Shown: piece after piece, positions 1 to 64,000 of the stretch
Position numbering within the stretch: the stretch's first letter is position 1
Layout of the letters: each line of letters begins with the position of its first letter
Origin: Bacteroidales bacterium
GTDB taxonomy: Bacteria > Bacteroidota > Bacteroidia > Bacteroidales > UBA932
Assembly (NCBI GenBank): GCA_024401695.1
Contig: JAKSKN010000005.1
Span: 1-64,000, forward strand
Direction: 5' to 3'
Length of the DNA stretch: 64,000 bases
The notes under the pieces: model-generated
Database searches by the model: none
What the model saw: only the letters and a program-made list of their open reading frames with translations
What the model was told of the DNA's origin: nothing
Translations under genes and position numbers: made by a program

Positions 1-297
1 TTTATTTCCGTAAGTATGGATAATCATTCTACTATGATTAATCAGTTTGCAAATTGCAATTTTTCGGGCTAAATTTAGCAATTATTCCATATACTCGGAG
101 GGTTTTTCAATGAAGAACCTTTCTTTCCGTTGCCAGCAACTTACAGAGTTAGGCGGCTTAAGTCTATCTGAACGTGGGACAGACAGTTGAAAAAGCATAT
201 TTCAGTATAAAATAACGGCAACCAGATGCAGAATCTATATAGCACCCTTTGTGTCCGACAAAAACAGGTGAAAGATTCTTCTGAATCCAAAAATGAC
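1..297. other. Gene-less left edge
   Basis: I see no convincing gene on either strand. The stretch is AT-rich and has stop codons in all frames. It probably holds the end of an upstream intergenic region and the promoter area of the gene starting at 325. Confidence 0.5.
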
Positions 298-305
298 TAA
301 ATTTG
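298..305 (+). promoter_or_regulatory. Bacteroidetes -7 box (TAAATTTG)
   Basis: TAAATTTG matches the Bacteroidetes -7 consensus TAnnTTTG and lies 19 nt before the ATG at 325. It probably drives the 325-1106 pair. No clear -33 box was assigned. Confidence 0.5.
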
Positions 306-324
306 TCTCTGACAAACCCTCCCG

Positions 325-648
325 ATGAAAAAGAAACCGATAGTATTCACACTGATTGCCATCGTGGCGCTCGCTCTTGCCTGTGCCGCCGTCTTCCTTT
401 ATGAACGCTCAAAGGTCGCGCTGATTATTGATGATGAAGCCGCCTGGGACCTTCGTGATGCTTCGCCGCATAAGAAAGTCATCATTACAAACGATGGAAT
501 TGTCGCAAGGTATGTCAGCGACGGGAAAGGCTCGTACCTTGTGGCAGGCCGTCCTGTCCAGAAAGGCGTGTTCGGCGCCGATATGCAGTGCGCCCTCATC
601 AACGATGGCCCTGTAACGATAGTCATAGATTCAAGAATAAAAGAATGA
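325..648 (+). CDS. Small membrane-anchored protein of unknown function
   Basis: The protein has 107 residues. Residues about 5-26 form one hydrophobic helix after a basic MKKK start, so it is probably an uncleaved signal anchor with the rest outside the cytoplasm. The remaining 80 residues are a small mixed domain with no motif I recognise. Its stop overlaps the start of the tyrosine phosphatase (ATGA at 645-648), so the two are translationally coupled and probably co-transcribed. The start follows a TAAATTTG promoter box. The coupling suggests a shared envelope-related role, but that is inference. Confidence 0.7.
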
Positions 649-1106
649 CCAGAATACTCTTCATATGTCACGGCAACATCTGCCGCAGCCCGATGGCGGA
701 ATTCATTCTGAAGGCCCTTGTGAAGGCAAAGGGACTGGAAGGGGAGTACTATATCGAGAGCGCTGCCGTGTCCGATGAGGAGTACGGTAATCCGATATAT
801 CCTCCCGCAAAACGTTGCCTTACTCAGCACGGGGTGTGGTTTGATACGGCGAAGAGGGCCAGGACCGTCACTCCAGCTGATTATGGCAGGTTTGACAGAA
901 TTATCTGCATGGACCAGAGCAATATCCGCTGGCTTCGAGGTATAATTAGAGAAGACCCGCAGAAGAAGATACACCTGATGATGTCCTATACCGGCAGTGG
1001 AAGGGATGTGGCAGACCCCTGGTACACCGGAGATTTCGAGAGGACATTCCAGGATATACTTGAAGGCTGTGAGGAAATGTTAAAATCGGCATACCGTTCG
1101 GTCTGA
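645..1106 (+). CDS. Low-molecular-weight protein tyrosine phosphatase
   Basis: The protein has 153 residues, the usual size for the family. The start at 645 overlaps the preceding stop and gives the canonical N-terminus [19 protein letters not shown]. The P-loop CX5R (CHGNICR) is complete and is followed by the usual Ser. The general-acid Asp is in the ADPWYTGDF segment near the C-terminus. The family removes phosphate from phosphotyrosine, for example on BY-kinases controlling polysaccharide export, but no kinase or capsule gene is next to it here, so the substrate is unknown. It acts in the cytoplasm. Confidence 0.93.
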
Positions 1107-1129
1107 CAACAAGATAACATACAATCATC

Positions 1130-1432
1130 ATGACACATCATATCATTCTATGGAAGCTCAAGGAAGAGCTCACGGACGCTCAGAAAGCGGAAATCAAAAA
1201 GAGTATCAAGGAAGGGCTCGAAGGTCTTGCCGGAAAGATTCCGGGTCTGCTCAGCATCAGGGTGAACACTGAAGGCCTCCCTTCCAGCAACGTGGATCTG
1301 ATGCTTGATTCAACCTTCGACAGTCCGGAGTCGCTCAGAGGATACTCGGTCCATCCGGAACACGTGGCAGTGGCCGAAGGCCGCGTCCGCCCCTATACCG
1401 CCGGAAGATACTGCCTGGATTACGAAGACTGA
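1130..1432 (+). CDS. Dabb (stress-responsive A/B barrel) family protein
   Basis: The protein has 100 residues, matching the dimeric alpha/beta barrel Dabb family. The N-terminal strand HHIILWKLKEEL, the helix rich in Lys/Glu and the late HPEHVAVAE motif are typical. Members bind small hydrophobic or acidic ligands, and their bacterial role is mostly unknown. It lies 23 bp after the phosphatase and 23 bp before the MGMT-like gene on the same strand, so the four genes may form one transcript. Confidence 0.85.
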   Translation: MTHHIILWKLKEELTDAQKAEIKKSIKEGLEGLAGKIPGLLSIRVNTEGLPSSNVDLMLDSTFDSPESLRGYSVHPEHVAVAEGRVRPYTAGRYCLDYED

Positions 1433-1455
1433 TATGGAAAACCGTACAGGTCTGA

Positions 1456-1758
1456 ATGGGATTCCGTGAAGACATATTCGCCTCTGTCGCTGTGATTCCC
1501 GAGGGGAAGGTCTCGACATATGGCCAGATTGCTGCATCTGCCGGCCATCCCGGCGCAGCACGGGCCGTCGGCAATGCGCTGCACACGAATAAGTCCCCGG
1601 AAACTGTCCCCTGCCACAGGGTAGTACATACTGATGGCAGGCTCTCGGAAAACTATGCCTTCGGAGGAGCGAAGGCTCAGAGGGAAAGGCTTGTTGCCGA
1701 GGGAGTGCGATTCATCGGGGATAGAGTTGATATGAATATCTGCCATTATGAAGATTGA
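1456..1758 (+). CDS. MGMT-family DNA methyltransferase-like protein, short form
   Basis: The protein has 100 residues and consists only of the C-terminal DNA-binding/active-site domain of O6-alkylguanine-DNA alkyltransferases. It has PEGKVSTYGQIA, RAVGNAL and an intact PCHRVV with the acceptor Cys at about residue 53. Alkyltransferase-like proteins, which also lack the N-terminal domain, usually have Trp in place of this Cys. The retained Cys suggests real dealkylation of O6-alkylguanine, but this is not certain. The start at 1456 places the conserved F-x-x-x-V-x-x-I-P segment at the N-terminus. Confidence 0.85.
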   Translation: MGFREDIFASVAVIPEGKVSTYGQIAASAGHPGAARAVGNALHTNKSPETVPCHRVVHTDGRLSENYAFGGAKAQRERLVAEGVRFIGDRVDMNICHYED

Positions 1759-1886
1759 GGAAGCCATATTGTATCTGTTATTACTGAGTATCGGACCACC
1801 CCTACTGCCTCCATCACGCCCTGCTGCCGCTGCGAAGCTCTGCTCACTTGTGTTCTGTGGAAGTAACTGATATAACAATAATTACG

Positions 1887-1932
1887 CGAAATGACCCCTC
1901 TGAATTTCGTGGGGGTCATTTCGTTTATTTTA
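1887..1932 (+). terminator. Intrinsic terminator after the MGMT-like gene
   Basis: A 12-bp stem (CGAAATGACCCC at 1887-1898 pairing with GGGGTCATTTCG at 1912-1923) is followed by TTTATTTTA. It ends the 325-1758 transcript and marks the left edge of the accessory region. Confidence 0.75.
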
Positions 1933-1981
1933 TTGAGTTATAGCAACTTGCTCAGAACGGTCTGTTTTCATAGATATAGAC

Positions 1982-2204
1982 AGAAGGGGCTGATAGGAGA
2001 GGGGATCCACGAGCGGTTCATCATCGACGTGGAGAAGTTCGTGGCGAAGGCGGAGGGGAAGACAGCGGCAGCTGTTGGCTGATGCTTGAAATTCTTTTAG
2101 GCTCCGGAAGGACGGGGCTTGGAAAGCGGCCCGCTCTCAAGTTTCTTGGGAGCGGGCGCTTTTTGTGAGAAGGGAGGGGAGAAGGAGGCACCAGAAGAGG
2201 GCGG
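1982..2204. repeat. 223-bp direct repeat, left copy (gene-tail remnant)
   Basis: This is a copy of 9470-9692 with a constant offset of 7488 and one visible mismatch (2189 C, 9677 T). It carries only the last ~32 codons of the FlK-like thioesterase on the + strand, the shared bidirectional terminator (hairpin 2129-2157 with T-run 2160-2164), and the last ~23 codons of the small membrane protein on the minus strand. Neither gene is complete, so this is a dead remnant. The similarity stops abruptly on both sides. The 1759-2263 interval holds no other gene. Confidence 0.93.
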
Positions 2205-2263
2205 TGCAACTTTTGGAGACCTTTTCCCGTTCAATTACTGAACTAATGTGAAAAACGAAGAAA

Positions 2264-4570
2264 ATGGAAAAGGTTAGTAGAATCATCACGGTTCTGTCAG
2301 CAGTATTTATCGCCGCTACGGTATCGGCGCAGGAGCCGGCGGTTTCAGGCAGATTGCTCGACGAGGCTGGTGCACCGGTGGAATTTGCGAATATTGCGGT
2401 AAAGGCTGTTGACGGGACTGCCCTGGCGGGCGGAATCTCCAATGAAAACGGTGAATTTTCGCTTGAAACGGGTGAAGGACGTTTTATCCTGGAGGCTTCG
2501 AGCGTCGGGTACAGAACCCTGACAATCTCCTGCTCTGCAGAGGCTCTTGGCGACCTTACTATGCCGAAGGATGTAGAACAACTGGAGGCCGTGACTGTGC
2601 AGGCGCAACGCACGGTCCAGAAGGCCGGTCAGTTCCTGGTCGTGCCTGATCCCAAGGACGTGGCCGTATCCGCCAAGGGTATCGACCTGCTCGCGATGCA
2701 GCAACTGCCCGGACTGAGGGTGGACAAGGCTTTCGGAGTCATCAATGTTGATGGCGGAACCCCGATCCTGAAAATCAACGGAAGGGAGGTTCCGTCCAGC
2801 CGTCTTGTCAACCTCGATCCCGATAAGGTCAAGCGCATCGAGTATACCAATTCTCCCGGGCTGCGCTATCTTGACCGGGGCGCAACAGGGGTCATCAACA
2901 TTGTCCTCAAGGATGCTGACGATGGCGGAAGCATATATCTCAATGGCCAGACTGATGTGCGTCTGATGATGAATGACGCCTATGTCAACGGTACATATCA
3001 CAAAGGAAAGAGCGAGTTTGCGCTCGAATACAGTTTCAGTCGCCGCCACTATCTGCACGGCCCCAATGAGGATACGGACAGCTACCTTGCGCCGGAACGC
3101 GTTGTGACCCGTGAGAGCAAGACAGAACGTCCTGCCTATTATATGAACAATGACATTGCCGTGGAATACACGTATCAGCCCAACGACAGCACAATGCTGG
3201 TGGCTTCCTTCAGGAACGGGCTGTTCGAATCCGACTACCCCGGCAGCGGCACGATGGTCAAGACGGACAGGGGCGAGACCACCTCATCGGAAATCATCAG
3301 CAAGGATCAGTCCAACAGGTTCCAACCCAAACTGGATGTCTTCTATTCCCAGAAACTGAAGGGATCAAGGAAGATTGAGCTGAACGTCGTCGGCGAATAT
3401 GGCAGGATGTCCAGTTCGAGGACTATCACCTATGTTTCGGACGGACAGCAGACTGTCTTCCCGACGGATATCACCAACAGAGGCTGGGCGTTGAGCGCCG
3501 AGGGCGTGTACAGCAGGCAGTTTGATAAGATAGGCACACGGTTGGGAGTCCAGTACCAGCATAACTATGCCCGCAACGAGTATAAGGTTTCCAATGTCAT
3601 CAGCGAGATGACTAAGGACAACACCTACGTCTTCGGTCAGGTGGAGGGCCCGATAGGTGACAAGGTCAACTGGACTGTGGGAACCGGCGCCAAGATCTTC
3701 GCAGTCCGTGACGGCGGTGACTCGAAGACTTATGTCCGCAACCTTTCCACAGCTCAATTGAATTGGCGGATGGATGACCGCTGGTCGCTGACCGCTGAGG
3801 CGCGCTACACACCTTCTCTGCCCTCATTGGGGGATCTGTCTCCTGTGTTCCAGCGTACGGACGACGTGGAGGCTGTGCAGGGATATGCCGACCTCAAGCC
3901 GTCCCAGTTCCTGGGAAGCAGGGCGATGATTCGCTTTGCGGCGAGAAACGGCTGGTTTGTCAACCTCACCGGAGGTTATGACCACTCATTCGGAGAAATC
4001 GTAACCACATATCGCTACGACCAGGCAAGCGACCTGTTCGTCAGCAGTCCGCAGAATTCGGATTTCTACAACAGTGCCTATGTCTATGCCGAGGCGGGCG
4101 TGAAAAATCTGTTCGAACACTTCAATATCTCGCTGGATGCCAAATACAAGCACGAACAGACCGCGGGAGAGGGGTTCCACCACGTCAACGACAACTTCTC
4201 GATGAATATCAATTTCCAGACAGTCTGGAACAGATTCTCCGCAGGAGCATATTTCAACCTTATGCCGGAGTGGTCATTGCGCGGCGAATTTCTGGGCAAA
4301 AGCGAGCCGGGTCAGAACATCTATGCCCAGTACAAGTGGAAGAACATCGCCGCCACCCTCATCTGGCATTGCCCCTTCAATAAAATGGGCTATTCATACG
4401 AGACAATCTTCCTTTCAGACATCCATCCCGGACGCCATATCAACTGGACAACGGACAACGGCAATATGATTGTCCTCGGCCTGACCTGGAACTTCGAATT
4501 CGGCTCCGCCTTCAGGAAAGGCAGCAAGACCCTCTACAACGGCGGCTATGACGCCGGCATTGTGAGATAG
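2264..4570 (+). CDS. TonB-linked outer-membrane beta-barrel receptor
   Basis: The protein has 768 residues. A signal peptide (about 1-22, cleaved near VSA/QEP) is followed by a carboxypeptidase-regulatory-like beta-sandwich (about 27-105), a plug-like domain (about 120-215) and a long barrel region rich in alternating aromatic strands, as in the outer-membrane beta-barrel 3 family. The end LYNGGYDAGIVR resembles the family's Asn/Asp-rich terminus. These proteins sit in the outer membrane and are thought to take up or bind ligands with TonB. No SusD partner or regulator lies beside it, so the ligand is unknown. It stands alone inside the duplicated-repeat interval. Confidence 0.88.
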   Translation: MEKVSRIITVLSAVFIAATVSAQEPAVSGRLLDEAGAPVEFANIAVKAVDGTALAGGISNENGEFSLETGEGRFILEASSVGYRTLTISCSAEALGDLTMPKDVEQLEAVTVQAQRTVQKAGQFLVVPDPKDVAVSAKGIDLLAMQQLPGLRVDKAFGVINVDGGTPILKINGREVPSSRLVNLDPDKVKRIEYTNSPGLRYLDRGATGVINIVLKDADDGGSIYLNGQTDVRLMMNDAYVNGTYHKGKSEFALEYSFSRRHYLHGPNEDTDSYLAPERVVTRESKTERPAYYMNNDIAVEYTYQPNDSTMLVASFRNGLFESDYPGSGTMVKTDRGETTSSEIISKDQSNRFQPKLDVFYSQKLKGSRKIELNVVGEYGRMSSSRTITYVSDGQQTVFPTDITNRGWALSAEGVYSRQFDKIGTRLGVQYQHNYARNEYKVSNVISEMTKDNTYVFGQVEGPIGDKVNWTVGTGAKIFAVRDGGDSKTYVRNLSTAQLNWRMDDRWSLTAEARYTPSLPSLGDLSPVFQRTDDVEAVQGYADLKPSQFLGSRAMIRFAARNGWFVNLTGGYDHSFGEIVTTYRYDQASDLFVSSPQNSDFYNSAYVYAEAGVKNLFEHFNISLDAKYKHEQTAGEGFHHVNDNFSMNINFQTVWNRFSAGAYFNLMPEWSLRGEFLGKSEPGQNIYAQYKWKNIAATLIWHCPFNKMGYSYETIFLSDIHPGRHINWTTDNGNMIVLGLTWNFEFGSAFRKGSKTLYNGGYDAGIVR

Positions 4571-4620
4571 CCGGCAGATTTGAGGGTTGATGGGGAGACA
4601 AGACTCTTGGATCACCAGTA

Positions 4621-4764
4621 TCAATCTTCATCTGGCGTCATCTCATCAAGACAGTCCGGACAGCAGATTCTGCCGTCCTCGAGCTCGTACATCTCATCGC
4701 CCGGCCAGAACTCTCCGCAGAGGTCGCAGGGCATCATTTCAGCTTCGTTGAATTCGTGCGACAT
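4621..4764 (-). CDS. 47-residue four-cysteine zinc-binding mini-protein
   Basis: This short reading frame encodes MSHEFNEAEMMPCDLCGEFW and continues to an RICCPDCLDEM segment before the stop. It has paired CxxC motifs (CDLC and CPDC) about 23 residues apart in a very acidic chain, the pattern of a single zinc ribbon or treble clef. Codon usage resembles its neighbours and the frame is fully open. It is convergent with the TonB receptor gene, with 50 bp between the stops. Function is unknown; a small zinc-binding adaptor is a reasonable guess. Confidence 0.72.
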   Translation of the reverse strand: MSHEFNEAEMMPCDLCGEFWPGDEMYELEDGRICCPDCLDEMTPDED

Positions 4765-4923
4765 AGTGGATACTGATTGTACGGACTAAATCCCAATTTA
4801 TCGAACACATTGAAGCCCGGTTTCCATGTCGGATCCGGACTTTTTTTGAATCAGAACTCAATCGTTTAACGCCCCTAAGTCTATCTGGTCCATCAAATAT
4901 TTGCCGGACAAAACGTACATGCG

Positions 4924-4967
4924 TATTGGATGTAAAGAGCCCAGTTTCTGAAAAATGTCGTATCTTA
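4924..4967 (+). repeat. Partial copy of the intergenic repeat family
   Basis: The stretch from TATTGGATGTAAAGA through CAGTTTCTGAAAAA to GTCGTATCTT closely matches the start of the copies at 6344-6459 and, inverted, 7993-8110. Only the first ~45 bp are present. It lies just after the end of the fimbrillin-like gene. Confidence 0.65.
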
Positions 4968-4996
4968 CGACATTCCCTTCAGTGCTGCTGTCATTA

Positions 4997-6061
4997 TCAC
5001 CTTCTTGATATCGTAAGGTCGGTCTTTGTAAACACTCCCAGGTCGGTCACGTGGTTTCGGATGAGGGTAAGGGTTTTGTCCGTGTTCTTCTCGTAGTTAC
5101 CGTCCGGTGTCTTGAATGTGAGGGTGAATCCGTTGATGAGTGTTGCAGGGAGTACTGCGATGTAGTAGGTGGCGTTGGCTGCTATGTTGCCGGACAGCGT
5201 AACCGTATTGGTGCCGTCTTTCGTAACTCTGACCGTAGGAGCACCGCTGTTGTAATCCACCGTTACAGTACCGGACATCATCTGTGTATCATTGCTCTCA
5301 ATGGAGATGGCGGTGCAGTCGAATGCAGGTGTCAACTTTACGTATGCACACACATTCTTGAATTGTAGGGTGCCGGCATCGGCGCTTCGGGCCATCATCA
5401 GCATGGCATTCGGGCAGACGCTCTGCCCGGCGGCCACGGTCTGTTCGGCAGGAAAGGTAACCCTCTCTAACTGATTGGAAGCATTGAGTTGCACTCTGAC
5501 CTTGATTTGCATTGGCAGATTGTTCAAGTAGGCAAGGGCAAGTGCACGTTTGTCATCAGACAGCAGATATTGTATAGTTTCACAAAAGTAAGTATCATCT
5601 CGCCAGTTGTTACCTCCCTTATACATTAATAATTTTGACATAAAAGATTCATTATTGCCGAATGCAGCTCTTATATCTTCATCTGTAGGTATTCTATGCT
5701 CTTTCCTCGGAGCTGCGTATGGATAGATGGCATAGTACATGTCGGTCTCGGCAGCAGAACCTTTGAATGTTCCGGATGTGGTGCCGACGCCGCTAGTGAG
5801 CGTGAATGCCTGATTGCCGTCGTTCTCGGTTGAGCCGTCGAAAATGCTGATTTTGTCACCCTCTGCCCACTTGATGTCAAGACCATCAATGGTAGCACGT
5901 GAAGTGCCTCCCGTTCCTTCCATGGAGGCTGTGAAGGTCATCGGCTTGAGTGCGGAAGGATTCTGCTCGTTATCGTTCTTGATAATGTAGTCCTTGTCGC
6001 ATGCAGTGAACATCATTATGCCTGCCACCAAAGCAAGCATAATCTTATATGTGCGATTCAT
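4997..6061 (-). CDS. Fimbrillin-like (Mfa-like) surface lipoprotein
   Basis: The protein has 354 residues. A signal peptide ends in the lipobox FTAC, with the lipidated Cys at about residue 21. After a linker come PMTFTASMEG, SRATIDG and IKWAEGDKISIFDG, the signature opening of the Mfa-like/fimbrillin family, which forms beta-sandwich pilus or surface proteins. The C-terminal ~60 residues (YIAVLPATLINGFTLTFKT) are the usual second-domain ending. It is probably exported to the outer face of the outer membrane. A 45-residue partner gene lies 21 bp upstream on the same strand. Whether it is a stalk, anchor or tip subunit cannot be told. Confidence 0.85.
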   Translation of the reverse strand: MNRTYKIMLALVAGIMMFTACDKDYIIKNDNEQNPSALKPMTFTASMEGTGGTSRATIDGLDIKWAEGDKISIFDGSTENDGNQAFTLTSGVGTTSGTFKGSAAETDMYYAIYPYAAPRKEHRIPTDEDIRAAFGNNESFMSKLLMYKGGNNWRDDTYFCETIQYLLSDDKRALALAYLNNLPMQIKVRVQLNASNQLERVTFPAEQTVAAGQSVCPNAMLMMARSADAGTLQFKNVCAYVKLTPAFDCTAISIESNDTQMMSGTVTVDYNSGAPTVRVTKDGTNTVTLSGNIAANATYYIAVLPATLINGFTLTFKTPDGNYEKNTDKTLTLIRNHVTDLGVFTKTDLTISRR

Positions 6062-6082
6062 TCTCGTTACTTGTTTTAATGG

Positions 6083-6220
6083 TTACCACTCGAAGGCATC
6101 TTCTTCCAGTTTCTCTGTATTAGAACCAATTTCACTTGCGCATATAATTTGTTTCTGCTGCACTTCCACCACCTTCACCCGTGGTGATCGATACTCAATA
6201 TTTTCCATTTGCTCATGCAT
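6083..6220 (-). CDS. Small 'IICAS...W' protein upstream of fimbrillin-like gene
   Basis: The protein has 45 residues (start at 6220; 6208 is an alternative). The core VKVVEVQQKQIICASEIG and the acidic tail ending EEDAFEW match the layout of the 56-residue protein at 13455-13625: V-x-V, then IICAS, then a Glu/Asp-rich C-terminus with terminal Trp. Both lie directly upstream of a surface lipoprotein gene. Such short proteins are common in Bacteroidales but have no known function. It has no signal peptide, and the single Cys is in the shared motif. Confidence 0.65.
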   Translation of the reverse strand: MHEQMENIEYRSPRVKVVEVQQKQIICASEIGSNTEKLEEDAFEW

Positions 6221-6343
6221 ATTGATTATCAGATTGAAATTAGCAGGTCCAAAAATAATTTTTTCTGATGGGTTTGCCAAAGGGAAGGACTCAGATATTG
6301 AGTATTAAGGTGTGAACCCCGCAACGAAAACTGAGTTGGGCAT

Positions 6344-6459
6344 CCGAATGCAAAGAATCCAGTTTCCGAAAAAAAGACGTATCTTCATGTCATAAACAAT
6401 CGGCAAAGCCGTCCGGCTCAAATTCTTCTCACCGATTGCGTTTCGTGTTTGAACCTAGG
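6344..6459 (+). repeat. Intergenic inverted repeat, left arm
   Basis: This ~116-bp sequence is closely repeated in inverted orientation at 7993-8110. The inner end of both arms is CCTAGG. Shared blocks include CAGTTTCCGAAAA, CGGCTCAAATTCTTCTC and CGATTGCGTTTCGTGTTTGA. The interval between the arms (6460-7992) holds the toxin-antitoxin pair and a GC-rich gene-less stretch. The rest of 6281-6792 has no gene. Confidence 0.85.
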
Positions 6460-6663
6460 AGAGCGGTTTTCAACTTGTAAACGCAATTTAAGTATAAATC
6501 TTTATCTCGGGGCGGCCTACCCGCAAAACAGGTTCAAAAATTACGAACATCACGCAGGAATTCCTCGAAGAAGTTGAGCGAAACCGAACCAGGTATTCAG
6601 CAAGTCAACCGGGCTGGATGCAGGAGCATTTGTGTAAACCACAAAACTTATGTGGGTATTTGG

Positions 6664-6708
6664 ATGTTTTGAACTAAGTCTTGATTAGAATGTTTTGAAC
6701 TAAGTCTT
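6664..6708 (+). repeat. Two 19-bp direct repeats, 26-bp period
   Basis: ATGTTTTGAACTAAGTCTT occurs at 6664-6682 and again at 6690-6708. It lies just upstream of the antitoxin promoter and could be a regulator-binding pair or a replication-slippage product. Confidence 0.7.
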
Positions 6709-6734
6709 AATACTATCTGGCGTATAAGAATATG

Positions 6735-6774
6735 TGTACCATTTTGGTACATTAATATATTTTTCGTACTTTTG
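6735..6774 (+). promoter_or_regulatory. Toxin-antitoxin promoter with palindromic operator
   Basis: The perfect inverted repeat TGTACC-ATTTT-GGTACA (6735-6751) lies just upstream of the -7 box TACTTTTG (6767-6774), 18 nt before the antitoxin ATG at 6793. The position near -33 suits an autoregulatory operator bound by the Phd/YefM-type antitoxin, which is the family rule. Binding is inferred. Confidence 0.6.
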
Positions 6775-6792
6775 CGAAAACATTTAGGAACT

Positions 6793-7056
6793 ATGGTAAT
6801 AGTAAGTAGCAGAGAATTCAGAGCGAACCAGAAAAAGTATTTTGATCTGGCTCAGAGCAACCTTGTGGTTATCAAGTCACGCAATCACGGCAGCTATAAA
6901 CTCGTCCCAGTAGAAGATTCAGATATCATAATGAATGAAACTGAACTTATGTCAAAGATTAACCGTGGAATTGCTGAATACGAGCAGGGTAAGGCTATTG
7001 CAATGTCTGCGGGAGAAACTTCGGAGGCTTATCTCGCAAGGCTTTTGTCAGAATAG
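6793..7056 (+). CDS. Type II antitoxin, Phd/YefM family
   Basis: The protein has 87 residues. The start at 6793 gives MVIVSSREFRANQKKYFDLA, the N-terminal DNA-binding/dimer fold of Phd/YefM proteins, with the typical R-x-N-x-x-x-Y/F pattern. The C-terminal half (EYEQGKAIAMSAGETSEAYLARLL) is acidic and probably toxin-binding. The gene is intact and sits 6 bp before a frameshifted YoeB-like toxin gene. It probably represses its own promoter through the palindrome at 6735-6751. With the toxin broken it may be an orphan antitoxin. Confidence 0.85.
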   Translation: MVIVSSREFRANQKKYFDLAQSNLVVIKSRNHGSYKLVPVEDSDIIMNETELMSKINRGIAEYEQGKAIAMSAGETSEAYLARLLSE

Positions 7057-7062
7057 AGTTAT

Positions 7063-7331
7063 ATGGAATACAAGATCATATTTTCTTCTGGCGCTCGGAA
7101 AGACCTGAAGGAACTTCAGAAAAAAGCACCTCAGTCTCTCTCAAAACTCGCGAAGTTACTTGATGAGTTAAGGGCACATCCCAGACAGGAACGGGACAGG
7201 TAGAGCCCCTAAAAGGATATGATGGGACTGTGTATTCAAGGAGAATCACGAGTGAACATAGACTCGTCTATAAAATCTATGATGATGTTGTAGAAGTCTT
7301 GGTGTTATCTGCTTTCGGACATTACAAGTAA
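7063..7331 (+). pseudogene. YoeB/Txe-family toxin gene, frameshifted
   Basis: From the ATG at 7063 the frame reads MEYKIIFSSGARKDLKELQK, a standard YoeB/RelE-fold start, but ends at a TAG at 7201. The next frame continues the family sequence TGQVEPLKGYDG, SRRITSEHRLVYKI and VLSAFGHYK to the TAA at 7329. The total of 269 nt fits loss of one base near 7184-7190, within CATCCCAGACAGGAACGG. YoeB proteins are ribosome-dependent mRNA endonucleases, and the catalytic Glu, Arg, His and Tyr all lie after the break. A sequencing error cannot be excluded. Confidence 0.85.
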
Positions 7332-7992
7332 TCCTATCAAATCTATTCTCTTCCTTCACGAATAACAATATTCACCAACATATAGTTATTCATGATCCAA
7401 ACAACCTATTGTCCCGACAAGTTCGGGACTTATTTGTCGCACCCGGAGAGTCTGGATAGCGGCATCGACCTATCTGAAGCATCAGTAAGGGACACCGGGC
7501 GGGTGGGCAGCCGCCGCGCCCCTCAACTCCCTTCATCATCCTTCCCAGCACAGCCTCCGGCCCCCGTGGCCCTTATGCGTCAGCATAGGGGCCTCTCTTG
7601 TCCCCGGCAAGCTTGCTGCCGCAGGCAGCTGGCGCAGACGTCCGCTTTCCCATTGGCCGCGCCGGCAGTCCCTTTCAGGCGGAACGAGTGCCCGACAGTG
7701 ACGCCCTGGCAGATCATCTGCGCCGGTACCGCCCTTCGTTTTCGCCGGAGGCGGAGACAACTATGGTGAAGGGTATCATATATAGGGAGGGGAGTACGCG
7801 ACCGGCACCGTAGCCAAACTTTTTCGTAGGCCGGTGATATGCGGGGCGAGGGGAGGAGGGTGGAAGATTGATGAGGCTGCCGAGCCCCGCAGGCAGGAAG
7901 GTGAGCTGAGAGTAGGACAGGAAGGACGGTGGTGTTTGCATTTGCAGAACTGGACAGTCAATGTTGGTGGAGGGGAAGGAGGATTTTTTTTG
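7332..7992. other. GC-rich gene-less stretch inside the inverted repeat
   Basis: About 660 bp with no gene I recognise. A short hairpin GTCCCGA-CAAGT-TCGGGAC is at 7411-7429, shortly after the toxin, and may end that transcript. From about 7490 to 7830 the + strand is pyrimidine- and GC-rich, unlike the flanking AT-rich DNA; from 7840 to 7985 it is strongly purine-rich. The open frames here have no family-like features, so I treat them as chance. A structured RNA cannot be ruled out. Confidence 0.45.
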
Positions 7993-8110
7993 CCTAGGTT
8001 CAAACACGAAACGCAATCGGGGAGAAGAATTTGAGCCGGGCGGCTCTGCCGATTGATTATGACACGAAAATACGACTATTTTCGGAAACTGGATTTTTTT
8101 ACATTCCAAT
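7993..8110 (-). repeat. Intergenic inverted repeat, right arm
   Basis: This is the reverse-complement counterpart of 6344-6459, beginning with CCTAGGTTCAAACACGAAAC and ending near the block GGAAACTGGATTTTTTTACA. There are scattered mismatches and small gaps. It also matches the 4924-4967 fragment in inverted orientation. Confidence 0.85.
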
Positions 8111-8173
8111 AGCCAAATAACTTTTGCTTCATAAATCCGGCCGGAAATTGAATGTATGGAAATGAAAAATTGT

Positions 8174-8181
8174 TAAATTTG
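8174..8181 (+). promoter_or_regulatory. -7 box TAAATTTG for the DinD-like gene
   Basis: TAAATTTG matches the phylum consensus and lies 22 nt before the ATG at 8204. An upstream TTG near 8149 could be the -33 element. No LexA-type operator is recognisable. Confidence 0.5.
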
Positions 8182-8203
8182 TCTGGAACAGTAAGATTTG
8201 ATT

Positions 8204-9067
8204 ATGCCACAGGAGATACAACTGTTTGCCGGCAGGCAGATACGCACATATTGGGACGATAATGAGGAGAAGTACTACTTCTGCATTATCGATGCCGTTG
8301 AAGCCCTCACCGACAGCAAAGATCCGGCCGAATACTTCAAGAAGCTTCGCAAACGCGACCCCGAGCTTGATGCGTTCGTGAGGGGGACAAACTGTCCCCC
8401 CTACAAATTCATCTCCTCCGATGGCAAGCGGCATAACCCCAAATGCATTGATATCCAAGGGCTTCTTCGCATCATACAGTCCATCCCTTCCAAGAAGGCC
8501 GAACCATTTAAACGCTGGCTCGCACAGATAGGATCAGACCGCATCCATCAGATGCAGGACCCCGAACTCGGCATACAGCAGTCGCTCGCAGACTTCAAGC
8601 GCCTCGGCTATTCCGACAACTGGATCAACCAGCGCCTCAAGTCCATCGAGATCCGCAAAGACCTCACCGACCAGTGGAAAGAGCACGGAGTCGAAGAGGG
8701 TACCGGTTATGCAACCCTCACCGATATAATTTACCAAACCTGGGCAGGTCTTACCGCCAGAGAATACAAGCACCTCAAGGGTCTTCGCAAGGAAAACCTC
8801 CGCGACAACATGACCAACGAAGAGCTGGTGATGAATATGTTGGCCGAACTGACCACCACCAACATCACCAAAGAGGAGCATCCCGTTACCATGGATGAGC
8901 ACGCACAAGCCGCCTCCCGAGGTGGTTCGGTGGCACGGGTAGCCCGCGAAGCCTTCGAGCAGCAAACCGGCAAGAAAGTCGTGACCGACCTTAGCATGAA
9001 GCGATTTCTCGAAAGTCAGCAACCCCAACTGGATTTCTCGGAAGAGAAAGAGGACGAAGAGGAGTAA
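8204..9067 (+). CDS. DinD-like / Bro-N domain protein
   Basis: The protein has 287 residues. The N-terminal ~105 residues (IQLFAGRQIRTYWDD, YYFCIIDAVEALT, CIDIQGLLRIIQS) are a Bro-N domain, found in phage antirepressors. The C-terminal part has GYATLTDIIYQTWAGLTAREYKHLKGL and the end segments seen in DinD, the DNA-damage-inducible protein. E. coli DinD inhibits RecA strand exchange; whether this one does is unknown. The ATG at 8204 was chosen over an upstream TTG. Such genes are typical cargo of accessory regions, which fits the repeats here. Confidence 0.82.
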   Translation: MPQEIQLFAGRQIRTYWDDNEEKYYFCIIDAVEALTDSKDPAEYFKKLRKRDPELDAFVRGTNCPPYKFISSDGKRHNPKCIDIQGLLRIIQSIPSKKAEPFKRWLAQIGSDRIHQMQDPELGIQQSLADFKRLGYSDNWINQRLKSIEIRKDLTDQWKEHGVEEGTGYATLTDIIYQTWAGLTAREYKHLKGLRKENLRDNMTNEELVMNMLAELTTTNITKEEHPVTMDEHAQAASRGGSVARVAREAFEQQTGKKVVTDLSMKRFLESQQPQLDFSEEKEDEEE

Positions 9068-9171
9068 GCAACCTCGTGTCGGCTGTAAAGTATCATCCGC
9101 GCAGACAGAAGAACAACTAAATCTTTTGCATTCCTGAAGGGTCTCGTTGACCAGATGAACATTGTGATAGT

Positions 9172-9570
9172 ATGATAGAACTCGGAATCAAAGGCCGGCA
9201 GGATACGACGGTGACGTCGGCCAATGTGGCGACAAACGTGGGAAGCGGCATCGTGCAGGTGTTCGCCACCCCAATGATGATTATGCTTATGGAGAAGGCT
9301 GCGGCTTTGTCTATCGAGCCGTTCCTGGGGGATGGCCAGAGTTCGGTGGGGACTCACGTTGACGTGCTGCACAGCTCGGCGACGCCGCTGGGGATGAAGG
9401 TGTGGGCGGAGAGTGAGGTGATCGCCGTGGACAGGAGGAAGGTGACTTTTGCTGTGAAGGCGTTTGATGAGAAGGGGCTGATAGGAGAGGGGATCCACGA
9501 GCGGTTCATCATCGACGTGGAGAAGTTCGTGGCGAAGGCGGAGGGGAAGACAGCGGCAGCTGTTGGCTGA
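9172..9570 (+). CDS. FlK-like hot-dog thioesterase
   Basis: The protein has 132 residues and fits single-domain hot-dog thioesterases of the FlK-like group: ATNVGSGIVQVFATPMMIMLMEKAA (substrate channel and central helix), then VGTHVDVLHSSATPLGMKV and a final strand region with GLIGEGIHERFIID. FlK hydrolyses fluoroacetyl-CoA; relatives in gut bacteria probably clear other short acyl-CoA thioesters, so the substrate is unknown. Its last ~32 codons are duplicated at 1982-2082. It is convergent with the small membrane protein gene and shares its terminator. Confidence 0.85.
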   Translation: MIELGIKGRQDTTVTSANVATNVGSGIVQVFATPMMIMLMEKAAALSIEPFLGDGQSSVGTHVDVLHSSATPLGMKVWAESEVIAVDRRKVTFAVKAFDEKGLIGEGIHERFIIDVEKFVAKAEGKTAAAVG

Positions 9571-9692
9571 TGCTTGAAATTCTTTTAGGCTCCGGAAGGA
9601 CGGGGCTTGGAAAGCGGCCCGCTCTCAAGTTTCTTGGGAGCGGGCGCTTTTTGTGAGAAGGGAGGGGAGAAGGAGGTACCAGAAGAGGGCGG
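9470..9692. repeat. 223-bp direct repeat, right (parental) copy
   Basis: This copy lies within intact sequence: the 3' end of the thioesterase gene, the shared terminator and the 3' end of the small membrane protein gene. It is therefore the likely source of the truncated copy at 1982-2204. Confidence 0.93.
9617..9652. terminator. Shared terminator of convergent genes
   Basis: A 13-bp stem GCCCGCTCTCAAG / CTTGGGAGCGGGC (9617-9645, TTT loop, one G-T pair) is followed on the + strand by GCTTTTTG. It ends the thioesterase transcript and overlaps the last codons of the minus-strand gene at 9625. The same structure is at 2129-2164. Confidence 0.8.
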
Positions 9693-9822
9693 AGCAGGCG
9701 AGGGTGAGGGTGGCGGCCTGGAGGTTGCCGCGGAGGGCGATGAGGATGGAGAAGCCCAGGATGGTGAGGGCGAAGATGGCCAGAATTATGAGGCAGAGAG
9801 CGCGGCGGAACTGAGTTTTCAT
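9625..9822 (-). CDS. Small two-helix membrane protein
   Basis: The protein has 65 residues from the ATG at 9822 (MKTQFRRALC; an upstream in-frame ATG at 9834 is possible). Residues about 9-31 and 36-53 are hydrophobic helices separated by a short polar turn (RGN), and the tail TKSARSQET is polar. It is a small integral membrane protein of unknown function. Its final ~23 codons are also present at 2137-2204, attached to no gene. No partner is evident. Confidence 0.55.
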   Translation of the reverse strand: MKTQFRRALCLIILAIFALTILGFSILIALRGNLQAATLTLACSALFWYLLLPSLLTKSARSQET

Positions 9823-10369
9823 AAGCTTTATCATTTGATTAAAGTTACGAAAAATCAGGGAGTTATGCAAGGGATAAACTATAGTTGAAAGATGTCAGCA
9901 GAATTGAAGTCTCAGATTTCGACCTGAATGACGGCTGCTTGCATCCTCTTATCAAGGCATTGATGATCATGTTGGCTGTGATCACTCGGGTAATGAACGA
10001 AACGTATTTCTTTTCAGCTTACCAAACCGATTCTGTTTGCCAATCCATACACATACATAACCTTATGGTCTGTATATGAAGCTCAATGCCAAGAGTCCGT
10101 GTATAAAAATTTGAAGATATAGCGTAATAGGGGTACCTTAAAGACTCCTATAGCAATCCCTCTGAAAAGCGGTGCTTGTTAGGGCCTGGAGTTGAAATAC
10201 TCGTTCGTGAGCCATAATTATCCAAGTTGTCCTGAACTTTTGGTTTTCTTCCATTTCTCGGTGGCGGGGAGCCTTGACGAAGTCAGGGCGACCGTGCTCC
10301 CGCGACCTCGGCCATAGTGTCCGCCTCGTGAAAAATAATTTAGAATAATCGCCGGCAATCAATGTGAGG
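9823..10369. other. Gene-less stretch before the ATPase locus
   Basis: I see no convincing gene. One open frame crosses it on the minus strand, but its composition and lack of motifs suggest chance. The GGGGTACC at 10130-10137 recalls the tandem GGGGTACCAAA at 13795-13816, probably by coincidence. Confidence 0.4.
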
Positions 10370-10411
10370 TTGCGGCCCCTACCGACGGTAGAGGCCGCAA
10401 TTTCATTTTTT
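10370..10411 (+). terminator. Strong hairpin with T-rich tail
   Basis: TTGCGGCCCCTACCG and CGGTAGAGGCCGCAA form a near-perfect 15-bp stem (10370-10400, one mismatch) followed by TTTCATTTTTT. It reads as a + strand terminator, yet no + strand gene ends here, so it may terminate antisense or small-RNA transcription, or act as a barrier facing the end of the ATPase gene. Confidence 0.6.
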
Positions 10412-10453
10412 GTCTGCCGACCGTTCGTCCACAGGTCCGGCATATCATGTCCT

Positions 10454-11728
10454 CTATGCCGGATTCCCAAGCAGCCAATCGACAACCATATGTTTGTTGA
10501 TCTTGTGCCCTTCGTATTCTTCAATACCACGCTCGGAAAGTGAGAGCAATGTCAGGTTTTCGCATTTGAAAAGTTCAGCACCTTTTTTCAGCCCGTTGAA
10601 CTCACGATTCCTTGTTGATTTCTTGTCCATTTTCAGAGTCACTTGAATCAATTCCAGGACCTTTGTCTTGTCAACAATAATGAAATCAACCTCGAAATCA
10701 TCCCTGTAGTAGAATACATTGATATTTTCATCCTTATATCTCCGGAGGAGTTCGATATAAACGATATTCTCAAGCCTGAATCCAAGGTTATCAGACGTCA
10801 GTGTGTCCTCCCTGTCGGATTGGAAGGCAACATCTACCAGATAAGCCTTTTCTCCTCTGAGGCGCTGGGCGCTCTTGAAGGAGAATTTGTGTATTCCCTG
10901 AAACAGGAATGCCTGTTTCATATATGAATAATAGTTTCCCGCCGTATGTGCCGAGCCGAAACTGAACTTCTCTGCAAGATTAGCCGGTACGACCTCCTGA
11001 CAGAAGTTGTCTATCATATAATTGGCCATCTTCTCCATAGCGTCCACATAGCGTACACGGAAACGCTTTGCTATATCTTTTTTGAGGATGGCGGCCAGCA
11101 GTGACGACATATATTTGCGCTGGTTCTTCAGCTTGAAGGTCTCCGGAAAGCCTCCCTTCCTCAGATATTCATCGAAAGCATTCTTTATGAACGCCTGGTT
11201 TTTTGTAGTAAGGTCTTTCGTGTCCAGACCTTTCATTGTGCAAAATTCCTCGAAACTGAACGGATATAGGGAGATTTCGTTGTATCTGCCGGTAAGATGG
11301 GTTGCAAGATCGCTGCTCAAGAGCTTCGCGTTTGAGCCGGTAAGGATTATATGGATACCCTGGCGGAGCATTTTGTTCACCCAAAGATGCCATCCCGTTA
11401 CATTCTGCACTTCATCCAGGAAGAGATAATCGAAATCCCCATAGACCATGTAGGATGCTTCCAGGACTGTCTTTAGATCCTTCTTGGTCAGGTCCACGAG
11501 TTCCTCGTCATCAAAATCCACATATCCGAACTTCTTCCCGGATTCCATTAGAACCTTCAGACAGAGCATTGACTTACCGCTCCGCCGCACTCCGATAACG
11601 ACCTGTGCGAGGTCACTGTCAAGCTCGAACTGAGCCTCCTCCTTTCTCGGGCATAACGCAGAAACATTGACCTTCCCAAGTTCCGATTTCTGGTCGGCGA
11701 GTATTCTTACAAGTTCATATAAATCCAT
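10454..11728 (-). CDS. AAA-family ATPase with DUF4143 domain
   Basis: The protein has 424 residues. The N-terminal AAA_14 module has Walker A GVRRSGKSM (about residue 46), Walker B YLFLDEVQNV and sensor LTGSNAKLL. The C-terminal DUF4143 module (about 220-400) has a nuclease-like core, LGFRLENIVYIELLRR followed by VDFII and LIQVT. These proteins are very common and variable in gut Bacteroidetes; their function is unknown, with mobile or defence roles suggested. It stands alone between gene-less stretches. Three 32-bp-spaced repeats lie upstream. Confidence 0.9.
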   Translation of the reverse strand: MDLYELVRILADQKSELGKVNVSALCPRKEEAQFELDSDLAQVVIGVRRSGKSMLCLKVLMESGKKFGYVDFDDEELVDLTKKDLKTVLEASYMVYGDFDYLFLDEVQNVTGWHLWVNKMLRQGIHIILTGSNAKLLSSDLATHLTGRYNEISLYPFSFEEFCTMKGLDTKDLTTKNQAFIKNAFDEYLRKGGFPETFKLKNQRKYMSSLLAAILKKDIAKRFRVRYVDAMEKMANYMIDNFCQEVVPANLAEKFSFGSAHTAGNYYSYMKQAFLFQGIHKFSFKSAQRLRGEKAYLVDVAFQSDREDTLTSDNLGFRLENIVYIELLRRYKDENINVFYYRDDFEVDFIIVDKTKVLELIQVTLKMDKKSTRNREFNGLKKGAELFKCENLTLLSLSERGIEEYEGHKINKHMVVDWLLGNPA

Positions 11729-11773
11729 AAGCTACATCTATAAGTTCATGCAAATATATGAAATCATTCTGAA

Positions 11774-11847
11774 AAACTGCACTAAAAACGGAATTTTCAT
11801 AATAGAAACTGCACTATTACCGGACTTATTGAGTGATAAACTGCATT
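11774..11847 (-). promoter_or_regulatory. Three AAACTGCAYT repeats with 32-bp period
   Basis: AAACTGCACT starts at 11774 and 11806, and AAACTGCATT starts at 11838, so the spacing is exactly 32 bp each time (about three helical turns). Bases around the first two copies are also similar. They lie 46-119 bp upstream of the ATPase start and are candidate operator sites or remnants of a tandem repeat. The 11729-12133 interval holds no intact gene. Confidence 0.5.
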
Positions 11848-12032
11848 AAGTGCATATGGCCTGTCAAGCATCCATTGCGCGCCTCCTGAATCTCGGCGTT
11901 GATTTCATCAAGTGTCATATCCTGGAGTCCAGCCTCAGCAGCGGCGGCCCTCATCTCAAGGAATGCAGCCCAAGCGTCCTTGTTGATCCAAAAAATATAC
12001 CTAGTTTCTTCCGGAATTGTGGTATCTTCGCA
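11826..12032 (-). pseudogene. C-terminal remnant of an antitoxin-like protein
   Basis: The minus strand is open for 68 codons without a plausible start. It contains WINKDAWAAFLEMRAAA followed by EAGLQDMTLDEINAEIQEAR, which resembles the C-terminal half of small Bacteroidetes antitoxins with the D-M-T-L-D-E-I-N-x-E-I motif. The N-terminal half is missing and no toxin follows. The last codons merge with the repeat region upstream of the ATPase. Confidence 0.5.
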
Positions 12033-12133
12033 TTATCCGCCGTATAATTGCTGCCCGCTCTTGCGTGCCAGGCTCTAGAAGGTCTGCATCTCGAAATCCA
12101 TCGGGCAGTGCTGTGGAACCTCACGGCTTTTAA

Positions 12134-13423
12134 CTATTTAGCAAGCACGGCGCGGACGGAGTAGCCTTTGCTGCGGGTGACGTTGTTCACCCACTGGTCG
12201 CCCCCATCGAAATACAGGTAGTACGCGTAGCGGGTGCCATCATGCGTGGAAGACCAGTAGTACCCGTAGCCACCCTGGGAGCCGACTTTGCCGTAGTCGC
12301 AGATGCCTGCAGCGGGAAGGAACACGCTGTTGGACGAATAGTCGCCCTTGCCTGTGAATTTGCATCCATCCAAGCCATAGAGATTAGTCCTTTCCACAGT
12401 GCAATTTGCAATAAGGCTGTCAAATTCTTCTTTTGTCGGCATACGCCAATTTTCGCCCCAGATCCAGGTGGCTGTGTCATCATAGCCACTGAGGTCTTCA
12501 TCACCCCTTCTGCCTTCACCTTTTGGGTCTTTATCAATAAACCTACCCCAGCAATAAAGGCCACCATAATAGTCCGTTGCTGAGCTGACACCTACGTTGT
12601 ACTCAGCGAACTTAGGACCTTTATCCCAGAGCTGTACCCATTTAACATTACCGAAGACTGAGGCTGCTGCCTCACCTTGTCCGAATGGGAATATTCTCAG
12701 ATTATAATACTTGCCTGCTGTGAGACCTTTTTCGCCTGTTGACTTGATGACCGTATCACCATTCTTGACAGCGAGTTGTACGCCTGCTGGCACGGCAATA
12801 TAATAAGTCCCAGGAGTATTCGTTGTAAAAAGCGATACTTTCGTTTCTGCTGTTACAAGATCGAATCCCTTCTCCCCAGTCTTCGCCTTCAATGAGTGGA
12901 CCCATGAATCCTGGTCTGTCTTTACGTTGATGTCGATTGAGCCTCTCTGGTTATCAATTACCAGGATTGCCACCTGAGGCTCCATGGTGATGCTCAAGCC
13001 GTCTTTTCCTGTAGTCGTACTTGCCGTGGTGCCTGAAAGGGCATATAAGTTTGCAACATCTTCCTTTTTGCCTGACTGCTGAAATAGGTATACAACAACT
13101 TGAGGGAAATAAGCATACCATGTAACTGGAGATTTGGTCTCTATGGCAGCAACGCAAGTAAAGTCGCCAGTACCTTTGGTAAACATATAATGGTTATTAG
13201 GGCCCATTTCATCATTTCGAACAAACACATTGTCGTTTTGCGAAAAAGCGAATGTCCAATCGTTGTCAATAGTGGCGCGAGTCTTTGTCGGTTGTTCCGC
13301 CGTGGCACGGAGTACCATGCCCTTCTGGTTGCTGTCGTTGTTTACGTCGAGGACATCCTCGCTGCTGCAAGCAGTGAAACCAAGTGCCGCAGCAATAAGT
13401 CCGAAAATAAATGTCTTTTTCAT
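12134..13423 (-). CDS. Surface lipoprotein: fimbrillin-like N-terminus plus FISUMP domain
   Basis: The protein has 429 residues. The signal peptide ends in the lipobox FTAC (Cys about residue 19). The N-terminal region (MVLRATAEQPTKTRATID, DWTFAFSQNDNVFV) is Mfa/fimbrillin-like. From about residue 260 it switches to a FISUMP domain, with VKWVQLWDKGPKFAEYNVG, WRMPTKEEFDSLI, VFLPAAG, YYWSSTHDG and the final RSKGYSVRAV. FISUMP domains resemble sulfatase-modifying-factor/C-type-lectin folds and are thought to bind surfaces. It is probably cell-surface exposed. A 56-residue 'IICAS...W' protein precedes it by 31 bp. Confidence 0.85.
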   Translation of the reverse strand: MKKTFIFGLIAAALGFTACSSEDVLDVNNDSNQKGMVLRATAEQPTKTRATIDNDWTFAFSQNDNVFVRNDEMGPNNHYMFTKGTGDFTCVAAIETKSPVTWYAYFPQVVVYLFQQSGKKEDVANLYALSGTTASTTTGKDGLSITMEPQVAILVIDNQRGSIDINVKTDQDSWVHSLKAKTGEKGFDLVTAETKVSLFTTNTPGTYYIAVPAGVQLAVKNGDTVIKSTGEKGLTAGKYYNLRIFPFGQGEAAASVFGNVKWVQLWDKGPKFAEYNVGVSSATDYYGGLYCWGRFIDKDPKGEGRRGDEDLSGYDDTATWIWGENWRMPTKEEFDSLIANCTVERTNLYGLDGCKFTGKGDYSSNSVFLPAAGICDYGKVGSQGGYGYYWSSTHDGTRYAYYLYFDGGDQWVNNVTRSKGYSVRAVLAK

Positions 13424-13454
13424 TTCTTCTTCCTTTTACAGTTAAACACTTGGG

Positions 13455-13625
13455 TTACCAGTCGAGGTTTGTGGCGCTCCAATCCTCTTCGCTTCCTTGT
13501 TCTACATTACCGTCATTGCTAAGATCGAATACTCCGGTTGGACTTGCGCAGATGATGCTCTGCTCGTTGACCGCAATGACTTTCGTAATAGGGGCCACAT
13601 ACTTTGTGATATCTTCCTTATTCAT
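13455..13625 (-). CDS. Small 'IICAS...W' protein upstream of FISUMP lipoprotein
   Basis: The protein has 56 residues from the ATG at 13625. It has VAPITKVIAVNEQSIICAS followed by an acidic stretch with two Trp (EEDWSATNLDW). The IICAS core and acidic Trp-ended tail are shared with the protein at 6083-6220. It has no signal peptide. Its place right before a surface lipoprotein gene, seen twice in this window, points to a linked but unknown role. Confidence 0.68.
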   Translation of the reverse strand: MNKEDITKYVAPITKVIAVNEQSIICASPTGVFDLSNDGNVEQGSEEDWSATNLDW

Positions 13626-13828
13626 GATTTGTTTGTGTAACTTTAAATAACAAGCAACAGTCAATTTCCAGACTCCAAAATTAATGATTATTTTTGTGGC
13701 GGAATAGTGTTGCCACAAGCATCAGTATTTATTATCGCACAGGCTCGGATCTATATTTGGATTCCGAGCCACTTGCTTTTATGAAAGTCTCAAGGGGGTA
13801 CCAAAGGGGTACCAAATTTTAAACACGA
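13626..13828. other. Upstream region with tandem GGGGTACCAAA
   Basis: No gene is seen. Two adjacent 11-bp copies of GGGGTACCAAA lie at 13795-13816, and a GGCTCGG / CCGAGCC hairpin at 13742-13770. The tandem repeat lies next to a tRNA 3' end and could be a scar of an integration site, but no integrase is present. Confidence 0.45.
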
Positions 13829-13856
13829 ATGCCTCCCAGATAGCTGAGAGGCATTT
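13829..13856 (-). terminator. Hairpin downstream of tRNA-Cys
   Basis: The stem AATGCCTC / GAGGCATT lies 6 bp after the 3' end of the tRNA on the minus strand, followed by CGTGTTT. It is a plausible intrinsic terminator with a weak U-tract. Confidence 0.55.
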
Positions 13857-13861
13857 TGGAG

Positions 13862-13932
13862 AGGTGCGTAGTGAAGTCGAATCACTTTAACAGGTTTTGC
13901 AGACCTGCGCCTGACCGTTCGGCCAACGCACC
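13862..13932 (-). tRNA. tRNA-Cys (anticodon GCA)
   Basis: Read on the minus strand, a 7-bp acceptor stem (GGTGCGT / ACGCACC) encloses a D-arm, an anticodon arm CAGGT-CTGCAAA-ACCTG with anticodon GCA, and a T-arm AGTGA-TTCGACT-TCACT. The discriminator base is T (U73), as is typical for tRNA-Cys. Length is 71 nt and CCA is not encoded. The 3' end faces the accessory region to the left. Confidence 0.95.
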
Positions 13933-14115
13933 GTAGGGGATTGCAAAGATAAATCAATTTCCTGAATTTGCAAAAGGATGTTGCGCCATAGTGGATAAAT
14001 AGTCGGCACAGGGGAGTAGAAGCCGTATGGACGGTTATAAAGTAAAAAAATTACTTAATCATAAATCATTGAAAATCAGCGGTGCAAAATAATTATTAAA
14101 AATTTTTCAAAATTT

Positions 14116-14146
14116 TTTGCAAATTAAAATTATTGTTGTACCTTTG
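14116..14146 (+). promoter_or_regulatory. Consensus Bacteroidetes promoter
   Basis: TTTG at 14116-14119 and TACCTTTG at 14139-14146 are 19 nt apart, matching the -33/-7 consensus and spacing. No + strand protein gene follows; a strong terminator lies about 80 bp downstream, so this promoter predicts a small RNA. Confidence 0.75.
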
Positions 14147-14152
14147 TACTCG

Positions 14153-14265
14153 GGTTGAGCAAGTGACCATTCTGGCCCATCGACCTATTGGTTATTAGTT
14201 TTAGTGTTATTAATTATGTGGTTAGTATGAGTTGTTGTCGTGAGACACCAACTCATTTTCTTTTT
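14153..14265 (+). ncRNA. Candidate small RNA, antisense to the rluA-type 3' end
   Basis: The unit has a consensus promoter (14116-14146), a predicted start near 14153, and an intrinsic terminator: ATGAGTTG / CAACTCAT plus TGTC / GACA, closed by a GTGA (GNRA) tetraloop, at 14227-14256, followed by TTTCTTTTT. The RNA would be about 113 nt. The middle is AU-rich and holds only trivial reading frames such as Met-Trp-Leu-Val. It overlaps the last 27 codons of the minus-strand pseudouridine synthase gene. I cannot assign it to a known RNA family. Confidence 0.65.
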
Positions 14266-15531
14266 GGTTGTCGGATGCGAGAAGAGTAGAGACTCGGCAA
14301 TCAGGAAAAGTCTCCCGGCACTCGGAGCGCCATAGAGTCGGTCGCCTTTTATAGGGCGGCCGATTCCGGCTTTATGGGCGGCGTGCACGCGAATCTGGTG
14401 GGTGCGGCCGGTGAGGGGCGTGAAACGCATCTCGACCTCGCCGTCCGGCAGGACTTCAAGCACTTCGTATTCAGTAATCGCCTGTTTGCCGTTTTCGTAG
14501 TCGACCATCTGCCTCGGGCGGTCGTAATAGTCCGGAGAAAGGGGGAGGGCGATGGTGCCCCGGGCGCCGGGACGGAGATCCCTTGACTGCGCGGTGCCGG
14601 GCGCCCGGTCCGCTTCATTTGCCGCAGGCGCGCAGAGGCGGGCCCGGTAGGTCTTCTTCACTTCGCGGCCGGCGAACTGAAGCTCAAGGCAGGTCTTTGC
14701 CTCGAGGGAGCGGGCAAATACCATCAGTCCGGAAGTGTCCATATCGAGCCGGTGGCAGGAATGGACTTCACCGAACCGGCTTTGAAGCCATTCCAAAAGG
14801 GATGTTGCCTTGGTCCGTCCCGGAACGGAAAGCATTCCGGCCGGCTTGTTGACCACGATGACGGCATCGTCGGAGTATATGACTTCCGGTTCCCCGATGG
14901 CGGTGAATTCCCGGTCGAGAGGGTTTGGTTCGACATCGAGTCCCTGCATCATCCAGGTCAGCAGGGGACCGCATTTGCCTGTGCAGGAAGGGTAGAACCT
15001 GCCCTGTTCGCGCACTTCGGAGGCAGGGGAGGCGCCGTACCAGAATTCTCCCATCGACAGGGGCTTCAGGCCATTGCGGTATGCGTGCTCAAGGAGTTTC
15101 GGTGCAGCGCACTCGCCCGTGCCGCCAGGGGGCACCAGCCCCCGCAGGGCAAATATCTCCTTGATTGAGAGTTCCTGCCCCAGCGCGTTGTGCACCCGGT
15201 ACTGCGTGAATATCCAATCCTGCAACTCCTTTGATGCCGCTGACTTTCCGGGACCTCCGGGCATTGCCGAAATCTCCGCTTCGCGGATCTTGAAATAACC
15301 TTCCGGATCGGTAAGGTCAAATATGGGCGGAACGAATCCGGGCACCAGGGCGGCGCCTCCGGCGAGTCCGCTGAAAGCGTAGAGCGGCCCCTTGTCGGTG
15401 ATCAGCACCCCCATCATCTTGCCTTCGGAAAAGACAGAGCCCTCGAGGCGTTCTGCCAGCGACTCGGCCGCGGCCTTCACTTCCTCTGAAGGGATATAGC
15501 AGAATGGATATGTAAACTTCTGATTATCCAC
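14185..15531 (-). CDS. RluA-family pseudouridine synthase
   Basis: The protein has 448 residues. The C-terminal half is a complete RluA domain: VIYSDDAVIVVNKPAGMLSVPG, the catalytic Asp in CHRLDMDTSGLMVFA, and TPLTGRTHQIRVHA. The N-terminal ~210 residues are the extra region seen in long Bacteroidetes members. It makes pseudouridine in rRNA or tRNA; the site is not predictable. The last ~20 residues (after SHPTTKKKMSW) are Thr/Asn-rich and unlike the family, and are encoded opposite the candidate small RNA. It follows maf by 10 bp. Confidence 0.88.
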   Translation of the reverse strand: MDNQKFTYPFCYIPSEEVKAAAESLAERLEGSVFSEGKMMGVLITDKGPLYAFSGLAGGAALVPGFVPPIFDLTDPEGYFKIREAEISAMPGGPGKSAASKELQDWIFTQYRVHNALGQELSIKEIFALRGLVPPGGTGECAAPKLLEHAYRNGLKPLSMGEFWYGASPASEVREQGRFYPSCTGKCGPLLTWMMQGLDVEPNPLDREFTAIGEPEVIYSDDAVIVVNKPAGMLSVPGRTKATSLLEWLQSRFGEVHSCHRLDMDTSGLMVFARSLEAKTCLELQFAGREVKKTYRARLCAPAANEADRAPGTAQSRDLRPGARGTIALPLSPDYYDRPRQMVDYENGKQAITEYEVLEVLPDGEVEMRFTPLTGRTHQIRVHAAHKAGIGRPIKGDRLYGAPSAGRLFLIAESLLFSHPTTKKKMSWCLTTTTHTNHIINNTKTNNQ

Positions 15532-15541
15532 TAAGTCATTC

Positions 15542-16123
15542 CTAAATGAACTTCTTCAGCTCACGGTAAACTTTATGCACGGGAAAGCCCATTACATTGT
15601 AGAAGGAACCATCGATCCCTGAGATGGCGGCATAGCCTATCCACTCCTGGATACCGTAGGCTCCGGCCTTGTCGAAAGGCTTGTAACGGTCGATATAATA
15701 GTTGATGTCGGACTCGCTCAATACGTCGAAGGACACCAGCGTGGAATCGGTGAAGGTCTCCTCGTGCAGGCAGTCCCGTATGGTCACGGCCGTGACCACT
15801 TCGTGCGTGCACCCGCTGAGTCTTTCAAGCATCGCAACGGCTTCCTCCCGGCTGTGAGGCTTGCCGAGCACGGCCTGTGAGCCGTCAGGGCCGGTGCAGA
15901 TGACCACCGTGTCGGCGGTTATGAGGACCTCGTCGGGGGAGAGGCCGCGGTGGAAACCGCGGCTCTTGCCGACACTCATATGCACAGGCACGAGATGTGC
16001 TTCGACGCCCGGCTCGGGCGATTCCTCGAATGTGTTGCCGGTGTCAACGGTGAACGGCAGGTCAAGACCGCCGAGAAGTTCGCGGCGGCGGGGGGATCCG
16101 CTGCCAAGAATGATCTTTTTCAT
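15542..16123 (-). CDS. maf: Maf-family nucleotide pyrophosphatase
   Basis: The protein has 193 residues. The N-terminal KKIILGSGSPRRRELL is the Maf/HAM1-fold signature, and ITADTVV with the later DKAGAYGIQEW are the other conserved blocks. Maf proteins hydrolyse non-canonical or excess dTTP/UTP and have been linked to septum inhibition. It is the middle gene of a minus-strand run (DUF3467 gene, maf, rluA-type gene) with gaps of only 10-12 bp. Confidence 0.93.
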   Translation of the reverse strand: MKKIILGSGSPRRRELLGGLDLPFTVDTGNTFEESPEPGVEAHLVPVHMSVGKSRGFHRGLSPDEVLITADTVVICTGPDGSQAVLGKPHSREEAVAMLERLSGCTHEVVTAVTIRDCLHEETFTDSTLVSFDVLSESDINYYIDRYKPFDKAGAYGIQEWIGYAAISGIDGSFYNVMGFPVHKVYRELKKFI

Positions 16124-16135
16124 CGGAGGGGAGGG

Positions 16136-16456
16136 TTATGACTTTGCCCCGTTCGGGTTGTTGAAGTCGGCCAGGTTGAAGGTGGCGCCGGGCTGAGGAC
16201 CGCCGAGCTCTATCTTGCCGAAGTTGGCTTCGTATTTGGATACATTTTCGGCAAGCGCGTTGAGAAGTCTCTTCGCGTGCTCCGGTGCCATCAGGATGCG
16301 GCTGCAGATCTCAGGCTTCGGGTACCCCGGGAGGGAGGTGGCGAAATCGATGACGAACTCGCTGTGCGAGTGGCTGATGATTGCGAGGTTGGAGTATGAG
16401 CCCCTTGCTACTTCGGGCTTCAACTCGATATTGAGTTTGTTCTTTTCGTTTTCCAT
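16136..16456 (-). CDS. DUF3467 domain protein
   Basis: The protein has 106 residues. The NKLNIELKPEVARGSYSNLAIISHSHSEFVIDFA start, PEICSRILMAPEHAKRLLNAL and a Gly/Pro-rich tail are diagnostic of DUF3467, a widespread Bacteroidetes family of unknown function. The ATG is only 4 nt from a TAAATTTG box on the minus strand, so the mRNA is probably leaderless. It is divergent from valS. Confidence 0.9.
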   Translation of the reverse strand: MENEKNKLNIELKPEVARGSYSNLAIISHSHSEFVIDFATSLPGYPKPEICSRILMAPEHAKRLLNALAENVSKYEANFGKIELGGPQPGATFNLADFNNPNGAKS

Positions 16457-16460
16457 AGCG

Positions 16461-16497
16461 CAAATTTAAGAAATAATCATCAAAATGATTATCTTTG
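16461..16497. promoter_or_regulatory. Divergent leaderless promoters (DUF3467 / valS)
   Basis: TAAATTTG on the minus strand (16461-16468) serves the gene starting at 16456, and TATCTTTG on the plus strand (16490-16497) serves valS at 16504. The boxes are 4 and 6 nt from the start codons. The region between is partly palindromic (ATAATCAT / ATGATTAT), so the -33 elements must overlap. Confidence 0.7.
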
Positions 16498-16503
16498 CGA
16501 GCT

Positions 16504-19140
16504 ATGGAATTAAGTGCAAAATACAACCCCGCAGAAGTCGAGGACAAATGGTATGCCTATTGGCTGAATAACAAGTGTTTCCACTCTGAACCAGACTCAC
16601 GTGAGCCTTATACCATCGTGATTCCGCCACCGAACGTGACAGGTATCCTTCATATGGGTCACGTGCTCAACAATACTCTCAACGACGTACTTATCCGCAA
16701 GGCCCGTATGGACGGCAAGAATGCGTGCTGGGTTCCCGGTACCGACCACGCCTCCATCGCGACCGAATCCAAGGTGGTCGCCAAGCTCGCCAAGCAGGGC
16801 ATAAAGAAGGAAGACCTCACCCGTGAGGAGTTCCTCAAATATGCCTGGGAATGGAAGGAGGAGCACGGCGGCATCATCCTGAACCAGCTCCGCAAGCTCG
16901 GTGCCTCCTGCGACTGGGACCGCACCCGCTTCACGATGGAACCGGCCCTCTCCGAGGCCGTCTATGCAACATTCGTCCACTTCTACAAGAAGGGATGGAT
17001 ATACCGTGGAGTCCGTATGGTCAACTGGGACCCGGTGGCTCTCACCGCCATCTCCGACGATGAGGTCATCCACCGCGACACCCAGAGCCACTTCTATCAT
17101 CTGAAATACTACATTTCCGACGGCAACGGCAATCCGACCGACAAGTTCCTCGTCATTGCCACCACCCGTCCCGAGACCATAATGGCCGATGCCGCGATCT
17201 GCGTCAATCCGAATGACGAACGCCATCACTGGCTGCGTGGCAAGAAGGTCATCATCCCTCTGATCAACAGAGAGATACCTGTCATCGAAGACGACTACGT
17301 CGAGATGGACTTCGGTACCGGCTGCCTCAAGGTTACGCCGGCCCACGATGCGCACGACTACGAAATAGGAATGCGCCACAACCTCCCTGTGGTGGAGATC
17401 ATCGACGACCACGGCTGCCTGAACGAGAAGGCTCAGATACTTGTCGGCCAGGACCGTTTCGAGGCCCGCAAGAATATCGTCAAGCTCCTTGAAGAAGCAG
17501 GCAACCTCGTGAAGATAGAGGACTACACCTCGCCTGTGGGCTATTCCGAGCGCACCAACGCCGTCATCGAGCCGAAGCTCAGCGCACAGTGGTTCCTCAA
17601 GATGGAAGACCTTGCCAAGGATGCCCTCGAGGCAGTCGCCTCCGGCAACATCAAGTTCATCCCGGACAAATACTTCAACACCTACCGCCACTGGATGGAG
17701 AATGCGCACGACTGGTGCATCTCCCGTCAGCTCTGGTGGGGCCAGCGCATCCCTGCATACTACCTTCCTGACGGGCAGGTAGTAGTGGAGGAGACCGCTG
17801 AAAAGGCACTTGAAGCCGCCAGAAAGATAAATCCGGCCCTCACAGCTGCCGACCTCAGGCAGGATGAGGATGTGCTTGACACCTGGTTCAGCAGCTGGCT
17901 CTGGCCTATCAGCGTGTTCGACCCGCAGTTCCCGGGCCATCCGGAGCACACCCCGAACCGCGACCTCAGCTACTATTATCCTACCAACGACCTCGTAACG
18001 GGTCCGGACATCATCTTCTTCTGGGTTGCCAGAATGATTATGGCCGGCGGCGAATTCATGAAGGATGTCCCATTCCGCAACGTATATTTCACCGGCATCG
18101 TCCGCGACAAGCTCGGCCGCAAGATGAGCAAGACCCTTGGCAACAGCCCTGACCCTCTTGACCTGATCGCCAAGTATGGCGCCGACGCTGTCCGTCTCGG
18201 AATGCTGCTCTGCAGTTCGGCCGGCAACGATATCCTCTATGATGAGTCGCAGGTTGAGCAGGGACGCAATTTCTGCGGAAAGATATGGAACTCCTGGCGC
18301 CTTGTCAGCGGCTGGTCGGTCGATGAGGCCGCCCCTCAGCCTGAAGCTTCCGCCCTTGCCGTCAAGTGGTTCGACAACCTTCTTTCGAAGACGGTCGAGA
18401 CGGTCGAGGACCATTATGGCAAATTCCGCATCAGCGATGCCCTTATGGCCATCTACAAGCTCTTCTGGGATGACTATTGCAGCTGGTACCTCGAGCTCGT
18501 CAAGCCTGCATACGGTGCAGCCGTCGACGGAAAGACATATAAGGCTACCGTGGAATTCTTCGAAAAGCTCCTGAAGCTCATCCATCCTATAATGCCGTTC
18601 ATCACCGAGGAACTCTGGCAGGCTATGGCAGAGCGTCCGGAAGGCGCCACGATAATGTTCCAGAGCACCCCGAAGGCTGGAGCTTACGACGAGGGATTCC
18701 TCGCGGAATTCGAAGTCGCACGCGAGGCTGTCATAGGCGTACGTGCAGTCCGCGCCCAGAAGCAGATATCCCCGAAGGAGGGTCTGAAACTCTTTGCCGA
18801 AGGCACCTTCCCGGCAGAGCTTTATCCGGCCGTGCGCAAGCTTGCGAATGTCACCGATATCGCTGCGGGCAGCGCGAACGGCACTTCCACCTCGTTCATC
18901 GTGGGTACGGTCAACTTCAGCGTGCCTCTGGAAGGCCTTGTAAACACCGACGAGGAGAAGGGCAAGCTTCTCAAGGATCTCGAATACCAGAAGAAGTTCC
19001 TTGCAGGCGTACGCGCAAAGCTTGCCAATGCCAACTTCGTGGCTCACGCCCCGGAGGCCGTGATTGCCGGCGAACGCAAGAAGGAGGCCGATGCAATCGC
19101 ACGTATCGAAGCCATCGAATCAACCCTTAGCAAACTGTAA
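16504..19140 (+). CDS. valS: Valyl-tRNA synthetase
   Basis: The protein has 878 residues, the usual length. [17 protein letters not shown] carries the HIGH-type motif (HMGH) near residue 45 and [10 protein letters not shown] is the KMSKS-type loop. The editing domain lies between them ([13 protein letters not shown]), and the C-terminal coiled-coil arm ([19 protein letters not shown]) is present. It charges tRNA-Val in the cytoplasm. The ATG at 16504 was chosen because it is 6 nt from TATCTTTG and gives the standard N-terminus. tatA follows directly. Confidence 0.97.
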
Positions 19141-19141
19141 T

Positions 19142-19333
19142 ATGAACCCACTCACCATTATTCCTCTGTACATAGGATTCTGGGAGATACTCCTCATAGT
19201 CCTCGTAATACTGCTGCTTGTGGGCGGCAAGAAGATTCCTGAACTTATGAAGGGATTGGGCAAGGGCACGAAAAGCTTCAAGGAAGGCTTGAATGAACCT
19301 GAAGACCAGGAAAATCAGGCCGAGAAGAAATAA
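19142..19333 (+). CDS. tatA: Twin-arginine translocase subunit TatA/TatE
   Basis: The protein has 63 residues. A short N-terminal membrane helix ([24 protein letters not shown]) is followed by the FGxKKLPEL-like hinge and an amphipathic helix ([16 protein letters not shown]), then a charged tail. TatA forms the pore for folded-protein export. Its stop shares a base with the start of the ABC-F gene, and no tatC is in the window. Confidence 0.9.
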
Positions 19334-21249
19334 TGATATCCATCGACGACGTAACAGTGGCCTATGGCGGTTTTGTCCTTCTGGACAAGATCAACTTCCA
19401 CGTCAGCGAATCGGACAAGATAGGTCTTGTAGGCAAGAATGGCGCAGGTAAGTCCACCATACTGAAACTTATCTGCGGCATTCAGAGCCCTACTTCGGGC
19501 CGGATAGACAAGCCTAATGACATCAGTATAGGCTATCTCCCTCAGATAATGGAGCACCATCGCGGACGCACCGTGATGGAGGAGGCGATGACCGCTTTCG
19601 AGCAGACTGCGGCAATCGAGCAGGAGATCGCCGCGGTGACGCGTGAGCTGGAGATCCGCACCGATTATGAGTCGGAATCATACAGCGAGCTGATAGAACG
19701 CCTGAGCAATCTTAATGACCGTCTGGCTGTCAGCCATTCGGAGCCGCCTGAAGTCCAGGCGCGCCGCACGCTGCTTGGTCTGGGCTTCCGCGACGATGAG
19801 CTCGGCCGCCTCACGGAGACTTTCTCGCAGGGGTGGAATATGCGCATAGAACTTGCGAAGATACTTCTGCGCAACCCTCAGGTGCTGCTGCTTGATGAAC
19901 CGACCAACCATCTGGACATAGAGAGCATAGAGTGGCTTGAGGATTACCTCAAGGCCCGCCGTGCGTCGCTGCTGCTTGTATCGCACGACCGCAAGTTCCT
20001 CGACAATGTCACCAATCGTACCGTAGAGGTGATGCTTGGCCATATACACGATTACAAAGTTCCTTATTCTCAATATCTTACCCTTCGCGCCGAACGCCTG
20101 CAGCAGCAGACTGCAGCCTACGAGAACCAGCAGAAGATGATTCAGAAGACCGAGGAGTTCATCCAGGCCTTCCGGTACAAGCCTACCAAGTCGAATCAGG
20201 TGCAGAGCCGCATCAAGGCCCTTGACAAGCTGGAGAGGGTGGAGATAGACGAGACTGACAACGTCAAGCTTTCCGTGAAGTTCCCACCGGCGCCCCGCAG
20301 CGGTGATGTGGTGTTCAAGGGCAGTGAGCTTGAGGTGGGATATCCGCAGAAGGTGGTTTTCAGCGGCGCAAACATAGAGATCAAGAGGGGAGAGAAAGTT
20401 GCCCTTATCGGCCGTAACGGCGAGGGCAAGACAACCCTTATGAGGGTGATTGCAGGTGAACTCGAGCCTTTCTCCGGCGAGGTGAAGCTCGGCCACAACG
20501 TTCTTATGGGTTATTATGCCCAGAATCAGGAGGATGTGCTTGACAAGAATGAGACGGTCTTTTCGACCCTTGACCGCATCGCGGTGGGGGATATACGCAC
20601 AAAGCTGCGCGACCTGCTCGGCCAGTTCCTCTTCCGCGGGGAAGACATCGACAAGCGCGTAAGCGTCCTGTCCGGCGGCGAACGCGCCCGCCTGGGAATG
20701 GCGAAGCTTATGCTCCAGAACTACAACCTCCTTGCCCTTGACGAGCCTACCAACCATATGGACATCAAGTCGAAGGATATCCTGAAGCAGGCGCTCAAGG
20801 CGTATGACGGGACCCTCCTTGTCGTCTCGCACGACCGTGATTTCCTGGACGGACTGGTTGACAAGATGTACGAATTCCGCGACGGCAGGGTCCGGGAACA
20901 TCTGGGCACGGTGTCGGAATTCCTCGCAAAACGGAAAATAGAGACCTTGCAGGAGCTTGAACGCATCGGCAAGGATTCGGCGCGCAATGATGCTTCTGCC
21001 GCCGAGGAGTCCCGGAAAAAGGCCGCCTTCGAGCAGAACCGTGCCGATGTCCGGGTGGACAGGAAGAAAAAGTCGCGCATTTCCTGGCTGGAAGCAGAAA
21101 TCGAAAAGATCGAGAAGCGTATGAAGGCCATTGAGACCATACTTTCTTCTCCTTCGGAAAAGGACGACATAATGGAACTCACCCGGGAGTATCTTGAATT
21201 GAAGCGCGATCTTGACGCAAAGACGGATGAGTGGGGAATGCTGATATAG
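19333..21249 (+). CDS. ABC-F family ATPase
   Basis: The protein has 638 residues with two ABC domains and no membrane segments. Walker A motifs are VGKNGAGKST and IGRNGEGKTT. The second signature LSGGERARLGMAK is canonical; the first is the variant FSQGWNMRIELAK. Both are followed by LDEPTNH. The linker (about 240-310) carries the charged arm, and the C-terminus is a Lys/Glu coiled coil. ABC-F proteins act on ribosomes in translation rescue or antibiotic protection. Which subgroup this is cannot be settled by eye; a housekeeping Uup/EttA-like role is most likely. Confidence 0.92.
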   Translation: MISIDDVTVAYGGFVLLDKINFHVSESDKIGLVGKNGAGKSTILKLICGIQSPTSGRIDKPNDISIGYLPQIMEHHRGRTVMEEAMTAFEQTAAIEQEIAAVTRELEIRTDYESESYSELIERLSNLNDRLAVSHSEPPEVQARRTLLGLGFRDDELGRLTETFSQGWNMRIELAKILLRNPQVLLLDEPTNHLDIESIEWLEDYLKARRASLLLVSHDRKFLDNVTNRTVEVMLGHIHDYKVPYSQYLTLRAERLQQQTAAYENQQKMIQKTEEFIQAFRYKPTKSNQVQSRIKALDKLERVEIDETDNVKLSVKFPPAPRSGDVVFKGSELEVGYPQKVVFSGANIEIKRGEKVALIGRNGEGKTTLMRVIAGELEPFSGEVKLGHNVLMGYYAQNQEDVLDKNETVFSTLDRIAVGDIRTKLRDLLGQFLFRGEDIDKRVSVLSGGERARLGMAKLMLQNYNLLALDEPTNHMDIKSKDILKQALKAYDGTLLVVSHDRDFLDGLVDKMYEFRDGRVREHLGTVSEFLAKRKIETLQELERIGKDSARNDASAAEESRKKAAFEQNRADVRVDRKKKSRISWLEAEIEKIEKRMKAIETILSSPSEKDDIMELTREYLELKRDLDAKTDEWGMLI

Positions 21250-21269
21250 CATTTCTCATTTTTATTTCG

Positions 21270-21277
21270 TATTTTTG
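21270..21277 (+). promoter_or_regulatory. -7 box TATTTTTG of hybrid kinase gene
   Basis: TATTTTTG lies 27 nt before the ATG at 21305 and argues that this ATG, not the upstream in-frame TTG at 21275, starts the kinase. Confidence 0.55.
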
Positions 21278-21304
21278 AAGATACCTGGATTAATAACACG
21301 TTCT

Positions 21305-23707
21305 ATGTTTTTCGATCATTATAAGTTGGGAGCCATCCCGATTTCTCCCGACATCCTCAATAAGTCAAATATCGGCCTGTGGGCCTTTGAGCTCGATGAA
21401 GGCGAAGCACCGAGAATGTATGTCGATGACGTGATGCTCTCGCTCATCGGCCTTGCTCACCAGGTCTCTCCCGAGGAGACTTATCACGCCTGGTACGACA
21501 ATATCGACAATGGCTCATACGACCTTGTGGCGGATGCAGTGAGCAAGATGATGTCCGGGGAGCACGCGGAAGTGCAGTATCCGTGGCATCACCCTGACGG
21601 GCGGACGATGGTGGTCCGCTGCGGCGGCGTACGCAACTTCGAATACACGAAGGGAGCTCGTATCGAGGGTGTCCACCAGGATGTCTCCGAGGTCATTCAT
21701 TTTGATGAAAAGGCAGCCAGGGAATATGAGCAGCTTGTCAATTCTCTTGCCGGAAGTTTCAGCAGTGTCATCCTGCTCGAAAAAAGCGGCTCGGCATCCA
21801 TTATCAAGCATTCTGACAACAGGAAATATGATATCCTGAGGAGAACTCCTTATCCGGAGGCCGCCAGGGCATTCATAAATACGTATGTGTATGAAGCGGA
21901 CAGGGCTATGCTCGAGGAGGCTTCGGATTCCGGACACATCTTCGAACGCGCCGAGGTTGAAAATACCTACAGGCTCCATTTCAGGATAACGGACGGCAGG
22001 ACCGGACTCCGGCTGTGGTGTGAGGCGATGGTGAGACTAGTTTCCGACCATAGTGCAATCATTGCGCTGCGTGAGCACAATGACGTGATTCTGCGCGGTC
22101 TGGTCAATGAAAAGCTGTACAATGAATATGCCTCCATCTTCGTCGTTGACCTGAAGACGGATTATTTCCGCTTCCTCTATCGCAATCCGGAATCCGGTTT
22201 CAAGGATGTGTCGGGGGGTGTCTATACTGACACCATCAAGGAATATACTTCACGCGTAAACTCGGAATACAGGGAAGGCTGGAATAAGCTGTGCTCCATA
22301 GAGAGCGTCAGGGAACTGCTGTTCAAGGAAAACCGCTTTGAGTACTGCTATCCTCTGGAGGGTGTGAAGAAGAGATGGCGCAGGTGTGTGCTCCGCCTTC
22401 TTGACTGCGAGGACGGAGTCCCTTGCACTTTCATAATGACGTTTATGACCATAGATGACGCGCAGTCCGCCCAGCTTGAACTCTCGGCCCAGGTGGCCAA
22501 GCAGAAAGAGCAGCTGGAGAAACAGGAAGTCCAGCTCAGGGATGCACTTGATTCAGCTCAGACGGCCAACAGTGCCAAGACTGTGTTCCTTAACAATATG
22601 TCGCACGATATGCGCACCCCGCTCAACGCCATCCTGGGATTCAACAACATCGCTCTTCGCGAAATAGGCCACGATGACGATAAGGTCCGGGACTGCCTGG
22701 AGAAGGTCAGCCGTTCAGGCGGGTATCTGCTCGACATCGTCAATGACGTTCTTGAGATCAGCCGCATCGAGTCCGGAAAGCTTTCTCTGAATGAAGAGAA
22801 TTTCAAGGTCTCTGACTCTTTCGCCGAAGTTGAGACCGTGATGAATGAAATGGCAAGGAATTTCGGCATCGACCTCAGTTTCAGCATTGGGGACATTCAG
22901 GACGAATATGTGATGTGTGACATCAAGCAGATCGGAAGGGTGTTTGCGAACCTGATTTCAAATGCCATCAAATATACACCGAAGGGAGGCTGGGTGAAGG
23001 TCTGCTGTACCCAGGCCGGACGTGATGATGATGGTCGCGGGGTTTACAGATATACCTTTGAAGACAATGGCATAGGCATAAGCAAAGAGTTCCAGGAACG
23101 CCTCTACGACCGTTTTGCACGTGAGCAGACTTCTACGGTAAGTGGTATCCAGGGAACCGGTCTGGGACTGTCAATGTGCAAGGAGGTCATCAATTTTATG
23201 GGTGGCACGATCACTTGCAGGAGCGATAAGGGGAAGGGTACGCTGTTTACGGTTGACCTGCCGCTGAAGCTTCAGAATGAAACGGCTGCCGTGACCCCGG
23301 AAGATCGGCCTGAAGCCCCTGAAATCGATTTTAGCGGCAAACGTCTCCTGCTTGTAGAGGATAATGAACTCAACCGCGAGATCTCAACGGTCATCCTGTC
23401 GGAATTCGGCTTTGTCGTCGATACCGCCAATGATGGAGATGTTGCCGTGGAAAAGATGGCTTCGGCGAAGGCGGGGGATTACGATGCCGTAATAATGGAT
23501 GTCCAGATGCCTAAGATGGACGGCTACACGGCCACGCGCCATATCCGTGCACTTGGCACTGAAATCTCAAGGATACCTATCATTGCGATGACCGCCAATG
23601 CATTTGCCGAAGACCGCCAGGCGGCTCTTGACGCCGGGATGGACGACCATCTCTCAAAGCCGGTCGATGTTGGCAAACTGAAAGAAATCCTCGGCAGATT
23701 ACTTTAG
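21305..23707 (+). CDS. Hybrid sensor histidine kinase/response regulator (soluble, PAS-type)
   Basis: The protein has 800 residues and no membrane segment. An N-terminal sensory region (about 1-390, with a PAS-like block IGLWAFELDEGEAPRMYVDD and HHPDGRTMVVRCGG) is followed by a coiled coil and HisKA with NNMSHDMRTPLNAILGF (His about 433). HATPase_c follows (FEDNGIGIS, GTGLGLSMCK), then a REC domain with DVQMPKMDGY (Asp about 732) and SKPVD. It probably passes phosphate to its own REC, with an unknown downstream partner. The start was placed after the TATTTTTG box. It overlaps the convergent pncC-like gene by 9 bp. Confidence 0.92.
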   Translation: MFFDHYKLGAIPISPDILNKSNIGLWAFELDEGEAPRMYVDDVMLSLIGLAHQVSPEETYHAWYDNIDNGSYDLVADAVSKMMSGEHAEVQYPWHHPDGRTMVVRCGGVRNFEYTKGARIEGVHQDVSEVIHFDEKAAREYEQLVNSLAGSFSSVILLEKSGSASIIKHSDNRKYDILRRTPYPEAARAFINTYVYEADRAMLEEASDSGHIFERAEVENTYRLHFRITDGRTGLRLWCEAMVRLVSDHSAIIALREHNDVILRGLVNEKLYNEYASIFVVDLKTDYFRFLYRNPESGFKDVSGGVYTDTIKEYTSRVNSEYREGWNKLCSIESVRELLFKENRFEYCYPLEGVKKRWRRCVLRLLDCEDGVPCTFIMTFMTIDDAQSAQLELSAQVAKQKEQLEKQEVQLRDALDSAQTANSAKTVFLNNMSHDMRTPLNAILGFNNIALREIGHDDDKVRDCLEKVSRSGGYLLDIVNDVLEISRIESGKLSLNEENFKVSDSFAEVETVMNEMARNFGIDLSFSIGDIQDEYVMCDIKQIGRVFANLISNAIKYTPKGGWVKVCCTQAGRDDDGRGVYRYTFEDNGIGISKEFQERLYDRFAREQTSTVSGIQGTGLGLSMCKEVINFMGGTITCRSDKGKGTLFTVDLPLKLQNETAAVTPEDRPEAPEIDFSGKRLLLVEDNELNREISTVILSEFGFVVDTANDGDVAVEKMASAKAGDYDAVIMDVQMPKMDGYTATRHIRALGTEISRIPIIAMTANAFAEDRQAALDAGMDDHLSKPVDVGKLKEILGRLL

Positions 23708-24184
23708 GATGATTTGCTCGTAGAGCAGGTGAAGGGCGGCGTTCGCGAAGGAGCGGATGTTGCCCTTTCTTCCTTTGTCGCATTGGTAGAGGCGGGTTAC
23801 TGTGCCCTTCGGGCCGCTTGCGGCCATCCATACGGTGCCCTCGGGATAACGGCCGTCAGAGCCTTCTGCGAGTCCCGTGGTGGCGACTGAGAAGGTGCTG
23901 CCTGTGACTTTCCTGACGCCTTCTGCCATTGCGGCTGCCACTTCGGCGCTGACCACATTGTACTTTTCTATTGTATCGGCCGGCACGCCCAGGATTTTTT
24001 TCTTGACGGCTATGGCATAGGAGGTGACTGAACCCAGATAGTATTCGGAAGAACCGGACACGGTGGTAAGGAGATGGGAGATCTGTCCTCCGGTGCAGGA
24101 TTCGGCTGCGCTGAGTGTGCGTTTTGTGCCGCGCAGGGCGGCGCCGATCTTCTCTTCTATGCGGAGGGGAGTGCTATTCTTCAT
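23699..24184 (-). CDS. pncC: CinA C-terminal domain / nicotinamide-nucleotide amidohydrolase
   Basis: The protein has 161 residues, a stand-alone CinA C-terminal domain. SAAESCTGGQISHLLTTVSGSSEYYLGSVTSYA is the signature, and ATTGLAEGSDGRYPEGTVWMA completes the active site. The domain deamidates nicotinamide mononucleotide in NAD salvage. Its start lies inside the end of the upstream pyrD-like gene (11-bp overlap), so the two are co-transcribed. Confidence 0.92.
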   Translation of the reverse strand: MKNSTPLRIEEKIGAALRGTKRTLSAAESCTGGQISHLLTTVSGSSEYYLGSVTSYAIAVKKKILGVPADTIEKYNVVSAEVAAAMAEGVRKVTGSTFSVATTGLAEGSDGRYPEGTVWMAASGPKGTVTRLYQCDKGRKGNIRSFANAALHLLYEQIILK

Positions 24185-24971
24185 TGTTTGCGCGTTTCTT
24201 CAGGTATTTGAGGCATCTCTGCAGGTAGGAAGGGCCCTTGTAGATGAGACCGGAGCGGACCTCGACAAGGGAGGCTCCGGCAGAAAGGGCCTTGAATACG
24301 CCGCGTACGGTCTCGGTGTGGCAGTTTGCAATGACAGGGAAGCGTCCGCCGGACTGGTTTACGATCTGCTTGACCTGGTCTATCGTACGGGCTTCTATGG
24401 CGTCTATGTTATTCATTCTGCAGTAATCCAGCACTTCGCCGAGCTCGTCAGACTGCATGGACTCCGGAATCTTGATAACGATAGGCTTGTAGTGGCCGTA
24501 GGCGAGGCGGGTGTCAAGGAGAGGGTCAATCGTGGCGGCCAGGTCGACGCCAGAGATGTCAATCACGAAGAAGTCACAGAAATCGTAGGCGAGGGAGAAT
24601 GTGTCCTGATAGTCCGCATTGATGCAGGCTGCAAGGATGTCGTTCTGTGGGTCGGCCTGAATGTTTCTGACCGCGTGGCGCACGGATTTTGCGTTGAGAG
24701 GGCCGATTTCCACAAAGCTGAAGCCGAGGTCGTTCAAGTCGTTATACAGGTCGCCTTCTGTGTCCAGACCGGCTCCGAGCCCGAGGGGATTATAGAAATT
24801 CAGGCCGAAAACCTCTCTTTGGAGGCCGCCGGGACGGTTATTGTGGATAATACGGCTTATGAAACGTCCGCCGGGAATGCTTCCGATGATCTTGAAATAC
24901 CGCAGGGCGACGCGGCTGGCACGCTCCTGGTCCATCTTGCGGACGAAAGGCCTTATCAAAACATTGTACAT
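24174..24971 (-). CDS. Degenerate dihydroorotate dehydrogenase-like protein
   Basis: The protein has 265 residues, against about 320-350 in class 2 PyrD. The N-terminus (LRYFKIIGSIPGGR), NPLGLGAGLDTEGDLYNDLNDLGFSFVEIGPL and the late ASLVEVRSGLIYKGPSYLQRCLKYL align with PyrD. However, the catalytic/orotate segments N-x-S-S-P-N and I-G-x-G-G-I appear as FVIDISGVD and VIANCHT, and the middle is shortened. It probably keeps a FMN-barrel shape but may lack dihydroorotate activity. It is coupled to pncC. A true pyrD would be expected elsewhere in the genome. Confidence 0.75.
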   Translation of the reverse strand: MYNVLIRPFVRKMDQERASRVALRYFKIIGSIPGGRFISRIIHNNRPGGLQREVFGLNFYNPLGLGAGLDTEGDLYNDLNDLGFSFVEIGPLNAKSVRHAVRNIQADPQNDILAACINADYQDTFSLAYDFCDFFVIDISGVDLAATIDPLLDTRLAYGHYKPIVIKIPESMQSDELGEVLDYCRMNNIDAIEARTIDQVKQIVNQSGGRFPVIANCHTETVRGVFKALSAGASLVEVRSGLIYKGPSYLQRCLKYLKKRANNEE

Positions 24972-25006
24972 AATACCGTAGTATATCCGTTCTACAAATA
25001 TACGTA

Positions 25007-25456
25007 TTATTTCAATTCTTGATAAGTGTTGTCGTCGTAGAAGATCACAATTCGAGATATATTTCTTTGACCTTTAATTTGTTGCGCCTTACTTCTTAAA
25101 GTATTCCTTTCGATAACCGGCTGCTCCTGTGCGGCAGCTTCCGGCTCCGGCAGCGGCTCTGCTGCGACTGTGCCGGCATAGTCATCGAAAAGTGGTTCGA
25201 TGGGGGATAGATGCTCCTGAACAGGCGCTGGAGAGGCCTCAGAGGCCGATTTGTACATCTTTCCGGTCCCCAGGACAAGCCATTCCACACTGAGGGAAGG
25301 GTAGTGGCGGGACATTCTTTCTATAAAATCAAAGCCGGGCTTGTTGCGTCCCGCGAGAATGTGCGAGACGCTGGCGCGTGCGACACCGATCTCGTCCGCA
25401 AACTGTGACTGGGAGATGTTTTCTGCGGCCAGAAATTGCTGTAATCTGCGATTCAT
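25007..25456 (-). CDS. XRE-family transcriptional regulator
   Basis: The protein has 149 residues. The N-terminal helix-turn-helix (LQQFLAAENISQSQFADEIGVARASVSHILAGRNKPGFDFIERM, about 5-50) is a standard Cro/C1-type domain. The C-terminal ~80 residues are Pro/Glu/Ala-rich, ending in a short conserved-looking RIVIFYDDNTYQELK. Palindromic sites just upstream suggest autoregulation. Targets are unknown, and the lone chromosomal setting does not suggest a prophage. Confidence 0.88.
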   Translation of the reverse strand: MNRRLQQFLAAENISQSQFADEIGVARASVSHILAGRNKPGFDFIERMSRHYPSLSVEWLVLGTGKMYKSASEASPAPVQEHLSPIEPLFDDYAGTVAAEPLPEPEAAAQEQPVIERNTLRSKAQQIKGQRNISRIVIFYDDNTYQELK

Positions 25457-25838
25457 TTTTCTTAATAGCTCTATTACAAAAGTAACTAATTATGATGTGA
25501 TTTACAAGTGTAACATTTGTAAATAGGGTCTGAAGGAGGGGAGTGTAGCCCTTGATGCGTGGGTTCTGCTGATGATGCCGTATTTAAGATGATGTCATTG
25601 AATATGCTGATAATCCGTCAGTTATGATTTTGTATTTTAATTTTGTATCAATCATTTGGCGTGTTTTTGCCCGAAACACCCTTGAAATTCATATCGGGTA
25701 ATTTTAGGTATGTCCACTTAAGTCGCTGATATTCCTCACTTTATTATAAATGAAATTATGTTATAATGTAAACTTATTTTACATTTATAAATAACGGGGA
25801 ATCACCCTTGTTTTATTTGTGAAATTAACAAAAGAAAA
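25457..25838. promoter_or_regulatory. Regulatory region of the XRE gene with palindromes
   Basis: A 23-bp palindrome at 25501-25523 has half-sites TTTACAAGTGT and ACATTTGTAAA. A shorter TTACAAAAGTAA lies at 25474-25485, about 18 bp from the ATG. A further AT-rich inverted repeat TTATAATGTAAA / TTTACATTTATAA is at 25761-25790. All share TTTACA/TGTAAA half-sites, as expected for one repressor binding several operators. No gene is present. Confidence 0.6.
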
Positions 25839-25878
25839 CCGCCATTTTACAAATGGTGACACATTTGCAAAATGGCGG
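25826..25878 (-). terminator. Terminator of the queA-acyltransferase operon
   Basis: On the minus strand CCGCCATTTTGCAAATG pairs with CATTTGTAAAATGGCGG (25839-25878, one mismatch, 6-nt loop) and is followed by TTTTCTTTTGTT. It lies 20 bp after the acyltransferase stop. Confidence 0.85.
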
Positions 25879-25897
25879 ATGCGTTTCCTGTCGGTGA

Positions 25898-27037
25898 TTA
25901 TTTCTCCAGACGGTCGAGCACAGGATTGGCGTAAATCCTTAACAGAATGTCTTTGAGCTCGGCTTTATCCCCTATTGAGTCGTCTTTTACCTTTGCTACC
26001 TGCTTGTCTATGTACAATGAGAAGCTGCCGAAGATGTTTCCTGCGTACTGAGTTTCGAAATCGTGGGTTCCCCTTAGCAGGTCCACGGCCATATAATTGG
26101 TCGGGAAAGGCATATAATTGCTCCTGATGCGCTCGTCCAGGACGTCGCAGAGCGCCTTGAAGGCGTTGTTGCCGCCCTTTGCTGCACATTCGTCAAGTTC
26201 CTCGCGGGTGATCGGCTTGCAGAATGAGAGGTGGATCTTCCCCTTCTTCTGGAAGATGCCCGTCTTCATGCTGTTAAGGTCTTCAAGAGGCTTCTTGACG
26301 TACTGGCGGCGGCGTGATATGTAGATTTCGCAGGCACGCTGTATGTCGCAGGACTCATATTCGTAGGAAATGCTCAGCGGGATGATCGAGAGTTCGTCGA
26401 AATCGGCCGCAAAGTCGCCTTTCCCGCTCATTGAGAACATCTTGAGCACTGACTGGCCTGTTGCATCACGGCTGTCTTTCGCGCGCCCCTGGCGCTGTGC
26501 GATCCATACGTCGGACTCTCCGTCAACCACGACGTTGCGTACATAGGTTGAAAGCTGGGTCGCGGCGTGGTAGCGCTCGTGTGCGGGGAGACCCCTGTAA
26601 ACCTCTATCATACGGTTGGTACGCATAATATCCTCGATGAAACGGCTTGAGAGCAGGTTGGAGCCGACACAGATGTCGGTGCTGTCGTGGCCGTGCTTGA
26701 GGAGGGCGTACTGGGTCAGGGCGGGATCGATCACGATATCCCTGTGGTTTGATATGAGCAGGTGCTTTCTGGAGAAGTCGATGTCCTCGAGCCCGGAGAC
26801 GGTGAAACCATCCGAGGTGCGGAGCAGTATCTGCTTGATTGCCGGGCACATCACCTTCATCTGGAAGTCGTGGACACCCTTGCAGTTCCGCAGGACGTGA
26901 CCGAGTTTCAGGAAGCTGTCGTTGGGGAAAATATATTTGGAAATAATGGGCACCAGAGGGTTTCTGGCACATCTTTTCATTGCCTCGACAGCCTGGGCGT
27001 CATTATATGGGTGTATGTCGTTATAAAATTTGCTCAT
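25898..27037 (-). CDS. Glycerol-phosphate acyltransferase-like protein
   Basis: The protein has 379 residues. KHLLISNHRDIVIDPALTQYAL is the acyltransferase block I, with His-Arg-Asp in place of the usual NHxSxxD spacing. ERYHAATQLSTYVRNVVVDGESDVWIAQRQGRAKD holds the substrate-binding region, and PLSISYEYE the last block. The family is PlsC/PlsB-like and probably adds acyl chains to glycerol phosphates or lipids at the membrane; the exact acceptor is unknown. The start overlaps queA by 4 bp. Confidence 0.82.
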   Translation of the reverse strand: MSKFYNDIHPYNDAQAVEAMKRCARNPLVPIISKYIFPNDSFLKLGHVLRNCKGVHDFQMKVMCPAIKQILLRTSDGFTVSGLEDIDFSRKHLLISNHRDIVIDPALTQYALLKHGHDSTDICVGSNLLSSRFIEDIMRTNRMIEVYRGLPAHERYHAATQLSTYVRNVVVDGESDVWIAQRQGRAKDSRDATGQSVLKMFSMSGKGDFAADFDELSIIPLSISYEYESCDIQRACEIYISRRRQYVKKPLEDLNSMKTGIFQKKGKIHLSFCKPITREELDECAAKGGNNAFKALCDVLDERIRSNYMPFPTNYMAVDLLRGTHDFETQYAGNIFGSFSLYIDKQVAKVKDDSIGDKAELKDILLRIYANPVLDRLEK

Positions 27038-28239
27038 CTTCTATACAGCAGCGAACTGTCGCCGTAGCTGAGGAATCTGAATTCGTTTTCGAGTGCAAAG
27101 TTATAAATTGTCTTCCAATCTCCATCAACAAATGCTGAAATCAGGAGAAGAAGTGTGCTTTGCGGCTGATGGAAATTGGTTATCAGCATATCGACAACGC
27201 GGAATCTGAAGCCGGGCACGATAATTATACGAGTACTTACGCTGACCTCATCCAAGTTGTTGTTTTCCAGATAGTTGATGATCGCTTGAAGAGACTCTTC
27301 AAGGCTGTATCCGTAGTCTCTTTCGTATGGGCACCACTGGCTTACGTCCTGCGGTTCTCCCTGTTCTATGCAGCTGACTCCCACGTAATACAGCGACTCA
27401 AGTGTCCTGACCGAAGTGGTGCCGACGGCTATGATTTTCTTGTGGCTTTCCACGATGTCTTTCAGAAGGGCCTTGCTTACGACGAAAGGTTCGCAGTGCA
27501 TCGTGTGGCCGCTGATGCTGGAGGACTTGACCGGGAGGAAGGTGCCGGCGCCGACGTGCAGGCATACGTTCTCCGTGTCAATGCCTTTGTCCCTGATTGC
27601 GTCCAGCACATCTTCGGTGAAGTGCAGGCCGGCTGTAGGGGCGGCTACGGAGCCGCGTATGTGGGCATACAGAGTCTGGTATCTCTCGAGGTCGATTGCT
27701 TCCGTCTCGCGGTTCAGATAGGGCGGGATAGGCACGCGGCCGCACATTTCCAGCACGCTGGAAAAGGGGATGCCGGTCTGCCACCTGAAGCGCACGAGGG
27801 CGGTTTCGTCTTGTCTTTCAACGAGTTCTGCCTTCAGGCTGACCGCCTTGAGGGCGGAATCTTCCGGGCAGTCGTAACTGAGGATGTCGCCTTTCCAGCG
27901 CTTTACGTTGCCCACAACGCAGTGCCACACGCAGGTTTCGGTGGAGTTGAAGACCGTGCCGTATTCTGCGGGCTCGTGAGGCTTGAGGCAGAATACCTCG
28001 ATGTGGGCACCGGTGTCGCGCTTGAAGAACAATCTTGCCGGTACGACCTTGGTGTCGTTGAAGACCATTATCGTGTCTGACGGCAGTTCCTGCGGAAGGT
28101 CACGGAAAACCTTTTCCTTGCAGACGCCATCCTTGTATATAAGCAGTTTTGAAGAATCCCGCCGCTCGAGAGGATATTTTGCTATTCGTTCTTCGGGCAG
28201 TTCGTAGGTGAAATCTTCTATCCTTATATCTGGAATCAT
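27034..28239 (-). CDS. queA: tRNA preQ1(34) ribosyltransferase-isomerase QueA
   Basis: The protein has 401 residues. Conserved blocks are IRIEDFTYELPEERIAKYPLERRDSSKLL, VFNDTKVVPARLFFKRDTGA, GSVAAPTAGLHFTEDVLDAI and TNFHQPQSTLLLLISAFV. QueA transfers ribose from S-adenosylmethionine to preQ1 in tRNA on the way to queuosine. It forms an operon with the acyltransferase gene. Confidence 0.96.
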   Translation of the reverse strand: MIPDIRIEDFTYELPEERIAKYPLERRDSSKLLIYKDGVCKEKVFRDLPQELPSDTIMVFNDTKVVPARLFFKRDTGAHIEVFCLKPHEPAEYGTVFNSTETCVWHCVVGNVKRWKGDILSYDCPEDSALKAVSLKAELVERQDETALVRFRWQTGIPFSSVLEMCGRVPIPPYLNRETEAIDLERYQTLYAHIRGSVAAPTAGLHFTEDVLDAIRDKGIDTENVCLHVGAGTFLPVKSSSISGHTMHCEPFVVSKALLKDIVESHKKIIAVGTTSVRTLESLYYVGVSCIEQGEPQDVSQWCPYERDYGYSLEESLQAIINYLENNNLDEVSVSTRIIIVPGFRFRVVDMLITNFHQPQSTLLLLISAFVDGDWKTIYNFALENEFRFLSYGDSSLLYRR

Positions 28240-28277
28240 TTGTTACACAATTTATATTATGTTAAGTTGGGTATATT

Positions 28278-28922
28278 TCAGTCGAACATCACCCTCGGAT
28301 TCATCACCGCCGGGCTGTCCCACTCTATCCCAAATTCTGCAAGCACCGCTTTCTTCGTGCTCCAGTATGAGTAGCAGTATCCCATACCCTTGCGCTCGTC
28401 CTTCAGTTTCCTGTCGCACCGCTCTTCGACGTCGTAAATGCAGTTCTCCCATTTTTCTGTCCTTTCCACAGGATCGAATTTCAAGTGCACTCCGTAAGTC
28501 CTGCACCATTCTTCCATTGAAATCCGCGTATCAAGATAGTCTTCGACCTTTTTGGCGGCTTTCTTCAAGTCATCTTCAGTGTATTCGTGGACATATTTCT
28601 CAGGGTCGCCCTCATAGTGGTCAATATCCATATCCTCCTGGATATCATCGGCGCTGATCAGCGGGAACATGCTTTTCTGGTAGTCGCGTACCTCCTTCAT
28701 AAAGCGTGCGCAATCCCTTTCCGGCATGCAGGAGATCATCTTGTCCAGCAGCACTATGCGTGTGTATGGCGTAAGCTCGCCTTCCACCCTTAGTGGAAGC
28801 TTGTCCTTCATCAGTCTGAAGGCTTCCTTTCCCAGCGGAATGTTCTTCCAGCTTGCGCCGAATGAATTGTAATTGTCAACCATTTCGGAGAAAACCTCTC
28901 CGAGCTTTTTCAATTTGTCCAT
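28278..28922 (-). CDS. Last gene of the signalling operon; unknown function
   Basis: The protein has 214 residues, starting at the ATG at 28922 (MDKLKKLGEVFSEM). Upstream in-frame ATGs would make a lipoprotein-like start but would overlap the whole C-terminus of the DUF1963 gene, so I reject them. It is mostly charged alpha-helix, with IPLGKEAFRLMKDKLP and VERTEKWENCIYDVEE, and has no motif I know. It is probably cytoplasmic. It lies 22 bp after the DUF1963 gene and is the seventh gene of the operon starting at 36089. Confidence 0.65.
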   Translation of the reverse strand: MDKLKKLGEVFSEMVDNYNSFGASWKNIPLGKEAFRLMKDKLPLRVEGELTPYTRIVLLDKMISCMPERDCARFMKEVRDYQKSMFPLISADDIQEDMDIDHYEGDPEKYVHEYTEDDLKKAAKKVEDYLDTRISMEEWCRTYGVHLKFDPVERTEKWENCIYDVEERCDRKLKDERKGMGYCYSYWSTKKAVLAEFGIEWDSPAVMNPRVMFD

Positions 28923-28944
28923 AGCAATTGCATATTCAAGTGTA

Positions 28945-29583
28945 TCAGAAGGTGTGCATACAACCGACCGCCCTTTCCCAGTCGTGCCCGAAGAGATGCG
29001 AGCGCCGCATGAGCAGAAAGAGCATGCCGCAATCAAAAAAACGAAGGCCCCAGTCATCATTCTCGTCAATCTGGAGCACGGAAACGTAGTCATCATCATA
29101 TTCTTCATTGATTTCAATCAGATATGGCCGTCCGAGCAGCTTGAAGCCGTCGTCGCACGCGCCGCAGGTCTCGAAGTCGAGTTTCTCGGCAGGCATGAAG
29201 ACCGACTCCCCTGTCTCGTCCCAGGTCATTTCATAAGGTTCCAGCCCCTCGCAGGACGGGCTGTACATTATTCTCACGCATTCGCCAGGCCACTCTCCTA
29301 TCGGCGTCAGCAGCGGGCAGTCAAGTCCCAGGAAATAATCTACCGCAGCGAAGAAATACAGCATCCCCTCGTGCGGCAGCAGGCCGTCCGGGTCGAGCGC
29401 CGCGATGTCCTCGCAGCGTATCTGACACAGGAAAGTCAGAGGTTCGTCCCATTCGTCGCCGTCGTCGGCACAATGCACGACCGGATACGGGGAACCTGCC
29501 GGCAGGTCCGGCGCCCCCCACCACTTGCTGCGTCCTTCCAGAGACTCGCAAGTCTTTGAAAATAAAAGTCTTATCGAATACAT
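28945..29583 (-). CDS. DUF1963 (YwqG-like) protein
   Basis: The protein has 212 residues from the ATG at 29583, one base after the PP2C stop. SKWWGAPDLPAGSPYP, FLCQIRCEDIAALDPDGLLPHEGMLYFFA and the closing VSVLQIDENDDWGLRFFDCGMLFLLM are the hallmarks of DUF1963, a beta-rich family of unknown function often found with toxin-immunity or signalling genes. Here it follows kinase, FHA and PP2C genes, so a regulated partner or substrate role is possible. Confidence 0.85.
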   Translation of the reverse strand: MYSIRLLFSKTCESLEGRSKWWGAPDLPAGSPYPVVHCADDGDEWDEPLTFLCQIRCEDIAALDPDGLLPHEGMLYFFAAVDYFLGLDCPLLTPIGEWPGECVRIMYSPSCEGLEPYEMTWDETGESVFMPAEKLDFETCGACDDGFKLLGRPYLIEINEEYDDDYVSVLQIDENDDWGLRFFDCGMLFLLMRRSHLFGHDWERAVGCMHTF

Positions 29584-29584
29584 A

Positions 29585-30358
29585 TCAAGCTGCCCAATCC
29601 CAGCGTCCATCATCGTCGGGGCCGTCGCTGTCGCCGAACTCCCCTCCTCCGACACGTATCAGCGCAACGCTGGCGTTGTCCGTGCCGCCATTGATTTCAG
29701 CCCTGTCGCACAATTCTTCGGCAGGGTTGCCCGACACTGTCAGGAAATATTCCATCTCATCGTCCGGAACGGATCCGTAAACCCCGTCCGAACAGATCAT
29801 TATCACATCATCATCCTGTACCTGCCCCGTGATATCCCTTACTACGGGAGTACCTGTCAGACCTCCGCCCACGCAGTTGAGCAGCAGCCCGTTTCCGTCT
29901 TTCTGGTCCTCCGACAACTGCTCAAGCATACCGTCGCGCCAGCGGTACATACGGCTGTCTCCGGCATTGACAAGGAACACCCTGCCATAGATCAGCACTA
30001 TGCCGCAAAGGGTCGTTCCCATCGGCCTTTCATAGCCCAGGCAGGCCGACCTGGCGTTCAGCTTCGCGCTCACATACTCGACGGAGCTGATGAAGTCGGC
30101 TTCGAAGTCCTCTTCGGAGAAATCCCCCATCGTAAAGCAGTCGCGGATGTGTTCCAGCAGGTCGCTGCTTGCCTGCTCTCCCCCTTCGTGGCCTCCCATA
30201 CCGTCGGCGACGAATGCATACCAGTATTCGCCCGCCTCCTCGTCCGTCACCTTCAGCGCCTTGTCGCGAAGCATACGGCCGGCTATGCTCAGCATATCTT
30301 CATTGTTTTCTCTGACCGGGCCCTTGACGGATATTGCGTCTATTGAAACAAGCATCAT
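29585..30358 (-). CDS. PP2C-family Ser/Thr phosphatase
   Basis: The protein has 257 residues, a bare catalytic domain. Metal-binding Asp motifs are RENNEDML, VADGMGGHEGGE, MICSDGVYGSV and GGTDNASVALI, so it should be active. It removes phosphate from Ser/Thr and is expected to counter the kinase three genes upstream. The start overlaps the FHA gene stop by 4 bp (ATGA). No membrane segment is present. Confidence 0.94.
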   Translation of the reverse strand: MMLVSIDAISVKGPVRENNEDMLSIAGRMLRDKALKVTDEEAGEYWYAFVADGMGGHEGGEQASSDLLEHIRDCFTMGDFSEEDFEADFISSVEYVSAKLNARSACLGYERPMGTTLCGIVLIYGRVFLVNAGDSRMYRWRDGMLEQLSEDQKDGNGLLLNCVGGGLTGTPVVRDITGQVQDDDVIMICSDGVYGSVPDDEMEYFLTVSGNPAEELCDRAEINGGTDNASVALIRVGGGEFGDSDGPDDDGRWDWAA

Positions 30359-30822
30359 TTTACGACAAAAACAGAGGTTGCTATCATTACGGTGTCACCG
30401 GCCTTCAAAGTTTCAGGAATATCCTTTCGGAGAGTTTTTCCGTTGACTTTGGTGCCGTTGGTACTGCCCAGGTCAGTAATCGTCCACAGCGGGCCTTGAC
30501 GGCCGATGCGGCCGTGGATGCCGGATATGTACTGAAAGGCGCTCAAATCGGGCCAGATTCCCCCTCTGCGGCCGAAATCACCTTCAACAAGAGTGAGACT
30601 GAGACCTTCGCCGCAAAGCGAGAGCCCAGCGGTGGCCGAAGGCCCGGTGCCCTCCGGTGCGGCTGTGTCGAGGGACTTGACGAGGGGAACGCCGCAGGCG
30701 GCGCAGATGGTGCCCGTCTTCGGCTTGCCGCATTCGGGGCAGAACTTGAATTCCTTTCCGCACTGGTCGCAGAAGCAGCTGTCATCAGGGACCTGAGCCC
30801 TGCAGAATGGACACATTAGCAT
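30355..30822 (-). CDS. Zinc-ribbon FHA-domain protein
   Basis: The protein has 155 residues. The first ~45 residues contain paired zinc ribbons (CPFC, CDQCG, CPECG, CAACG). The C-terminal ~90 residues form an FHA domain with GIHGRIGRQGPLWTITDLGSTNGTKVNG, including the Ser/His and Asn phosphothreonine-contact positions, and KAGDTVMI. FHA domains bind phosphothreonine, so it is the likely reader of the local kinase. The start overlaps the ATPase stop by 7 bp. Confidence 0.93.
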   Translation of the reverse strand: MLMCPFCRAQVPDDSCFCDQCGKEFKFCPECGKPKTGTICAACGVPLVKSLDTAAPEGTGPSATAGLSLCGEGLSLTLVEGDFGRRGGIWPDLSAFQYISGIHGRIGRQGPLWTITDLGSTNGTKVNGKTLRKDIPETLKAGDTVMIATSVFVVK

Positions 30823-33254
30823 ATTATATCCTCCGGTAAGATCGTCACCAGTTCGTCAGTGGTGGCATTTTCGTTAAACATAGTCCTTTCCGCCAGATGG
30901 CTTTCGACTTCTCCCAGGAAAGTCCTCACTTCCCGGGCATTGCCGAAATCCCAGTCGCGGCTGTCATACATCTGCTGCAGTTTCTCCCGTGCCGCTTCTG
31001 CCGCCCCTTCACCGAGCTTCAGCCCCTTCTTCGAGCAGTTCAAAAGGAATATCCTGTACAATTCATCGGCATTGTAGTCCTCGAACGAGATCTTCTTCAC
31101 GAGCCTTGAACGGAGTCCTGAATTGGCATTTAGGAAATCCTGCATCTCGCGTGTATAGCCGGCGCATATGCATACGAACTTCCCCCTGTTGTTCTCAAGG
31201 AGAGGGACCAGTGTGTTGATGCATTCGCGGCCGTAAGAGTCATTCTCCGAATTGATCAGCGAATATGCCTCGTCAATGAAAAGGATGCCTCCCATAGCCT
31301 TCATCACTGCGTCTTTGGTAAGCTTGGCGGTATCTCCCTGGAAACGTCCGACCAGGTCATCACGCCCAACTTCCACGACATCCGGCCTGCTGAGGAGGCC
31401 GAGTGCGTAAAGCATCTTGCCCATCAGCCTTGCCACCGTGGTCTTGCCGGTGCCGGGATTGCCGAGGAACTGATAATGCTCGGCGATCAGGTCAGGGGTC
31501 TTCCCCGCGGCCTTGCAGAGCATCTGTTCGCGACGCACACCGGCGGCCAGGCCACGAATGTTCTTCTTTACTCCTTCCAGACCAATAAGTGCGTCGAGTT
31601 CCTTCATTATGCTTTCCAGATCGAGCTCTTCCGATGAATCCTTTCCGGAGATGTCGGCATATCTGAGGAGTTTCCCTTCCCTGGCGGCTTCCGCTTCGGA
31701 CATATCGCGCTGACGTGCCCTGCGCCGTTCGTCGGCCAGCTTGAGAAGGTTGCGCATATCGCGCGCGTTGCCGAAATCGGCACCGCGCCTGTTGTAAATC
31801 GATTCCATCTCCACGTGGAGCATTTCTGAAGCTTCACTGTCAAGCTTCAGGCCATTCCCGTCAGCCATCGAGCGGAAGATCGTCTCCAGTTCGACAGGGT
31901 TGTAGTCAGGGAAATCAATCGTCTTGTTGAAGCGGGACTTCAATCCCGGATTGGCCTTGAGGAAGTTCCTCATATCTTCGGTATATCCCGCTATTATGCA
32001 GACGAACTTTCCGCGTTCATTTTCAAGGATAGGCACGAGCTTGTCGATCGCCGCCTTGCCGAACTGGCCTTCGTTCAGGCCGTAGGCCTCGTCTATGAAG
32101 AGCACTCCGCCCATAGCGCGGTCAACGGCATCCTGGACATTCCTTTCGCTGCCTCCAACGACGTCGGATATGAGGTCTTTGCCCGCAAGTTCCACAAACT
32201 GGCCCTGCGGGAGCACTCCGATGGCGCCGAGTATGTCGGCGAAGCAGCGGGCCATCGTGGTCTTTCCGGTGCCCGGGTTGCCGGTGAAGACGAAGTGGTC
32301 GTCCAGTTTCGGGCTCCCGCCTGTCTTCCTGGCTTCTTTCACGCCGTCGATGATGGCGTGCATTTCGTCCTTCACGTTCTGGAGACCGATGAATTTGTCC
32401 ATCTCGGCCCAGATCTCGGCCTCTGTGCGGGGCACGAATACGTTCCCTTTGATATCGTCCGTCTCCAACCTGCCGTTGCCTCTGAGAAGGGCGCTCACGC
32501 CGGCTTCCTGGGCTTCTGTTTCGGCCAGATGGCCGCCTCCCTGGATATTGCCCCGCAGCATCCATTCGAAACGCTTGACCAGCTTGTCACAGAATTCCGC
32601 CGTCGGCTCAAGGTGGAAGCTGCTCCTGAGCTTGCTTTCGCATATGTGCGCAAGGTCTTCCTTGCAAAGCGGCTTCAGGTCGAAGCGGCATTCGAAAAGG
32701 CTTGCCACGTCCGGGTTCTTCTCCAGAAACGGCTCCATCCCCTGCTTCAGGCCGCAGACGAACACGGGCGGCATCTGTGACGAATCGGCCCGCATACGCG
32801 CAAACAGGCGGTCAAGCTTGTTGACGTCGGAAGAAAATCCGCCCGGAAGGAGCTTCTGCGCATTCGTGATGACAAGGGCGCCTTTCCGCACAGCCTTGAG
32901 GTTGTCATCGAACTTCTCCATCCATTTGCTGAATTCCGAGGCATCCACGAGGGTGTACTTCGGATCTTCTACCAGACCTTTGGCCAGCAGGACATCATAC
33001 AGCTTGCCGGCAAGGAAGAGCTTTCCTGTGCCTGCATCGCCTACGATGAGGCAGTCGATCCCGATGCCGCCGGCTCCTTCCTTCAAGAGAGTTGCTGCCT
33101 GTGCGCGAGCCTCGAAACGCCTGAACTCCTTTTCTATGTTTTTCTTGCCGAAGAATCCGGGGAAACCGCTTTCTGCCTGGACTGCAGTTCCGCAGAAGCG
33201 GCAGAATTTGGCTTCGTTGCGGTTCTCTTTCCCGCATTTACTGCACTTGCTCAT
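30816..33254 (-). CDS. Multi-domain AAA+ ATPase of CbxX/CfqX type with zinc ribbon
   Basis: The protein has 812 residues. An N-terminal zinc ribbon (CSKCGKENRNEAKFCRFCG) is followed by a degenerate AAA-like module (VGDAGTGKLFLA about residue 75, no clear DExx box). Two complete CbxX/CfqX AAA+ modules follow, with FTGNPGTGKTT (about 326) and GVLFIDEAY, then FLGNPGTGKTT (about 601) and GILFIDEAY. CbxX proteins remodel Rubisco, and the EccA ATPase of type VII secretion belongs to the same clade. Here it probably remodels an unknown protein under kinase control. It overlaps the kinase gene by 17 bp. Confidence 0.92.
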   Translation of the reverse strand: MSKCSKCGKENRNEAKFCRFCGTAVQAESGFPGFFGKKNIEKEFRRFEARAQAATLLKEGAGGIGIDCLIVGDAGTGKLFLAGKLYDVLLAKGLVEDPKYTLVDASEFSKWMEKFDDNLKAVRKGALVITNAQKLLPGGFSSDVNKLDRLFARMRADSSQMPPVFVCGLKQGMEPFLEKNPDVASLFECRFDLKPLCKEDLAHICESKLRSSFHLEPTAEFCDKLVKRFEWMLRGNIQGGGHLAETEAQEAGVSALLRGNGRLETDDIKGNVFVPRTEAEIWAEMDKFIGLQNVKDEMHAIIDGVKEARKTGGSPKLDDHFVFTGNPGTGKTTMARCFADILGAIGVLPQGQFVELAGKDLISDVVGGSERNVQDAVDRAMGGVLFIDEAYGLNEGQFGKAAIDKLVPILENERGKFVCIIAGYTEDMRNFLKANPGLKSRFNKTIDFPDYNPVELETIFRSMADGNGLKLDSEASEMLHVEMESIYNRRGADFGNARDMRNLLKLADERRRARQRDMSEAEAAREGKLLRYADISGKDSSEELDLESIMKELDALIGLEGVKKNIRGLAAGVRREQMLCKAAGKTPDLIAEHYQFLGNPGTGKTTVARLMGKMLYALGLLSRPDVVEVGRDDLVGRFQGDTAKLTKDAVMKAMGGILFIDEAYSLINSENDSYGRECINTLVPLLENNRGKFVCICAGYTREMQDFLNANSGLRSRLVKKISFEDYNADELYRIFLLNCSKKGLKLGEGAAEAAREKLQQMYDSRDWDFGNAREVRTFLGEVESHLAERTMFNENATTDELVTILPEDIIC

Positions 33255-35382
33255 TGATTTCTGTGGTTTCGTTGTAAGATTGTGTATGCATCACGGATGC
33301 CGGCCCGGGCAGGATCAGTGCAGCCAGCACGATGATGGCCAGGGTCCTGACGATATGCCCGGTCAGTTTCTTCCTGCGATCCTTGACGAATTGGCTCCAG
33401 CCGAGCCATATCTGGTTCCGGGTGATGCCGTTCAGGGATGAATCAAAGTCCTTGTCATCGCTGAATGCGTAGTACAGGGGCTCCACGACAAGTTCTTCCA
33501 TCCCGATGTCGGCTTTTTTGCCCTTGATGAGGCCGGAGACCGTGAGATCCGTCCTCGGCCCGCCGGCTGCAAACATCACCGTGTAGCTGTATTTTTTAAA
33601 CAGTACCCTTACGACATTCGCCACCAGCTGGAAGACAACGGCGGCGAGAAGGGGCCAGTAGATGAATTTCGCCTCCGCTTTGAGCGAACAGAGTGTCCAG
33701 ACTATTATGAATACCAGCGGCAGGACCACAAGGACAATGTCCAGGATGGTCTGGGCTATTGTTCTGCCGCGGTTCTTCTTCTGGGTCCTGTTTATTTCCA
33801 TCTCCAGTTCGTCGGCCTTGTCGCAGGCATATCTGAAGAATCCGCACTCCTCGGTCTTGGGGTCAATCGACTCCAGCTCGATCAGGTAGTCTTCCAGAAG
33901 CGATTCGTAGGCATAGCCTTCAGACAGGTCGGCGTCAGGGTCCTCGTGGTACTGGACGGCCAGCCAGCCTTTCAGACCGTGCGAGAGGCCATATTTCTTG
34001 TCATAGTCATCAACGCTTTCGAGTTCTTCGAGTGATGTCACGGTGTCGTTCTCGAATTCATAATACGGAGTGAATCCGAAGCCCTTGATCGTCTTCATCA
34101 TTGAAATCTCGAGCCTCGTTTCTTCGTCCTGCGGACCTGCTTTCCCTGCATTGTCGTCGGAATCCCAGTCGCAGCAGTATTCCATCCAGCTGTCCTGGTC
34201 GGCGAACCGGTCGCCCTTGCTGTTGAAGAACAGCTGCATATAGGAACCCTCGTATTCTGAAAAACTGTCCACTACGGCCTGGCATAATTTTGCATCGGCG
34301 GGAGCCTTGGCATCGGCGAACTGCCACAGATAAACCTTATTGAGGAATGCTCCGATGGACTCGCCCGTCATCGCGTAGTCCTTGCTGTGCGGATTTGCGT
34401 TCAGCTTGACGTCACTGAGAGGGTTGAGCGTGTGCATCACAGCCCAGTGCCCGCCCAGGCTCTGCTCGATATCCTTCAGGCGCCAGCGTTCCGACGGATT
34501 CTTCTTGAGAAGTCCGGAAACGATGTTGCGCAGGCGTTCCGGCATATCCTGTGGCGGTCTGATGCCGTGACTGAGTTTCTCTATCGCCATCTTTTCCTCC
34601 TCAGCAAGGAAGGCCTCCTCTCCGGACCAGAGGCAGAGGGCTGTCATACCGAGGGAATAGAAATCCGCCGCAGGCGACATCTCGAACAGGTCGACGCCGT
34701 CGATCCTGGCTTTCGCGCAGGCCGGGTCGTAGATTTCAGGTGCGGCGTATATCGGGGTGCGGGACTGTTTGGTTATGGCCTTGCCATCTGAGTTCATAAT
34801 ATCGGATATGCCGAAGTCGCATAGCACGCAGTTCCATATCGTGCTGTCTTTGACGAGTATGTTCGCAGGCTTTATATCCTTGTGGATGACACGGCTGCGG
34901 TGGATTGCATCAAGTGCGATGGCTGCCCGCAGGACGATGGTGGTGATCGCCGGAGCATTGCCCCTGAGGTCATATCGGGCAAGCGAGCCTCCGGGGATGT
35001 ATTCCATAAGTTCATATTCCCTGCCCTCCGGGGTTCTGCCGGTCTCGAAGATGTCGGCGACAAGCCCCTTTCCGCCAAGGTGCTTCAGTGCATCGTTGAC
35101 CTTGACGTTGGGATGGAAGCCTTCGTGATATTCCTTCAGGGCAAAGCGCCTGCCTCCCCTGTCGACGGTCCTGATGTCGGCTTCAGCGCCGCTGCTTATT
35201 GAAGCGTCTGTTGAAGGCGGAGGCGTCAAAGTGATCTTTGGCGGCTGTGCCACCGCTGTCTTCTGCGGTGCTACAGCTGTCTTCTGCGGTGCTACAGCTG
35301 TCTTCTGCGGTGCTACCGCTGTCTTCTGTGGCGCTATGGCTGTTTTCTGCGGTGCCACCGCTGTCTCTTGAGGGTTTGCCAT
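33238..35382 (-). CDS. Hanks-type Ser/Thr protein kinase with heptapeptide repeats and C-terminal membrane segments
   Basis: The protein has 714 residues. Residues 8-49 are tandem A-V-A-P-Q-K-T heptads, one Thr each. The kinase domain (about 60-310) has the ALK lysine, catalytic loop IHKDIKPANILV (about 167), DFG (about 188), and IYAAPEIYD. The glycine-rich loop is poor. A linker of ~220 residues, with DUF-like repeats EYEGSYMQLFFN and YCCDWDS, leads to three hydrophobic helices (about 545-570, 580-605 and near the end). It probably signals at the inner membrane. The start overlaps the zinc-ribbon gene by 1 bp. Confidence 0.9.
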   Translation of the reverse strand: MANPQETAVAPQKTAIAPQKTAVAPQKTAVAPQKTAVAPQKTAVAQPPKITLTPPPSTDASISSGAEADIRTVDRGGRRFALKEYHEGFHPNVKVNDALKHLGGKGLVADIFETGRTPEGREYELMEYIPGGSLARYDLRGNAPAITTIVLRAAIALDAIHRSRVIHKDIKPANILVKDSTIWNCVLCDFGISDIMNSDGKAITKQSRTPIYAAPEIYDPACAKARIDGVDLFEMSPAADFYSLGMTALCLWSGEEAFLAEEEKMAIEKLSHGIRPPQDMPERLRNIVSGLLKKNPSERWRLKDIEQSLGGHWAVMHTLNPLSDVKLNANPHSKDYAMTGESIGAFLNKVYLWQFADAKAPADAKLCQAVVDSFSEYEGSYMQLFFNSKGDRFADQDSWMEYCCDWDSDDNAGKAGPQDEETRLEISMMKTIKGFGFTPYYEFENDTVTSLEELESVDDYDKKYGLSHGLKGWLAVQYHEDPDADLSEGYAYESLLEDYLIELESIDPKTEECGFFRYACDKADELEMEINRTQKKNRGRTIAQTILDIVLVVLPLVFIIVWTLCSLKAEAKFIYWPLLAAVVFQLVANVVRVLFKKYSYTVMFAAGGPRTDLTVSGLIKGKKADIGMEELVVEPLYYAFSDDKDFDSSLNGITRNQIWLGWSQFVKDRRKKLTGHIVRTLAIIVLAALILPGPASVMHTQSYNETTEINEQVQ
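35236..35361 (-). repeat. 21-bp tandem repeats encoding AVAPQKT heptads
   Basis: Five complete 21-bp units plus one degraded unit lie in the kinase N-terminus. The nucleotide sequence is nearly identical between units, so copy number could change by slippage without shifting the frame. Confidence 0.9.
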
Positions 35383-36089
35383 CACTTCTTGATGTAATCG
35401 GTTCGGGTTGTTTCTTCGTCTTCATATTTCCATTTGCCGCCAAGGTATGGCTTGGTGCATTCGGACGGCTGGTCGTGGCAGCAGCCGCAATAGTTGCAGA
35501 CCCATCCCAGACAGACGCGTCTGGTCGTCTTGGTGACGACGGCTACCTTGCGGGCGCAGAAATAGTTGCGCTGCTCCTGGGGCGTGCTGCCCGCCGGAGG
35601 AAGCATCTGTCCGAGCAGGGCGTTCAGGTCGTCCGTGACCTTGATCAGCTCCCGCTTTATCTGCGGGGCCTCGGCCGGGGCTGCCTGTTCGAGCTTGAGC
35701 TCAAGTTCTTCCAGCTTTCCGTTCTGCTCGACGGCGGCCTTGAAGACGGGGTCGGCTTTTGCAGCCTCGAGCATCCTTTCCGCGGCCCTCGTGACAGGGG
35801 CGTTGCATTTCGGGCAGAATGACCTGTGGCTCAGAGTGCCGCAGGAAGGGCATTTTATGCCTCCGGCCGGTGCTCCGCATTCAATACATTCTTCGTCCGC
35901 CCAGCCCATCGGTGCGCCGCAAAAAGTGCAATAGGATACAAGCCGGCGTCCGCAGGAAGGACATATCTCGTCATCTTCGTGGACCGCAGCGCCGCAGTGA
36001 GGGCATCTGATGCCTGAACCGGCCTCGGATACGGCCGTTTTCTCTTTTTTTAGTTCTGCGGTTGCAAATGAAAAACCATACTCTGTCAT
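35382..36089 (-). CDS. Multi-zinc-ribbon protein, first gene of the signalling operon
   Basis: The protein has 235 residues. CPHCG/CPSCG, CTFCG/CIECG and CPSCG/CPKC are three zinc-ribbon pairs in residues about 28-95. A coiled-coil linker (LEELELKLEQAAPAEAPQIKRELI) and a C-terminal Cys-rich block (CLGWVCNYCGCC) follow. It has no enzyme motif and probably acts as an adaptor. The ATG at 36089 is 6 nt from TATCTTGC, a variant -7 box, so the mRNA is probably leaderless. It is divergent from the lipoprotein gene at 36130. Confidence 0.82.
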   Translation of the reverse strand: MTEYGFSFATAELKKEKTAVSEAGSGIRCPHCGAAVHEDDEICPSCGRRLVSYCTFCGAPMGWADEECIECGAPAGGIKCPSCGTLSHRSFCPKCNAPVTRAAERMLEAAKADPVFKAAVEQNGKLEELELKLEQAAPAEAPQIKRELIKVTDDLNALLGQMLPPAGSTPQEQRNYFCARKVAVVTKTTRRVCLGWVCNYCGCCHDQPSECTKPYLGGKWKYEDEETTRTDYIKK

Positions 36090-36095
36090 AACTAT

Positions 36096-36124
36096 GCAAG
36101 ATAGTCATTTTTTTTGTATTTTTG
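36096..36124. promoter_or_regulatory. Divergent leaderless promoters of the signalling island
   Basis: TATCTTGC on the minus strand (36096-36103) precedes the zinc-ribbon gene by 6 nt and TATTTTTG on the plus strand (36117-36124) precedes the lipoprotein gene by 5 nt. Both halves of the island share this 40-bp control region. Confidence 0.6.
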
Positions 36125-36129
36125 CTGAT

Positions 36130-36528
36130 ATGAAAAAGTACTTGCTGATTCTTTTTGCCATTCTTGTATGTGCAGGCTGCGGAAAAAAGCAGTCGTTGAA
36201 GGTTGAAGACCCTGCGGTCAGGGAATCGATGCGTACGAGGGACGAAAATTGTCCGATTGACTCGCTGTTCACCCGGAAGGGTGTCAGAACCTCTTTCGAC
36301 GTGTTCAGCCACGTAAAGCCCAAGGCATTCCTCAACGATTTCAAGGCTGCGCAGGACAGCACTGTGACAAAGCCTCTGGCGAGGATGAAAGGGGCATATG
36401 CCACGGTTGAGAAAGAGCACGCCGGAGATTACAATCCGGGACTGACGATTTATTCCATCGTCATCATCATCGTCTTTGTGGCCCTGATGCTTTTCAAGAT
36501 AATACGTGCCATCTTCAAAAACGACTAG
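36130..36528 (+). CDS. Small lipoprotein with C-terminal membrane helix
   Basis: The protein has 132 residues. An N-terminal signal with lipobox VCAGC (Cys about residue 17) is followed by a charged domain (SLKVEDPAVRESMRTRDENCPIDSLF, DVFSHVKPKAFLNDF) and a C-terminal hydrophobic helix (LTIYSIVIIIVFVALMLFKII). Having both lipidation and a C-terminal helix is unusual; it may span from the outer leaflet or be held in the inner membrane. Function is unknown. It is 3 bp before the DnaJ-like zinc-finger gene and faces the kinase operon. Confidence 0.72.
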   Translation: MKKYLLILFAILVCAGCGKKQSLKVEDPAVRESMRTRDENCPIDSLFTRKGVRTSFDVFSHVKPKAFLNDFKAAQDSTVTKPLARMKGAYATVEKEHAGDYNPGLTIYSIVIIIVFVALMLFKIIRAIFKND

Positions 36529-36531
36529 CGT

Positions 36532-38289
36532 ATGAAAGTGAACGAATTGAGGCGTGCCATAAATGAGTACTCCCGTGAGACGAGCGCTCACCCATATACG
36601 GACTATGGTGACAAGGTGACGGTCAGGGTGAATGATGACTGCCCTGTTCAGGAATGCCGCGTCACGACACAGTATGAGGACCGCGACAAGAAGAGCGTTT
36701 CGCGCCCGTATAGGGGGTGGAACCTGGCTCCGCGCAAGTATTTTTCCCTTGATGATATCGATGAATGGGATTTCAAGCTCAGGCTCCCGGATGATTTCAT
36801 CGACAAGAAGACCGTCGTGAACGTGGACGGGTCGGCTTATGTGAAGGAATGCAGTTCCTGCAATGGTTCCGGCAAAGTCGCGTGTTCAAGCTGCCTCGGC
36901 AAGGGAAAGACTCTCTGCAAGAGGTGCAATGGTGATTATTCCCATCTGTCCTGCTCGCATTGCGGCGGCAGCGGACACAACTCCTGCCCTTCCTGCGGAG
37001 GAAAAGGCGAGCACGTCTGCTCCAAGTGCAAGGGCACGGGCAGGACTGTCGAGAATGTGAGTGTATGGAAGAACCACTGGGATTACAATCTCAAGAAATA
37101 TGTCGGAGGATATGAATGGGAACTGAAAGAGATGACCTGTTCCGCCTGCGGCGGCAAAGGCCGGTGGCGCTGCAATAACTGCGGTGGCACAGGGCACCTT
37201 GAATGCCGGTACTGCGACGGCCGGGGCTATGTGACCTGCCCTGATTGCAACAAGGGATATGTCACGTGCGAGATTTGCCGTGGTGACGGAAAGATTACGT
37301 GCCGTGTCTGCGAGGGTGCCGGCAAGAATGAGTTCAGCTATGTCGTTGACAGGAGCCTTTCAAAGGATACGCGCAAGACATATGTCTGCGACAAAAGGGT
37401 ACGCGGATTCGTCGAGGAGTACGAACTGGATTATCCGGATATCCAGTTCCGCGAGCGTCGTGACCATCTTGGCGAAGATCTGTTCACCGAGGACGTGCGC
37501 TGCTCTTCCAGCCTTTCCAAGCTTGTCTCCAGGTCAGAGCCCGACAGCGGCGTCATCCTTTTCCAGGAAGCGCTTGTACGCAGGGTGATGGTTACATACG
37601 TGGAATATGAGCTGGACGGCAGCAGTTATACGGGATATGTCTGCAACGGTGTCTTCTATCCGGAGAACAGTCCTATCGACGAATGGGCGGCAGGTGTGAT
37701 TGACAATGCCGAAAAGAAGATCAGAAGGGGAAGCAGCGCTGAATCCCTCAAGATACTCAAGTCTGCCGAGCAGGCAGGAGGTGACAGCAGGCTGATTGCG
37801 GACCTGCGCGCCCTTGCACGCAAGAAACTGGGCAACCTTCAGGATGCGGGTGTCAGTGTGGGGTTCTGGCTGACGATTCTGTTCCTGTCCCCTGTCCTGT
37901 TCAACTTCTATTCGAAGTTCAACCCTGTTGCTCCCTGGGCCATTGTCACGAACAACCCGAACTGGCGTTTCCTGAATTTCCTTCCGTTGTGCCAGACCCT
38001 CATATTCCTTGGGATCGCAGTTGTGCTGAGGTTCATTTTCTCTTCAATCGCCTCCGATGGCGCAAGAAAGAACTACTCGAGCATCTGGATATATTTTGCC
38101 AAGGGATTTGTCGGCTATATGCTGGCCGCAGTGGCATCAATGGCGGTTCTGGTGCTTCTCAACTATTTGGGCCTCAGCATCCTGACGACATTCATCCTGG
38201 GCCTGATACTAATTGTGGTGATCGGTGTGATCGCGATAGCGCATCTCATCATCAAATGGATAGTCCAGCTGATCGCAGGTCTGTTCTGA
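36532..38289 (+). CDS. Membrane protein with a long DnaJ-like zinc-finger array
   Basis: The protein has 585 residues. An N-terminal region (about 1-100) has no recognisable J domain. Residues about 104-265 contain 12 CxxC motifs, mostly CxxCxGxG as in the DnaJ zinc finger (CSSCNGSG, CPSCGGKG, CNNCGGTG, CRVCEGAG). DnaJ itself has four. The C-terminal ~150 residues hold four hydrophobic helices. It is likely a membrane-bound zinc-dependent protein-binding or redox factor. It is in an operon with the lipoprotein and convergent with luxS. Confidence 0.85.
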   Translation: MKVNELRRAINEYSRETSAHPYTDYGDKVTVRVNDDCPVQECRVTTQYEDRDKKSVSRPYRGWNLAPRKYFSLDDIDEWDFKLRLPDDFIDKKTVVNVDGSAYVKECSSCNGSGKVACSSCLGKGKTLCKRCNGDYSHLSCSHCGGSGHNSCPSCGGKGEHVCSKCKGTGRTVENVSVWKNHWDYNLKKYVGGYEWELKEMTCSACGGKGRWRCNNCGGTGHLECRYCDGRGYVTCPDCNKGYVTCEICRGDGKITCRVCEGAGKNEFSYVVDRSLSKDTRKTYVCDKRVRGFVEEYELDYPDIQFRERRDHLGEDLFTEDVRCSSSLSKLVSRSEPDSGVILFQEALVRRVMVTYVEYELDGSSYTGYVCNGVFYPENSPIDEWAAGVIDNAEKKIRRGSSAESLKILKSAEQAGGDSRLIADLRALARKKLGNLQDAGVSVGFWLTILFLSPVLFNFYSKFNPVAPWAIVTNNPNWRFLNFLPLCQTLIFLGIAVVLRFIFSSIASDGARKNYSSIWIYFAKGFVGYMLAAVASMAVLVLLNYLGLSILTTFILGLILIVVIGVIAIAHLIIKWIVQLIAGLF

Positions 38290-38295
38290 TGTGGA

Positions 38296-38775
38296 CTATT
38301 GCGGGTAATTGAGATTGTCCGGTCCTATTTTCTCAAGGACTTCCTCAAGGTATAATGAAGCTTCACGGCGTGCATCCTGCAGGTCGTGAAGCTTCCAGTT
38401 TCCGCAGTCCTGCGGAGCGGCGCCGGGGATCTCGCCGTCGAAGCCGGCGATGAAGCGGAATGTGTCCTTCATCAGTTCCACTATGTCCTTTGACTCAAGC
38501 TCGCCTTTCATTACGAGATAATTGCCTGTCAGGCAGCCCATAGGACCCCAATAGATTATCTTGTCGGCCCACTGCGGTTCGTTCCTGAGGTATGTGGCCG
38601 CCAGATGCTCTATGGTGTGTATTGCACCCTGGCTGAGCGCAGGCTCACGGTTGGGTTCCTTCATACGGATGTCGAATGTGGTCACCACTTCCCCGCCGAC
38701 CTGGTCGCGACGGGATACATAAATACCTCTCAGAAGCTTGAGATGATTAATTGTGAAGCTTGGTATCTTGTTCAT
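38296..38775 (-). CDS. luxS: S-ribosylhomocysteine lyase LuxS
   Basis: The protein has 159 residues, full length. FDIRMKEPN, the zinc-ligand motif HTIEH and GPMGCLTGNYLV with the third ligand Cys are present. LuxS splits S-ribosylhomocysteine into homocysteine and the AI-2 precursor. It directly follows the nucleosidase gene (stop and start adjacent at 38775/38776), the complete two-step S-adenosylhomocysteine recycling pathway. Confidence 0.97.
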   Translation of the reverse strand: MNKIPSFTINHLKLLRGIYVSRRDQVGGEVVTTFDIRMKEPNREPALSQGAIHTIEHLAATYLRNEPQWADKIIYWGPMGCLTGNYLVMKGELESKDIVELMKDTFRFIAGFDGEIPGAAPQDCGNWKLHDLQDARREASLYLEEVLEKIGPDNLNYPQ

Positions 38776-39423
38776 TTATAGCTTGTTGATGAATTCCTTG
38801 AGAAGTCTGAAACGAATTTCCTCCAACTCGCCCCAGAAGTTCTCGTAAGTCTCTTTCTGGACCTTGTCGGAAGTGTGTATGTCGCTGATGATGCGGAGGC
38901 TGATGAACGGCTTGCCGTATGCGGCGCAGACCTGGGCTATTGCGGCCGACTCCATATCGGCGGCAAGCGCATCGGGATGGACGCCGAGTATGCGCCTGTC
39001 CTCCTCCATACTGATGAAGAACTGGTCTCCCGTGACGATCAGGCCGAGCTGGACGGGGTGGTCGTATGTCCTGGCAACCTGCACGGCAACTTCCAGCAGA
39101 TGCGGGTCCGCCTTGAAAAGCAGAGGGCAACCCTGGACCTGGCCGGCCTGATTGGGCCTGCCGCACCAGACGTCGTGGTATGCGGTGGCAGATGCGATGA
39201 CGAAGTCGGCGACTTTCTGCCCCGGAAGCATCCCTCCGGCACATCCGGAACTGATGATACAGTCGGGATTCTCTTTGAGAATGAGTTCAGTAGCTGCCAT
39301 TGCAGCATTGACCTTGCCTATGCCTGAGACCTTTGCGATGACGTCTTTCCCCGGAAAGTTGAAGTCCATCCGGGCGATTGATTCGTATTCGGCCTCCATT
39401 GCAAGCAAAACACCGATTTTCAT
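38776..39423 (-). CDS. mtnN: 5'-methylthioadenosine/S-adenosylhomocysteine nucleosidase
   Basis: The protein has 215 residues. MKIGVLLAMEAEYESIARM, VSGIGKVNAAMAATELI, ISSGCAGG and the closing MESAAIAQVCAAYGKPFISLRIISD with the catalytic Asp are typical. It removes adenine from S-adenosylhomocysteine or methylthioadenosine, and LuxS uses its product. A TAAATTTG box on the minus strand lies 17 nt before the ATG. Confidence 0.96.
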   Translation of the reverse strand: MKIGVLLAMEAEYESIARMDFNFPGKDVIAKVSGIGKVNAAMAATELILKENPDCIISSGCAGGMLPGQKVADFVIASATAYHDVWCGRPNQAGQVQGCPLLFKADPHLLEVAVQVARTYDHPVQLGLIVTGDQFFISMEEDRRILGVHPDALAADMESAAIAQVCAAYGKPFISLRIISDIHTSDKVQKETYENFWGELEEIRFRLLKEFINKL

Positions 39424-39459
39424 AGGCTGTCGTTTTTCGCAAATTTACTCAAAAAAGCT

Positions 39460-39467
39460 TACCTTTG
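39460..39467 (+). promoter_or_regulatory. -7 box TACCTTTG of rlmD-like gene
   Basis: The consensus box ends 6 nt before the ATG at 39474, so transcription should start at or next to the start codon (leaderless mRNA). Confidence 0.65.
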
Positions 39468-39473
39468 TATGCT

Positions 39474-40880
39474 ATGTCAAGAAAGAAAATAGACCTGGTT
39501 CTCCAGGATGTAACCATAGAAAACGTCGCGGCGGAGGGAAAGGCCATCGCCCATACGGAAGACGGTCAGGTTGTCTTCGTGGAATTTGCCGTTCCGGGAG
39601 ACGTTGTGGACATCCGTGTCCTCAAGAAAAAGAAGTCCTACCTCGAAGGTCGGATCGTGGCTATGAAGAAGCCTTCCGGGCATCGCCTGGAGCCGTTCTG
39701 CAGGCATTTCGGAATCTGTGGCGGCTGCCGCTGGCAACCTCTCCCCTATGAAATGCAGCTTGAGGCGAAGCGTCAGCAGGTCTATGACCAGCTGGTGAGG
39801 ATAGGGCATCTCGAGGTGCCTGGGATCGCACCGTGCCTGGGCTCCGACAAGACGCAGTTCTACCGCAACAAGCTTGAATTCTCCGCCTCCGACAAAAGGT
39901 GGATACTCCCTGACGAGGATCCTGAGGGACTTAGCCCGCAGCAGAGGTGCGGCCTTGGCTTCCACGTCGGAAAATTCTTCGACAAGGTCCTTGACATAGA
40001 AAAGTGCTGGCTTCAGCCCGAGCCGTCAAATGCGATCAGGATGTTCGTCAAGGACTACCTGCTTTCGCACGGCATACCGTTCTATAACCTCCGCGAGAAT
40101 CACGGCATCTTCAGGACAATGTTCGTCCGCACGACCGATGCCGGTGCCGTAATGCTTATCCTCTGTTTCGGAAAGGAGTTTGAAGGACGTGTGCAGATGC
40201 TTGATGCCATTGCTGAAGCTTTCCCTCAGATTACGTCTCTTTACTACATAATAAACAGTAAGTTGAATGATTCTGTCGGGGATCAGGAATGCATCCTTTA
40301 CAAGGGTGACGAAGCCATCTGGGAGACGATGGAGGGGCTCCGTTTCAAGATAGGCCCGAAGTCGTTCTACCAGACCAATACCGGCCAGGCCTACAAGCTG
40401 TACAGGGTGGCGCGGGAGTTCGCCGGACTCACCGGTTCCGAGGTTGTGTACGACCTGTACACCGGCACTGGTACGATTGCCCAGTTTGTAAGTGCGAAGG
40501 CTTCCCGCGTGGTCGGCATCGAATATGTGCCGGAGGCGATAGAAGATGCCGTGGTCAACGCCGAAGGCAACGGGATCACCAACTGCGAATTCTTTGCGGG
40601 AGATATGAAGGATGTGCTTACAGATGATTTCATAGCGGAGCACGGGCGCCCCGACGTGATGATAGTCGACCCTCCGCGTGCCGGTATGCATCCTGACGTT
40701 GTGAAGACCATTATGAAGGCTGCTCCTCGCCGTATCGTATATGTCAGCTGCAATCCCGCTTCCCAGGCCCGTGACCTTGCCCTGATGGACGGGATGTACA
40801 GGATCGTGGCCGTCCAGCCGGTGGATATGTTCCCCCACACCCAACACGTTGAAAATGTTTGCAAACTTGAATTGAAATGA
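39474..40880 (+). CDS. rlmD: 23S rRNA (uracil-5-)-methyltransferase, RlmD family
   Basis: The protein has 468 residues. An N-terminal TRAM domain (VFVEFAVPGDVVDIRVLKKKKSYLEGRIV) is followed by the [4Fe-4S] cysteines (CRHFGICGGCRWQ and a later Cys). The SAM domain has YDLYTGTGTIAQFV, VDPPRAGMHPDV and the catalytic nucleophile Cys in YVSCNPASQARDL. It methylates U1939-type positions in 23S rRNA. The start follows the leaderless promoter. The stop overlaps the antiporter start (ATGA). Confidence 0.93.
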   Translation: MSRKKIDLVLQDVTIENVAAEGKAIAHTEDGQVVFVEFAVPGDVVDIRVLKKKKSYLEGRIVAMKKPSGHRLEPFCRHFGICGGCRWQPLPYEMQLEAKRQQVYDQLVRIGHLEVPGIAPCLGSDKTQFYRNKLEFSASDKRWILPDEDPEGLSPQQRCGLGFHVGKFFDKVLDIEKCWLQPEPSNAIRMFVKDYLLSHGIPFYNLRENHGIFRTMFVRTTDAGAVMLILCFGKEFEGRVQMLDAIAEAFPQITSLYYIINSKLNDSVGDQECILYKGDEAIWETMEGLRFKIGPKSFYQTNTGQAYKLYRVAREFAGLTGSEVVYDLYTGTGTIAQFVSAKASRVVGIEYVPEAIEDAVVNAEGNGITNCEFFAGDMKDVLTDDFIAEHGRPDVMIVDPPRAGMHPDVVKTIMKAAPRRIVYVSCNPASQARDLALMDGMYRIVAVQPVDMFPHTQHVENVCKLELK

Positions 40881-41839
40881 CAATACAGATATTGACCCTG
40901 ATTGCCAGTCTGGCGCTTATAGTTTATGGCGCAAACTGGCTTGTCGACGGCGCTTCCGCAATCGCCCGCAGGGCCGGAATAAGCGAATTCGTGATCGGTC
41001 TCACCATTGTCGGCTTCGGCACATCCTGCCCGGAACTGGTCGTAAGCCTTACCGGCGCCATCCAGGGCAACGCCGACGTATCGATAGGAAATGTCGTGGG
41101 GTCCAATATCTTCAACACCCTGATGATACTCGGCCTGACTGCAGTCATCGCCCCCGTCGCCGTGACGGATTCCAACAGGAAACGCGATATCCCGATCACC
41201 CTCCTCGTCACCTTCCTCCTGGTGTTCTGCGGTATGAGCTTCACCATCGCAGGTATAGGGACATGCGATGATTTGTCCCGCATTGAAGGTATTGTGTTTC
41301 TGCTGGTTTTTGCCGCTTACCTGTTCTATTGCTTCAAGTCTGATTCCGGTGCTTCAGATGAGGATGAAAGCGGCAGGAAGATAAACAGTATATGGGTTGC
41401 CATTCTCCTTGTAGCGGCAGGACTGGCAGGCCTTATATTCGGCGGCAAGTTCTTCGTCAACTCGGCCACCGCCATCGCCGGGATGCTGGGCGTCTCCGAC
41501 AAATTCATTGCCATCACCGTTCTCGCGGGAGGCACCTCCCTTCCCGAACTCGCGACCTGCATAGTGGCGGCCGCCAAGCACAAGCAGCAGCTTGCCCTTG
41601 GAAACATCCTCGGCTCCAACGTATTCAACATCCTGCTTATCCTCGGTGCTTCGGCCGTGGTCTCCCCTCTTTCACTCGCGGGAATGAATATGATCGACAT
41701 CGGAACCCTTCTCCTGAGCGCCGTAATGGTCTGGCTCTGGACATATACCGGCCGCAAGGACCGCATAGACCGCTGGGAAGGCGTGCTGATGCTCTGCGCA
41801 TTCATCGCCTACTACGTCTGTCTGTTCCGGACGATGTAA
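40877..41839 (+). CDS. Calcium/sodium antiporter (CaCA family, YrbG-like)
   Basis: The protein has 320 residues and about ten membrane helices. Two inverted repeats carry the alpha motifs GFGTSCPELVVSLTGA with GNVVGSNIFNT, and AGGTSLPELATCIVAA with GNILGSNVFNI, including the conserved Glu of each. It exchanges Na+ or H+ for Ca2+ at the inner membrane. It overlaps rlmD by 4 bp. The convergent rarA stop is one base away. Confidence 0.94.
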   Translation: MTIQILTLIASLALIVYGANWLVDGASAIARRAGISEFVIGLTIVGFGTSCPELVVSLTGAIQGNADVSIGNVVGSNIFNTLMILGLTAVIAPVAVTDSNRKRDIPITLLVTFLLVFCGMSFTIAGIGTCDDLSRIEGIVFLLVFAAYLFYCFKSDSGASDEDESGRKINSIWVAILLVAAGLAGLIFGGKFFVNSATAIAGMLGVSDKFIAITVLAGGTSLPELATCIVAAAKHKQQLALGNILGSNVFNILLILGASAVVSPLSLAGMNMIDIGTLLLSAVMVWLWTYTGRKDRIDRWEGVLMLCAFIAYYVCLFRTM

Positions 41840-41840
41840 T

Positions 41841-43136
41841 CTATTTCTTGCTGTAATATTTTGGCCAGCAGGCCTGGAGGTAGGCCTTCAGGCTGTCTTC
41901 GTGACGGTTCTCCTGAGGAGAATAGAAGACTGTCCCCGAAAATTCCTTCGGGAGGAATTCCAGGTCGGTGAAGTGGCCCGGGAAATCGTGGGCGTATTTG
42001 TAACCGTCGGCATAGCCCAGGTCTGACATAAGCTTTGTTGGAGCGTTCCTCAGGTAAAGGGGCACGGCTGCGGTCTGGTTCGAGTGGGCTGCGGCAAGCG
42101 CGGTGTCTATCGCAAGATACGCGGAGTTGCTCTTAGGAGAGCTTGCAAGGTATATCGCACATTCACTCAACGGGATGCGGGCTTCCGGCATACCTATCGT
42201 GTGGACGATCTGGAAGGTGGCGTTGGCGAGAAGCAGTGCGTTTGGGTTTGCCAGTCCTATGTCCTCTGCGGCAAGGATGCACAGGCGGCGCGCAATGAAG
42301 AGGGGGTCTTCGCCGCCGTCAAGCATACGGGCCATCCAGTAGACCGCGGCGTTGGGATCGGAGCCGCGCACGCTCTTTATGAAGGCGGAAATGATGTCGT
42401 AGTGCATCTCGCCACCCTTGTCATAGATCGCCACGTTCTCCTGAAGGCACTCGGTGACCATCCTGTTGTCGATGACGATTTCCGGCAGCATTGCGTTGGC
42501 GTCGACGACAATCTCCAGGATGTTCAGAAGCTTGCGTCCGTCTCCGCCGCTCTGGCGGAAGAGTGCTTCTGTCTCGGCCACGGAAACCTTGCGCTCCAGC
42601 ATCACCTTGTCGGTGGAGAGGGCCCTGTCAAGAAGTGTCTGCAGGTCACCTGCTTCAAGCGGTTTCAGCACATATACCTGGCAACGGCTCAAAAGAGGCG
42701 TTATGACCTCGAATGAAGGGTTCTCGGTGGTGGCTCCGATAAGTATTACGGTACCGGCTTCCACGGCTCCTAGGAGGGCGTCCTGCTGGGCTTTGTTGAA
42801 CCTGTGTATCTCGTCGATGAAAAGTACCGGAGCCGCTGATTTGGAGAACAGCGACTTGTTTCTGGCCGCCTCGATGATGTCACGCACGTCCTTGACTCCG
42901 GCGCTGACGGCTGACAGTGTATGGAATTCCCTGTCAAGGCTCTCGGCGATTATCCGCGCGAGAGTGGTCTTGCCCACCCCCGGAGGCCCCCACAGGATGA
43001 AGGACGAGAGATTGCCGGAGTCGATCATGTTCCTGAGGATACAACCGGGCCCGACAAGGTGCTTCTGCCCGACGTATTCGGACAGATTGTGCGGTCTCAT
43101 CCGTTCAGGGAGGGGTGCAAGCACTGTGGATTCCAT
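41841..43136 (-). CDS. rarA: Replication-associated recombination protein RarA (MgsA)
   Basis: The protein has 431 residues. The AAA+ core has LSEYVGQKHLVGPG, Walker A WGPPGVGKTTLA, Walker B LFIDEIHRFNKAQQDALLGAVE and sensor LIGATTENPSFEV. The C-terminal tetramer domain has SAFIKSVRGSDPNAAVYWMARML and EDIGLANPNALL. It acts at stalled replication forks. The ATG at 43136 is 4 nt from TAAATTCG on the minus strand. Confidence 0.97.
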   Translation of the reverse strand: MESTVLAPLPERMRPHNLSEYVGQKHLVGPGCILRNMIDSGNLSSFILWGPPGVGKTTLARIIAESLDREFHTLSAVSAGVKDVRDIIEAARNKSLFSKSAAPVLFIDEIHRFNKAQQDALLGAVEAGTVILIGATTENPSFEVITPLLSRCQVYVLKPLEAGDLQTLLDRALSTDKVMLERKVSVAETEALFRQSGGDGRKLLNILEIVVDANAMLPEIVIDNRMVTECLQENVAIYDKGGEMHYDIISAFIKSVRGSDPNAAVYWMARMLDGGEDPLFIARRLCILAAEDIGLANPNALLLANATFQIVHTIGMPEARIPLSECAIYLASSPKSNSAYLAIDTALAAAHSNQTAAVPLYLRNAPTKLMSDLGYADGYKYAHDFPGHFTDLEFLPKEFSGTVFYSPQENRHEDSLKAYLQACWPKYYSKK

Positions 43137-43140
43137 ATCG

Positions 43141-43187
43141 CGAATTTACTCTTTTGTTGGAGAAAATCAAAGAATTTCCTACCTTCG
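43141..43187. promoter_or_regulatory. Divergent leaderless promoters (rarA / outer-membrane protein)
   Basis: TAAATTCG (minus, 43141-43148) precedes rarA by 4 nt and TACCTTCG (plus, 43180-43187) precedes a GTG start at 43193 by 5 nt. Both have C in place of the third T of the TTTG box. Confidence 0.55.
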
Positions 43188-43192
43188 TGATA

Positions 43193-43765
43193 GTGCGCAG
43201 GATATTACATATCATAGTCGTTTTAGCGGCGGCATTGCTTTGTACCGATGCCGGCGCACAGCGTGTGGGAGCCGGCATATTCAATTCGCTGAAAGGATTC
43301 GGACTTCAGCTCGACTCCGACCATTTCGAGGATTTCTACTTCGATTCATTCACCGTCTATGCCGATATCTACGGCATTCCAACGGCACGCAGCAATGCTC
43401 CGGGAATCAAGGCGAATTACTCCAGAAACTATGTCGTGAAGGTTCTCGAAAGCCAGTATGTCGGCTTTGACCTTTATGTCGGCCCGGGCTGCACGCTTGG
43501 GTATGTCAAGGATTTCGAGGTCAATTACTATCGTGACACCTCCGTCCCCCTGGTGAAGAACCACGGCGTGGTGGCGGCGCTTTCCGGCACCTTCGGCTGC
43601 CGTTTCGAATTCGGCAGACGTATCCTGATTGACCTTTCATTCTGTCTGGACGCCGGACTGCATATCCGGAAGGATGAAGAGATGGGCAACATCAGTGTCG
43701 GCCTCTACAAGAACGGCATCTTCCAGACCCCATATCCGCAAGTGACCATATTGACTGTATTCTGA
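43193..43765 (+). CDS. Small outer-membrane beta-barrel-like protein
   Basis: The protein has 190 residues from a GTG at 43193 (MRRILHIIVVLAAALL; another GTG at 43187 is possible). A signal peptide ends near DAGAQ, and the rest alternates aromatic and polar residues in strand-like segments (YVVKVLESQYVGFDLYVGPGCTLGYV). It is probably exported, perhaps an outer-membrane barrel of 8 strands. The stop shares its last base with the next gene's start, and the next protein is similar in type. Confidence 0.65.
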   Translation: MRRILHIIVVLAAALLCTDAGAQRVGAGIFNSLKGFGLQLDSDHFEDFYFDSFTVYADIYGIPTARSNAPGIKANYSRNYVVKVLESQYVGFDLYVGPGCTLGYVKDFEVNYYRDTSVPLVKNHGVVAALSGTFGCRFEFGRRILIDLSFCLDAGLHIRKDEEMGNISVGLYKNGIFQTPYPQVTILTVF

Positions 43766-44385
43766 TGAAAAAGAGACTCATATTGCTGACATTGCTGCTG
43801 GTGCTCACGGGCTCCGGAGCCCTGGCACGCTCCCCTTTCGTCAGATTCGGAGTCGAGTGGGGGCCGTCCGCCGTCCTCTATTCGAGCACACACCTTTTTT
43901 ACACCGACAGGGATGGCATAACGGTCAGGGAGGATGACAGCGGCTTCAACAGCCATATCAACGGATTCGTCCTCGGACACGTGGGCGTCAACGCCACGGA
44001 TTTCCTGTCATTTTCCGTCCACTCGGGCTATGCAGGTGTGGGAAAGGATAACAGGCTGATCCCCGTGCTGCTCCGTGTCACGGCGGCTCCTGACGGATTT
44101 GATGCCGATGGACTGTTTTTCTTCATCGACGGTGGAACCGGCTTTCACCTGACCCATAACGACCAGCCGGACATCGACCCCGCCTTTATGGCAGATGCGG
44201 GTATGGGATACCATTTCTCGCTTGCACCTTCAGTCCGCCTCGAATTTGCCCTCAACCTGAAACTTACCTGCGACCAGATACTTATACCGGACCCTGACCG
44301 CGGCGGATACATCCCTGCGGAGAACATAAACAAAAACAGCGCAAAATATCTTGCGCTGTGCCTGTCTGTAGGATTCTCCTTCTAG
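43765..44385 (+). CDS. Outer-membrane beta-barrel-like protein
   Basis: The protein has 206 residues. A signal peptide (MKKRLILLTLLLVLTGSGALA) is followed by strand-rich sequence (RFGVEWGPSAVLYSSTHLFY, FLSFSVHSGYAGVGKD, LEFALNLKLTCDQILI) and ends in Phe (GFSF), as outer-membrane barrels do. It is coupled to the upstream gene (TGATG overlap) and is presumably a partner. Function is unknown. Confidence 0.7.
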   Translation: MKKRLILLTLLLVLTGSGALARSPFVRFGVEWGPSAVLYSSTHLFYTDRDGITVREDDSGFNSHINGFVLGHVGVNATDFLSFSVHSGYAGVGKDNRLIPVLLRVTAAPDGFDADGLFFFIDGGTGFHLTHNDQPDIDPAFMADAGMGYHFSLAPSVRLEFALNLKLTCDQILIPDPDRGGYIPAENINKNSAKYLALCLSVGFSF

Positions 44386-44392
44386 CCGGGGA

Positions 44393-45457
44393 TCATTTGA
44401 TCCTGTACGGTGCGTCATCGTACAGGACGAAACGCTTTGCCTTGCGTATCCATTTCTGCTCCTCAGTCTTGACGTGCTCCTGCACGACGTCGAAGCTGAG
44501 GCGCCCCCGGAGGTATTCCTCTATCACGGGGTCGGCAACCTTCACGAAGAGGCTGTCATACATCTCGAACTGGCTGTAATGCTCTGAAAAATAGTGCATC
44601 AGCTGTAATGTGTGCAGCAGGGAATGGTATTGGGCGCCAGGCTGCAGCATGATCTGGTAGCCGAAGCATTTCTCACCGGCATAGCGGCCTGCGGCCGGGG
44701 TGAATGAGCAGGGACGCATCATCACGCCGGCAGGTGTCGGGAGGAACCTGACATCGACGGTCTTGATGAAAGGGGCTCCTATGTATTCGTAGGGACGGGT
44801 CGTGCCTATGGCGGGGGTGATGGACGTATTGTTCCACAGACCACCTCCGGAATACATTTCACAGGTGAACATACCCGGGATGTCGGAGGCCGGGGCTATG
44901 GTCCAGGGAAGAAGGTCCTTGCCTACGTCCGAAACCAGGGCTGAAACGATATGCAGTGGGAATTTTGCGTCTATCTCGTTGTAGTACAGAGTGCAGAGCT
45001 CTCCCAGGGTGAGCCCGTGACGGTGGGCGACCTTAGGTGTCCAGATATCAGCCTCGATGGCGGGGATCGTGCCCTCCACTACCCTGCCTGCCGGATTGAT
45101 ATGGTCGATGACGTAGATTGCCGGACCGTCGAACATACGGGCGCGCATCGTCAGAAGCTGCATCACGTCCCTGGTGTAGTTGAAATAGCGTGCTCCCACG
45201 TCCTGTATCTCAACCACAAGGGCGTTCAGATCCTCGATCTCGGCGGCATCGAACTCGATGTGGTTGGTGCCGGGCGTGAGCTCGGTGTCGCGCGGAGTGA
45301 AGACCCTGGCGAGGTTGCCCCTTTCGCGGAAGATGTCATATACATATCTTCCGTGGAAAGGATCCCAGCAATTCTGGGTGCAGAATACACCCACCCTGCC
45401 CTCGACGAGGCTTTTGTCGAGCTGGTCCTCAATCGGGCTTGTCCTGAAACTGAACAT
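44393..45457 (-). CDS. DUF1343 exo-beta-N-acetylmuramidase (NamZ-like)
   Basis: The protein has 354 residues. VVEIQDVGARYFNYTRDVM, YVIDHINPAGRVVEG, HRHGLTLGELCTLYYNE and the AIGTTRPYEYIGAPF segment are the DUF1343 signatures. NamZ proteins release N-acetylmuramic acid from cell-wall fragments, so this gene belongs to peptidoglycan recycling or degradation. There is no clear signal peptide, so it may be cytoplasmic or exported by another route. It follows glmM by one base gap on the minus strand, linking amino-sugar metabolism. Confidence 0.85.
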   Translation of the reverse strand: MFSFRTSPIEDQLDKSLVEGRVGVFCTQNCWDPFHGRYVYDIFRERGNLARVFTPRDTELTPGTNHIEFDAAEIEDLNALVVEIQDVGARYFNYTRDVMQLLTMRARMFDGPAIYVIDHINPAGRVVEGTIPAIEADIWTPKVAHRHGLTLGELCTLYYNEIDAKFPLHIVSALVSDVGKDLLPWTIAPASDIPGMFTCEMYSGGGLWNNTSITPAIGTTRPYEYIGAPFIKTVDVRFLPTPAGVMMRPCSFTPAAGRYAGEKCFGYQIMLQPGAQYHSLLHTLQLMHYFSEHYSQFEMYDSLFVKVADPVIEEYLRGRLSFDVVQEHVKTEEQKWIRKAKRFVLYDDAPYRIK

Positions 45458-45458
45458 C

Positions 45459-46877
45459 TCAGCCTATGATCCTTTGGGCGAGGGCTATTACCTCTTCGCC
45501 GAGTTTGACGGCAGCTTCTTCAGTCTGGGCCTCGGAGTAGATCCTGATGATAGGCTCGGTGTTTGACTTGCGGAGGTGAACCCACTGCTTCCGTGATTCG
45601 AAATCGATCTTCACGCCGTCGATGGTGTTGACCTTCTCGTCCTTGAAATGCTCTTTCATCGCTTCGAGTATCTTGTCGATCAGGGCTGGATCAGAGAGGT
45701 CTATCCTGTTCTTTGCAATGAAATATTGCGGGAGGGTGGCCTTGTATGCGCTTGCGCTCAAGCCCTTGTGTGCGAGGTTCGAAAGGAACAGCGCCACGCC
45801 TACCATAGCGTCGCGGCCGCAGTGGGAGGCAGGATAGATCACGCCTCCGTTGCCTTCTCCGCCTATCAGCGCATTGACTTCGTGCATCTTGGTGGTGACG
45901 TTCACTTCGCCTACTGCCGCAGCATAATATGTGCCGCCGTGCGCCTCGGTGACGTCGCGAAGGGCGCGGCTTGAACTGAGGTTTGAAACGGTGGCAAGGT
46001 CCTTCCGGCCCTTCTTCACGGCTTCGTCGAGCAGGTAGTCGGCCACGCTGACAAGAGTGTATTCCTCGACGAACGGCTGTCCGTTCTCGCAGATGAATGC
46101 CAGGCGGTCGACATCCGGGTCGACGCTGATTCCGAGGTCAGCCTTTTCACGGACAACGGTTTCGCTGAGCTCCACGAGGTTCTTCGGAAGCGGCTCAGGG
46201 TTGTGGGCGAAATCTCCGGTAGGCTCCCCGTTAAGGGTGATGCACTCTACTCCGAGCTTTTCGAGAAGCCGGGGCATTATGATGCCGCCGACTGAATTGA
46301 TGCTGTCGAGGACGACCTTGAAGCCGGCCTTGCGCACGGCTTCTGCATCAACCGCCTCGAGCGCCAGCACGGACGCGATGTGCTCGTCGGTGTAGTCGTG
46401 CTCTTCGATGTGTCCGAGCTCGTCCACTTCCGCGAAATCGAATTCGCCGCTTTCGGCAAGGTCCAGGATGGCCTGTCCTTCTGATGCCGTGAGGAATTCC
46501 CCTTTCTCATTGAGAAGCTTGAGGGCGTTCCACTGGCGGGGGTTATGGCTCGCGGTGAGGATGATGCCGCCGTCGGCATTGGCAAAAGTGACTGCGAGTT
46601 CGGTGGTGGGAGTGCTGGCAAAGCCGCACATTACCACGTCTACGCCGCAGGCGACGAGGGTCCCGCAGACAAGCTGCTCGACCATCCGGCCGCTGAGGCG
46701 GGCGTCGCGTCCGACGACCACTTTGTACTTCTTGCCGTTGTTCGGCTGCGGTCTGCGCTGCCTGAGGCAGGCGCAGTATGCATATGTGAATTTTACGATG
46801 TCAACAGGAGTGAGTCCTTCGCCGCAAGGTCCGCCGATCGTGCCGCGGATACCTGAAATGGATTTGATAAGTGTCAT
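45459..46877 (-). CDS. glmM: Phosphoglucosamine mutase-type phosphohexomutase
   Basis: The protein has 472 residues. KSISGIRGTIGG, the phosphoserine loop ILTASHNPRQWNALKLL, the metal loop SVDPDVDRLAFI, LIGGEGNGGVIYPASH and the phosphate loop SNTEPIIRIY are all present. It converts glucosamine-6-P to glucosamine-1-P for UDP-GlcNAc synthesis; a phosphomannomutase is the alternative. The ATG at 46877 lies 6 nt from TATATTTG on the minus strand. It is the first gene of an operon with the NamZ-like gene. Confidence 0.9.
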   Translation of the reverse strand: MTLIKSISGIRGTIGGPCGEGLTPVDIVKFTYAYCACLRQRRPQPNNGKKYKVVVGRDARLSGRMVEQLVCGTLVACGVDVVMCGFASTPTTELAVTFANADGGIILTASHNPRQWNALKLLNEKGEFLTASEGQAILDLAESGEFDFAEVDELGHIEEHDYTDEHIASVLALEAVDAEAVRKAGFKVVLDSINSVGGIIMPRLLEKLGVECITLNGEPTGDFAHNPEPLPKNLVELSETVVREKADLGISVDPDVDRLAFICENGQPFVEEYTLVSVADYLLDEAVKKGRKDLATVSNLSSSRALRDVTEAHGGTYYAAAVGEVNVTTKMHEVNALIGGEGNGGVIYPASHCGRDAMVGVALFLSNLAHKGLSASAYKATLPQYFIAKNRIDLSDPALIDKILEAMKEHFKDEKVNTIDGVKIDFESRKQWVHLRKSNTEPIIRIYSEAQTEEAAVKLGEEVIALAQRIIG

Positions 46878-46883
46878 AGTATG

Positions 46884-46891
46884 CAAATATA
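46884..46891 (-). promoter_or_regulatory. -7 box TATATTTG of glmM
   Basis: The box ends 6 nt before the ATG at 46877, predicting a leaderless or near-leaderless transcript. Confidence 0.6.
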
Positions 46892-46931
46892 GATATAATT
46901 GCTAATTTTGCTGACCAAAATTTCAAGTATT

Positions 46932-47309
46932 ATGAATATCACCGGCTTCTGGACCATACTCCTCCTCATCATATCAAACGTGTTCATGACTTTTGCCTGG
47001 TATGGCCAGCTCAAGCTTCCCGATCTGGTGCCGTCCTCAAAGAACTGGCCGCTGATAGTCATCATACTCCTCTCCTGGATCATCGCACTCTTCGAGTATT
47101 TCTTCATGATCCCAGCCAACAGGATAGGCTCCAACACCAACGGCGGTCCTTTCAACCTGATGCAGCTCAAGGTCATCCAGGAGGTGATTTCCCTGACAGT
47201 ATTCACAGTGATAGTGGCTCTCGTATTCAAGGGCCAGCCTATCCAGTGGAACCACATAGTTGCATTCTGCTGCATGATTGCAGCCGTTTTCTTCGTATTC
47301 TTGAAATAA
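46932..47309 (+). CDS. DUF486 / DMT-family small membrane protein
   Basis: The protein has 125 residues with four hydrophobic helices. WTILLLIISNVFMTFAWYGQLK, IALFEYFFMIPANRIG and FNLMQLKVIQEVISLTVFTV are the conserved blocks of the DUF486 family, related to small multidrug-resistance transporters. Its substrate is unknown. A TAATTTTG box lies 21 nt before the ATG, which was preferred over upstream in-frame starts. The GH95 gene follows by 5 bp. Confidence 0.85.
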   Translation: MNITGFWTILLLIISNVFMTFAWYGQLKLPDLVPSSKNWPLIVIILLSWIIALFEYFFMIPANRIGSNTNGGPFNLMQLKVIQEVISLTVFTVIVALVFKGQPIQWNHIVAFCCMIAAVFFVFLK

Positions 47310-47314
47310 CACGT

Positions 47315-49558
47315 ATGAACCGCCATCTTATCCTGCTGGCGGGCGCACTGGCCTCTGCTGCGGGACTCGTGTCCTGCGCAGTGAACGATAAAGGCATCGC
47401 CAACGACGCCCTGCAGCTGACATTTTCCGAACCAGCATCCACATGGGAGGAATGTGTGCCTCTCGGAAACGGCCGTCTGGGTGCAATGCCCGACGGCGCG
47501 CCGGGCCGTGAAACCATTGTCCTGAACGAGGAATCGATGTGGTCCGGCAGCGAATGGGACCCCGCTAATCCGGAAGCTCTCGAATGGCTGCCTGCCATCC
47601 GCGAAAAGCTGCGCGAAGGCGACAATGCCGCCGCACAGGCCCTTACCTTCCAGCATTTTACCTGTAGCGGCAGAGGCGGTGAGAACCCGCGTTACGGCTG
47701 CTATCAGACGCTGGGCAGACTCATCATCGAATATGGCGGGGATGCCGCTGCCGACGACACATACAGCCGGAGACTGAGCCTGCGGGATGCTGTCGCCACC
47801 ACGACAGGCGCTTCCCTGCTTCGCGAATATTTCGTATCAATGGCAGACGATGTCATCGTCGTCCACCTTGTCTCCAACGGTGCGCCGCTCGATTTTGAAA
47901 TCTCCCTTGAAAGGCCTCAGGATGCCGGATTCAACCGCGAAGGCACGAGTGTGACGATGCAGGGCACGCTGCAGTCCGGCGAGCCCGGAAAGAACGGGGT
48001 CAGCTACTATTGCGAGGCACGCAGGATCAGCATTTCTGACAATGAGGCCCTGATCCTCCTGGGCGCCGCTACCGATTACCTTGCGGTGCGTGACGGAAAG
48101 GCATCGGACCTGTCGCAGGTCATCGAACGCGTGCAGAAGAACCTCGACGATGCGTCCTCGCTCGGCTACGAAGAACTGCGGGCAAGGCATATCGCCGAGC
48201 ACCGAAAGTATTTCGACAGGGTCTCCGTCCAGCTCGGGGATGCCCCGGCTCCCGACAGCGCAGCGCTTTACCTCCAGTACGGCAGGTACCTTTTCATCGC
48301 TTCAAGCGCCCGTGCCGTACTGCCGCCGAACCTGCAGGGCATCTGGGCTGACGGTGTGTACACTCCGTGGAACGGAGACTACCATATGAACATCAATGTC
48401 CAGATGAACCACTGGCCTATGGAGCCCGGCAACCTTTCAGACCTGTGCGGGCCATTCACCAGCTACATCGAGGACATAGTCCCGTCCGGCGAACGCACTG
48501 CGCGTGACTTCTATGGCACCGGCGGATGGACGGCCCACGTCCTTGCCAACGCCTGGCGCTTCACAGCTCCCGCTGAAAACCCGTCGTGGGGGTCCAGCTT
48601 CACCGGAGGAGCCTGGGCTGCCCTGCAGCTTTGGGAGCACTACCAGTTCACCCTTGATGAAGGATACCTCGAAAGGATATATCCAATACTTAAAGGAGCA
48701 GCTGAGTTCCTTGTGTCCAACTTATTTGTTTTCAATGATGAAGGATGGCTTGTGACAGGACCTTCAACCTCCCCTGAGAACAGATATCGGACGGCCGGCG
48801 GACGCATCTGTTCCATCTGTGCCGGACCGGTTATGGACACCCAGATATGCCGGGAGATCTTCGCTGCCGTCAGCAAGGCGGCGGAGGTGCTTGGTGTTGA
48901 TGAGGAATTTGCCCTCAGGCTTGAAGATGCTGCCGGAAAACTGCCGCCGATGCAGATATCCCCTGCCGGATACCTTCAGGAGTGGCTTGAGGACTATGAG
49001 GAAGTGGAGCCGGAGCACCGTCACGTCAGCCATCTTTTCGGCCTGTATCCCGGCACGAGCCTGAATACCGATGAACTGAAGGCTGCTGCCCGCGAGACCC
49101 TGCGCCGTCGCGGCGATGCAGGTACCGGCTGGTCACGCGCCTGGAAAATCAACTTCTGGGCCCGGCTCGGTGACGGCAATCACGCATACAAGCTGTTCAA
49201 GAGCCTCCTTGAACCAGTAAGAAGCTCTTCCGACGGTTTCGTCAGCTATTCCGGTTCGGGTGCCGGTACATTCCCGAACCTCTTCTGTGCCCATCCTCCA
49301 TTCCAGATCGACGGGAACTTCGGCGGCAGCGCCGGCATAATGGAGATGCTTCTCCAGTCCCACGAGGTGCGTCCTGACGGCACCAGGGTCATTTCTGTCC
49401 TGCCTGCGATCCCCGATGAGTGGCAGGACGGTTCGTTCAGCGGCCTGCGCGCACGCGGTGGCATAACTGTTGCTTGCAGATGGAGACACGGACGCATAGT
49501 GCGTCTGAAGATTGACAATCCTTTCAATGTTCCGATCGAAGTTGTCCGCAACAAATAA
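47315..49558 (+). CDS. GH95 family glycoside hydrolase (alpha-L-fucosidase-like)
   Basis: The protein has 747 residues. A lipoprotein signal ends in VSC (about residue 21). LPLGNGRLGA-type opening (CVPLGNGRLGAMPDG), VLNEESMWSG, WNGDYHMNINVQMNHWPMEPGNL and FQIDGNFGGSAGIMEMLLQSH are GH95 signatures. GH95 enzymes remove alpha-1,2-linked L-fucose or L-galactose from glycans. It is probably surface or periplasmic. An esterase gene follows by 16 bp, suggesting joint attack on an acylated host or plant glycan. Confidence 0.92.
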   Translation: MNRHLILLAGALASAAGLVSCAVNDKGIANDALQLTFSEPASTWEECVPLGNGRLGAMPDGAPGRETIVLNEESMWSGSEWDPANPEALEWLPAIREKLREGDNAAAQALTFQHFTCSGRGGENPRYGCYQTLGRLIIEYGGDAAADDTYSRRLSLRDAVATTTGASLLREYFVSMADDVIVVHLVSNGAPLDFEISLERPQDAGFNREGTSVTMQGTLQSGEPGKNGVSYYCEARRISISDNEALILLGAATDYLAVRDGKASDLSQVIERVQKNLDDASSLGYEELRARHIAEHRKYFDRVSVQLGDAPAPDSAALYLQYGRYLFIASSARAVLPPNLQGIWADGVYTPWNGDYHMNINVQMNHWPMEPGNLSDLCGPFTSYIEDIVPSGERTARDFYGTGGWTAHVLANAWRFTAPAENPSWGSSFTGGAWAALQLWEHYQFTLDEGYLERIYPILKGAAEFLVSNLFVFNDEGWLVTGPSTSPENRYRTAGGRICSICAGPVMDTQICREIFAAVSKAAEVLGVDEEFALRLEDAAGKLPPMQISPAGYLQEWLEDYEEVEPEHRHVSHLFGLYPGTSLNTDELKAAARETLRRRGDAGTGWSRAWKINFWARLGDGNHAYKLFKSLLEPVRSSSDGFVSYSGSGAGTFPNLFCAHPPFQIDGNFGGSAGIMEMLLQSHEVRPDGTRVISVLPAIPDEWQDGSFSGLRARGGITVACRWRHGRIVRLKIDNPFNVPIEVVRNK

Positions 49559-49574
49559 TCAAACTTTTCAAGAT

Positions 49575-50474
49575 ATGAGAAAAATCGTCCTTTTCGTCGC
49601 CCTTGCCGCGACATCTTTCACCCTCTTCGCACAGCCGAAGCAGGGCGCTGCCAGACCATCATTCGCAGGCTTCTTCGGGCCGCGTCAGGAAACTGTCCAG
49701 GTGTGGCCTGACGGTGCTCCGAATGCATTTGAAATCACCGATGAGGAGCGTGAGCGCGTCAGGAACAACGGCAGTGACTACACCGTCGCCACCCTTGACA
49801 TCTACCCTGCCCGCAATCCTAACGGCCTCTGTGTCATCGCCTGCCCCGGCGGCGGTTATGCAATGCTTTCCAACACGCACGAAGCAAAGGACTTCAAGGA
49901 CTGGTACAATGCACGCGGCATCACCCTCGCCGTCCTGCAGTACCGCCTGCCGCGCGAACACCACGATGTTCCGCTCAGCGATGTCAAGGAAGCCATCCGC
50001 ATAATGAAGGGCCGTGAAGACCTCGGCGTAAAGCACGTGGGTGTGATGGGCTGCTCGGCCGGCGGCCATCTCGCTTCAACCGCGGCCACCCATCTCACCG
50101 GTGACCTGCGTCCCGAATTCCAGATACTCTTCTACCCCGTCATCACGATGGACCTCTCATTCACCCACAGGGACTCCCACGACCGCCTCATCGGCAAGGA
50201 TGCCTCACAGGAACTCGTTGACCTCTATTCGAATGACAAGCAGGTCACCGCAGAAACCTGTCCGGCCTTCATCGTGGCTGCATCCGACGACTTCCTCGTT
50301 CCCGTCAAGAACAGCCTGGTCTATTATCAGGCCCTGGTTGACAACCACGTGAGCGCCACGATGCATCTCTACCCTACCGGAGGACACGGATTCGGTGTAG
50401 GCGACAACTATATCTACAAGGCAGACTGGTCACAGGAATTAAATGACTGGCTCAACGTTGTAATTAAGAAATAA
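49575..50474 (+). CDS. Secreted alpha/beta-hydrolase, carbohydrate-esterase-like
   Basis: The protein has 299 residues. The signal peptide ends near LFAQ. YPARNPNGLCVIACPGGGYAML carries the oxyanion loop, GCSAGGHLAS the nucleophile Ser, and GGHGFG the catalytic His; DDFLVPV holds the likely acid. This matches the BD-FAE/acetyl-xylan-esterase-like group, which removes acyl groups from polysaccharides. It is probably co-transcribed with the GH95 gene. Confidence 0.88.
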   Translation: MRKIVLFVALAATSFTLFAQPKQGAARPSFAGFFGPRQETVQVWPDGAPNAFEITDEERERVRNNGSDYTVATLDIYPARNPNGLCVIACPGGGYAMLSNTHEAKDFKDWYNARGITLAVLQYRLPREHHDVPLSDVKEAIRIMKGREDLGVKHVGVMGCSAGGHLASTAATHLTGDLRPEFQILFYPVITMDLSFTHRDSHDRLIGKDASQELVDLYSNDKQVTAETCPAFIVAASDDFLVPVKNSLVYYQALVDNHVSATMHLYPTGGHGFGVGDNYIYKADWSQELNDWLNVVIKK

Positions 50475-50479
50475 ATTGT

Positions 50480-50487
50480 TATCTTTG
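50480..50487 (+). promoter_or_regulatory. -7 box TATCTTTG of rpmE
   Basis: The consensus box is 28 nt before the ATG at 50516, leaving a normal short leader. Confidence 0.6.
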
Positions 50488-50515
50488 CGCCCGATTTCAA
50501 AATACTAGTGTAATT

Positions 50516-50767
50516 ATGAAAGAAGGAATCCATCCCGAAACCTACCGACTTGTAGCTTTCAAGGATATGTCAAACGAAGATGTGTTCATCACACGTTCTT
50601 GCTGTACGACCAAGGAGACCATCACCGTCGACGGTGTTGAATATCCTCTGTACAAGCTTGAAATCTCCAACACATCACATCCGTTCTACACTGGCAAGGT
50701 GAAGATCGTCGATACCGCCGGCCGTGTTGATATGTTCTACCAGCGTTACAAGTCCCGCAAGAAGTAA
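50516..50767 (+). CDS. rpmE2: 50S ribosomal protein L31, type B
   Basis: The protein has 83 residues. GIHPETYRLVAFKDMSN, LEISNTSHPFYTGKVKIVDTAGRVDMFYQRY are the L31 signature. It lacks the paired CxxC zinc site of type A, although a local SCC is present, so it is the zinc-independent type B. It is single-gene, with its own promoter and a terminator 24 bp downstream. Confidence 0.96.
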   Translation: MKEGIHPETYRLVAFKDMSNEDVFITRSCCTTKETITVDGVEYPLYKLEISNTSHPFYTGKVKIVDTAGRVDMFYQRYKSRKK

Positions 50768-50790
50768 TTTCCTGCGAACAGATAGGAAAA

Positions 50791-50825
50791 AGCCCGGAGC
50801 ACAAGGTGTTCCGGGCTTTATTTTT
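50791..50825 (+). terminator. Intrinsic terminator of rpmE
   Basis: AGCCCGGA (50791-50798) pairs with TCCGGGCT, ending at 50817, followed by TTATTTTT. Confidence 0.85.
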
Positions 50826-50854
50826 GCTATATTTGCCAAAAATCAACATACGTT

Positions 50855-51277
50855 ATGACAGGCAAAGGTAAATTCATTGCGTGGCTCATCTCAATCATTG
50901 TGGTTGCAGCGGCCGTTTTCGTGTACATCAAGTTCTATTTCGTCTTTGGCGAAGGCGTCAAGGCCGGGGAACTCAACCAGATTGTGTACAAGGGCTGGGT
51001 TTGGAAAACTTATGAGGGAAGACTCATCCAGACCGGTTTCAAGGGTGCCAAGCAGGGCGGAAGCATCCAGTCCAACGAATTCGAGTTCTCCGTTGCCGAC
51101 GATGCGGTTGCGGATTCGCTTATGCACTGCAGCGGCAAGCACGTCGAACTCCGTTACAAGGAGTACCGAGGAATGCTCCCTTGGCGCGGTATGCAGAAGT
51201 ATATCGTCACCGGCATAGAGTCGGTTGCCGAAGCTGACCATACTACCGAGATACCTGTCACCGTCACAGAACTTTAA
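50855..51277 (+). CDS. Membrane-anchored protein of unknown function
   Basis: The protein has 140 residues. One N-terminal helix (FIAWLISIIVVAAAVFVYIKFYF) anchors a beta-rich domain (LNQIVYKGWVWKTYEGRLIQTGF, FEFSVADDAVADSLMHCSGKHVELRYKEYRG). This layout is common in Bacteroidetes and sometimes mis-annotated as 6-phosphogluconate dehydrogenase, but it shows no such motif. A TATATTTG box lies 19 nt before the ATG. The peptidase gene follows by 3 bp. Confidence 0.75.
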   Translation: MTGKGKFIAWLISIIVVAAAVFVYIKFYFVFGEGVKAGELNQIVYKGWVWKTYEGRLIQTGFKGAKQGGSIQSNEFEFSVADDAVADSLMHCSGKHVELRYKEYRGMLPWRGMQKYIVTGIESVAEADHTTEIPVTVTEL

Positions 51278-51280
51278 CCG

Positions 51281-53149
51281 ATGACAGCGCTTTTCCTCGT
51301 GACGGCCGTGACGATGTTCACGACCGTTTCTGTAACTGTCCCGGCATCGCCGGAGGGCAGGGTTATGACAGTGGACGATATGTTTTCGGACAGCCACCGT
51401 GTCGGGACATACCGTGAATGGCATTGGAACGACCTGGGCCTGTTCGAGGAGGGCGGCGTGCCTGACGATGAACCGGTCTACAAGCTGCCGCAGCCTGAGA
51501 ATTCCGACATAAGTTATGGCGCCGTGCCTTCCAGGAATGAGTTCGGCAGCAATTCCGGCGTCACCCCTTCACCGTCCGGGGCCCTTCTTGCCGTCATACG
51601 CCGCGACGAAAGTCTGGTGAGCAGTTTCCCCCTCCTGAACATCAGGACGCGCACCGGAAGCCTCAAAAGCATCAAATATCCGATGAACGGAATGAGCTCC
51701 GAGCGGCTGGACCTCTGTGTCTGTGACACTCTGGGCAATATTCTGACCACCCTTGATGTCACCGACTTCGATTCGGAGCGATATCTCACCAACGTCAGCT
51801 GGTCGCCCGACGACAGGTACATCTTCGTACACGTCCTCGACAGGGCGCAGCACCATATGCATCTCAATATGTACCGCGCTTCCGACGGAGGCTTCGTCCG
51901 CACTCTCCTTACAGAAGAAAACGATGCCTGGGTTGAGCCTCAAACCCCGTTGCACAACATAAAAGGCACATACGACTTCATCTATACCACCGACAACCGC
52001 GACGGCTACAAGAACCTGTACATTCTGGACACCCTCGGCACATTGCGCCGCCTTGTGGCCTGCGATGCCGATATGGCTTACAGAGGCAATGACGGCACCA
52101 GTGTGTTCTATGACTCCCGGGAGGTCTCCCCTGTCGAAAACCATCTGTTCCGCGTCCAGCTGAAGCCGGCAGGGAGAATTGCCGGATACAAGGTCGGAAA
52201 GCCGCGGCAGCTCACGCAGGGGCACGGTATGCATACGACAAAGCTGAGCCCGTCCTGCCGCCAGTTCGTCGATACTTACAGCGCACCGGACGTCCCCGCC
52301 GAGACGAGGCTCTGCAACGCTGACGGCAGCATTGAAAAAGTGCTGCTGACCTCGCCTGACCCTCTCGAAGGCATCGCCCGCTGCGAGGTTGAACTCGGCA
52401 CGGTCAAGGCCGCCGACGGCGTCACGGACAACTATTACCGCCTGATCAAGCCTCTGGACTTCGACCCGTCAAAGAAATATCCTCTGATAGTATATGTTTA
52501 TGGCGGCCCTCATTCGCAGATGGTGAATGATTCCTGGCTCGGTAACATCCGTATGTGGGAAATGGTGATGGCGCATCGCGGCTATGTGGTTTATGTCCAG
52601 GACAACCGCGGCACCAGTTTCCGCGGTGCGGCCTTCGAGAAGGCGATAAACCGCAGGTGCGGCCAGGAGGAGGCTGCCGACCAGATGGCAGGCCTAAATG
52701 CCCTGCTGGAGCGTTCTCCTTGGATTGACCGCGACAGGATAGGCGTGCACGGGTGGAGCTACGGCGGATTTATGACCATCACCCTGCTCACCCATTATCC
52801 GGACGTTTTCAAGGTTGCAGCCGCGGGTGGCCCGGTTATTGATTGGAAATGGTATGAAGTGATGTATGGAGAACGCTATATGGACAATCCGTCAAGCAAT
52901 CCTGATGGTTTCGAGGAGACGTCGCTTATGAACCGGACCTCGGACGTGAAGGGACGGCTGCTCATCATCCAGGGGGCCGTGGACAACACCGTCGTATGGC
53001 AGCACTCCCTAAGCTTCACCCAGAAATGCATTGATGAAGGTGTGCAGCTGGAATACTTCCCGTATCCCGTTTCCGAGCACAATATGAGAGGCAGGAATGC
53101 CGTGCACCTGTATAATAAACTAACAGACTATTTTCTTGAAAATCTATGA
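51281..53149 (+). CDS. S9 prolyl oligopeptidase / DPP-like peptidase
   Basis: The protein has 622 residues with a signal-like N-terminus. An N-terminal beta-propeller (about 30-380; TPSPSGALLAVIRRDE, VSWSPDDRYIFVHV) precedes an alpha/beta-hydrolase domain with GVHGWSYGGFM (Ser about 493), GAVDNTVVW (Asp about 567) and SEHNMRG (His about 600). It resembles periplasmic dipeptidyl peptidase IV, which removes X-Pro or X-Ala dipeptides. It is about 100 residues shorter than usual, mainly in the propeller. The stop overlaps the next gene by 4 bp. Confidence 0.9.
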   Translation: MTALFLVTAVTMFTTVSVTVPASPEGRVMTVDDMFSDSHRVGTYREWHWNDLGLFEEGGVPDDEPVYKLPQPENSDISYGAVPSRNEFGSNSGVTPSPSGALLAVIRRDESLVSSFPLLNIRTRTGSLKSIKYPMNGMSSERLDLCVCDTLGNILTTLDVTDFDSERYLTNVSWSPDDRYIFVHVLDRAQHHMHLNMYRASDGGFVRTLLTEENDAWVEPQTPLHNIKGTYDFIYTTDNRDGYKNLYILDTLGTLRRLVACDADMAYRGNDGTSVFYDSREVSPVENHLFRVQLKPAGRIAGYKVGKPRQLTQGHGMHTTKLSPSCRQFVDTYSAPDVPAETRLCNADGSIEKVLLTSPDPLEGIARCEVELGTVKAADGVTDNYYRLIKPLDFDPSKKYPLIVYVYGGPHSQMVNDSWLGNIRMWEMVMAHRGYVVYVQDNRGTSFRGAAFEKAINRRCGQEEAADQMAGLNALLERSPWIDRDRIGVHGWSYGGFMTITLLTHYPDVFKVAAAGGPVIDWKWYEVMYGERYMDNPSSNPDGFEETSLMNRTSDVKGRLLIIQGAVDNTVVWQHSLSFTQKCIDEGVQLEYFPYPVSEHNMRGRNAVHLYNKLTDYFLENL

Positions 53150-54249
53150 ATCTGAAGATATCTGCAGCCTTGTTTGCCCTGGCCATACTGCCGCTGTCCG
53201 CCACTGCACAGACCAAGGCTGAAACAAAACTTTATCAGAAGACCGTTTCCAAGCCTTCTGTCGCGTCTTTCGACAAGTTCCTGAAGAAGTACCCGTCATC
53301 GGTCTATGCGGCCGAAATACAGGCAAGGAAGGACACCCTCCTGATAATCTCGCCATATTCTCTCGAGGATGCCGTACAGATAATGTCCGCTCAGATGCCG
53401 GACTACAGGGTGAAGGCGCAGGCCTGGAGAAGCGAAGGGATCGACCGTGTGTCGGGAATCGGATTCAACGATGCCGGCTGCCGCTATATGCTTCTTGAAA
53501 AGGATAAAAACGGCTGGAATGTCGTTTCGCAGTATGATGTGGAAGATGATGACGTGAAATCGGGCGGCAGTTTTGATTTCGTCGATTCCACCTACGTCAT
53601 CAGGATCGCCGGGCGTGAATATGTCCGTTTCAACAGGCTCATCACCTATGCCGGCGGAGACAGCCTCGAATATGCCGCCCATCTTTTCTGTCCGAAGGAG
53701 GAATTCAACAGCCGTTCGCTTTCCTTTGTCGGCAGGAAGCTTGCTGACGGCTCTGCGGAAGGCCGGATAGACGACGGGCTGGAATCAGGGATGGACACTC
53801 CCCCTATGATCTTCCTCAGATCCGAACTCCAGAAGGTCGAAGGCCTTCACGAACTTCCGACGGGCACCATACTTACTGACGAGTCCATCAGGTGGTGGAT
53901 TGAAAAGAACCCCGATGCGCTCACGACGGCCAAAAGCATAAGATTCGGCCAGATACCGGAGGAGAGTTCCCTTGCGCTCACCTATGAGAGCCAGAAAAAG
54001 GAAAGCTGCGCGAAGTTCCGCGCAGCGATGTTCGACATACGTGACTATACGGTTGTGGTGGCTTATGACCGCTCCAGCGGCAAATATCTCCTTGCCTGGG
54101 CTGAGCCTGAATGTAAGGATCACAAGAACGGCAGACTGCTGAACAACATCTATTTTGAAGACGGTTCAACCCTGGTGCTTTTCTATTATCACGGAAAGAA
54201 GACTTTCAAGTATCGCCTGAATCTGTCGAGCAAGTCGCTCAGGCGCTGA
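53146..54249 (+). CDS. Exported protein of unknown function
   Basis: The protein has 367 residues. A signal peptide (cleaved near ATAQ) is followed by a short TPR-like helical part (SVASFDKFLKKYPSSVYAAEIQARKDTLL), then a beta-rich body (FNDAGCRYMLLEKDKNGWNVVSQYDV, LSFVGRKLADGSAEGRIDDG). The C-terminus is rich in strands (TVVVAYDRSSGKYLLAWAEPE). I recognise no family. Overlap with the peptidase gene suggests a periplasmic partner. Confidence 0.75.
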   Translation: MNLKISAALFALAILPLSATAQTKAETKLYQKTVSKPSVASFDKFLKKYPSSVYAAEIQARKDTLLIISPYSLEDAVQIMSAQMPDYRVKAQAWRSEGIDRVSGIGFNDAGCRYMLLEKDKNGWNVVSQYDVEDDDVKSGGSFDFVDSTYVIRIAGREYVRFNRLITYAGGDSLEYAAHLFCPKEEFNSRSLSFVGRKLADGSAEGRIDDGLESGMDTPPMIFLRSELQKVEGLHELPTGTILTDESIRWWIEKNPDALTTAKSIRFGQIPEESSLALTYESQKKESCAKFRAAMFDIRDYTVVVAYDRSSGKYLLAWAEPECKDHKNGRLLNNIYFEDGSTLVLFYYHGKKTFKYRLNLSSKSLRR

Positions 54250-54257
54250 CCATCATA

Positions 54258-56129
54258 TCAGAGAAGCATCTTCATGGCGTCAAGAAGTTCTTCCAGATTG
54301 ATCGGCTTGGCGATGTGGTCGTCCATACCGGAATCAAGTGACTTCTTGCGGTCTTCCTCGAATGCATTTGCCGAAACTGCTATTATCGGGAGATTCTTTC
54401 CTCCAGGAAGCACTCTTATGGCCTTTGTAGCTTCGTATCCGTTCATCACGGGCATCTGGATGTCCATCAGTATGAAGTCGTAATATCCCGGACCGTCCTT
54501 GGCGAATTTCTGGACGGCGTTGGAGCCGTCGTCAGCCGTCTCCACAATCATCCCGGCCTCGTTCAGCAGGACGGTGGCGATCTCTCGGTTGAGTTCGTTG
54601 TCCTCTACGAGAAGCACTCTCTTCCCCTTTAATACGTCGTCGAACTTGACCGGGCGCTCAGGCTCGTCCGCAGCATCCATGCGGGTGAATATCCTGATGG
54701 ATTCCTCGTCCATCAGCGCAAGAGGAAGTTCGATGGTGACTGATGTACCCTCCCCGACCTTGCTCTGGATGTCGATCCTGCCACCGGCAACGTCAATGAT
54801 GCGCTTGACTATGGACATACCCAGTCCGGCGCCTTCCTGCTTGGATACGGTGGATGTCTGTTCCCTTGAGAATGTCTCGTAGATGTGGCTGAGAAATTCT
54901 TCGCTCATACCGATGCCGTTGTCGGAGACGACAAAACGGTATATCGTTTTGCCGTTTTCATCCTCATCTGCCTGAGTGACCGTGAATTTGACGGAACTGC
55001 CGTCGTTGGAATATTTGATGGCGTTTGAAATGACGTTGATGAGAACTTCCTTGAAATGCATTTCGTCTCCGAATACATACGGATTCTTCAGATCTTCAAT
55101 ATTGACTTCAAGGTTGATGCTCTTCGGGATGGCCAGAGCCCTGCCCATCTGTTCTGTGACGGCAACCATCTCACGGAGGTCCATCGCGTCCTTCGTCAAC
55201 TTCAGTTTACCGGCTTCTATGCGGCTCATTTCAAGGATCTCATTGATAAGCTCGAGGAGATGCCCGCTGGAAATCTTGATTTTCCCGAGGGCGTCAATAG
55301 CAGTTTCCTTCTCGTCGAAATGCTTGATTGCGATATCCGTAAAGCCGAGTATGGCATTGAGCGGAGTCCTGATGTCGTGGGATATGCTGAAGAGGAAGGT
55401 GGTCTTTGCCTTGTTGGCGCTGTAGTTCTGTGCGCTCTCGCGGATTCGTGCCTCGAGCATTTCGGAGATGACGAAAGAATATATGATGCAGAATCCGAGC
55501 ATATATCCTATCGAGTATGCGGGAGCGTCAGGATAGAGGAGCTGGAATGCACCGCAGAGGATAGGCGCCCCGGTGAATGCGATTACGGCGTTGTAGTAGG
55601 ACTTTTCGTCCTTGCTGTCCTTCTTGTTCCTGATGGAACCGAATATGGCGACGGCGGCCATAAGCAGGTAGTTGGCGTATTGGGCGTAGAACAGGAACTT
55701 GCGTATGGGACCGGTCTGGTATTCTCCCGCATCGTCCACGTAGAAGACCGAGTGGCTGCTGTAGTTCAGCAGCAGGAGCGCCAGCTCAATAAGGAAGATT
55801 GATGCCGCGGCTCCGAAATAGATGTTCTTGTGTTTGATCTCGCCGATGTATGTCAGAACGAAATAAAGCCAGACAAGAGGAGTGAAGGCGGCGAAGAGAT
55901 GGAATACGAATGATGAAATATACAGCAGCTTGTCGTTGTTGACGAGATTGCTGGCAAAGATACCCCACATACCGTCGGCTATACAGAATATGGTGATCCA
56001 TCTGGCGAGCAGGAGGAATGCTGAGTCGAGACTGTTTTTCTTTGAGAGACTGGCCCTGGTCCTGGCTGGGAGCAGCAATGCAACAAGTGCGCAGGAGAAG
56101 GCCGTGACGGTATATAAGATATGGACCAT
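54258..56129 (-). CDS. Hybrid sensor histidine kinase with 7TM sensor region
   Basis: The protein has 623 residues. About seven hydrophobic helices (1-215) form a membrane sensor. HisKA with FSISHDIRTPLNAILGF (His about 250), HATPase_c (FVVSDNGIGMS, GAGLGMSIVKR) and a REC domain with DIQMPVMNGY (Asp about 553) and AKPIN follow. Its kinase and REC parts closely resemble those of the soluble hybrid kinase at 21305, so the two are likely paralogues. No DNA-binding partner is nearby. A TACTTTTG box (minus, 56139-56146) precedes the ATG. Confidence 0.93.
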   Translation of the reverse strand: MVHILYTVTAFSCALVALLLPARTRASLSKKNSLDSAFLLLARWITIFCIADGMWGIFASNLVNNDKLLYISSFVFHLFAAFTPLVWLYFVLTYIGEIKHKNIYFGAAASIFLIELALLLLNYSSHSVFYVDDAGEYQTGPIRKFLFYAQYANYLLMAAVAIFGSIRNKKDSKDEKSYYNAVIAFTGAPILCGAFQLLYPDAPAYSIGYMLGFCIIYSFVISEMLEARIRESAQNYSANKAKTTFLFSISHDIRTPLNAILGFTDIAIKHFDEKETAIDALGKIKISSGHLLELINEILEMSRIEAGKLKLTKDAMDLREMVAVTEQMGRALAIPKSINLEVNIEDLKNPYVFGDEMHFKEVLINVISNAIKYSNDGSSVKFTVTQADEDENGKTIYRFVVSDNGIGMSEEFLSHIYETFSREQTSTVSKQEGAGLGMSIVKRIIDVAGGRIDIQSKVGEGTSVTIELPLALMDEESIRIFTRMDAADEPERPVKFDDVLKGKRVLLVEDNELNREIATVLLNEAGMIVETADDGSNAVQKFAKDGPGYYDFILMDIQMPVMNGYEATKAIRVLPGGKNLPIIAVSANAFEEDRKKSLDSGMDDHIAKPINLEELLDAMKMLL

Positions 56130-56138
56130 AACTTAAGT

Positions 56139-56146
56139 CAAAAGTA
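56139..56146 (-). promoter_or_regulatory. -7 box TACTTTTG of 7TM hybrid kinase
   Basis: The box lies 9 nt before the ATG at 56129 on the minus strand and is back-to-back with the his promoter. Confidence 0.5.
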
Positions 56147-56200
56147 TTTTATCTCCCGAATATAAGAAAATTTTCTCAAAAATATATCTCCGGACGTTTT

Positions 56201-56232
56201 TTTGTTTTTTTCGATATTGTTTCCTACATTTG
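56201..56232 (+). promoter_or_regulatory. Histidine operon promoter
   Basis: TTTG at 56201-56204 and TACATTTG at 56225-56232, 20 nt apart, match the Bacteroidetes consensus. The -7 box ends 7 nt before the leader-peptide ATG, so that peptide is probably read from a leaderless mRNA. Confidence 0.75.
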
Positions 56233-56239
56233 TGATGTT

Positions 56240-56293
56240 ATGTCAAGTAGAGAGTATACCTTCATCCATCACCACCATCACCATCTCTTGTAG
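56240..56293 (+). CDS. hisL: His operon leader peptide
   Basis: The frame encodes MSSREYTFIHHHHHHLL and then TAG. Codons 10-15 (56267-56284) are six consecutive His codons, CAT and CAC mixed. It lies between a strong promoter and an intrinsic terminator directly upstream of hisG. Such runs of the operon's own amino acid are the hallmark of attenuation: low charged tRNA-His stalls the ribosome and favours the antiterminator. Confidence 0.93.
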   Translation: MSSREYTFIHHHHHHLL

Positions 56294-56296
56294 ATT

Positions 56297-56363
56297 TGGT
56301 AGGCCTTGGCGCGTATGGTTGAGTATATTACGGGTCGGCTTACCAGTGCGGTAAGCTTTTTTT
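56297..56363 (+). promoter_or_regulatory. His attenuator: antiterminator and terminator
   Basis: Segment 3 GGCTTACC (56337-56344) can pair with GGTAAGC (56350-56356) to form a 7-bp terminator stem with a 5-nt loop and a seven-T tract (56357-56363). Alternatively it pairs with TGGTAGGCC (56297-56305), nine bases including one G-U, as antiterminator. Segment 2 can itself pair with ACCATCT in the His-codon region, so a ribosome stalled there would free it. This gives the classic 1:2, 2:3 and 3:4 logic. Confidence 0.85.
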
Positions 56364-56388
56364 GTGTATATTTGAAAAGGTTGATTAT

Positions 56389-57240
56389 ATGTTACGTTTA
56401 GCAATTCAGTCCAAGGGACGTCTCAATGAAGACTGCACCTCCCTTTTGCAGGAAATAGGAATCTCGGTTGATGATTCCAAGAGGAAATTCCTGTCCAAGT
56501 CCGCAAATTTCCCTCTTGAGGTCCTTTATATGAGGGACGACGACATCCCGCAGGTTGTTTCCGCAGGGACGGCATCCCTGGGCATCGTGGGACTCAATGA
56601 AGTCGAGGAAAAAGGTTTCGATGTCAAGATCGAGGCCCGTCTCGGTTTCGGCGGATGCCGCATCTCTCTGGCCATCCCTAAGGCCGATGAATATCCTGGA
56701 CCGCAGTATTTCAACGGCAAGCGCATAGCCACCTCATATCCCAACATCCTCAGGAGGTTCCTTGCCGGGAATGGCATACAGGCCGACATCGAGGTGATCA
56801 CCGGTTCCGTGGAGATCGCTCCGGCCGCAGGCATCGCCGATGCAATCTTCGATATCGTATCATCTGGTGGCACACTGGTTTCAAACGGGCTCAAGGAGGT
56901 GGAGAAGGTTTTCTTCTCCGAGGCTGTCCTCATCAGCAACGGAAGTCTTTCCGACGAAGACCGCAAGTCCCTGGAAGAGATATTGTTCCGCATTGACTCC
57001 GTGAAGGTGAGCCGCGGTCAGAAATACATATTGATGAACCTGCCGGAGTCGGCCATCGAGGATGCGATCAAGATACTTCCCGCAATGCGCAGCCCTACGG
57101 TGATGCCGCTGGCGGCCAAGGGGTGGTGTTCACTGCACTCCGTCGTCTGTGCTGACGAACTTTGGGAGAAGATTCGCCAGCTGAAGGCAATAGGAGCCGA
57201 AGGCATACTTGTGTTGACTGTTGACAAGATTATTCCGTAG
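56389..57240 (+). CDS. hisG: ATP phosphoribosyltransferase (long form)
   Basis: The protein has 283 residues, the long form with a C-terminal regulatory domain (about 210-283, VTRG-like YILMNLPESAIEDAIKILPAMRSPTVMPLA) that binds histidine. The N-terminus LRLAIQSKGRLNEDC and GSVEIAPAAGIADAIFDIVSSGGTL are the catalytic signatures. It commits ATP and PRPP to histidine synthesis and is feedback-inhibited. It is the first structural gene after the attenuator. A TATATTTG at 56367-56374 could be a secondary promoter but lacks a -33 match. Confidence 0.97.
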   Translation: MLRLAIQSKGRLNEDCTSLLQEIGISVDDSKRKFLSKSANFPLEVLYMRDDDIPQVVSAGTASLGIVGLNEVEEKGFDVKIEARLGFGGCRISLAIPKADEYPGPQYFNGKRIATSYPNILRRFLAGNGIQADIEVITGSVEIAPAAGIADAIFDIVSSGGTLVSNGLKEVEKVFFSEAVLISNGSLSDEDRKSLEEILFRIDSVKVSRGQKYILMNLPESAIEDAIKILPAMRSPTVMPLAAKGWCSLHSVVCADELWEKIRQLKAIGAEGILVLTVDKIIP

Positions 57241-57244
57241 TGAT

Positions 57245-58525
57245 ATGAAGTTTTACGAAAACCCTGCCAGAAGCGGGTGGGCGGCCATCTGCAGACGTCC
57301 TTCCGACAGCAATCCCGTAGTTCGGGAGAGGGTTGTTGCCATCATAGACCGCGTCCGCAAGGACGGTGACAAGGCTTTGCTTGAGCTTGCCGCGGAGATT
57401 GACGGGCGCTGCCCGGAGAGCATACGCGTCAGCGACAAGGCTGTGCGCGAGGCTTGCGGCCTCGTGTCCGCCGATGTCAAGAAGGCTGTCGCCGAGGCGA
57501 TGAAGAACATCAGGAAGTTCCATCGGAAACAACTTCCGAAGGAGATCCGGGTCGAAACCGCACCCGGCGTGACCTGCATTCAGCGCCCCGTCCCCATCAG
57601 CCGTGTCGGACTATATATTCCGGGAGGCACCGCTCCCCTTTTCTCCACTGTCCTGATGCTGGCTGTACCGGCAAAGCTCGCCGGGTGCGACGAGGTGATC
57701 CTCTGTACGCCTGCGGGAAAGAACGGCAAGATCGCCCCTGAGGTCCTGTATGCCGCCAAGAGCTGCGGCATAAGCAGGATATACGAAGCCGGTGGTGCGC
57801 AGGCTATTGCCGCAATGGCTTTCGGTACCGAAACCATTGATAAGGTTGATAAGATATTCGGCCCTGGCAATCAGTATGTTACTACAGCGAAGCAAATTCT
57901 TGGAGGAAGCGTAGTCGCCATAGATATGCCTGCCGGCCCGTCTGAAGTGATGGTCATTGCAGACTCCGAAGCCAACCCTTCTTTCGTGGCCGCTGACCTT
58001 CTGTCACAGGCGGAACACGGACGCGACAGCCAGGTGGTGCTTGTCTGCGACAGCAACAGCTTTGCGGCACGGGTCGAAGAAGAGGTCAACCGTCAGGTGA
58101 AGGTGCTCGGCCGCTCCGATTTTGCCGAGGCCGCGCTGGAAAAGAGCAGTTTCGTCATTTTCGATGAAATCGCGGATATGATCTATTTTGCCAATGAATA
58201 TGCCCCTGAGCATCTCATAGTGTCCACAAGGGATCCGTATCGGATAGTGGACGGCATAACCGCTGCCGGTAGCGTGTTTGTCGGGGACTACACACCCGAA
58301 AGCGCCGGCGACTATGCCTCCGGTACCAACCATACCCTTCCTACCTGCGCCTGGGCACGCTCTTTCAGCGGCGTGAACATCGACAGCTTCATCCGTAAGA
58401 TGACCATACAGGAGATTACGCGCGAAGGTCTTGAAGGCCTTTCAAGGACTATCGTGTCAATGGCTGAGGCGGAGGGCCTGCAGGCTCACGCCAATGCAGT
58501 AAAAGTCAGGATAAATGAAAAGTGA
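57245..58525 (+). CDS. hisD: Histidinol dehydrogenase
   Basis: The protein has 426 residues. VPISRVGLYIPGGTAPLFSTVLML, GGAQAIAAMAFGT, FGPGNQYVTTAK and LSQAEHGRDSQ with the catalytic Glu-His pair are present; GPSEVMVIAD is conserved. It makes histidine from histidinol in two NAD-dependent steps. The start is 5 bp after hisG and the stop overlaps hisC by 11 bp. Confidence 0.97.
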   Translation: MKFYENPARSGWAAICRRPSDSNPVVRERVVAIIDRVRKDGDKALLELAAEIDGRCPESIRVSDKAVREACGLVSADVKKAVAEAMKNIRKFHRKQLPKEIRVETAPGVTCIQRPVPISRVGLYIPGGTAPLFSTVLMLAVPAKLAGCDEVILCTPAGKNGKIAPEVLYAAKSCGISRIYEAGGAQAIAAMAFGTETIDKVDKIFGPGNQYVTTAKQILGGSVVAIDMPAGPSEVMVIADSEANPSFVAADLLSQAEHGRDSQVVLVCDSNSFAARVEEEVNRQVKVLGRSDFAEAALEKSSFVIFDEIADMIYFANEYAPEHLIVSTRDPYRIVDGITAAGSVFVGDYTPESAGDYASGTNHTLPTCAWARSFSGVNIDSFIRKMTIQEITREGLEGLSRTIVSMAEAEGLQAHANAVKVRINEK

Positions 58526-59567
58526 TGACATCAGGGCGCTGGTGCGCCCCAACATACAGAAGCTCTGCCCGTATTCAACGGCGCGCGACGAGTACAAAGG
58601 CACGATAGGAGTATTCCTGGATGCCAACGAAAGTCCCTTCCCTACCGGCTGGAACCGCTATCCCGACCCGCGTCAGACGACACTTCGCGAGAAGCTTGCG
58701 CCAATCAAGGGCGTGAAGCCGGAGAACATATTCTTCGGGAACGGCTCCGACGAGGCCATCGACCTCATCTTCAGGATATTCTGTGTCCCCGGCAAGGACA
58801 ATGTAGTGGCCATCGCGCCAAGCTATGGAATGTACGCGGTATCTGCGTCCATCAATGACGTCGAAGTACGTGAGGTGGTGCTGAACGAAGATTTTTCGCT
58901 GCCTTATGACAGGCTTCTCGCCGCCTGCGATGCCGACACCAAGGCCATATTCCTATGCAGCCCGAACAACCCGTCCGGCAATGCCTTCTCGAATGAAGAG
59001 ATATTCAAGGTCCTTGAGAACTTCAACGGCATCGTCATAGTCGACGAGGCCTACATCGATTTCTGCTCCGTGCCGAGCCTTCTAGGAAGCCTGGACAGAT
59101 ATCCTAACCTGGTTGTGTTCCAGACATTCTCCAAGGCCCGCGGACTCGCCGGACTTCGGCTCGGACTTGCATTCTCGAACCCATACGTCATCAGCGTAAT
59201 GATGATGGTCAAATACCCTTACAACATCAATGCATCCACCCAGAAGTTTGCTTTGGCAGCGCTTGAAAACGGAATTGACGCTCAGGTGGCCGAAATAGTG
59301 GCGCAGCGCGCACGCGTGGCAGCCGCCCTGCCGCAGTATTCCTTCGTCAGGAAGGTGTATCCGAGCGAAGCCAACTTCATTCTCGTGAAGGTTGATGACG
59401 CCAACAGGCTGTATGACCACCTGATAGCGGACGGGATCATAGTGCGCAACCGCAACAGGGTTGTGGGCTGCGCGGGCTGCCTGCGCATCACCATCGGCCT
59501 GCCGGAAGAAAATGACAAACTCCTGAAATCACTCAACGATTATGAAAAAGGCAATATTCGTGGATAG
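58515..59567 (+). CDS. hisC: Histidinol-phosphate aminotransferase
   Basis: The protein has 350 residues, fold-type I PLP enzyme. [50 protein letters not shown] and [13 protein letters not shown] with the PLP lysine are all present. It aminates imidazole-acetol phosphate. It overlaps hisB by 26 bp. Confidence 0.97.
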
Positions 59568-60600
59568 GGACGGTACCCTTATCGCAGAACCGGCGGACGA
59601 GCAGATCGACTCGCTCGAGAAGCTTGAATTCGTGCCCGGTGCAATCTCCGGGATGAAGGCCCTGACGGGGCTCGGCTTCGAGATTGTAATGGCCTCCAAC
59701 CAGGATGGTCTCGGCACTGCCTCGTTCCCTTGGGAGACCTATAAGCCAGCTCACGATAAGATGCTTAAAACTCTTGCAGGTGAAGGAGTTGTCTTTGATG
59801 ACGAACTTATAGACAGGAGCTTTCCGGAGGACAATGCCCCTACCCGCAAGCCTCGTACCGGAATGTTCGGCAAATACCTTGACGGCAGCTATGATATGGC
59901 GTCTTCCTTTGTCATCGGAGACCGCGATACCGATATGCAGCTCGCCGCCAATCTCGGCGCCCGCGGCCTCAGGCTGGGTGAACTCAGCTGGGAGCAGGTC
60001 GTAGAAGAGATACGCAGCAGCGCGCGCAGCGCAAAGGTCGCCCGCAAGACGGGAGAGACCGACATCCTTGTGTGCATCGACCTTGACGGCAAGGGCGGGT
60101 CCTGCATTGACTCCGGTCTGAAATTCCTTGACCATATGCTTGACCAGCTTGTCCACCACGGTGGCGTATCCCTCACAGTCAGGTGCAAGGGTGACCTTGA
60201 AGTGGACGAGCACCATACTATGGAAGATATCGGTATCGCACTTGGAGAGGCTGTACGCGAAGCGCTCGGTGACAAGCGAGGCATCGAACGTTACGGCTTC
60301 GCCCTCCCTATGGATGAGAGCGCAGCCCTCGTACTGCTCGATTTCGGCGGCCGCAGCGACCTTGTATGGGATGTCGAGTTCACCCGGGAATATGTCGGAG
60401 ACGTCCCTACCGAGATGTTCAAGCATTTCTTCAAGTCATTCTGCGATGCGGCCAGGTGCAATCTGCGCGTGGAGGCCAGAGGTGAGAACAATCACCATAT
60501 CGCCGAGGCCGTGTTCAAGGCATTCGCCCGCTCCATCAGGCAGGCGGCCCGCAGAAACGTTTTCAGTTATGAACTTCCGTCCAGCAAAGGATTGTTATGA
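59542..60600 (+). CDS. hisB: Bifunctional histidinol-phosphatase / imidazoleglycerol-phosphate dehydratase
   Basis: The protein has 352 residues. The N-terminal HAD phosphatase (about 1-160) has FVDRDGTLI and [12 protein letters not shown]. The C-terminal dehydratase (about 170-352) has [33 protein letters not shown] and [20 protein letters not shown]. The fusion matches E. coli HisB and many Bacteroidetes. It overlaps hisH by 4 bp. Confidence 0.97.
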
Positions 60601-61184
60601 TAGCCATTGTAGATTATGACGCAGGCAATATCAAGTCTGTGATGAATGCTCTCAGGCGGCTTGACGTCGAGTTTGAGCTCACCGCCGACCCGGAAAGGAT
60701 CAAGGCGGCGTCCAAGGTCATCCTGCCCGGTGTGGGAAATGCTGCAGAGGCGATGAAGAGCCTCCGGGAAAAGGGTCTCGTAGAGCTCATCAAGGGCCTT
60801 CGCAAGCCTGTCCTGGGCATATGTGTGGGGATGCAGATCATGTGCCGCCGTTCGGAGGAAGGCGATGCCCAATGTATGGGACTCTTCGACTGCGATGTGT
60901 GCAGATTCTCTCCCGAGCCGGGTGTCAAGGTGCCTCATATGGGATGGAACGGCATCTCCAACCTCGAGAGCAAGCTTTTCAAGGGGCTTGACGAAGGCAG
61001 TTTCGTATATTTCGTCCACTCATACTGCCCGGGCCTCTGCACCGATACGATAGCGACCTGCCGCCACGGAAAGACCCTTTTCAGCGCGGCCCTGAAATAC
61101 GAGAATTTCTATGGCACCCAGTTCCACCCGGAGAAGAGCGGTGATGTGGGAGAGATGATTCTCAAAAACTTCGTTGCACTATGA
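60597..61184 (+). CDS. hisH: Imidazole glycerol phosphate synthase, glutaminase subunit
   Basis: The protein has 195 residues. [29 protein letters not shown], the nucleophile in [12 protein letters not shown] and the His-Glu pair in [11 protein letters not shown] are present. It supplies ammonia to HisF. It overlaps hisB and hisA by 4 bp each. Confidence 0.97.
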
Positions 61185-61909
61185 TAGAGATAGTACCGGC
61201 AATCGATGTCATTGAGGGACGCTGTGTACGTCTGACCAAAGGAGACTATGCCGAGAAGAAGGTGTACGATGCCTCCCCTGTCGATATGGTGATGCAGTAT
61301 GCCGACTGCGGCGTGAGGCGTATCCATATGGTTGACCTTGACGGCGCAAAGGCTTCCCGCCCCGTCAATCTCCGCACGCTTGAGATGTGTGCGTTGAAGT
61401 CGGGGCTTGAAATAGAATGGGGCGGCGGAATCGCTGATGCAGATGCCCTGAAATCCATTTTCGACGCGGGGGCGACTCAGGCTATCGTAGGCAGCGTGGC
61501 CGCCCTTAAGCCAGAACTTTTCCGCGAATGGCTTCTCCGCTTCGGCGCCGGGAAGATGCTTCTGGGCTCTGATGTGAAGGATGGTGTCGTGGCGGTGAAG
61601 GGATGGCAGGAGCAGACAGCGCTTACCATCTCGGAACAGATAGGCTGGTTCCTGCCGGATGGCTTGAAATATGTCATCTGCACCGACATCTCCCGTGACG
61701 GGATGCTGCAGGGACCGTCATTCGACCTGTATAGCAGGTTGCAGGCGGAGTTCCCGCAGGTGGTGTTCACCGTCAGCGGAGGCATAAGCAAAATGGATGA
61801 CATTGTGCGTCTGAATGAACTCGGCCTGCCGAAAGTGATAGTCGGCAAGGCCATTTATGAGAAACGAATAAGCCTGGAGGAAATAAGGAAATGGTCGCTA
61901 AGCGAATAA
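61181..61909 (+). CDS. hisA: ProFAR isomerase
   Basis: The protein has 242 residues, a TIM barrel. IVPAIDVIEGRCVRLTKGDY with the catalytic Asp, MVDLDGAKA, EWGGGIADADAL and VICTDISRDGMLQGPS are present. It overlaps hisF by 19 bp. Confidence 0.97.
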   Translation: MIEIVPAIDVIEGRCVRLTKGDYAEKKVYDASPVDMVMQYADCGVRRIHMVDLDGAKASRPVNLRTLEMCALKSGLEIEWGGGIADADALKSIFDAGATQAIVGSVAALKPELFREWLLRFGAGKMLLGSDVKDGVVAVKGWQEQTALTISEQIGWFLPDGLKYVICTDISRDGMLQGPSFDLYSRLQAEFPQVVFTVSGGISKMDDIVRLNELGLPKVIVGKAIYEKRISLEEIRKWSLSE

Positions 61910-62643
61910 TCCCCTGCCTCGACGTCAAGAACGGTCAGGTAGTAAAAGGAATCAACTTCGAGGGCCTCAAGGAGGTCGGCGATGCCGTAGAAATGGGCGT
62001 GCGCTATAGCCGGGAAGGTGCCGATGAACTGGTCTATCTGGATATCAGCGCCTCCAGGGAGGAGCGCGGCACTTTTACGGAGCTCGTTGAGAAGATAGCT
62101 CTCGGAATCAATATCCCTTTCACCGTAGGCGGTGGCATTTCGTCGCTTGACGATGCGTCCCGTCTGCTGGATGCGGGTGCCGACAAGGTGTCCGTCAACA
62201 GTGCTGCAATCGCGCGTCCGGAACTCATCAGCGAGATTGCCGGCAAGTATGGCAGCCAGTTCTGCGTGTGCGCCATCGATGCGAAATTCATCGACGGAGT
62301 CTGGCGTGTGACGACCCACGGCGGTTCCCGTCAGAGCAGCCGCGAACTTTTCGAGTGGGCCCGTGAGGCTCAGGAGCGCGGCGCCGGCGAGATTCTCTTC
62401 ACCTCTATGGACCACGACGGCACAAAGGCCGGATATGCCTGCGAGCAATATGCCGCCCTGGCTGAGATGCTCAGCATCCCTGTCATCGCTTCCGGCGGCG
62501 CGGGCTCGATTGCCCACATCGTGGATGTGCTGACGGACGGCCGCGCCGATGCGGCACTCGCGGCAAGCATCTTCCACTATAACGAGATATCCATCCCGGA
62601 TCTCAAGAATGAACTTCGCAAAGCAAATGTAAATGTCAGATAA
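61891..62643 (+). CDS. hisF: Imidazole glycerol phosphate synthase, cyclase subunit
   Basis: The protein has 250 residues, a TIM barrel. RIIPCLDVKNGQVVKGINFE, VYLDISASREERG, PFTVGGGISSLDDASRLLDAGADKVSVNSAA and TSMDHDGTKAGY are typical. It pairs with HisH to form IGP and AICAR. It overlaps hisIE by 11 bp. Confidence 0.97.
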   Translation: MVAKRIIPCLDVKNGQVVKGINFEGLKEVGDAVEMGVRYSREGADELVYLDISASREERGTFTELVEKIALGINIPFTVGGGISSLDDASRLLDAGADKVSVNSAAIARPELISEIAGKYGSQFCVCAIDAKFIDGVWRVTTHGGSRQSSRELFEWAREAQERGAGEILFTSMDHDGTKAGYACEQYAALAEMLSIPVIASGGAGSIAHIVDVLTDGRADAALAASIFHYNEISIPDLKNELRKANVNVR

Positions 62644-63247
62644 CAATATGAAATTCAGTGATTTCAATCTCTCGAAGACAGGCGACGGCCTGTTGCCTGT
62701 AATCGTCCAGGATGCGACTACCCTGAAGGTCCTGATGCTTGGATATATGAATGAGGAAGCCTTCGACAAGAGCGTGTCCGAAGGTCGTGTGACATTCTTC
62801 TCCCGCAGCAAGCAGAGATTATGGACTAAAGGTGAGACCAGCGGAAACTTCCTGAATATCGTGGAGATGTTCTCTGACTGCGACTCAGACACTCTTCTCA
62901 TCAAGGCAAACCCTGTCGGCCCGACCTGTCACCGCGGCACCACCGCCTGTTTCGACACGCCCGAGGATGAAGGCTTCATCCGCACTCTCGCAGGTGTAAT
63001 CAAGGGCCGTCACGAGCAGATGCCGGAAGGATCCTACACCACCAAGCTCTTCATCAAGGGCCCTAAGGTGATAGGCAAGAAAGTCGGTGAGGAATGCACT
63101 GAATCGATCATCGAGGCCGTCAGCGGCAACCGCGAGCGCTTCATCTACGAAGCCTCCGACCTCGTATATCATACCCTTGTCCTGATGGAGTCAATGGGCG
63201 TCTCCATAGCCGACCTCGAGTCCGAACTCAAACTCCGCCATTCATAG
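62633..63247 (+). CDS. hisIE: Bifunctional phosphoribosyl-AMP cyclohydrolase / phosphoribosyl-ATP pyrophosphatase
   Basis: The protein has 204 residues; a shorter start at the internal ATG (62648) is possible. The cyclohydrolase part has LMLGYMNEEAFDKS, WTKGETSGN, SDCDSDTLLI and the zinc-site PTCHRG. The pyrophosphatase part (about 120-204) has GSYTTKLF, KKVGEECTESIIEA and ASDLVYHTLVLM. It performs steps 2 and 3 and ends the operon. Its stop lies in the outer arm of a large palindrome. Confidence 0.96.
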   Translation: MSDNNMKFSDFNLSKTGDGLLPVIVQDATTLKVLMLGYMNEEAFDKSVSEGRVTFFSRSKQRLWTKGETSGNFLNIVEMFSDCDSDTLLIKANPVGPTCHRGTTACFDTPEDEGFIRTLAGVIKGRHEQMPEGSYTTKLFIKGPKVIGKKVGEECTESIIEAVSGNRERFIYEASDLVYHTLVLMESMGVSIADLESELKLRHS

Positions 63248-63370
63248 GCGCAACAGCGCTGCTGGAAGTATTATGCGGGCACCGACATTCTGCGACAGCT
63301 CGCTTCGCTCGTTCGTCTCGAAGTCGAACCGTGCCCGCATAATACTTCCAGCAGCAAGCAGTAGCGCCTA
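63245..63370. terminator. Large palindrome between hisIE and nifJ stop codons
   Basis: A perfect 25-bp inverted repeat (63258-63282 with 63331-63355, containing GGAAGTATTATGCGGGCAC) is framed by outer arms TAGGCGC (63245-63251) and GCGCCTA (63364-63370). The outer arms include the stop codons of both convergent genes. The loop has a further CG-rich part with AGCTCGCTTCGCTCGTTCG. It probably acts as a bidirectional terminator or is a mobile palindromic repeat. No T-tract follows on either strand. Confidence 0.75.
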
Positions 63371-64000
63371 CTTGTCTTTCAGTGAATCGTAGCGCTTGGC
63401 GGCGTCTTCAGATGCCTGGGAGAAGAGTTTTTCGGCGTTTTCAGGGAAGGTGCGCTTCAATGAGTTGTAGCGGACCTCACCGTCGAGGAAATCCTCATAA
63501 GGCATTGTCGGCTCCTTGGAATCGAGCTGGAACGGGTGCTCGAGACGAGGGTCGTAGCGGTAGAGGGTCCAGTAGCCGGCATCTACGGCACGCTTCATCT
63601 CGTCCTGAACTTTCTGCATACCGGCGCAGATGCCGTGGGATGAGCAAGGAGTGTAGGCGATGATCACTGAAGGACCGTCGTATTCCTCTGCTTCCTTGAT
63701 GGCTTTTACAAGCTGGGCAGGGTTGGCACCCATCGCAACCTGCGCTACATATACGTTGCCGTAAGTCATTAATATCGAGCCGATATCCTTCTTCTTGCTC
63801 TTCTTGCCGGATGATGCGAATTTTGCAACGGCGCCAAGCGGAGTCGCCTTGGAGGACTGGCCACCGGTATTGGAGTACATCTCGGTGTCGACGATGAACA
63901 CGTTGACGTTCTCCCCTGTCGATATGACGTGGTCGAGACCGCCGAAGCCGATGTCATAGGCCCAGCCGTCACCTCCGAACATCCAGAACGTCTTCTTGGC
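63368..64000 (-). CDS. nifJ: Pyruvate:ferredoxin (flavodoxin) oxidoreductase, 3' part
   Basis: The C-terminal 210 residues are in the window; the 5' part runs off the right edge. FGGDGWAYDIGFGGLDHV, NVNVFIVDTEMYSNTGGQSSKATPLG and YVAQVAMGANPAQLVKAIKEAEEYDGPSVIIAYTPCSSHGI belong to the thiamine-diphosphate-binding end of the single-chain enzyme. It oxidises pyruvate to acetyl-CoA with ferredoxin in anaerobes. It is convergent with the his operon. Confidence 0.96.
   Translation of the reverse strand, partial: AKKTFWMFGGDGWAYDIGFGGLDHVISTGENVNVFIVDTEMYSNTGGQSSKATPLGAVAKFASSGKKSKKKDIGSILMTYGNVYVAQVAMGANPAQLVKAIKEAEEYDGPSVIIAYTPCSSHGICAGMQKVQDEMKRAVDAGYWTLYRYDPRLEHPFQLDSKEPTMPYEDFLDGEVRYNSLKRTFPENAEKLFSQASEDAAKRYDSLKDK

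Follow-up and report, generated by a model that had tools for sequence, protein, structure and literature searches.

A recurrent kinase, FHA, PP2C and AAA+ gene cluster in Bacteroidota, with threonine repeats at the start of the kinase

Do the genes of a nine-gene island in a Bacteroidales bacterium form a single signalling system and, if so, which of them belong to it and what might they do together? The island lies in the window (here, the whole stretch of DNA analysed: positions 1 to 64,000 of contig JAKSKN010000005.1). A sequence-only reading had described it as a self-contained phospho-switch driving an AAA+ remodeller, with zinc ribbons as a common docking mark. An ORF check recovered all nine genes, profile searches upheld the domain assignments that reading had made for the island proteins, and its 40 bp between divergent starts and 12 CxxC motifs (counted by eye) were confirmed. 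The features are listed below; the lipobox and the membrane helices were assigned by eye.

28278–29117, minus strand: hypothetical protein, optional accessory, start codon uncertain (ORF)
28945–29655, minus strand: DUF1963 protein, optional accessory (domain match)
29585–30358, minus strand: PP2C-type Ser/Thr phosphatase (domain match)
30355–30822, minus strand: FHA protein, with a double zinc ribbon, a linker and an FHA domain
30816–33254, minus strand: AAA+ protein of CbxX type, with three AAA modules preceded by an N-terminal zinc ribbon
33238–35385, minus strand: Ser/Thr kinase (KIN), with an N-terminal threonine array, a kinase domain, a long middle and C-terminal membrane helices (by eye)
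35242–35367, minus strand: kinase threonine array, built of six 21-bp units
35382–36089, minus strand: DZR, multi-zinc-ribbon protein, first core gene (ORF and domain match)
36090–36129, no strand: 40-bp gap between the divergent starts
36130–36528, plus strand: lipoprotein-like protein, optional accessory, hydrophobic towards its C-terminus (by eye)
36532–38289, plus strand: CxxC membrane protein (by eye), 12 CxxC motifs, BSD2 cysteine-rich domain match, optional accessory

For the hypothetical, the choice of start codon is in doubt: its first 57 codons overlap the DUF1963 gene, and the homologue at L029:4717-5298 lacks the N-terminal part matching those codons. In GC content, the island does not stand out.

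Comparison with relatives separates a core of five genes from a set of optional extras. The DZR, kinase, AAA+, FHA and PP2C genes are co-located on one strand in all 40 loci that show all five, and the order DZR-kinase-AAA+-FHA-PP2C is kept in 39 of these; in genome G006, the core set is split over two contigs. The five-gene core recurs beyond chance, in several Bacteroidota families. Scattered genes in relatives, which the sequence-only reading had named as evidence against a separate system, were not seen: all 40 five-gene loci are clustered. The proposed extent of the system did not hold up, however, in that none of the four window accessories is present in 18 of the 40 loci; taken singly, the DUF1963 gene occurs in 12, a homologue of the hypothetical in 17, a lipoprotein-like gene in eight, and a CxxC protein gene in nine. 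Similarly, the divergent lipoprotein/CxxC arrangement describes the window but is not a general rule: in six relatives the two genes are placed differently, either 3' of PP2C on the same strand (L028, L092, L094, L095 and L097) or between FHA and PP2C (L114). Accessories in relatives include TerB, DUF4062, metallophosphoesterase and M48 peptidase proteins. AAA+ matches in L031–L037 and L039 were rejected as core loci; the stretches examined there hold no other core gene.

The distribution of the core bears on a first alternative, namely that the locus is an anti-phage or conflict system in which kinase and phosphatase set a threshold, and the AAA+ protein or an accessory acts upon infection. 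Such a role would agree with a scattered distribution (36 of 300 genomes from the same genus, seven of 395 genomes of the phylum), with a variable set of accessory genes that includes TerB and DUF4062, and with the neighbours of the closest named relatives: L041 and L042, two loci from a contig scan with a single protein query, have AAA+ proteins 79 and 81% identical to that of the window and carry the core between genes other than those flanking it in the window. No empty site was found, the relatives' nearest LuxS loci having no QueA adjoining LuxS (1.5 kb on each side). The kinase domain also resembles the MADS and PD-T4-6 kinases in PADLOC, but the MAD6 model yields a mere 75.3 bits against a cut-off of 460, and the nine window proteins otherwise give only generic kinase or AAA matches and weak ones (E 0.007 and 0.013). 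Further points count against defence: no toxin or nuclease domain was found in the nine window proteins or in ten proteins of relatives; nine accessory proteins of relatives have no PADLOC match at E ≤ 0.001, and no known defence gene, also named as potential counter-evidence, was found among the proteins searched; and, as above, many loci carry none of the window accessories. The window DZR protein is unmatched in plasmids, and none of 89 pattern matches to the DZR C-terminal domain in viral contigs was confirmed. AAA+ relatives do occur in plasmids (268 records, all below 60% identity); the Calothrix and Ligilactobacillus regions, considered as candidates, contain no annotated kinase, FHA or PP2C gene, several of their genes being called hypothetical, and a third region opened (Priestia) belongs to a record without a gene table. 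Overall, we consider a defence function unlikely.

A feature absent from the sequence-only reading lies at the start of the kinase: tandem threonine motifs, which in the window comprise six 7-residue repeats (TAVAPQK). The copies of an array vary synonymously but little in protein (pS 0.77 and pN 0.20 over 21 arrays; 0.49 and 0.06 in the window), a pattern indicative of selection on the arrays. When units are anchored without using threonine, 129 of the 161 have Thr in the array slot and two have Ser. FHA domains prefer pThr over pSer, and a slot of this kind would suit them. Across 45 kinases, threonine makes up 10.5% of the N-terminal part versus 5.0% elsewhere. The array motif itself differs from lineage to lineage, and in the kinases of L050 and L102 a lenient criterion finds no more than two array-like threonines. 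The catalytic residues are intact, K84, D170, N175 and D190 being invariant in all 33 aligned kinases.

The partner FHA protein appears equipped to read phospho-threonine: its pocket residues (in the window G84, R85, S100, H103 and N122) are kept in 32 of 32 proteins. Moreover, it often contains its own kinase's version of the motif, outside of the FHA domain, in the linker or the C-terminal tail. In L051, for example, kinase DKTVR is echoed by DLDKTVRI at the FHA protein's end; L052 pairs DATVR with DSDATVRV, again at the end, and L090 pairs PQGTAVAPQ with PQGTAVSPQ in the linker. Among 23 loci with kinases less than 65% identical, none of 20,000 permutations reached the own-pair score; the same was true of the ten distant loci, while for the 14 Cryptobacteroides-type loci 36 of 20,000 did. 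Control regions gave far higher counts (of 20,000: FHA domain, 1,640; PP2C, 14,820; first 400 residues of AAA, 2,535; DZR C-terminus, 15,681). The match is not universal. In the window's own FHA protein, no good match to the kinase motif was found (best score −4.7), and 16 of 30 Cryptobacteroides-type FHA proteins, as well as those of L030 and L050 among the ten distant loci, score below zero or have no scorable threonine. The match is partly a product of shared descent, and kinase and FHA protein might carry a common motif as co-substrates, without docking.

These observations also bear on a second alternative: a kinase of the PknB/PstP/FhaA type that maintains homeostasis of the envelope or of peptidoglycan, in which the threonine arrays are flexible spacers and the AAA+ protein acts independently. 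Of 33 kinases, 11 do have a peptidoglycan-binding domain (PG_binding_1) and one has SH3_3; in L028, the former occupies residues 965–1021 of 1110, beyond the membrane helices. In the window kinase, no peptidoglycan-binding domain was found at E ≤ 0.001, and the PASTA domain of PknB/Stk1 kinases occurs in none of the 33 at the same threshold. A mere spacer, moreover, would not be expected to hold threonine so consistently amid such synonymous change, and its match to the motif of the partner FHA protein would be equally unexpected. We assign this alternative a low probability.

The remaining core proteins add zinc ribbons, whose cysteines are conserved in the core zinc-ribbon proteins, and a composite ATPase. 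The C-terminal domain of the DZR protein is conserved (W-x-C ... H ... C ... G-G-x-W) and has no convincing solved relative (best E 0.26); the window's DZR protein matches no NCBIfam family at E ≤ 0.001. The DZR N-terminus, which contains EKTAVS in the window, was considered as an additional carrier of the threonine motif; given the permutation counts (of 20,000: 1,603 for the 23 loci, 5,626 for the 14 Cryptobacteroides-type loci and 114 for the ten distant ones), it is at best a weak one, and EKTAVS does not generalize. The AAA+ protein is of CbxX type, as first read, but not a single module: that of the window has three AAA modules in addition to a zinc ribbon, and all 41 AAA+ proteins combine a zinc ribbon with 3–5 Walker A modules. 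DEAY modules number one fewer than Walker A modules in all 41; in nine aligned proteins, including that of the window, the module with Walker A but no DEAY is the first. The modules carry AAA_lid_6 and match the CbbX and EccA1 structures by sequence. PP2C active-site motifs are present in 39 of 41 phosphatases.

A third alternative, a regulator of secretion (via the type VI threonine phosphorylation pathway or as a type VII, EccA-like component), is very improbable: although in Agrobacterium (PMC3953482) a kinase and an FHA protein switch T6SS on and the AAA modules resemble EccA1 as above, the EccA equivalog model of NCBIfam stays under its cut-off (381.6 of 466.65 bits), no secretion core gene was noticed adjoining the loci among the neighbours listed, and a type VI regulator is largely refuted by the lack of the sheath gene VipB in all 49 carrier genomes searched (24 of these have a completeness of 90% or more and a contamination of 5% or less; an E. 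coli control was matched).

Clustering in relatives and the lack of VipB both speak for the self-contained kinase/FHA/PP2C/AAA+ module first proposed, in its five-gene form. We give about an even chance to the following reading of it: an inner-membrane complex that signals through phospho-threonine, comprising a kinase array, an FHA adaptor, a PP2C eraser and an AAA+ remodeller. In this complex, (i) the C-terminal part of the kinase would sense a cue at or outside the membrane, as suggested by the peptidoglycan-binding domain of some homologues; (ii) the kinase would phosphorylate the repeated threonines in its own N-terminal tail; (iii) the phosphorylated array would offer the zinc-ribbon FHA adaptor a multivalent docking surface; (iv) in lineages whose adaptor repeats the motif in its linker or C-terminal tail, that copy would upon phosphorylation compete with or shut off docking; (v) PP2C would remove the phospho-marks; (vi) the FHA adaptor and the DZR protein would recruit the AAA+ protein, with its several modules, to the membrane; and (vii) the AAA+ protein would remodel a client there. 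The optional genes (CxxC, lipoprotein and DUF1963; in relatives TerB, DUF4062, metallophosphoesterase and M48) may encode lineage-specific sensors or clients. As for the docking mark, the sequences point to phospho-threonine/FHA contact more directly than to zinc ribbons. The one link between the AAA+ protein and phosphorylation is gene order; that the switch drives the remodeller is something we infer, as did the sequence-only reading.

More tentatively, and with rather less confidence, the signalling complex could operate as a multivalent, self-written pThr code: repeat number would set FHA avidity, the adaptor motif would be the off switch, the code would load a single-chain AAA+ remodeller onto species-variable membrane clients, and kinase tail and FHA reader would co-evolve as a private code, shielding the circuit from other kinases. 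With candidate docking sites and a matching reader both visible in sequence, bacterial kinase–FHA specificity should be accessible with short peptides, and array length could be used as a dial. CbxX-type AAA+ proteins, which have roles in Rubisco activation and type VII secretion, would, if the reading is true, gain a phospho-regulated role outside of both.

Among the matches listed from open-licence full texts, no published description of this kinase/FHA/PP2C/AAA+ set was found. Several known systems share parts of it. The T6SS threonine phosphorylation pathway (PpkA, PppA, Fha) likewise has a kinase, a phosphatase and an FHA reader; here, the sheath gene is absent, and AAA+ and zinc-ribbon proteins are added. 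CbxX, SpoVK and EccA proteins share AAA modules with AAA_lid_6 but differ from the present ones, which string their several Walker A modules behind a zinc ribbon. The window protein does pass the NCBIfam equivalog cut-off for SpoVK (435 of 422.95 bits). SpoVK is a single-module AAA protein of endospore formers, and the name is misleading for a protein with three modules and a zinc ribbon, whose nearest named relatives are from Bacteroidales; we reject it as SpoVK proper. The TerY-P triad (TerY vWA, PP2C and kinase) also places a kinase with a PP2C, and TerB genes lie beside some relatives of our locus, but vWA/TerY_C was not found in the nine proteins among the matches listed. Separately, a TerY-P-like triad is present elsewhere on the same contig.

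The kinase-kinase-phosphatase system (KKP), as far as the accessible portion of PMC11341870 describes it, similarly combines Ser/Thr kinases, a PP2C and an FHA domain, but has two short kinases with the FHA domain fused to one, is prophage-borne and includes no AAA+ protein. The PknG-GarA/OdhI system of Actinobacteria, a different phylum, offers a possible precedent. According to the available part of PMC8546545, the N-terminus of PknG is disordered, with several threonine autophosphorylation sites, and anchors GarA via its FHA domain; the FHA partner also carries its own phosphorylatable threonine motif. At our loci, the FHA protein often holds a copy of the kinase motif, but that of the window lacks it. 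PknG differs in having TPR and mostly rubredoxin-like domains flanking its kinase domain, neither being among the 11 Pfam families matched by 33 of our kinases (E ≤ 0.001). Its sites are scattered, whereas the candidate sites described here are tandem repeats on a membrane-helix kinase, whose gene is clustered with those for a zinc-ribbon adaptor, a PP2C and an AAA+ protein of several modules.

Fifty-one different loci, all recruited via the multi-zinc-ribbon protein (DZR) or the AAA+ protein, so that locus counts are conditional on these genes, were annotated with profiles built from the window proteins. L-numbers denote stretches from relatives' genomes; L086, a repeat of L042, was left out, and L142 is a mere extension of L054. 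The genes in question are, in the window:

29585–36089, minus strand: five-gene core (DZR, kinase, AAA+, zinc-ribbon FHA protein, PP2C)
28278–29117: hypothetical (accessory)
28945–29655: DUF1963 (accessory)
36130–36528: lipoprotein (accessory)
36532–38289: CxxC protein (accessory)

All five core genes lie together on one strand in 40 of the 51 loci, and the conserved synteny expected of a separate system was thus borne out for the core; the nine reading frames and family assignments of the sequence-only reading were likewise correct. The order DZR, kinase, AAA+, FHA, PP2C is found in 39/40 loci: 36 show it directly in the calls, L054 does so once its extension L142, with PP2C, is added, and L096 and L113 once their FHA frames, which overlap other calls, are located by hand. 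In the exception, L026, the kinase comes last. Extra reading frames lie between core genes in seven of the 40 loci: short AAA pieces (L030, L091), a split DZR (L094), two inserted accessory genes (L114), and unlabelled frames (L054, L089, L141). The L141 kinase has just 549 residues, with two frames (418 and 107) behind it. The remaining 11 loci are incomplete through contig ends, except in genome G006, where DZR-kinase (L107) and AAA-FHA-PP2C (L027) occupy different contigs; because other genes follow the kinase in L107, the core set may really be split here.

The window's own genome measures 2.65 Mb; of the relatives found that bear a name, Bacteroidales MAG40 and Candidatus Cryptobacteroides choladohippi stand closest. 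An AAA+ protein search of 61 genomes gave seven full-length relatives, the window itself included. Carriers were sought with a profile (A4, later A5) of the DZR C-terminal domain in overlapping genome sets: 36/300 genomes of the same genus, 7/395 of a phylum sample, 5/393 of an order sample, 4/80 and 3/79 of two other families, and 7/294 of another class of the same phylum. Carriers spread over nine families (f1, f4, f12, f21, f26, f42, f60, f83, f177), so the system is patchy yet widespread within the phylum.

Judged by their key residues, the core proteins look active. Kinase Lys84, Asp170, Asn175 and Asp190 (of DFG) are invariant in 33/33 aligned proteins (L141 and near-identical kinases left out), as are FHA Gly84-Arg85, Ser100, His103 and Asn122 in 32/32; we take the latter to form the pThr pocket. 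PP2C motifs are present in 39/41 proteins (exceptions L041 and L050). PG_binding_1 occurs in 11/33 kinases (at 965–1021 of 1110 in L028), and SH3_3 in one. The window AAA+ protein consists of a zinc ribbon followed by three AAA modules, an architecture absent from the sequence-only reading. The ribbon recurs in 41/41 AAA+ proteins, in which Walker A motifs always outnumber DEAY motifs by one: 4/3 in 31 proteins, 3/2 in six (the window's ratio), and 5/4 in four. An alignment of nine places the DEAY-less module first. Chains carry 3 to 5 Walker A modules, differing by lineage; those of L051, L054, L055 and L132 are ~1,390 residues long. The stoichiometry of the predicted AAA+ ring must differ between lineages or come about by mixed assembly. 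In NCBIfam scoring, the product of the window AAA+ gene (30816–33254) lies above the cut-off for SpoVK (stage V sporulation), a name that is likely a misannotation for this Bacteroidales protein. Many DZR N-termini of the window-like, Cryptobacteroides-type lineage carry an R-x-R-E-R-like motif, then a T/S-rich charged stretch.

Also absent from the earlier reading was a threonine repeat of seven residues (TAVAPQK), present six times at the window kinase N-terminus. Across 45 kinases, Thr makes up 10.5% of the first ~90 residues (cut at residue 90 in 43) versus 5.0% of the rest, and Ser 6.2% versus 5.5%. When array units are located by the anchor xP[QEGH], which makes no use of Thr, the position three residues ahead of it is Thr in 129/161 units and Ser in 2/161. 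By a lenient criterion, 38/40 loci hold three or more Thr sites that resemble one another, and L050 and L102 two array-like sites each. Between copies within an array, pS is 0.77 and pN 0.20 (21 arrays of at least three anchored units, near-identical loci included and DKTVR-type arrays excluded), with a bias in that anchoring drops some changed units and the pattern fixes the P column. The window array gives 0.49 and 0.06; pN is 0.00 in L090 and L092, and 0.36 to 0.45 in L029, L087–L089, L091 and L106. Because the repeats diverge at silent sites while the peptide is kept, these values favour selection on the peptide over recent slippage. Within the window's own genome, the pattern K-T-A-[V/I/M]-A-P-Q, with up to one mismatch, matches the kinase array alone (5/5 places).

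In the kinases of distant lineages, K-T-A-V-A-P-Q is replaced by D-K-T-[V/I]-R, and the C-terminal end of the FHA protein there carries the same motif as the kinase array; in Cryptobacteroides-type loci, a copy lies in the FHA linker.

Motif copies in FHA proteins (linker: examples)
L051, C-terminal end: DLDKTVRI
L052, C-terminal end: DSDATVRV
L054, C-terminal end: GEKTIRV
L055, C-terminal end: TEKTVRI
L131, C-terminal end: DDEKTVRL
L132, C-terminal end: DPDRTVRL
L141, C-terminal end: QDKTERV
L090, linker: PQGTAVSPQ
L026, linker: PQGTTVAP
L114, linker: PQPTAAG
L098, linker: PQGTSAQP
L113, linker: KKTATD

For a permutation test, each kinase array was turned into a motif model, which was then scored on the sequence outside the domains of all FHA proteins. 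Own pairs score 3.71 versus −1.34 permuted (sd 0.71; 0/20,000 permutations reach it) in 23 loci with kinases <65% identical, and 8.80 versus 3.43 (sd 1.19; 0/20,000) in ten distant loci; the observed score is reached by 36/20,000 permutations in 14 Cryptobacteroides-type loci and by 18/20,000 in 22. Common ancestry inflates such tests; control proteins with the same descent show no comparable effect (23 loci: FHA domain 1,640/20,000, PP2C 14,820, first 400 AAA residues 2,535, DZR C-terminus 15,681, DZR N-terminus 1,603), save the DZR N-terminus in the ten distant loci (114/20,000). The window's own FHA protein has no good match to its kinase motif (score −4.7), and 16/30 Cryptobacteroides-type FHA proteins score below 0 or have no threonine to score, so that on this scoring these loci, the window included, either lack the FHA copy or have one altered too far to be recognised.

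The accessories are less constant: DUF1963 is found in at least 12, the hypothetical in at least 17, the lipoprotein in at least 8 and the CxxC protein in at least 9 of the 40 loci, lower bounds because the stretches examined span only ~6 to 22 kb; within these, 18/40 loci show none of the four. At its lipoprotein-like N-terminal end, the hypothetical shares 173 bases with DUF1963, read in a different frame; its homologue (L029:4717–5298) starts later, and the true start is probably internal. The window cassette is flanked by genes that we take for QueA and LuxS, and the tested flanking genes are absent from the L041 and L042 stretches. Pfam, run on ten proteins of relatives (nine neighbours and one kinase), identified TerB proteins, a calcineurin-like phosphoesterase, an M48 peptidase with TerB, a GNAT protein, and a DUF4062 protein followed by a 615-residue membrane protein (by eye); the remaining frames among the ten gave weak or no matches. 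Near the core in L027 (7720–12646) and L029 (13868–18765), with DUF1963 next, a ~1,000-residue protein (DUF4062 in L029) overlaps a ~610-residue protein, presumably resembling an RCK/CASTOR-type channel (by eye). Elsewhere on the window's contig (~138–148 kb), L040 holds a TerY-P-like triad (5926–9653: TerY_C protein, kinase, vWA protein, PP2C). An HNH endonuclease gene lies next to it in divergent orientation, and genes for a PG_binding_1 protein and two radical SAM proteins follow at some distance.

No published description of this gene set was found among the matches listed in open-licence full texts; the nearest text among them discusses actinobacterial gene neighbourhoods that combine kinase, PP2C and vWA with zinc ribbons (PMC7159879). 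We rate the set as belonging to known phospho-threonine/FHA signalling, with the AAA+ partner as its unusual part. In the Agrobacterium T6SS, an excerpt reports, TssL is phosphorylated by PpkA and bound by Fha (PMC3953482); unlike that pathway, the present system occurs in genomes without a T6SS sheath gene (0/49 carriers). The closer likeness is to PknG–GarA: according to extracts of PMC8546545, PknG has a disordered N-terminus with several Thr autophosphorylation sites that anchors the GarA FHA domain, and GarA has a phosphorylatable Thr of its own. Docking of the FHA protein on the kinase array is likely, and recruitment of the AAA+ protein plausible. The logic of the present set would be the same in tandem-repeat form; unlike PknG–GarA, it is found in another phylum, with a kinase bearing membrane helices, and with PP2C and an AAA+ protein within the same gene run.
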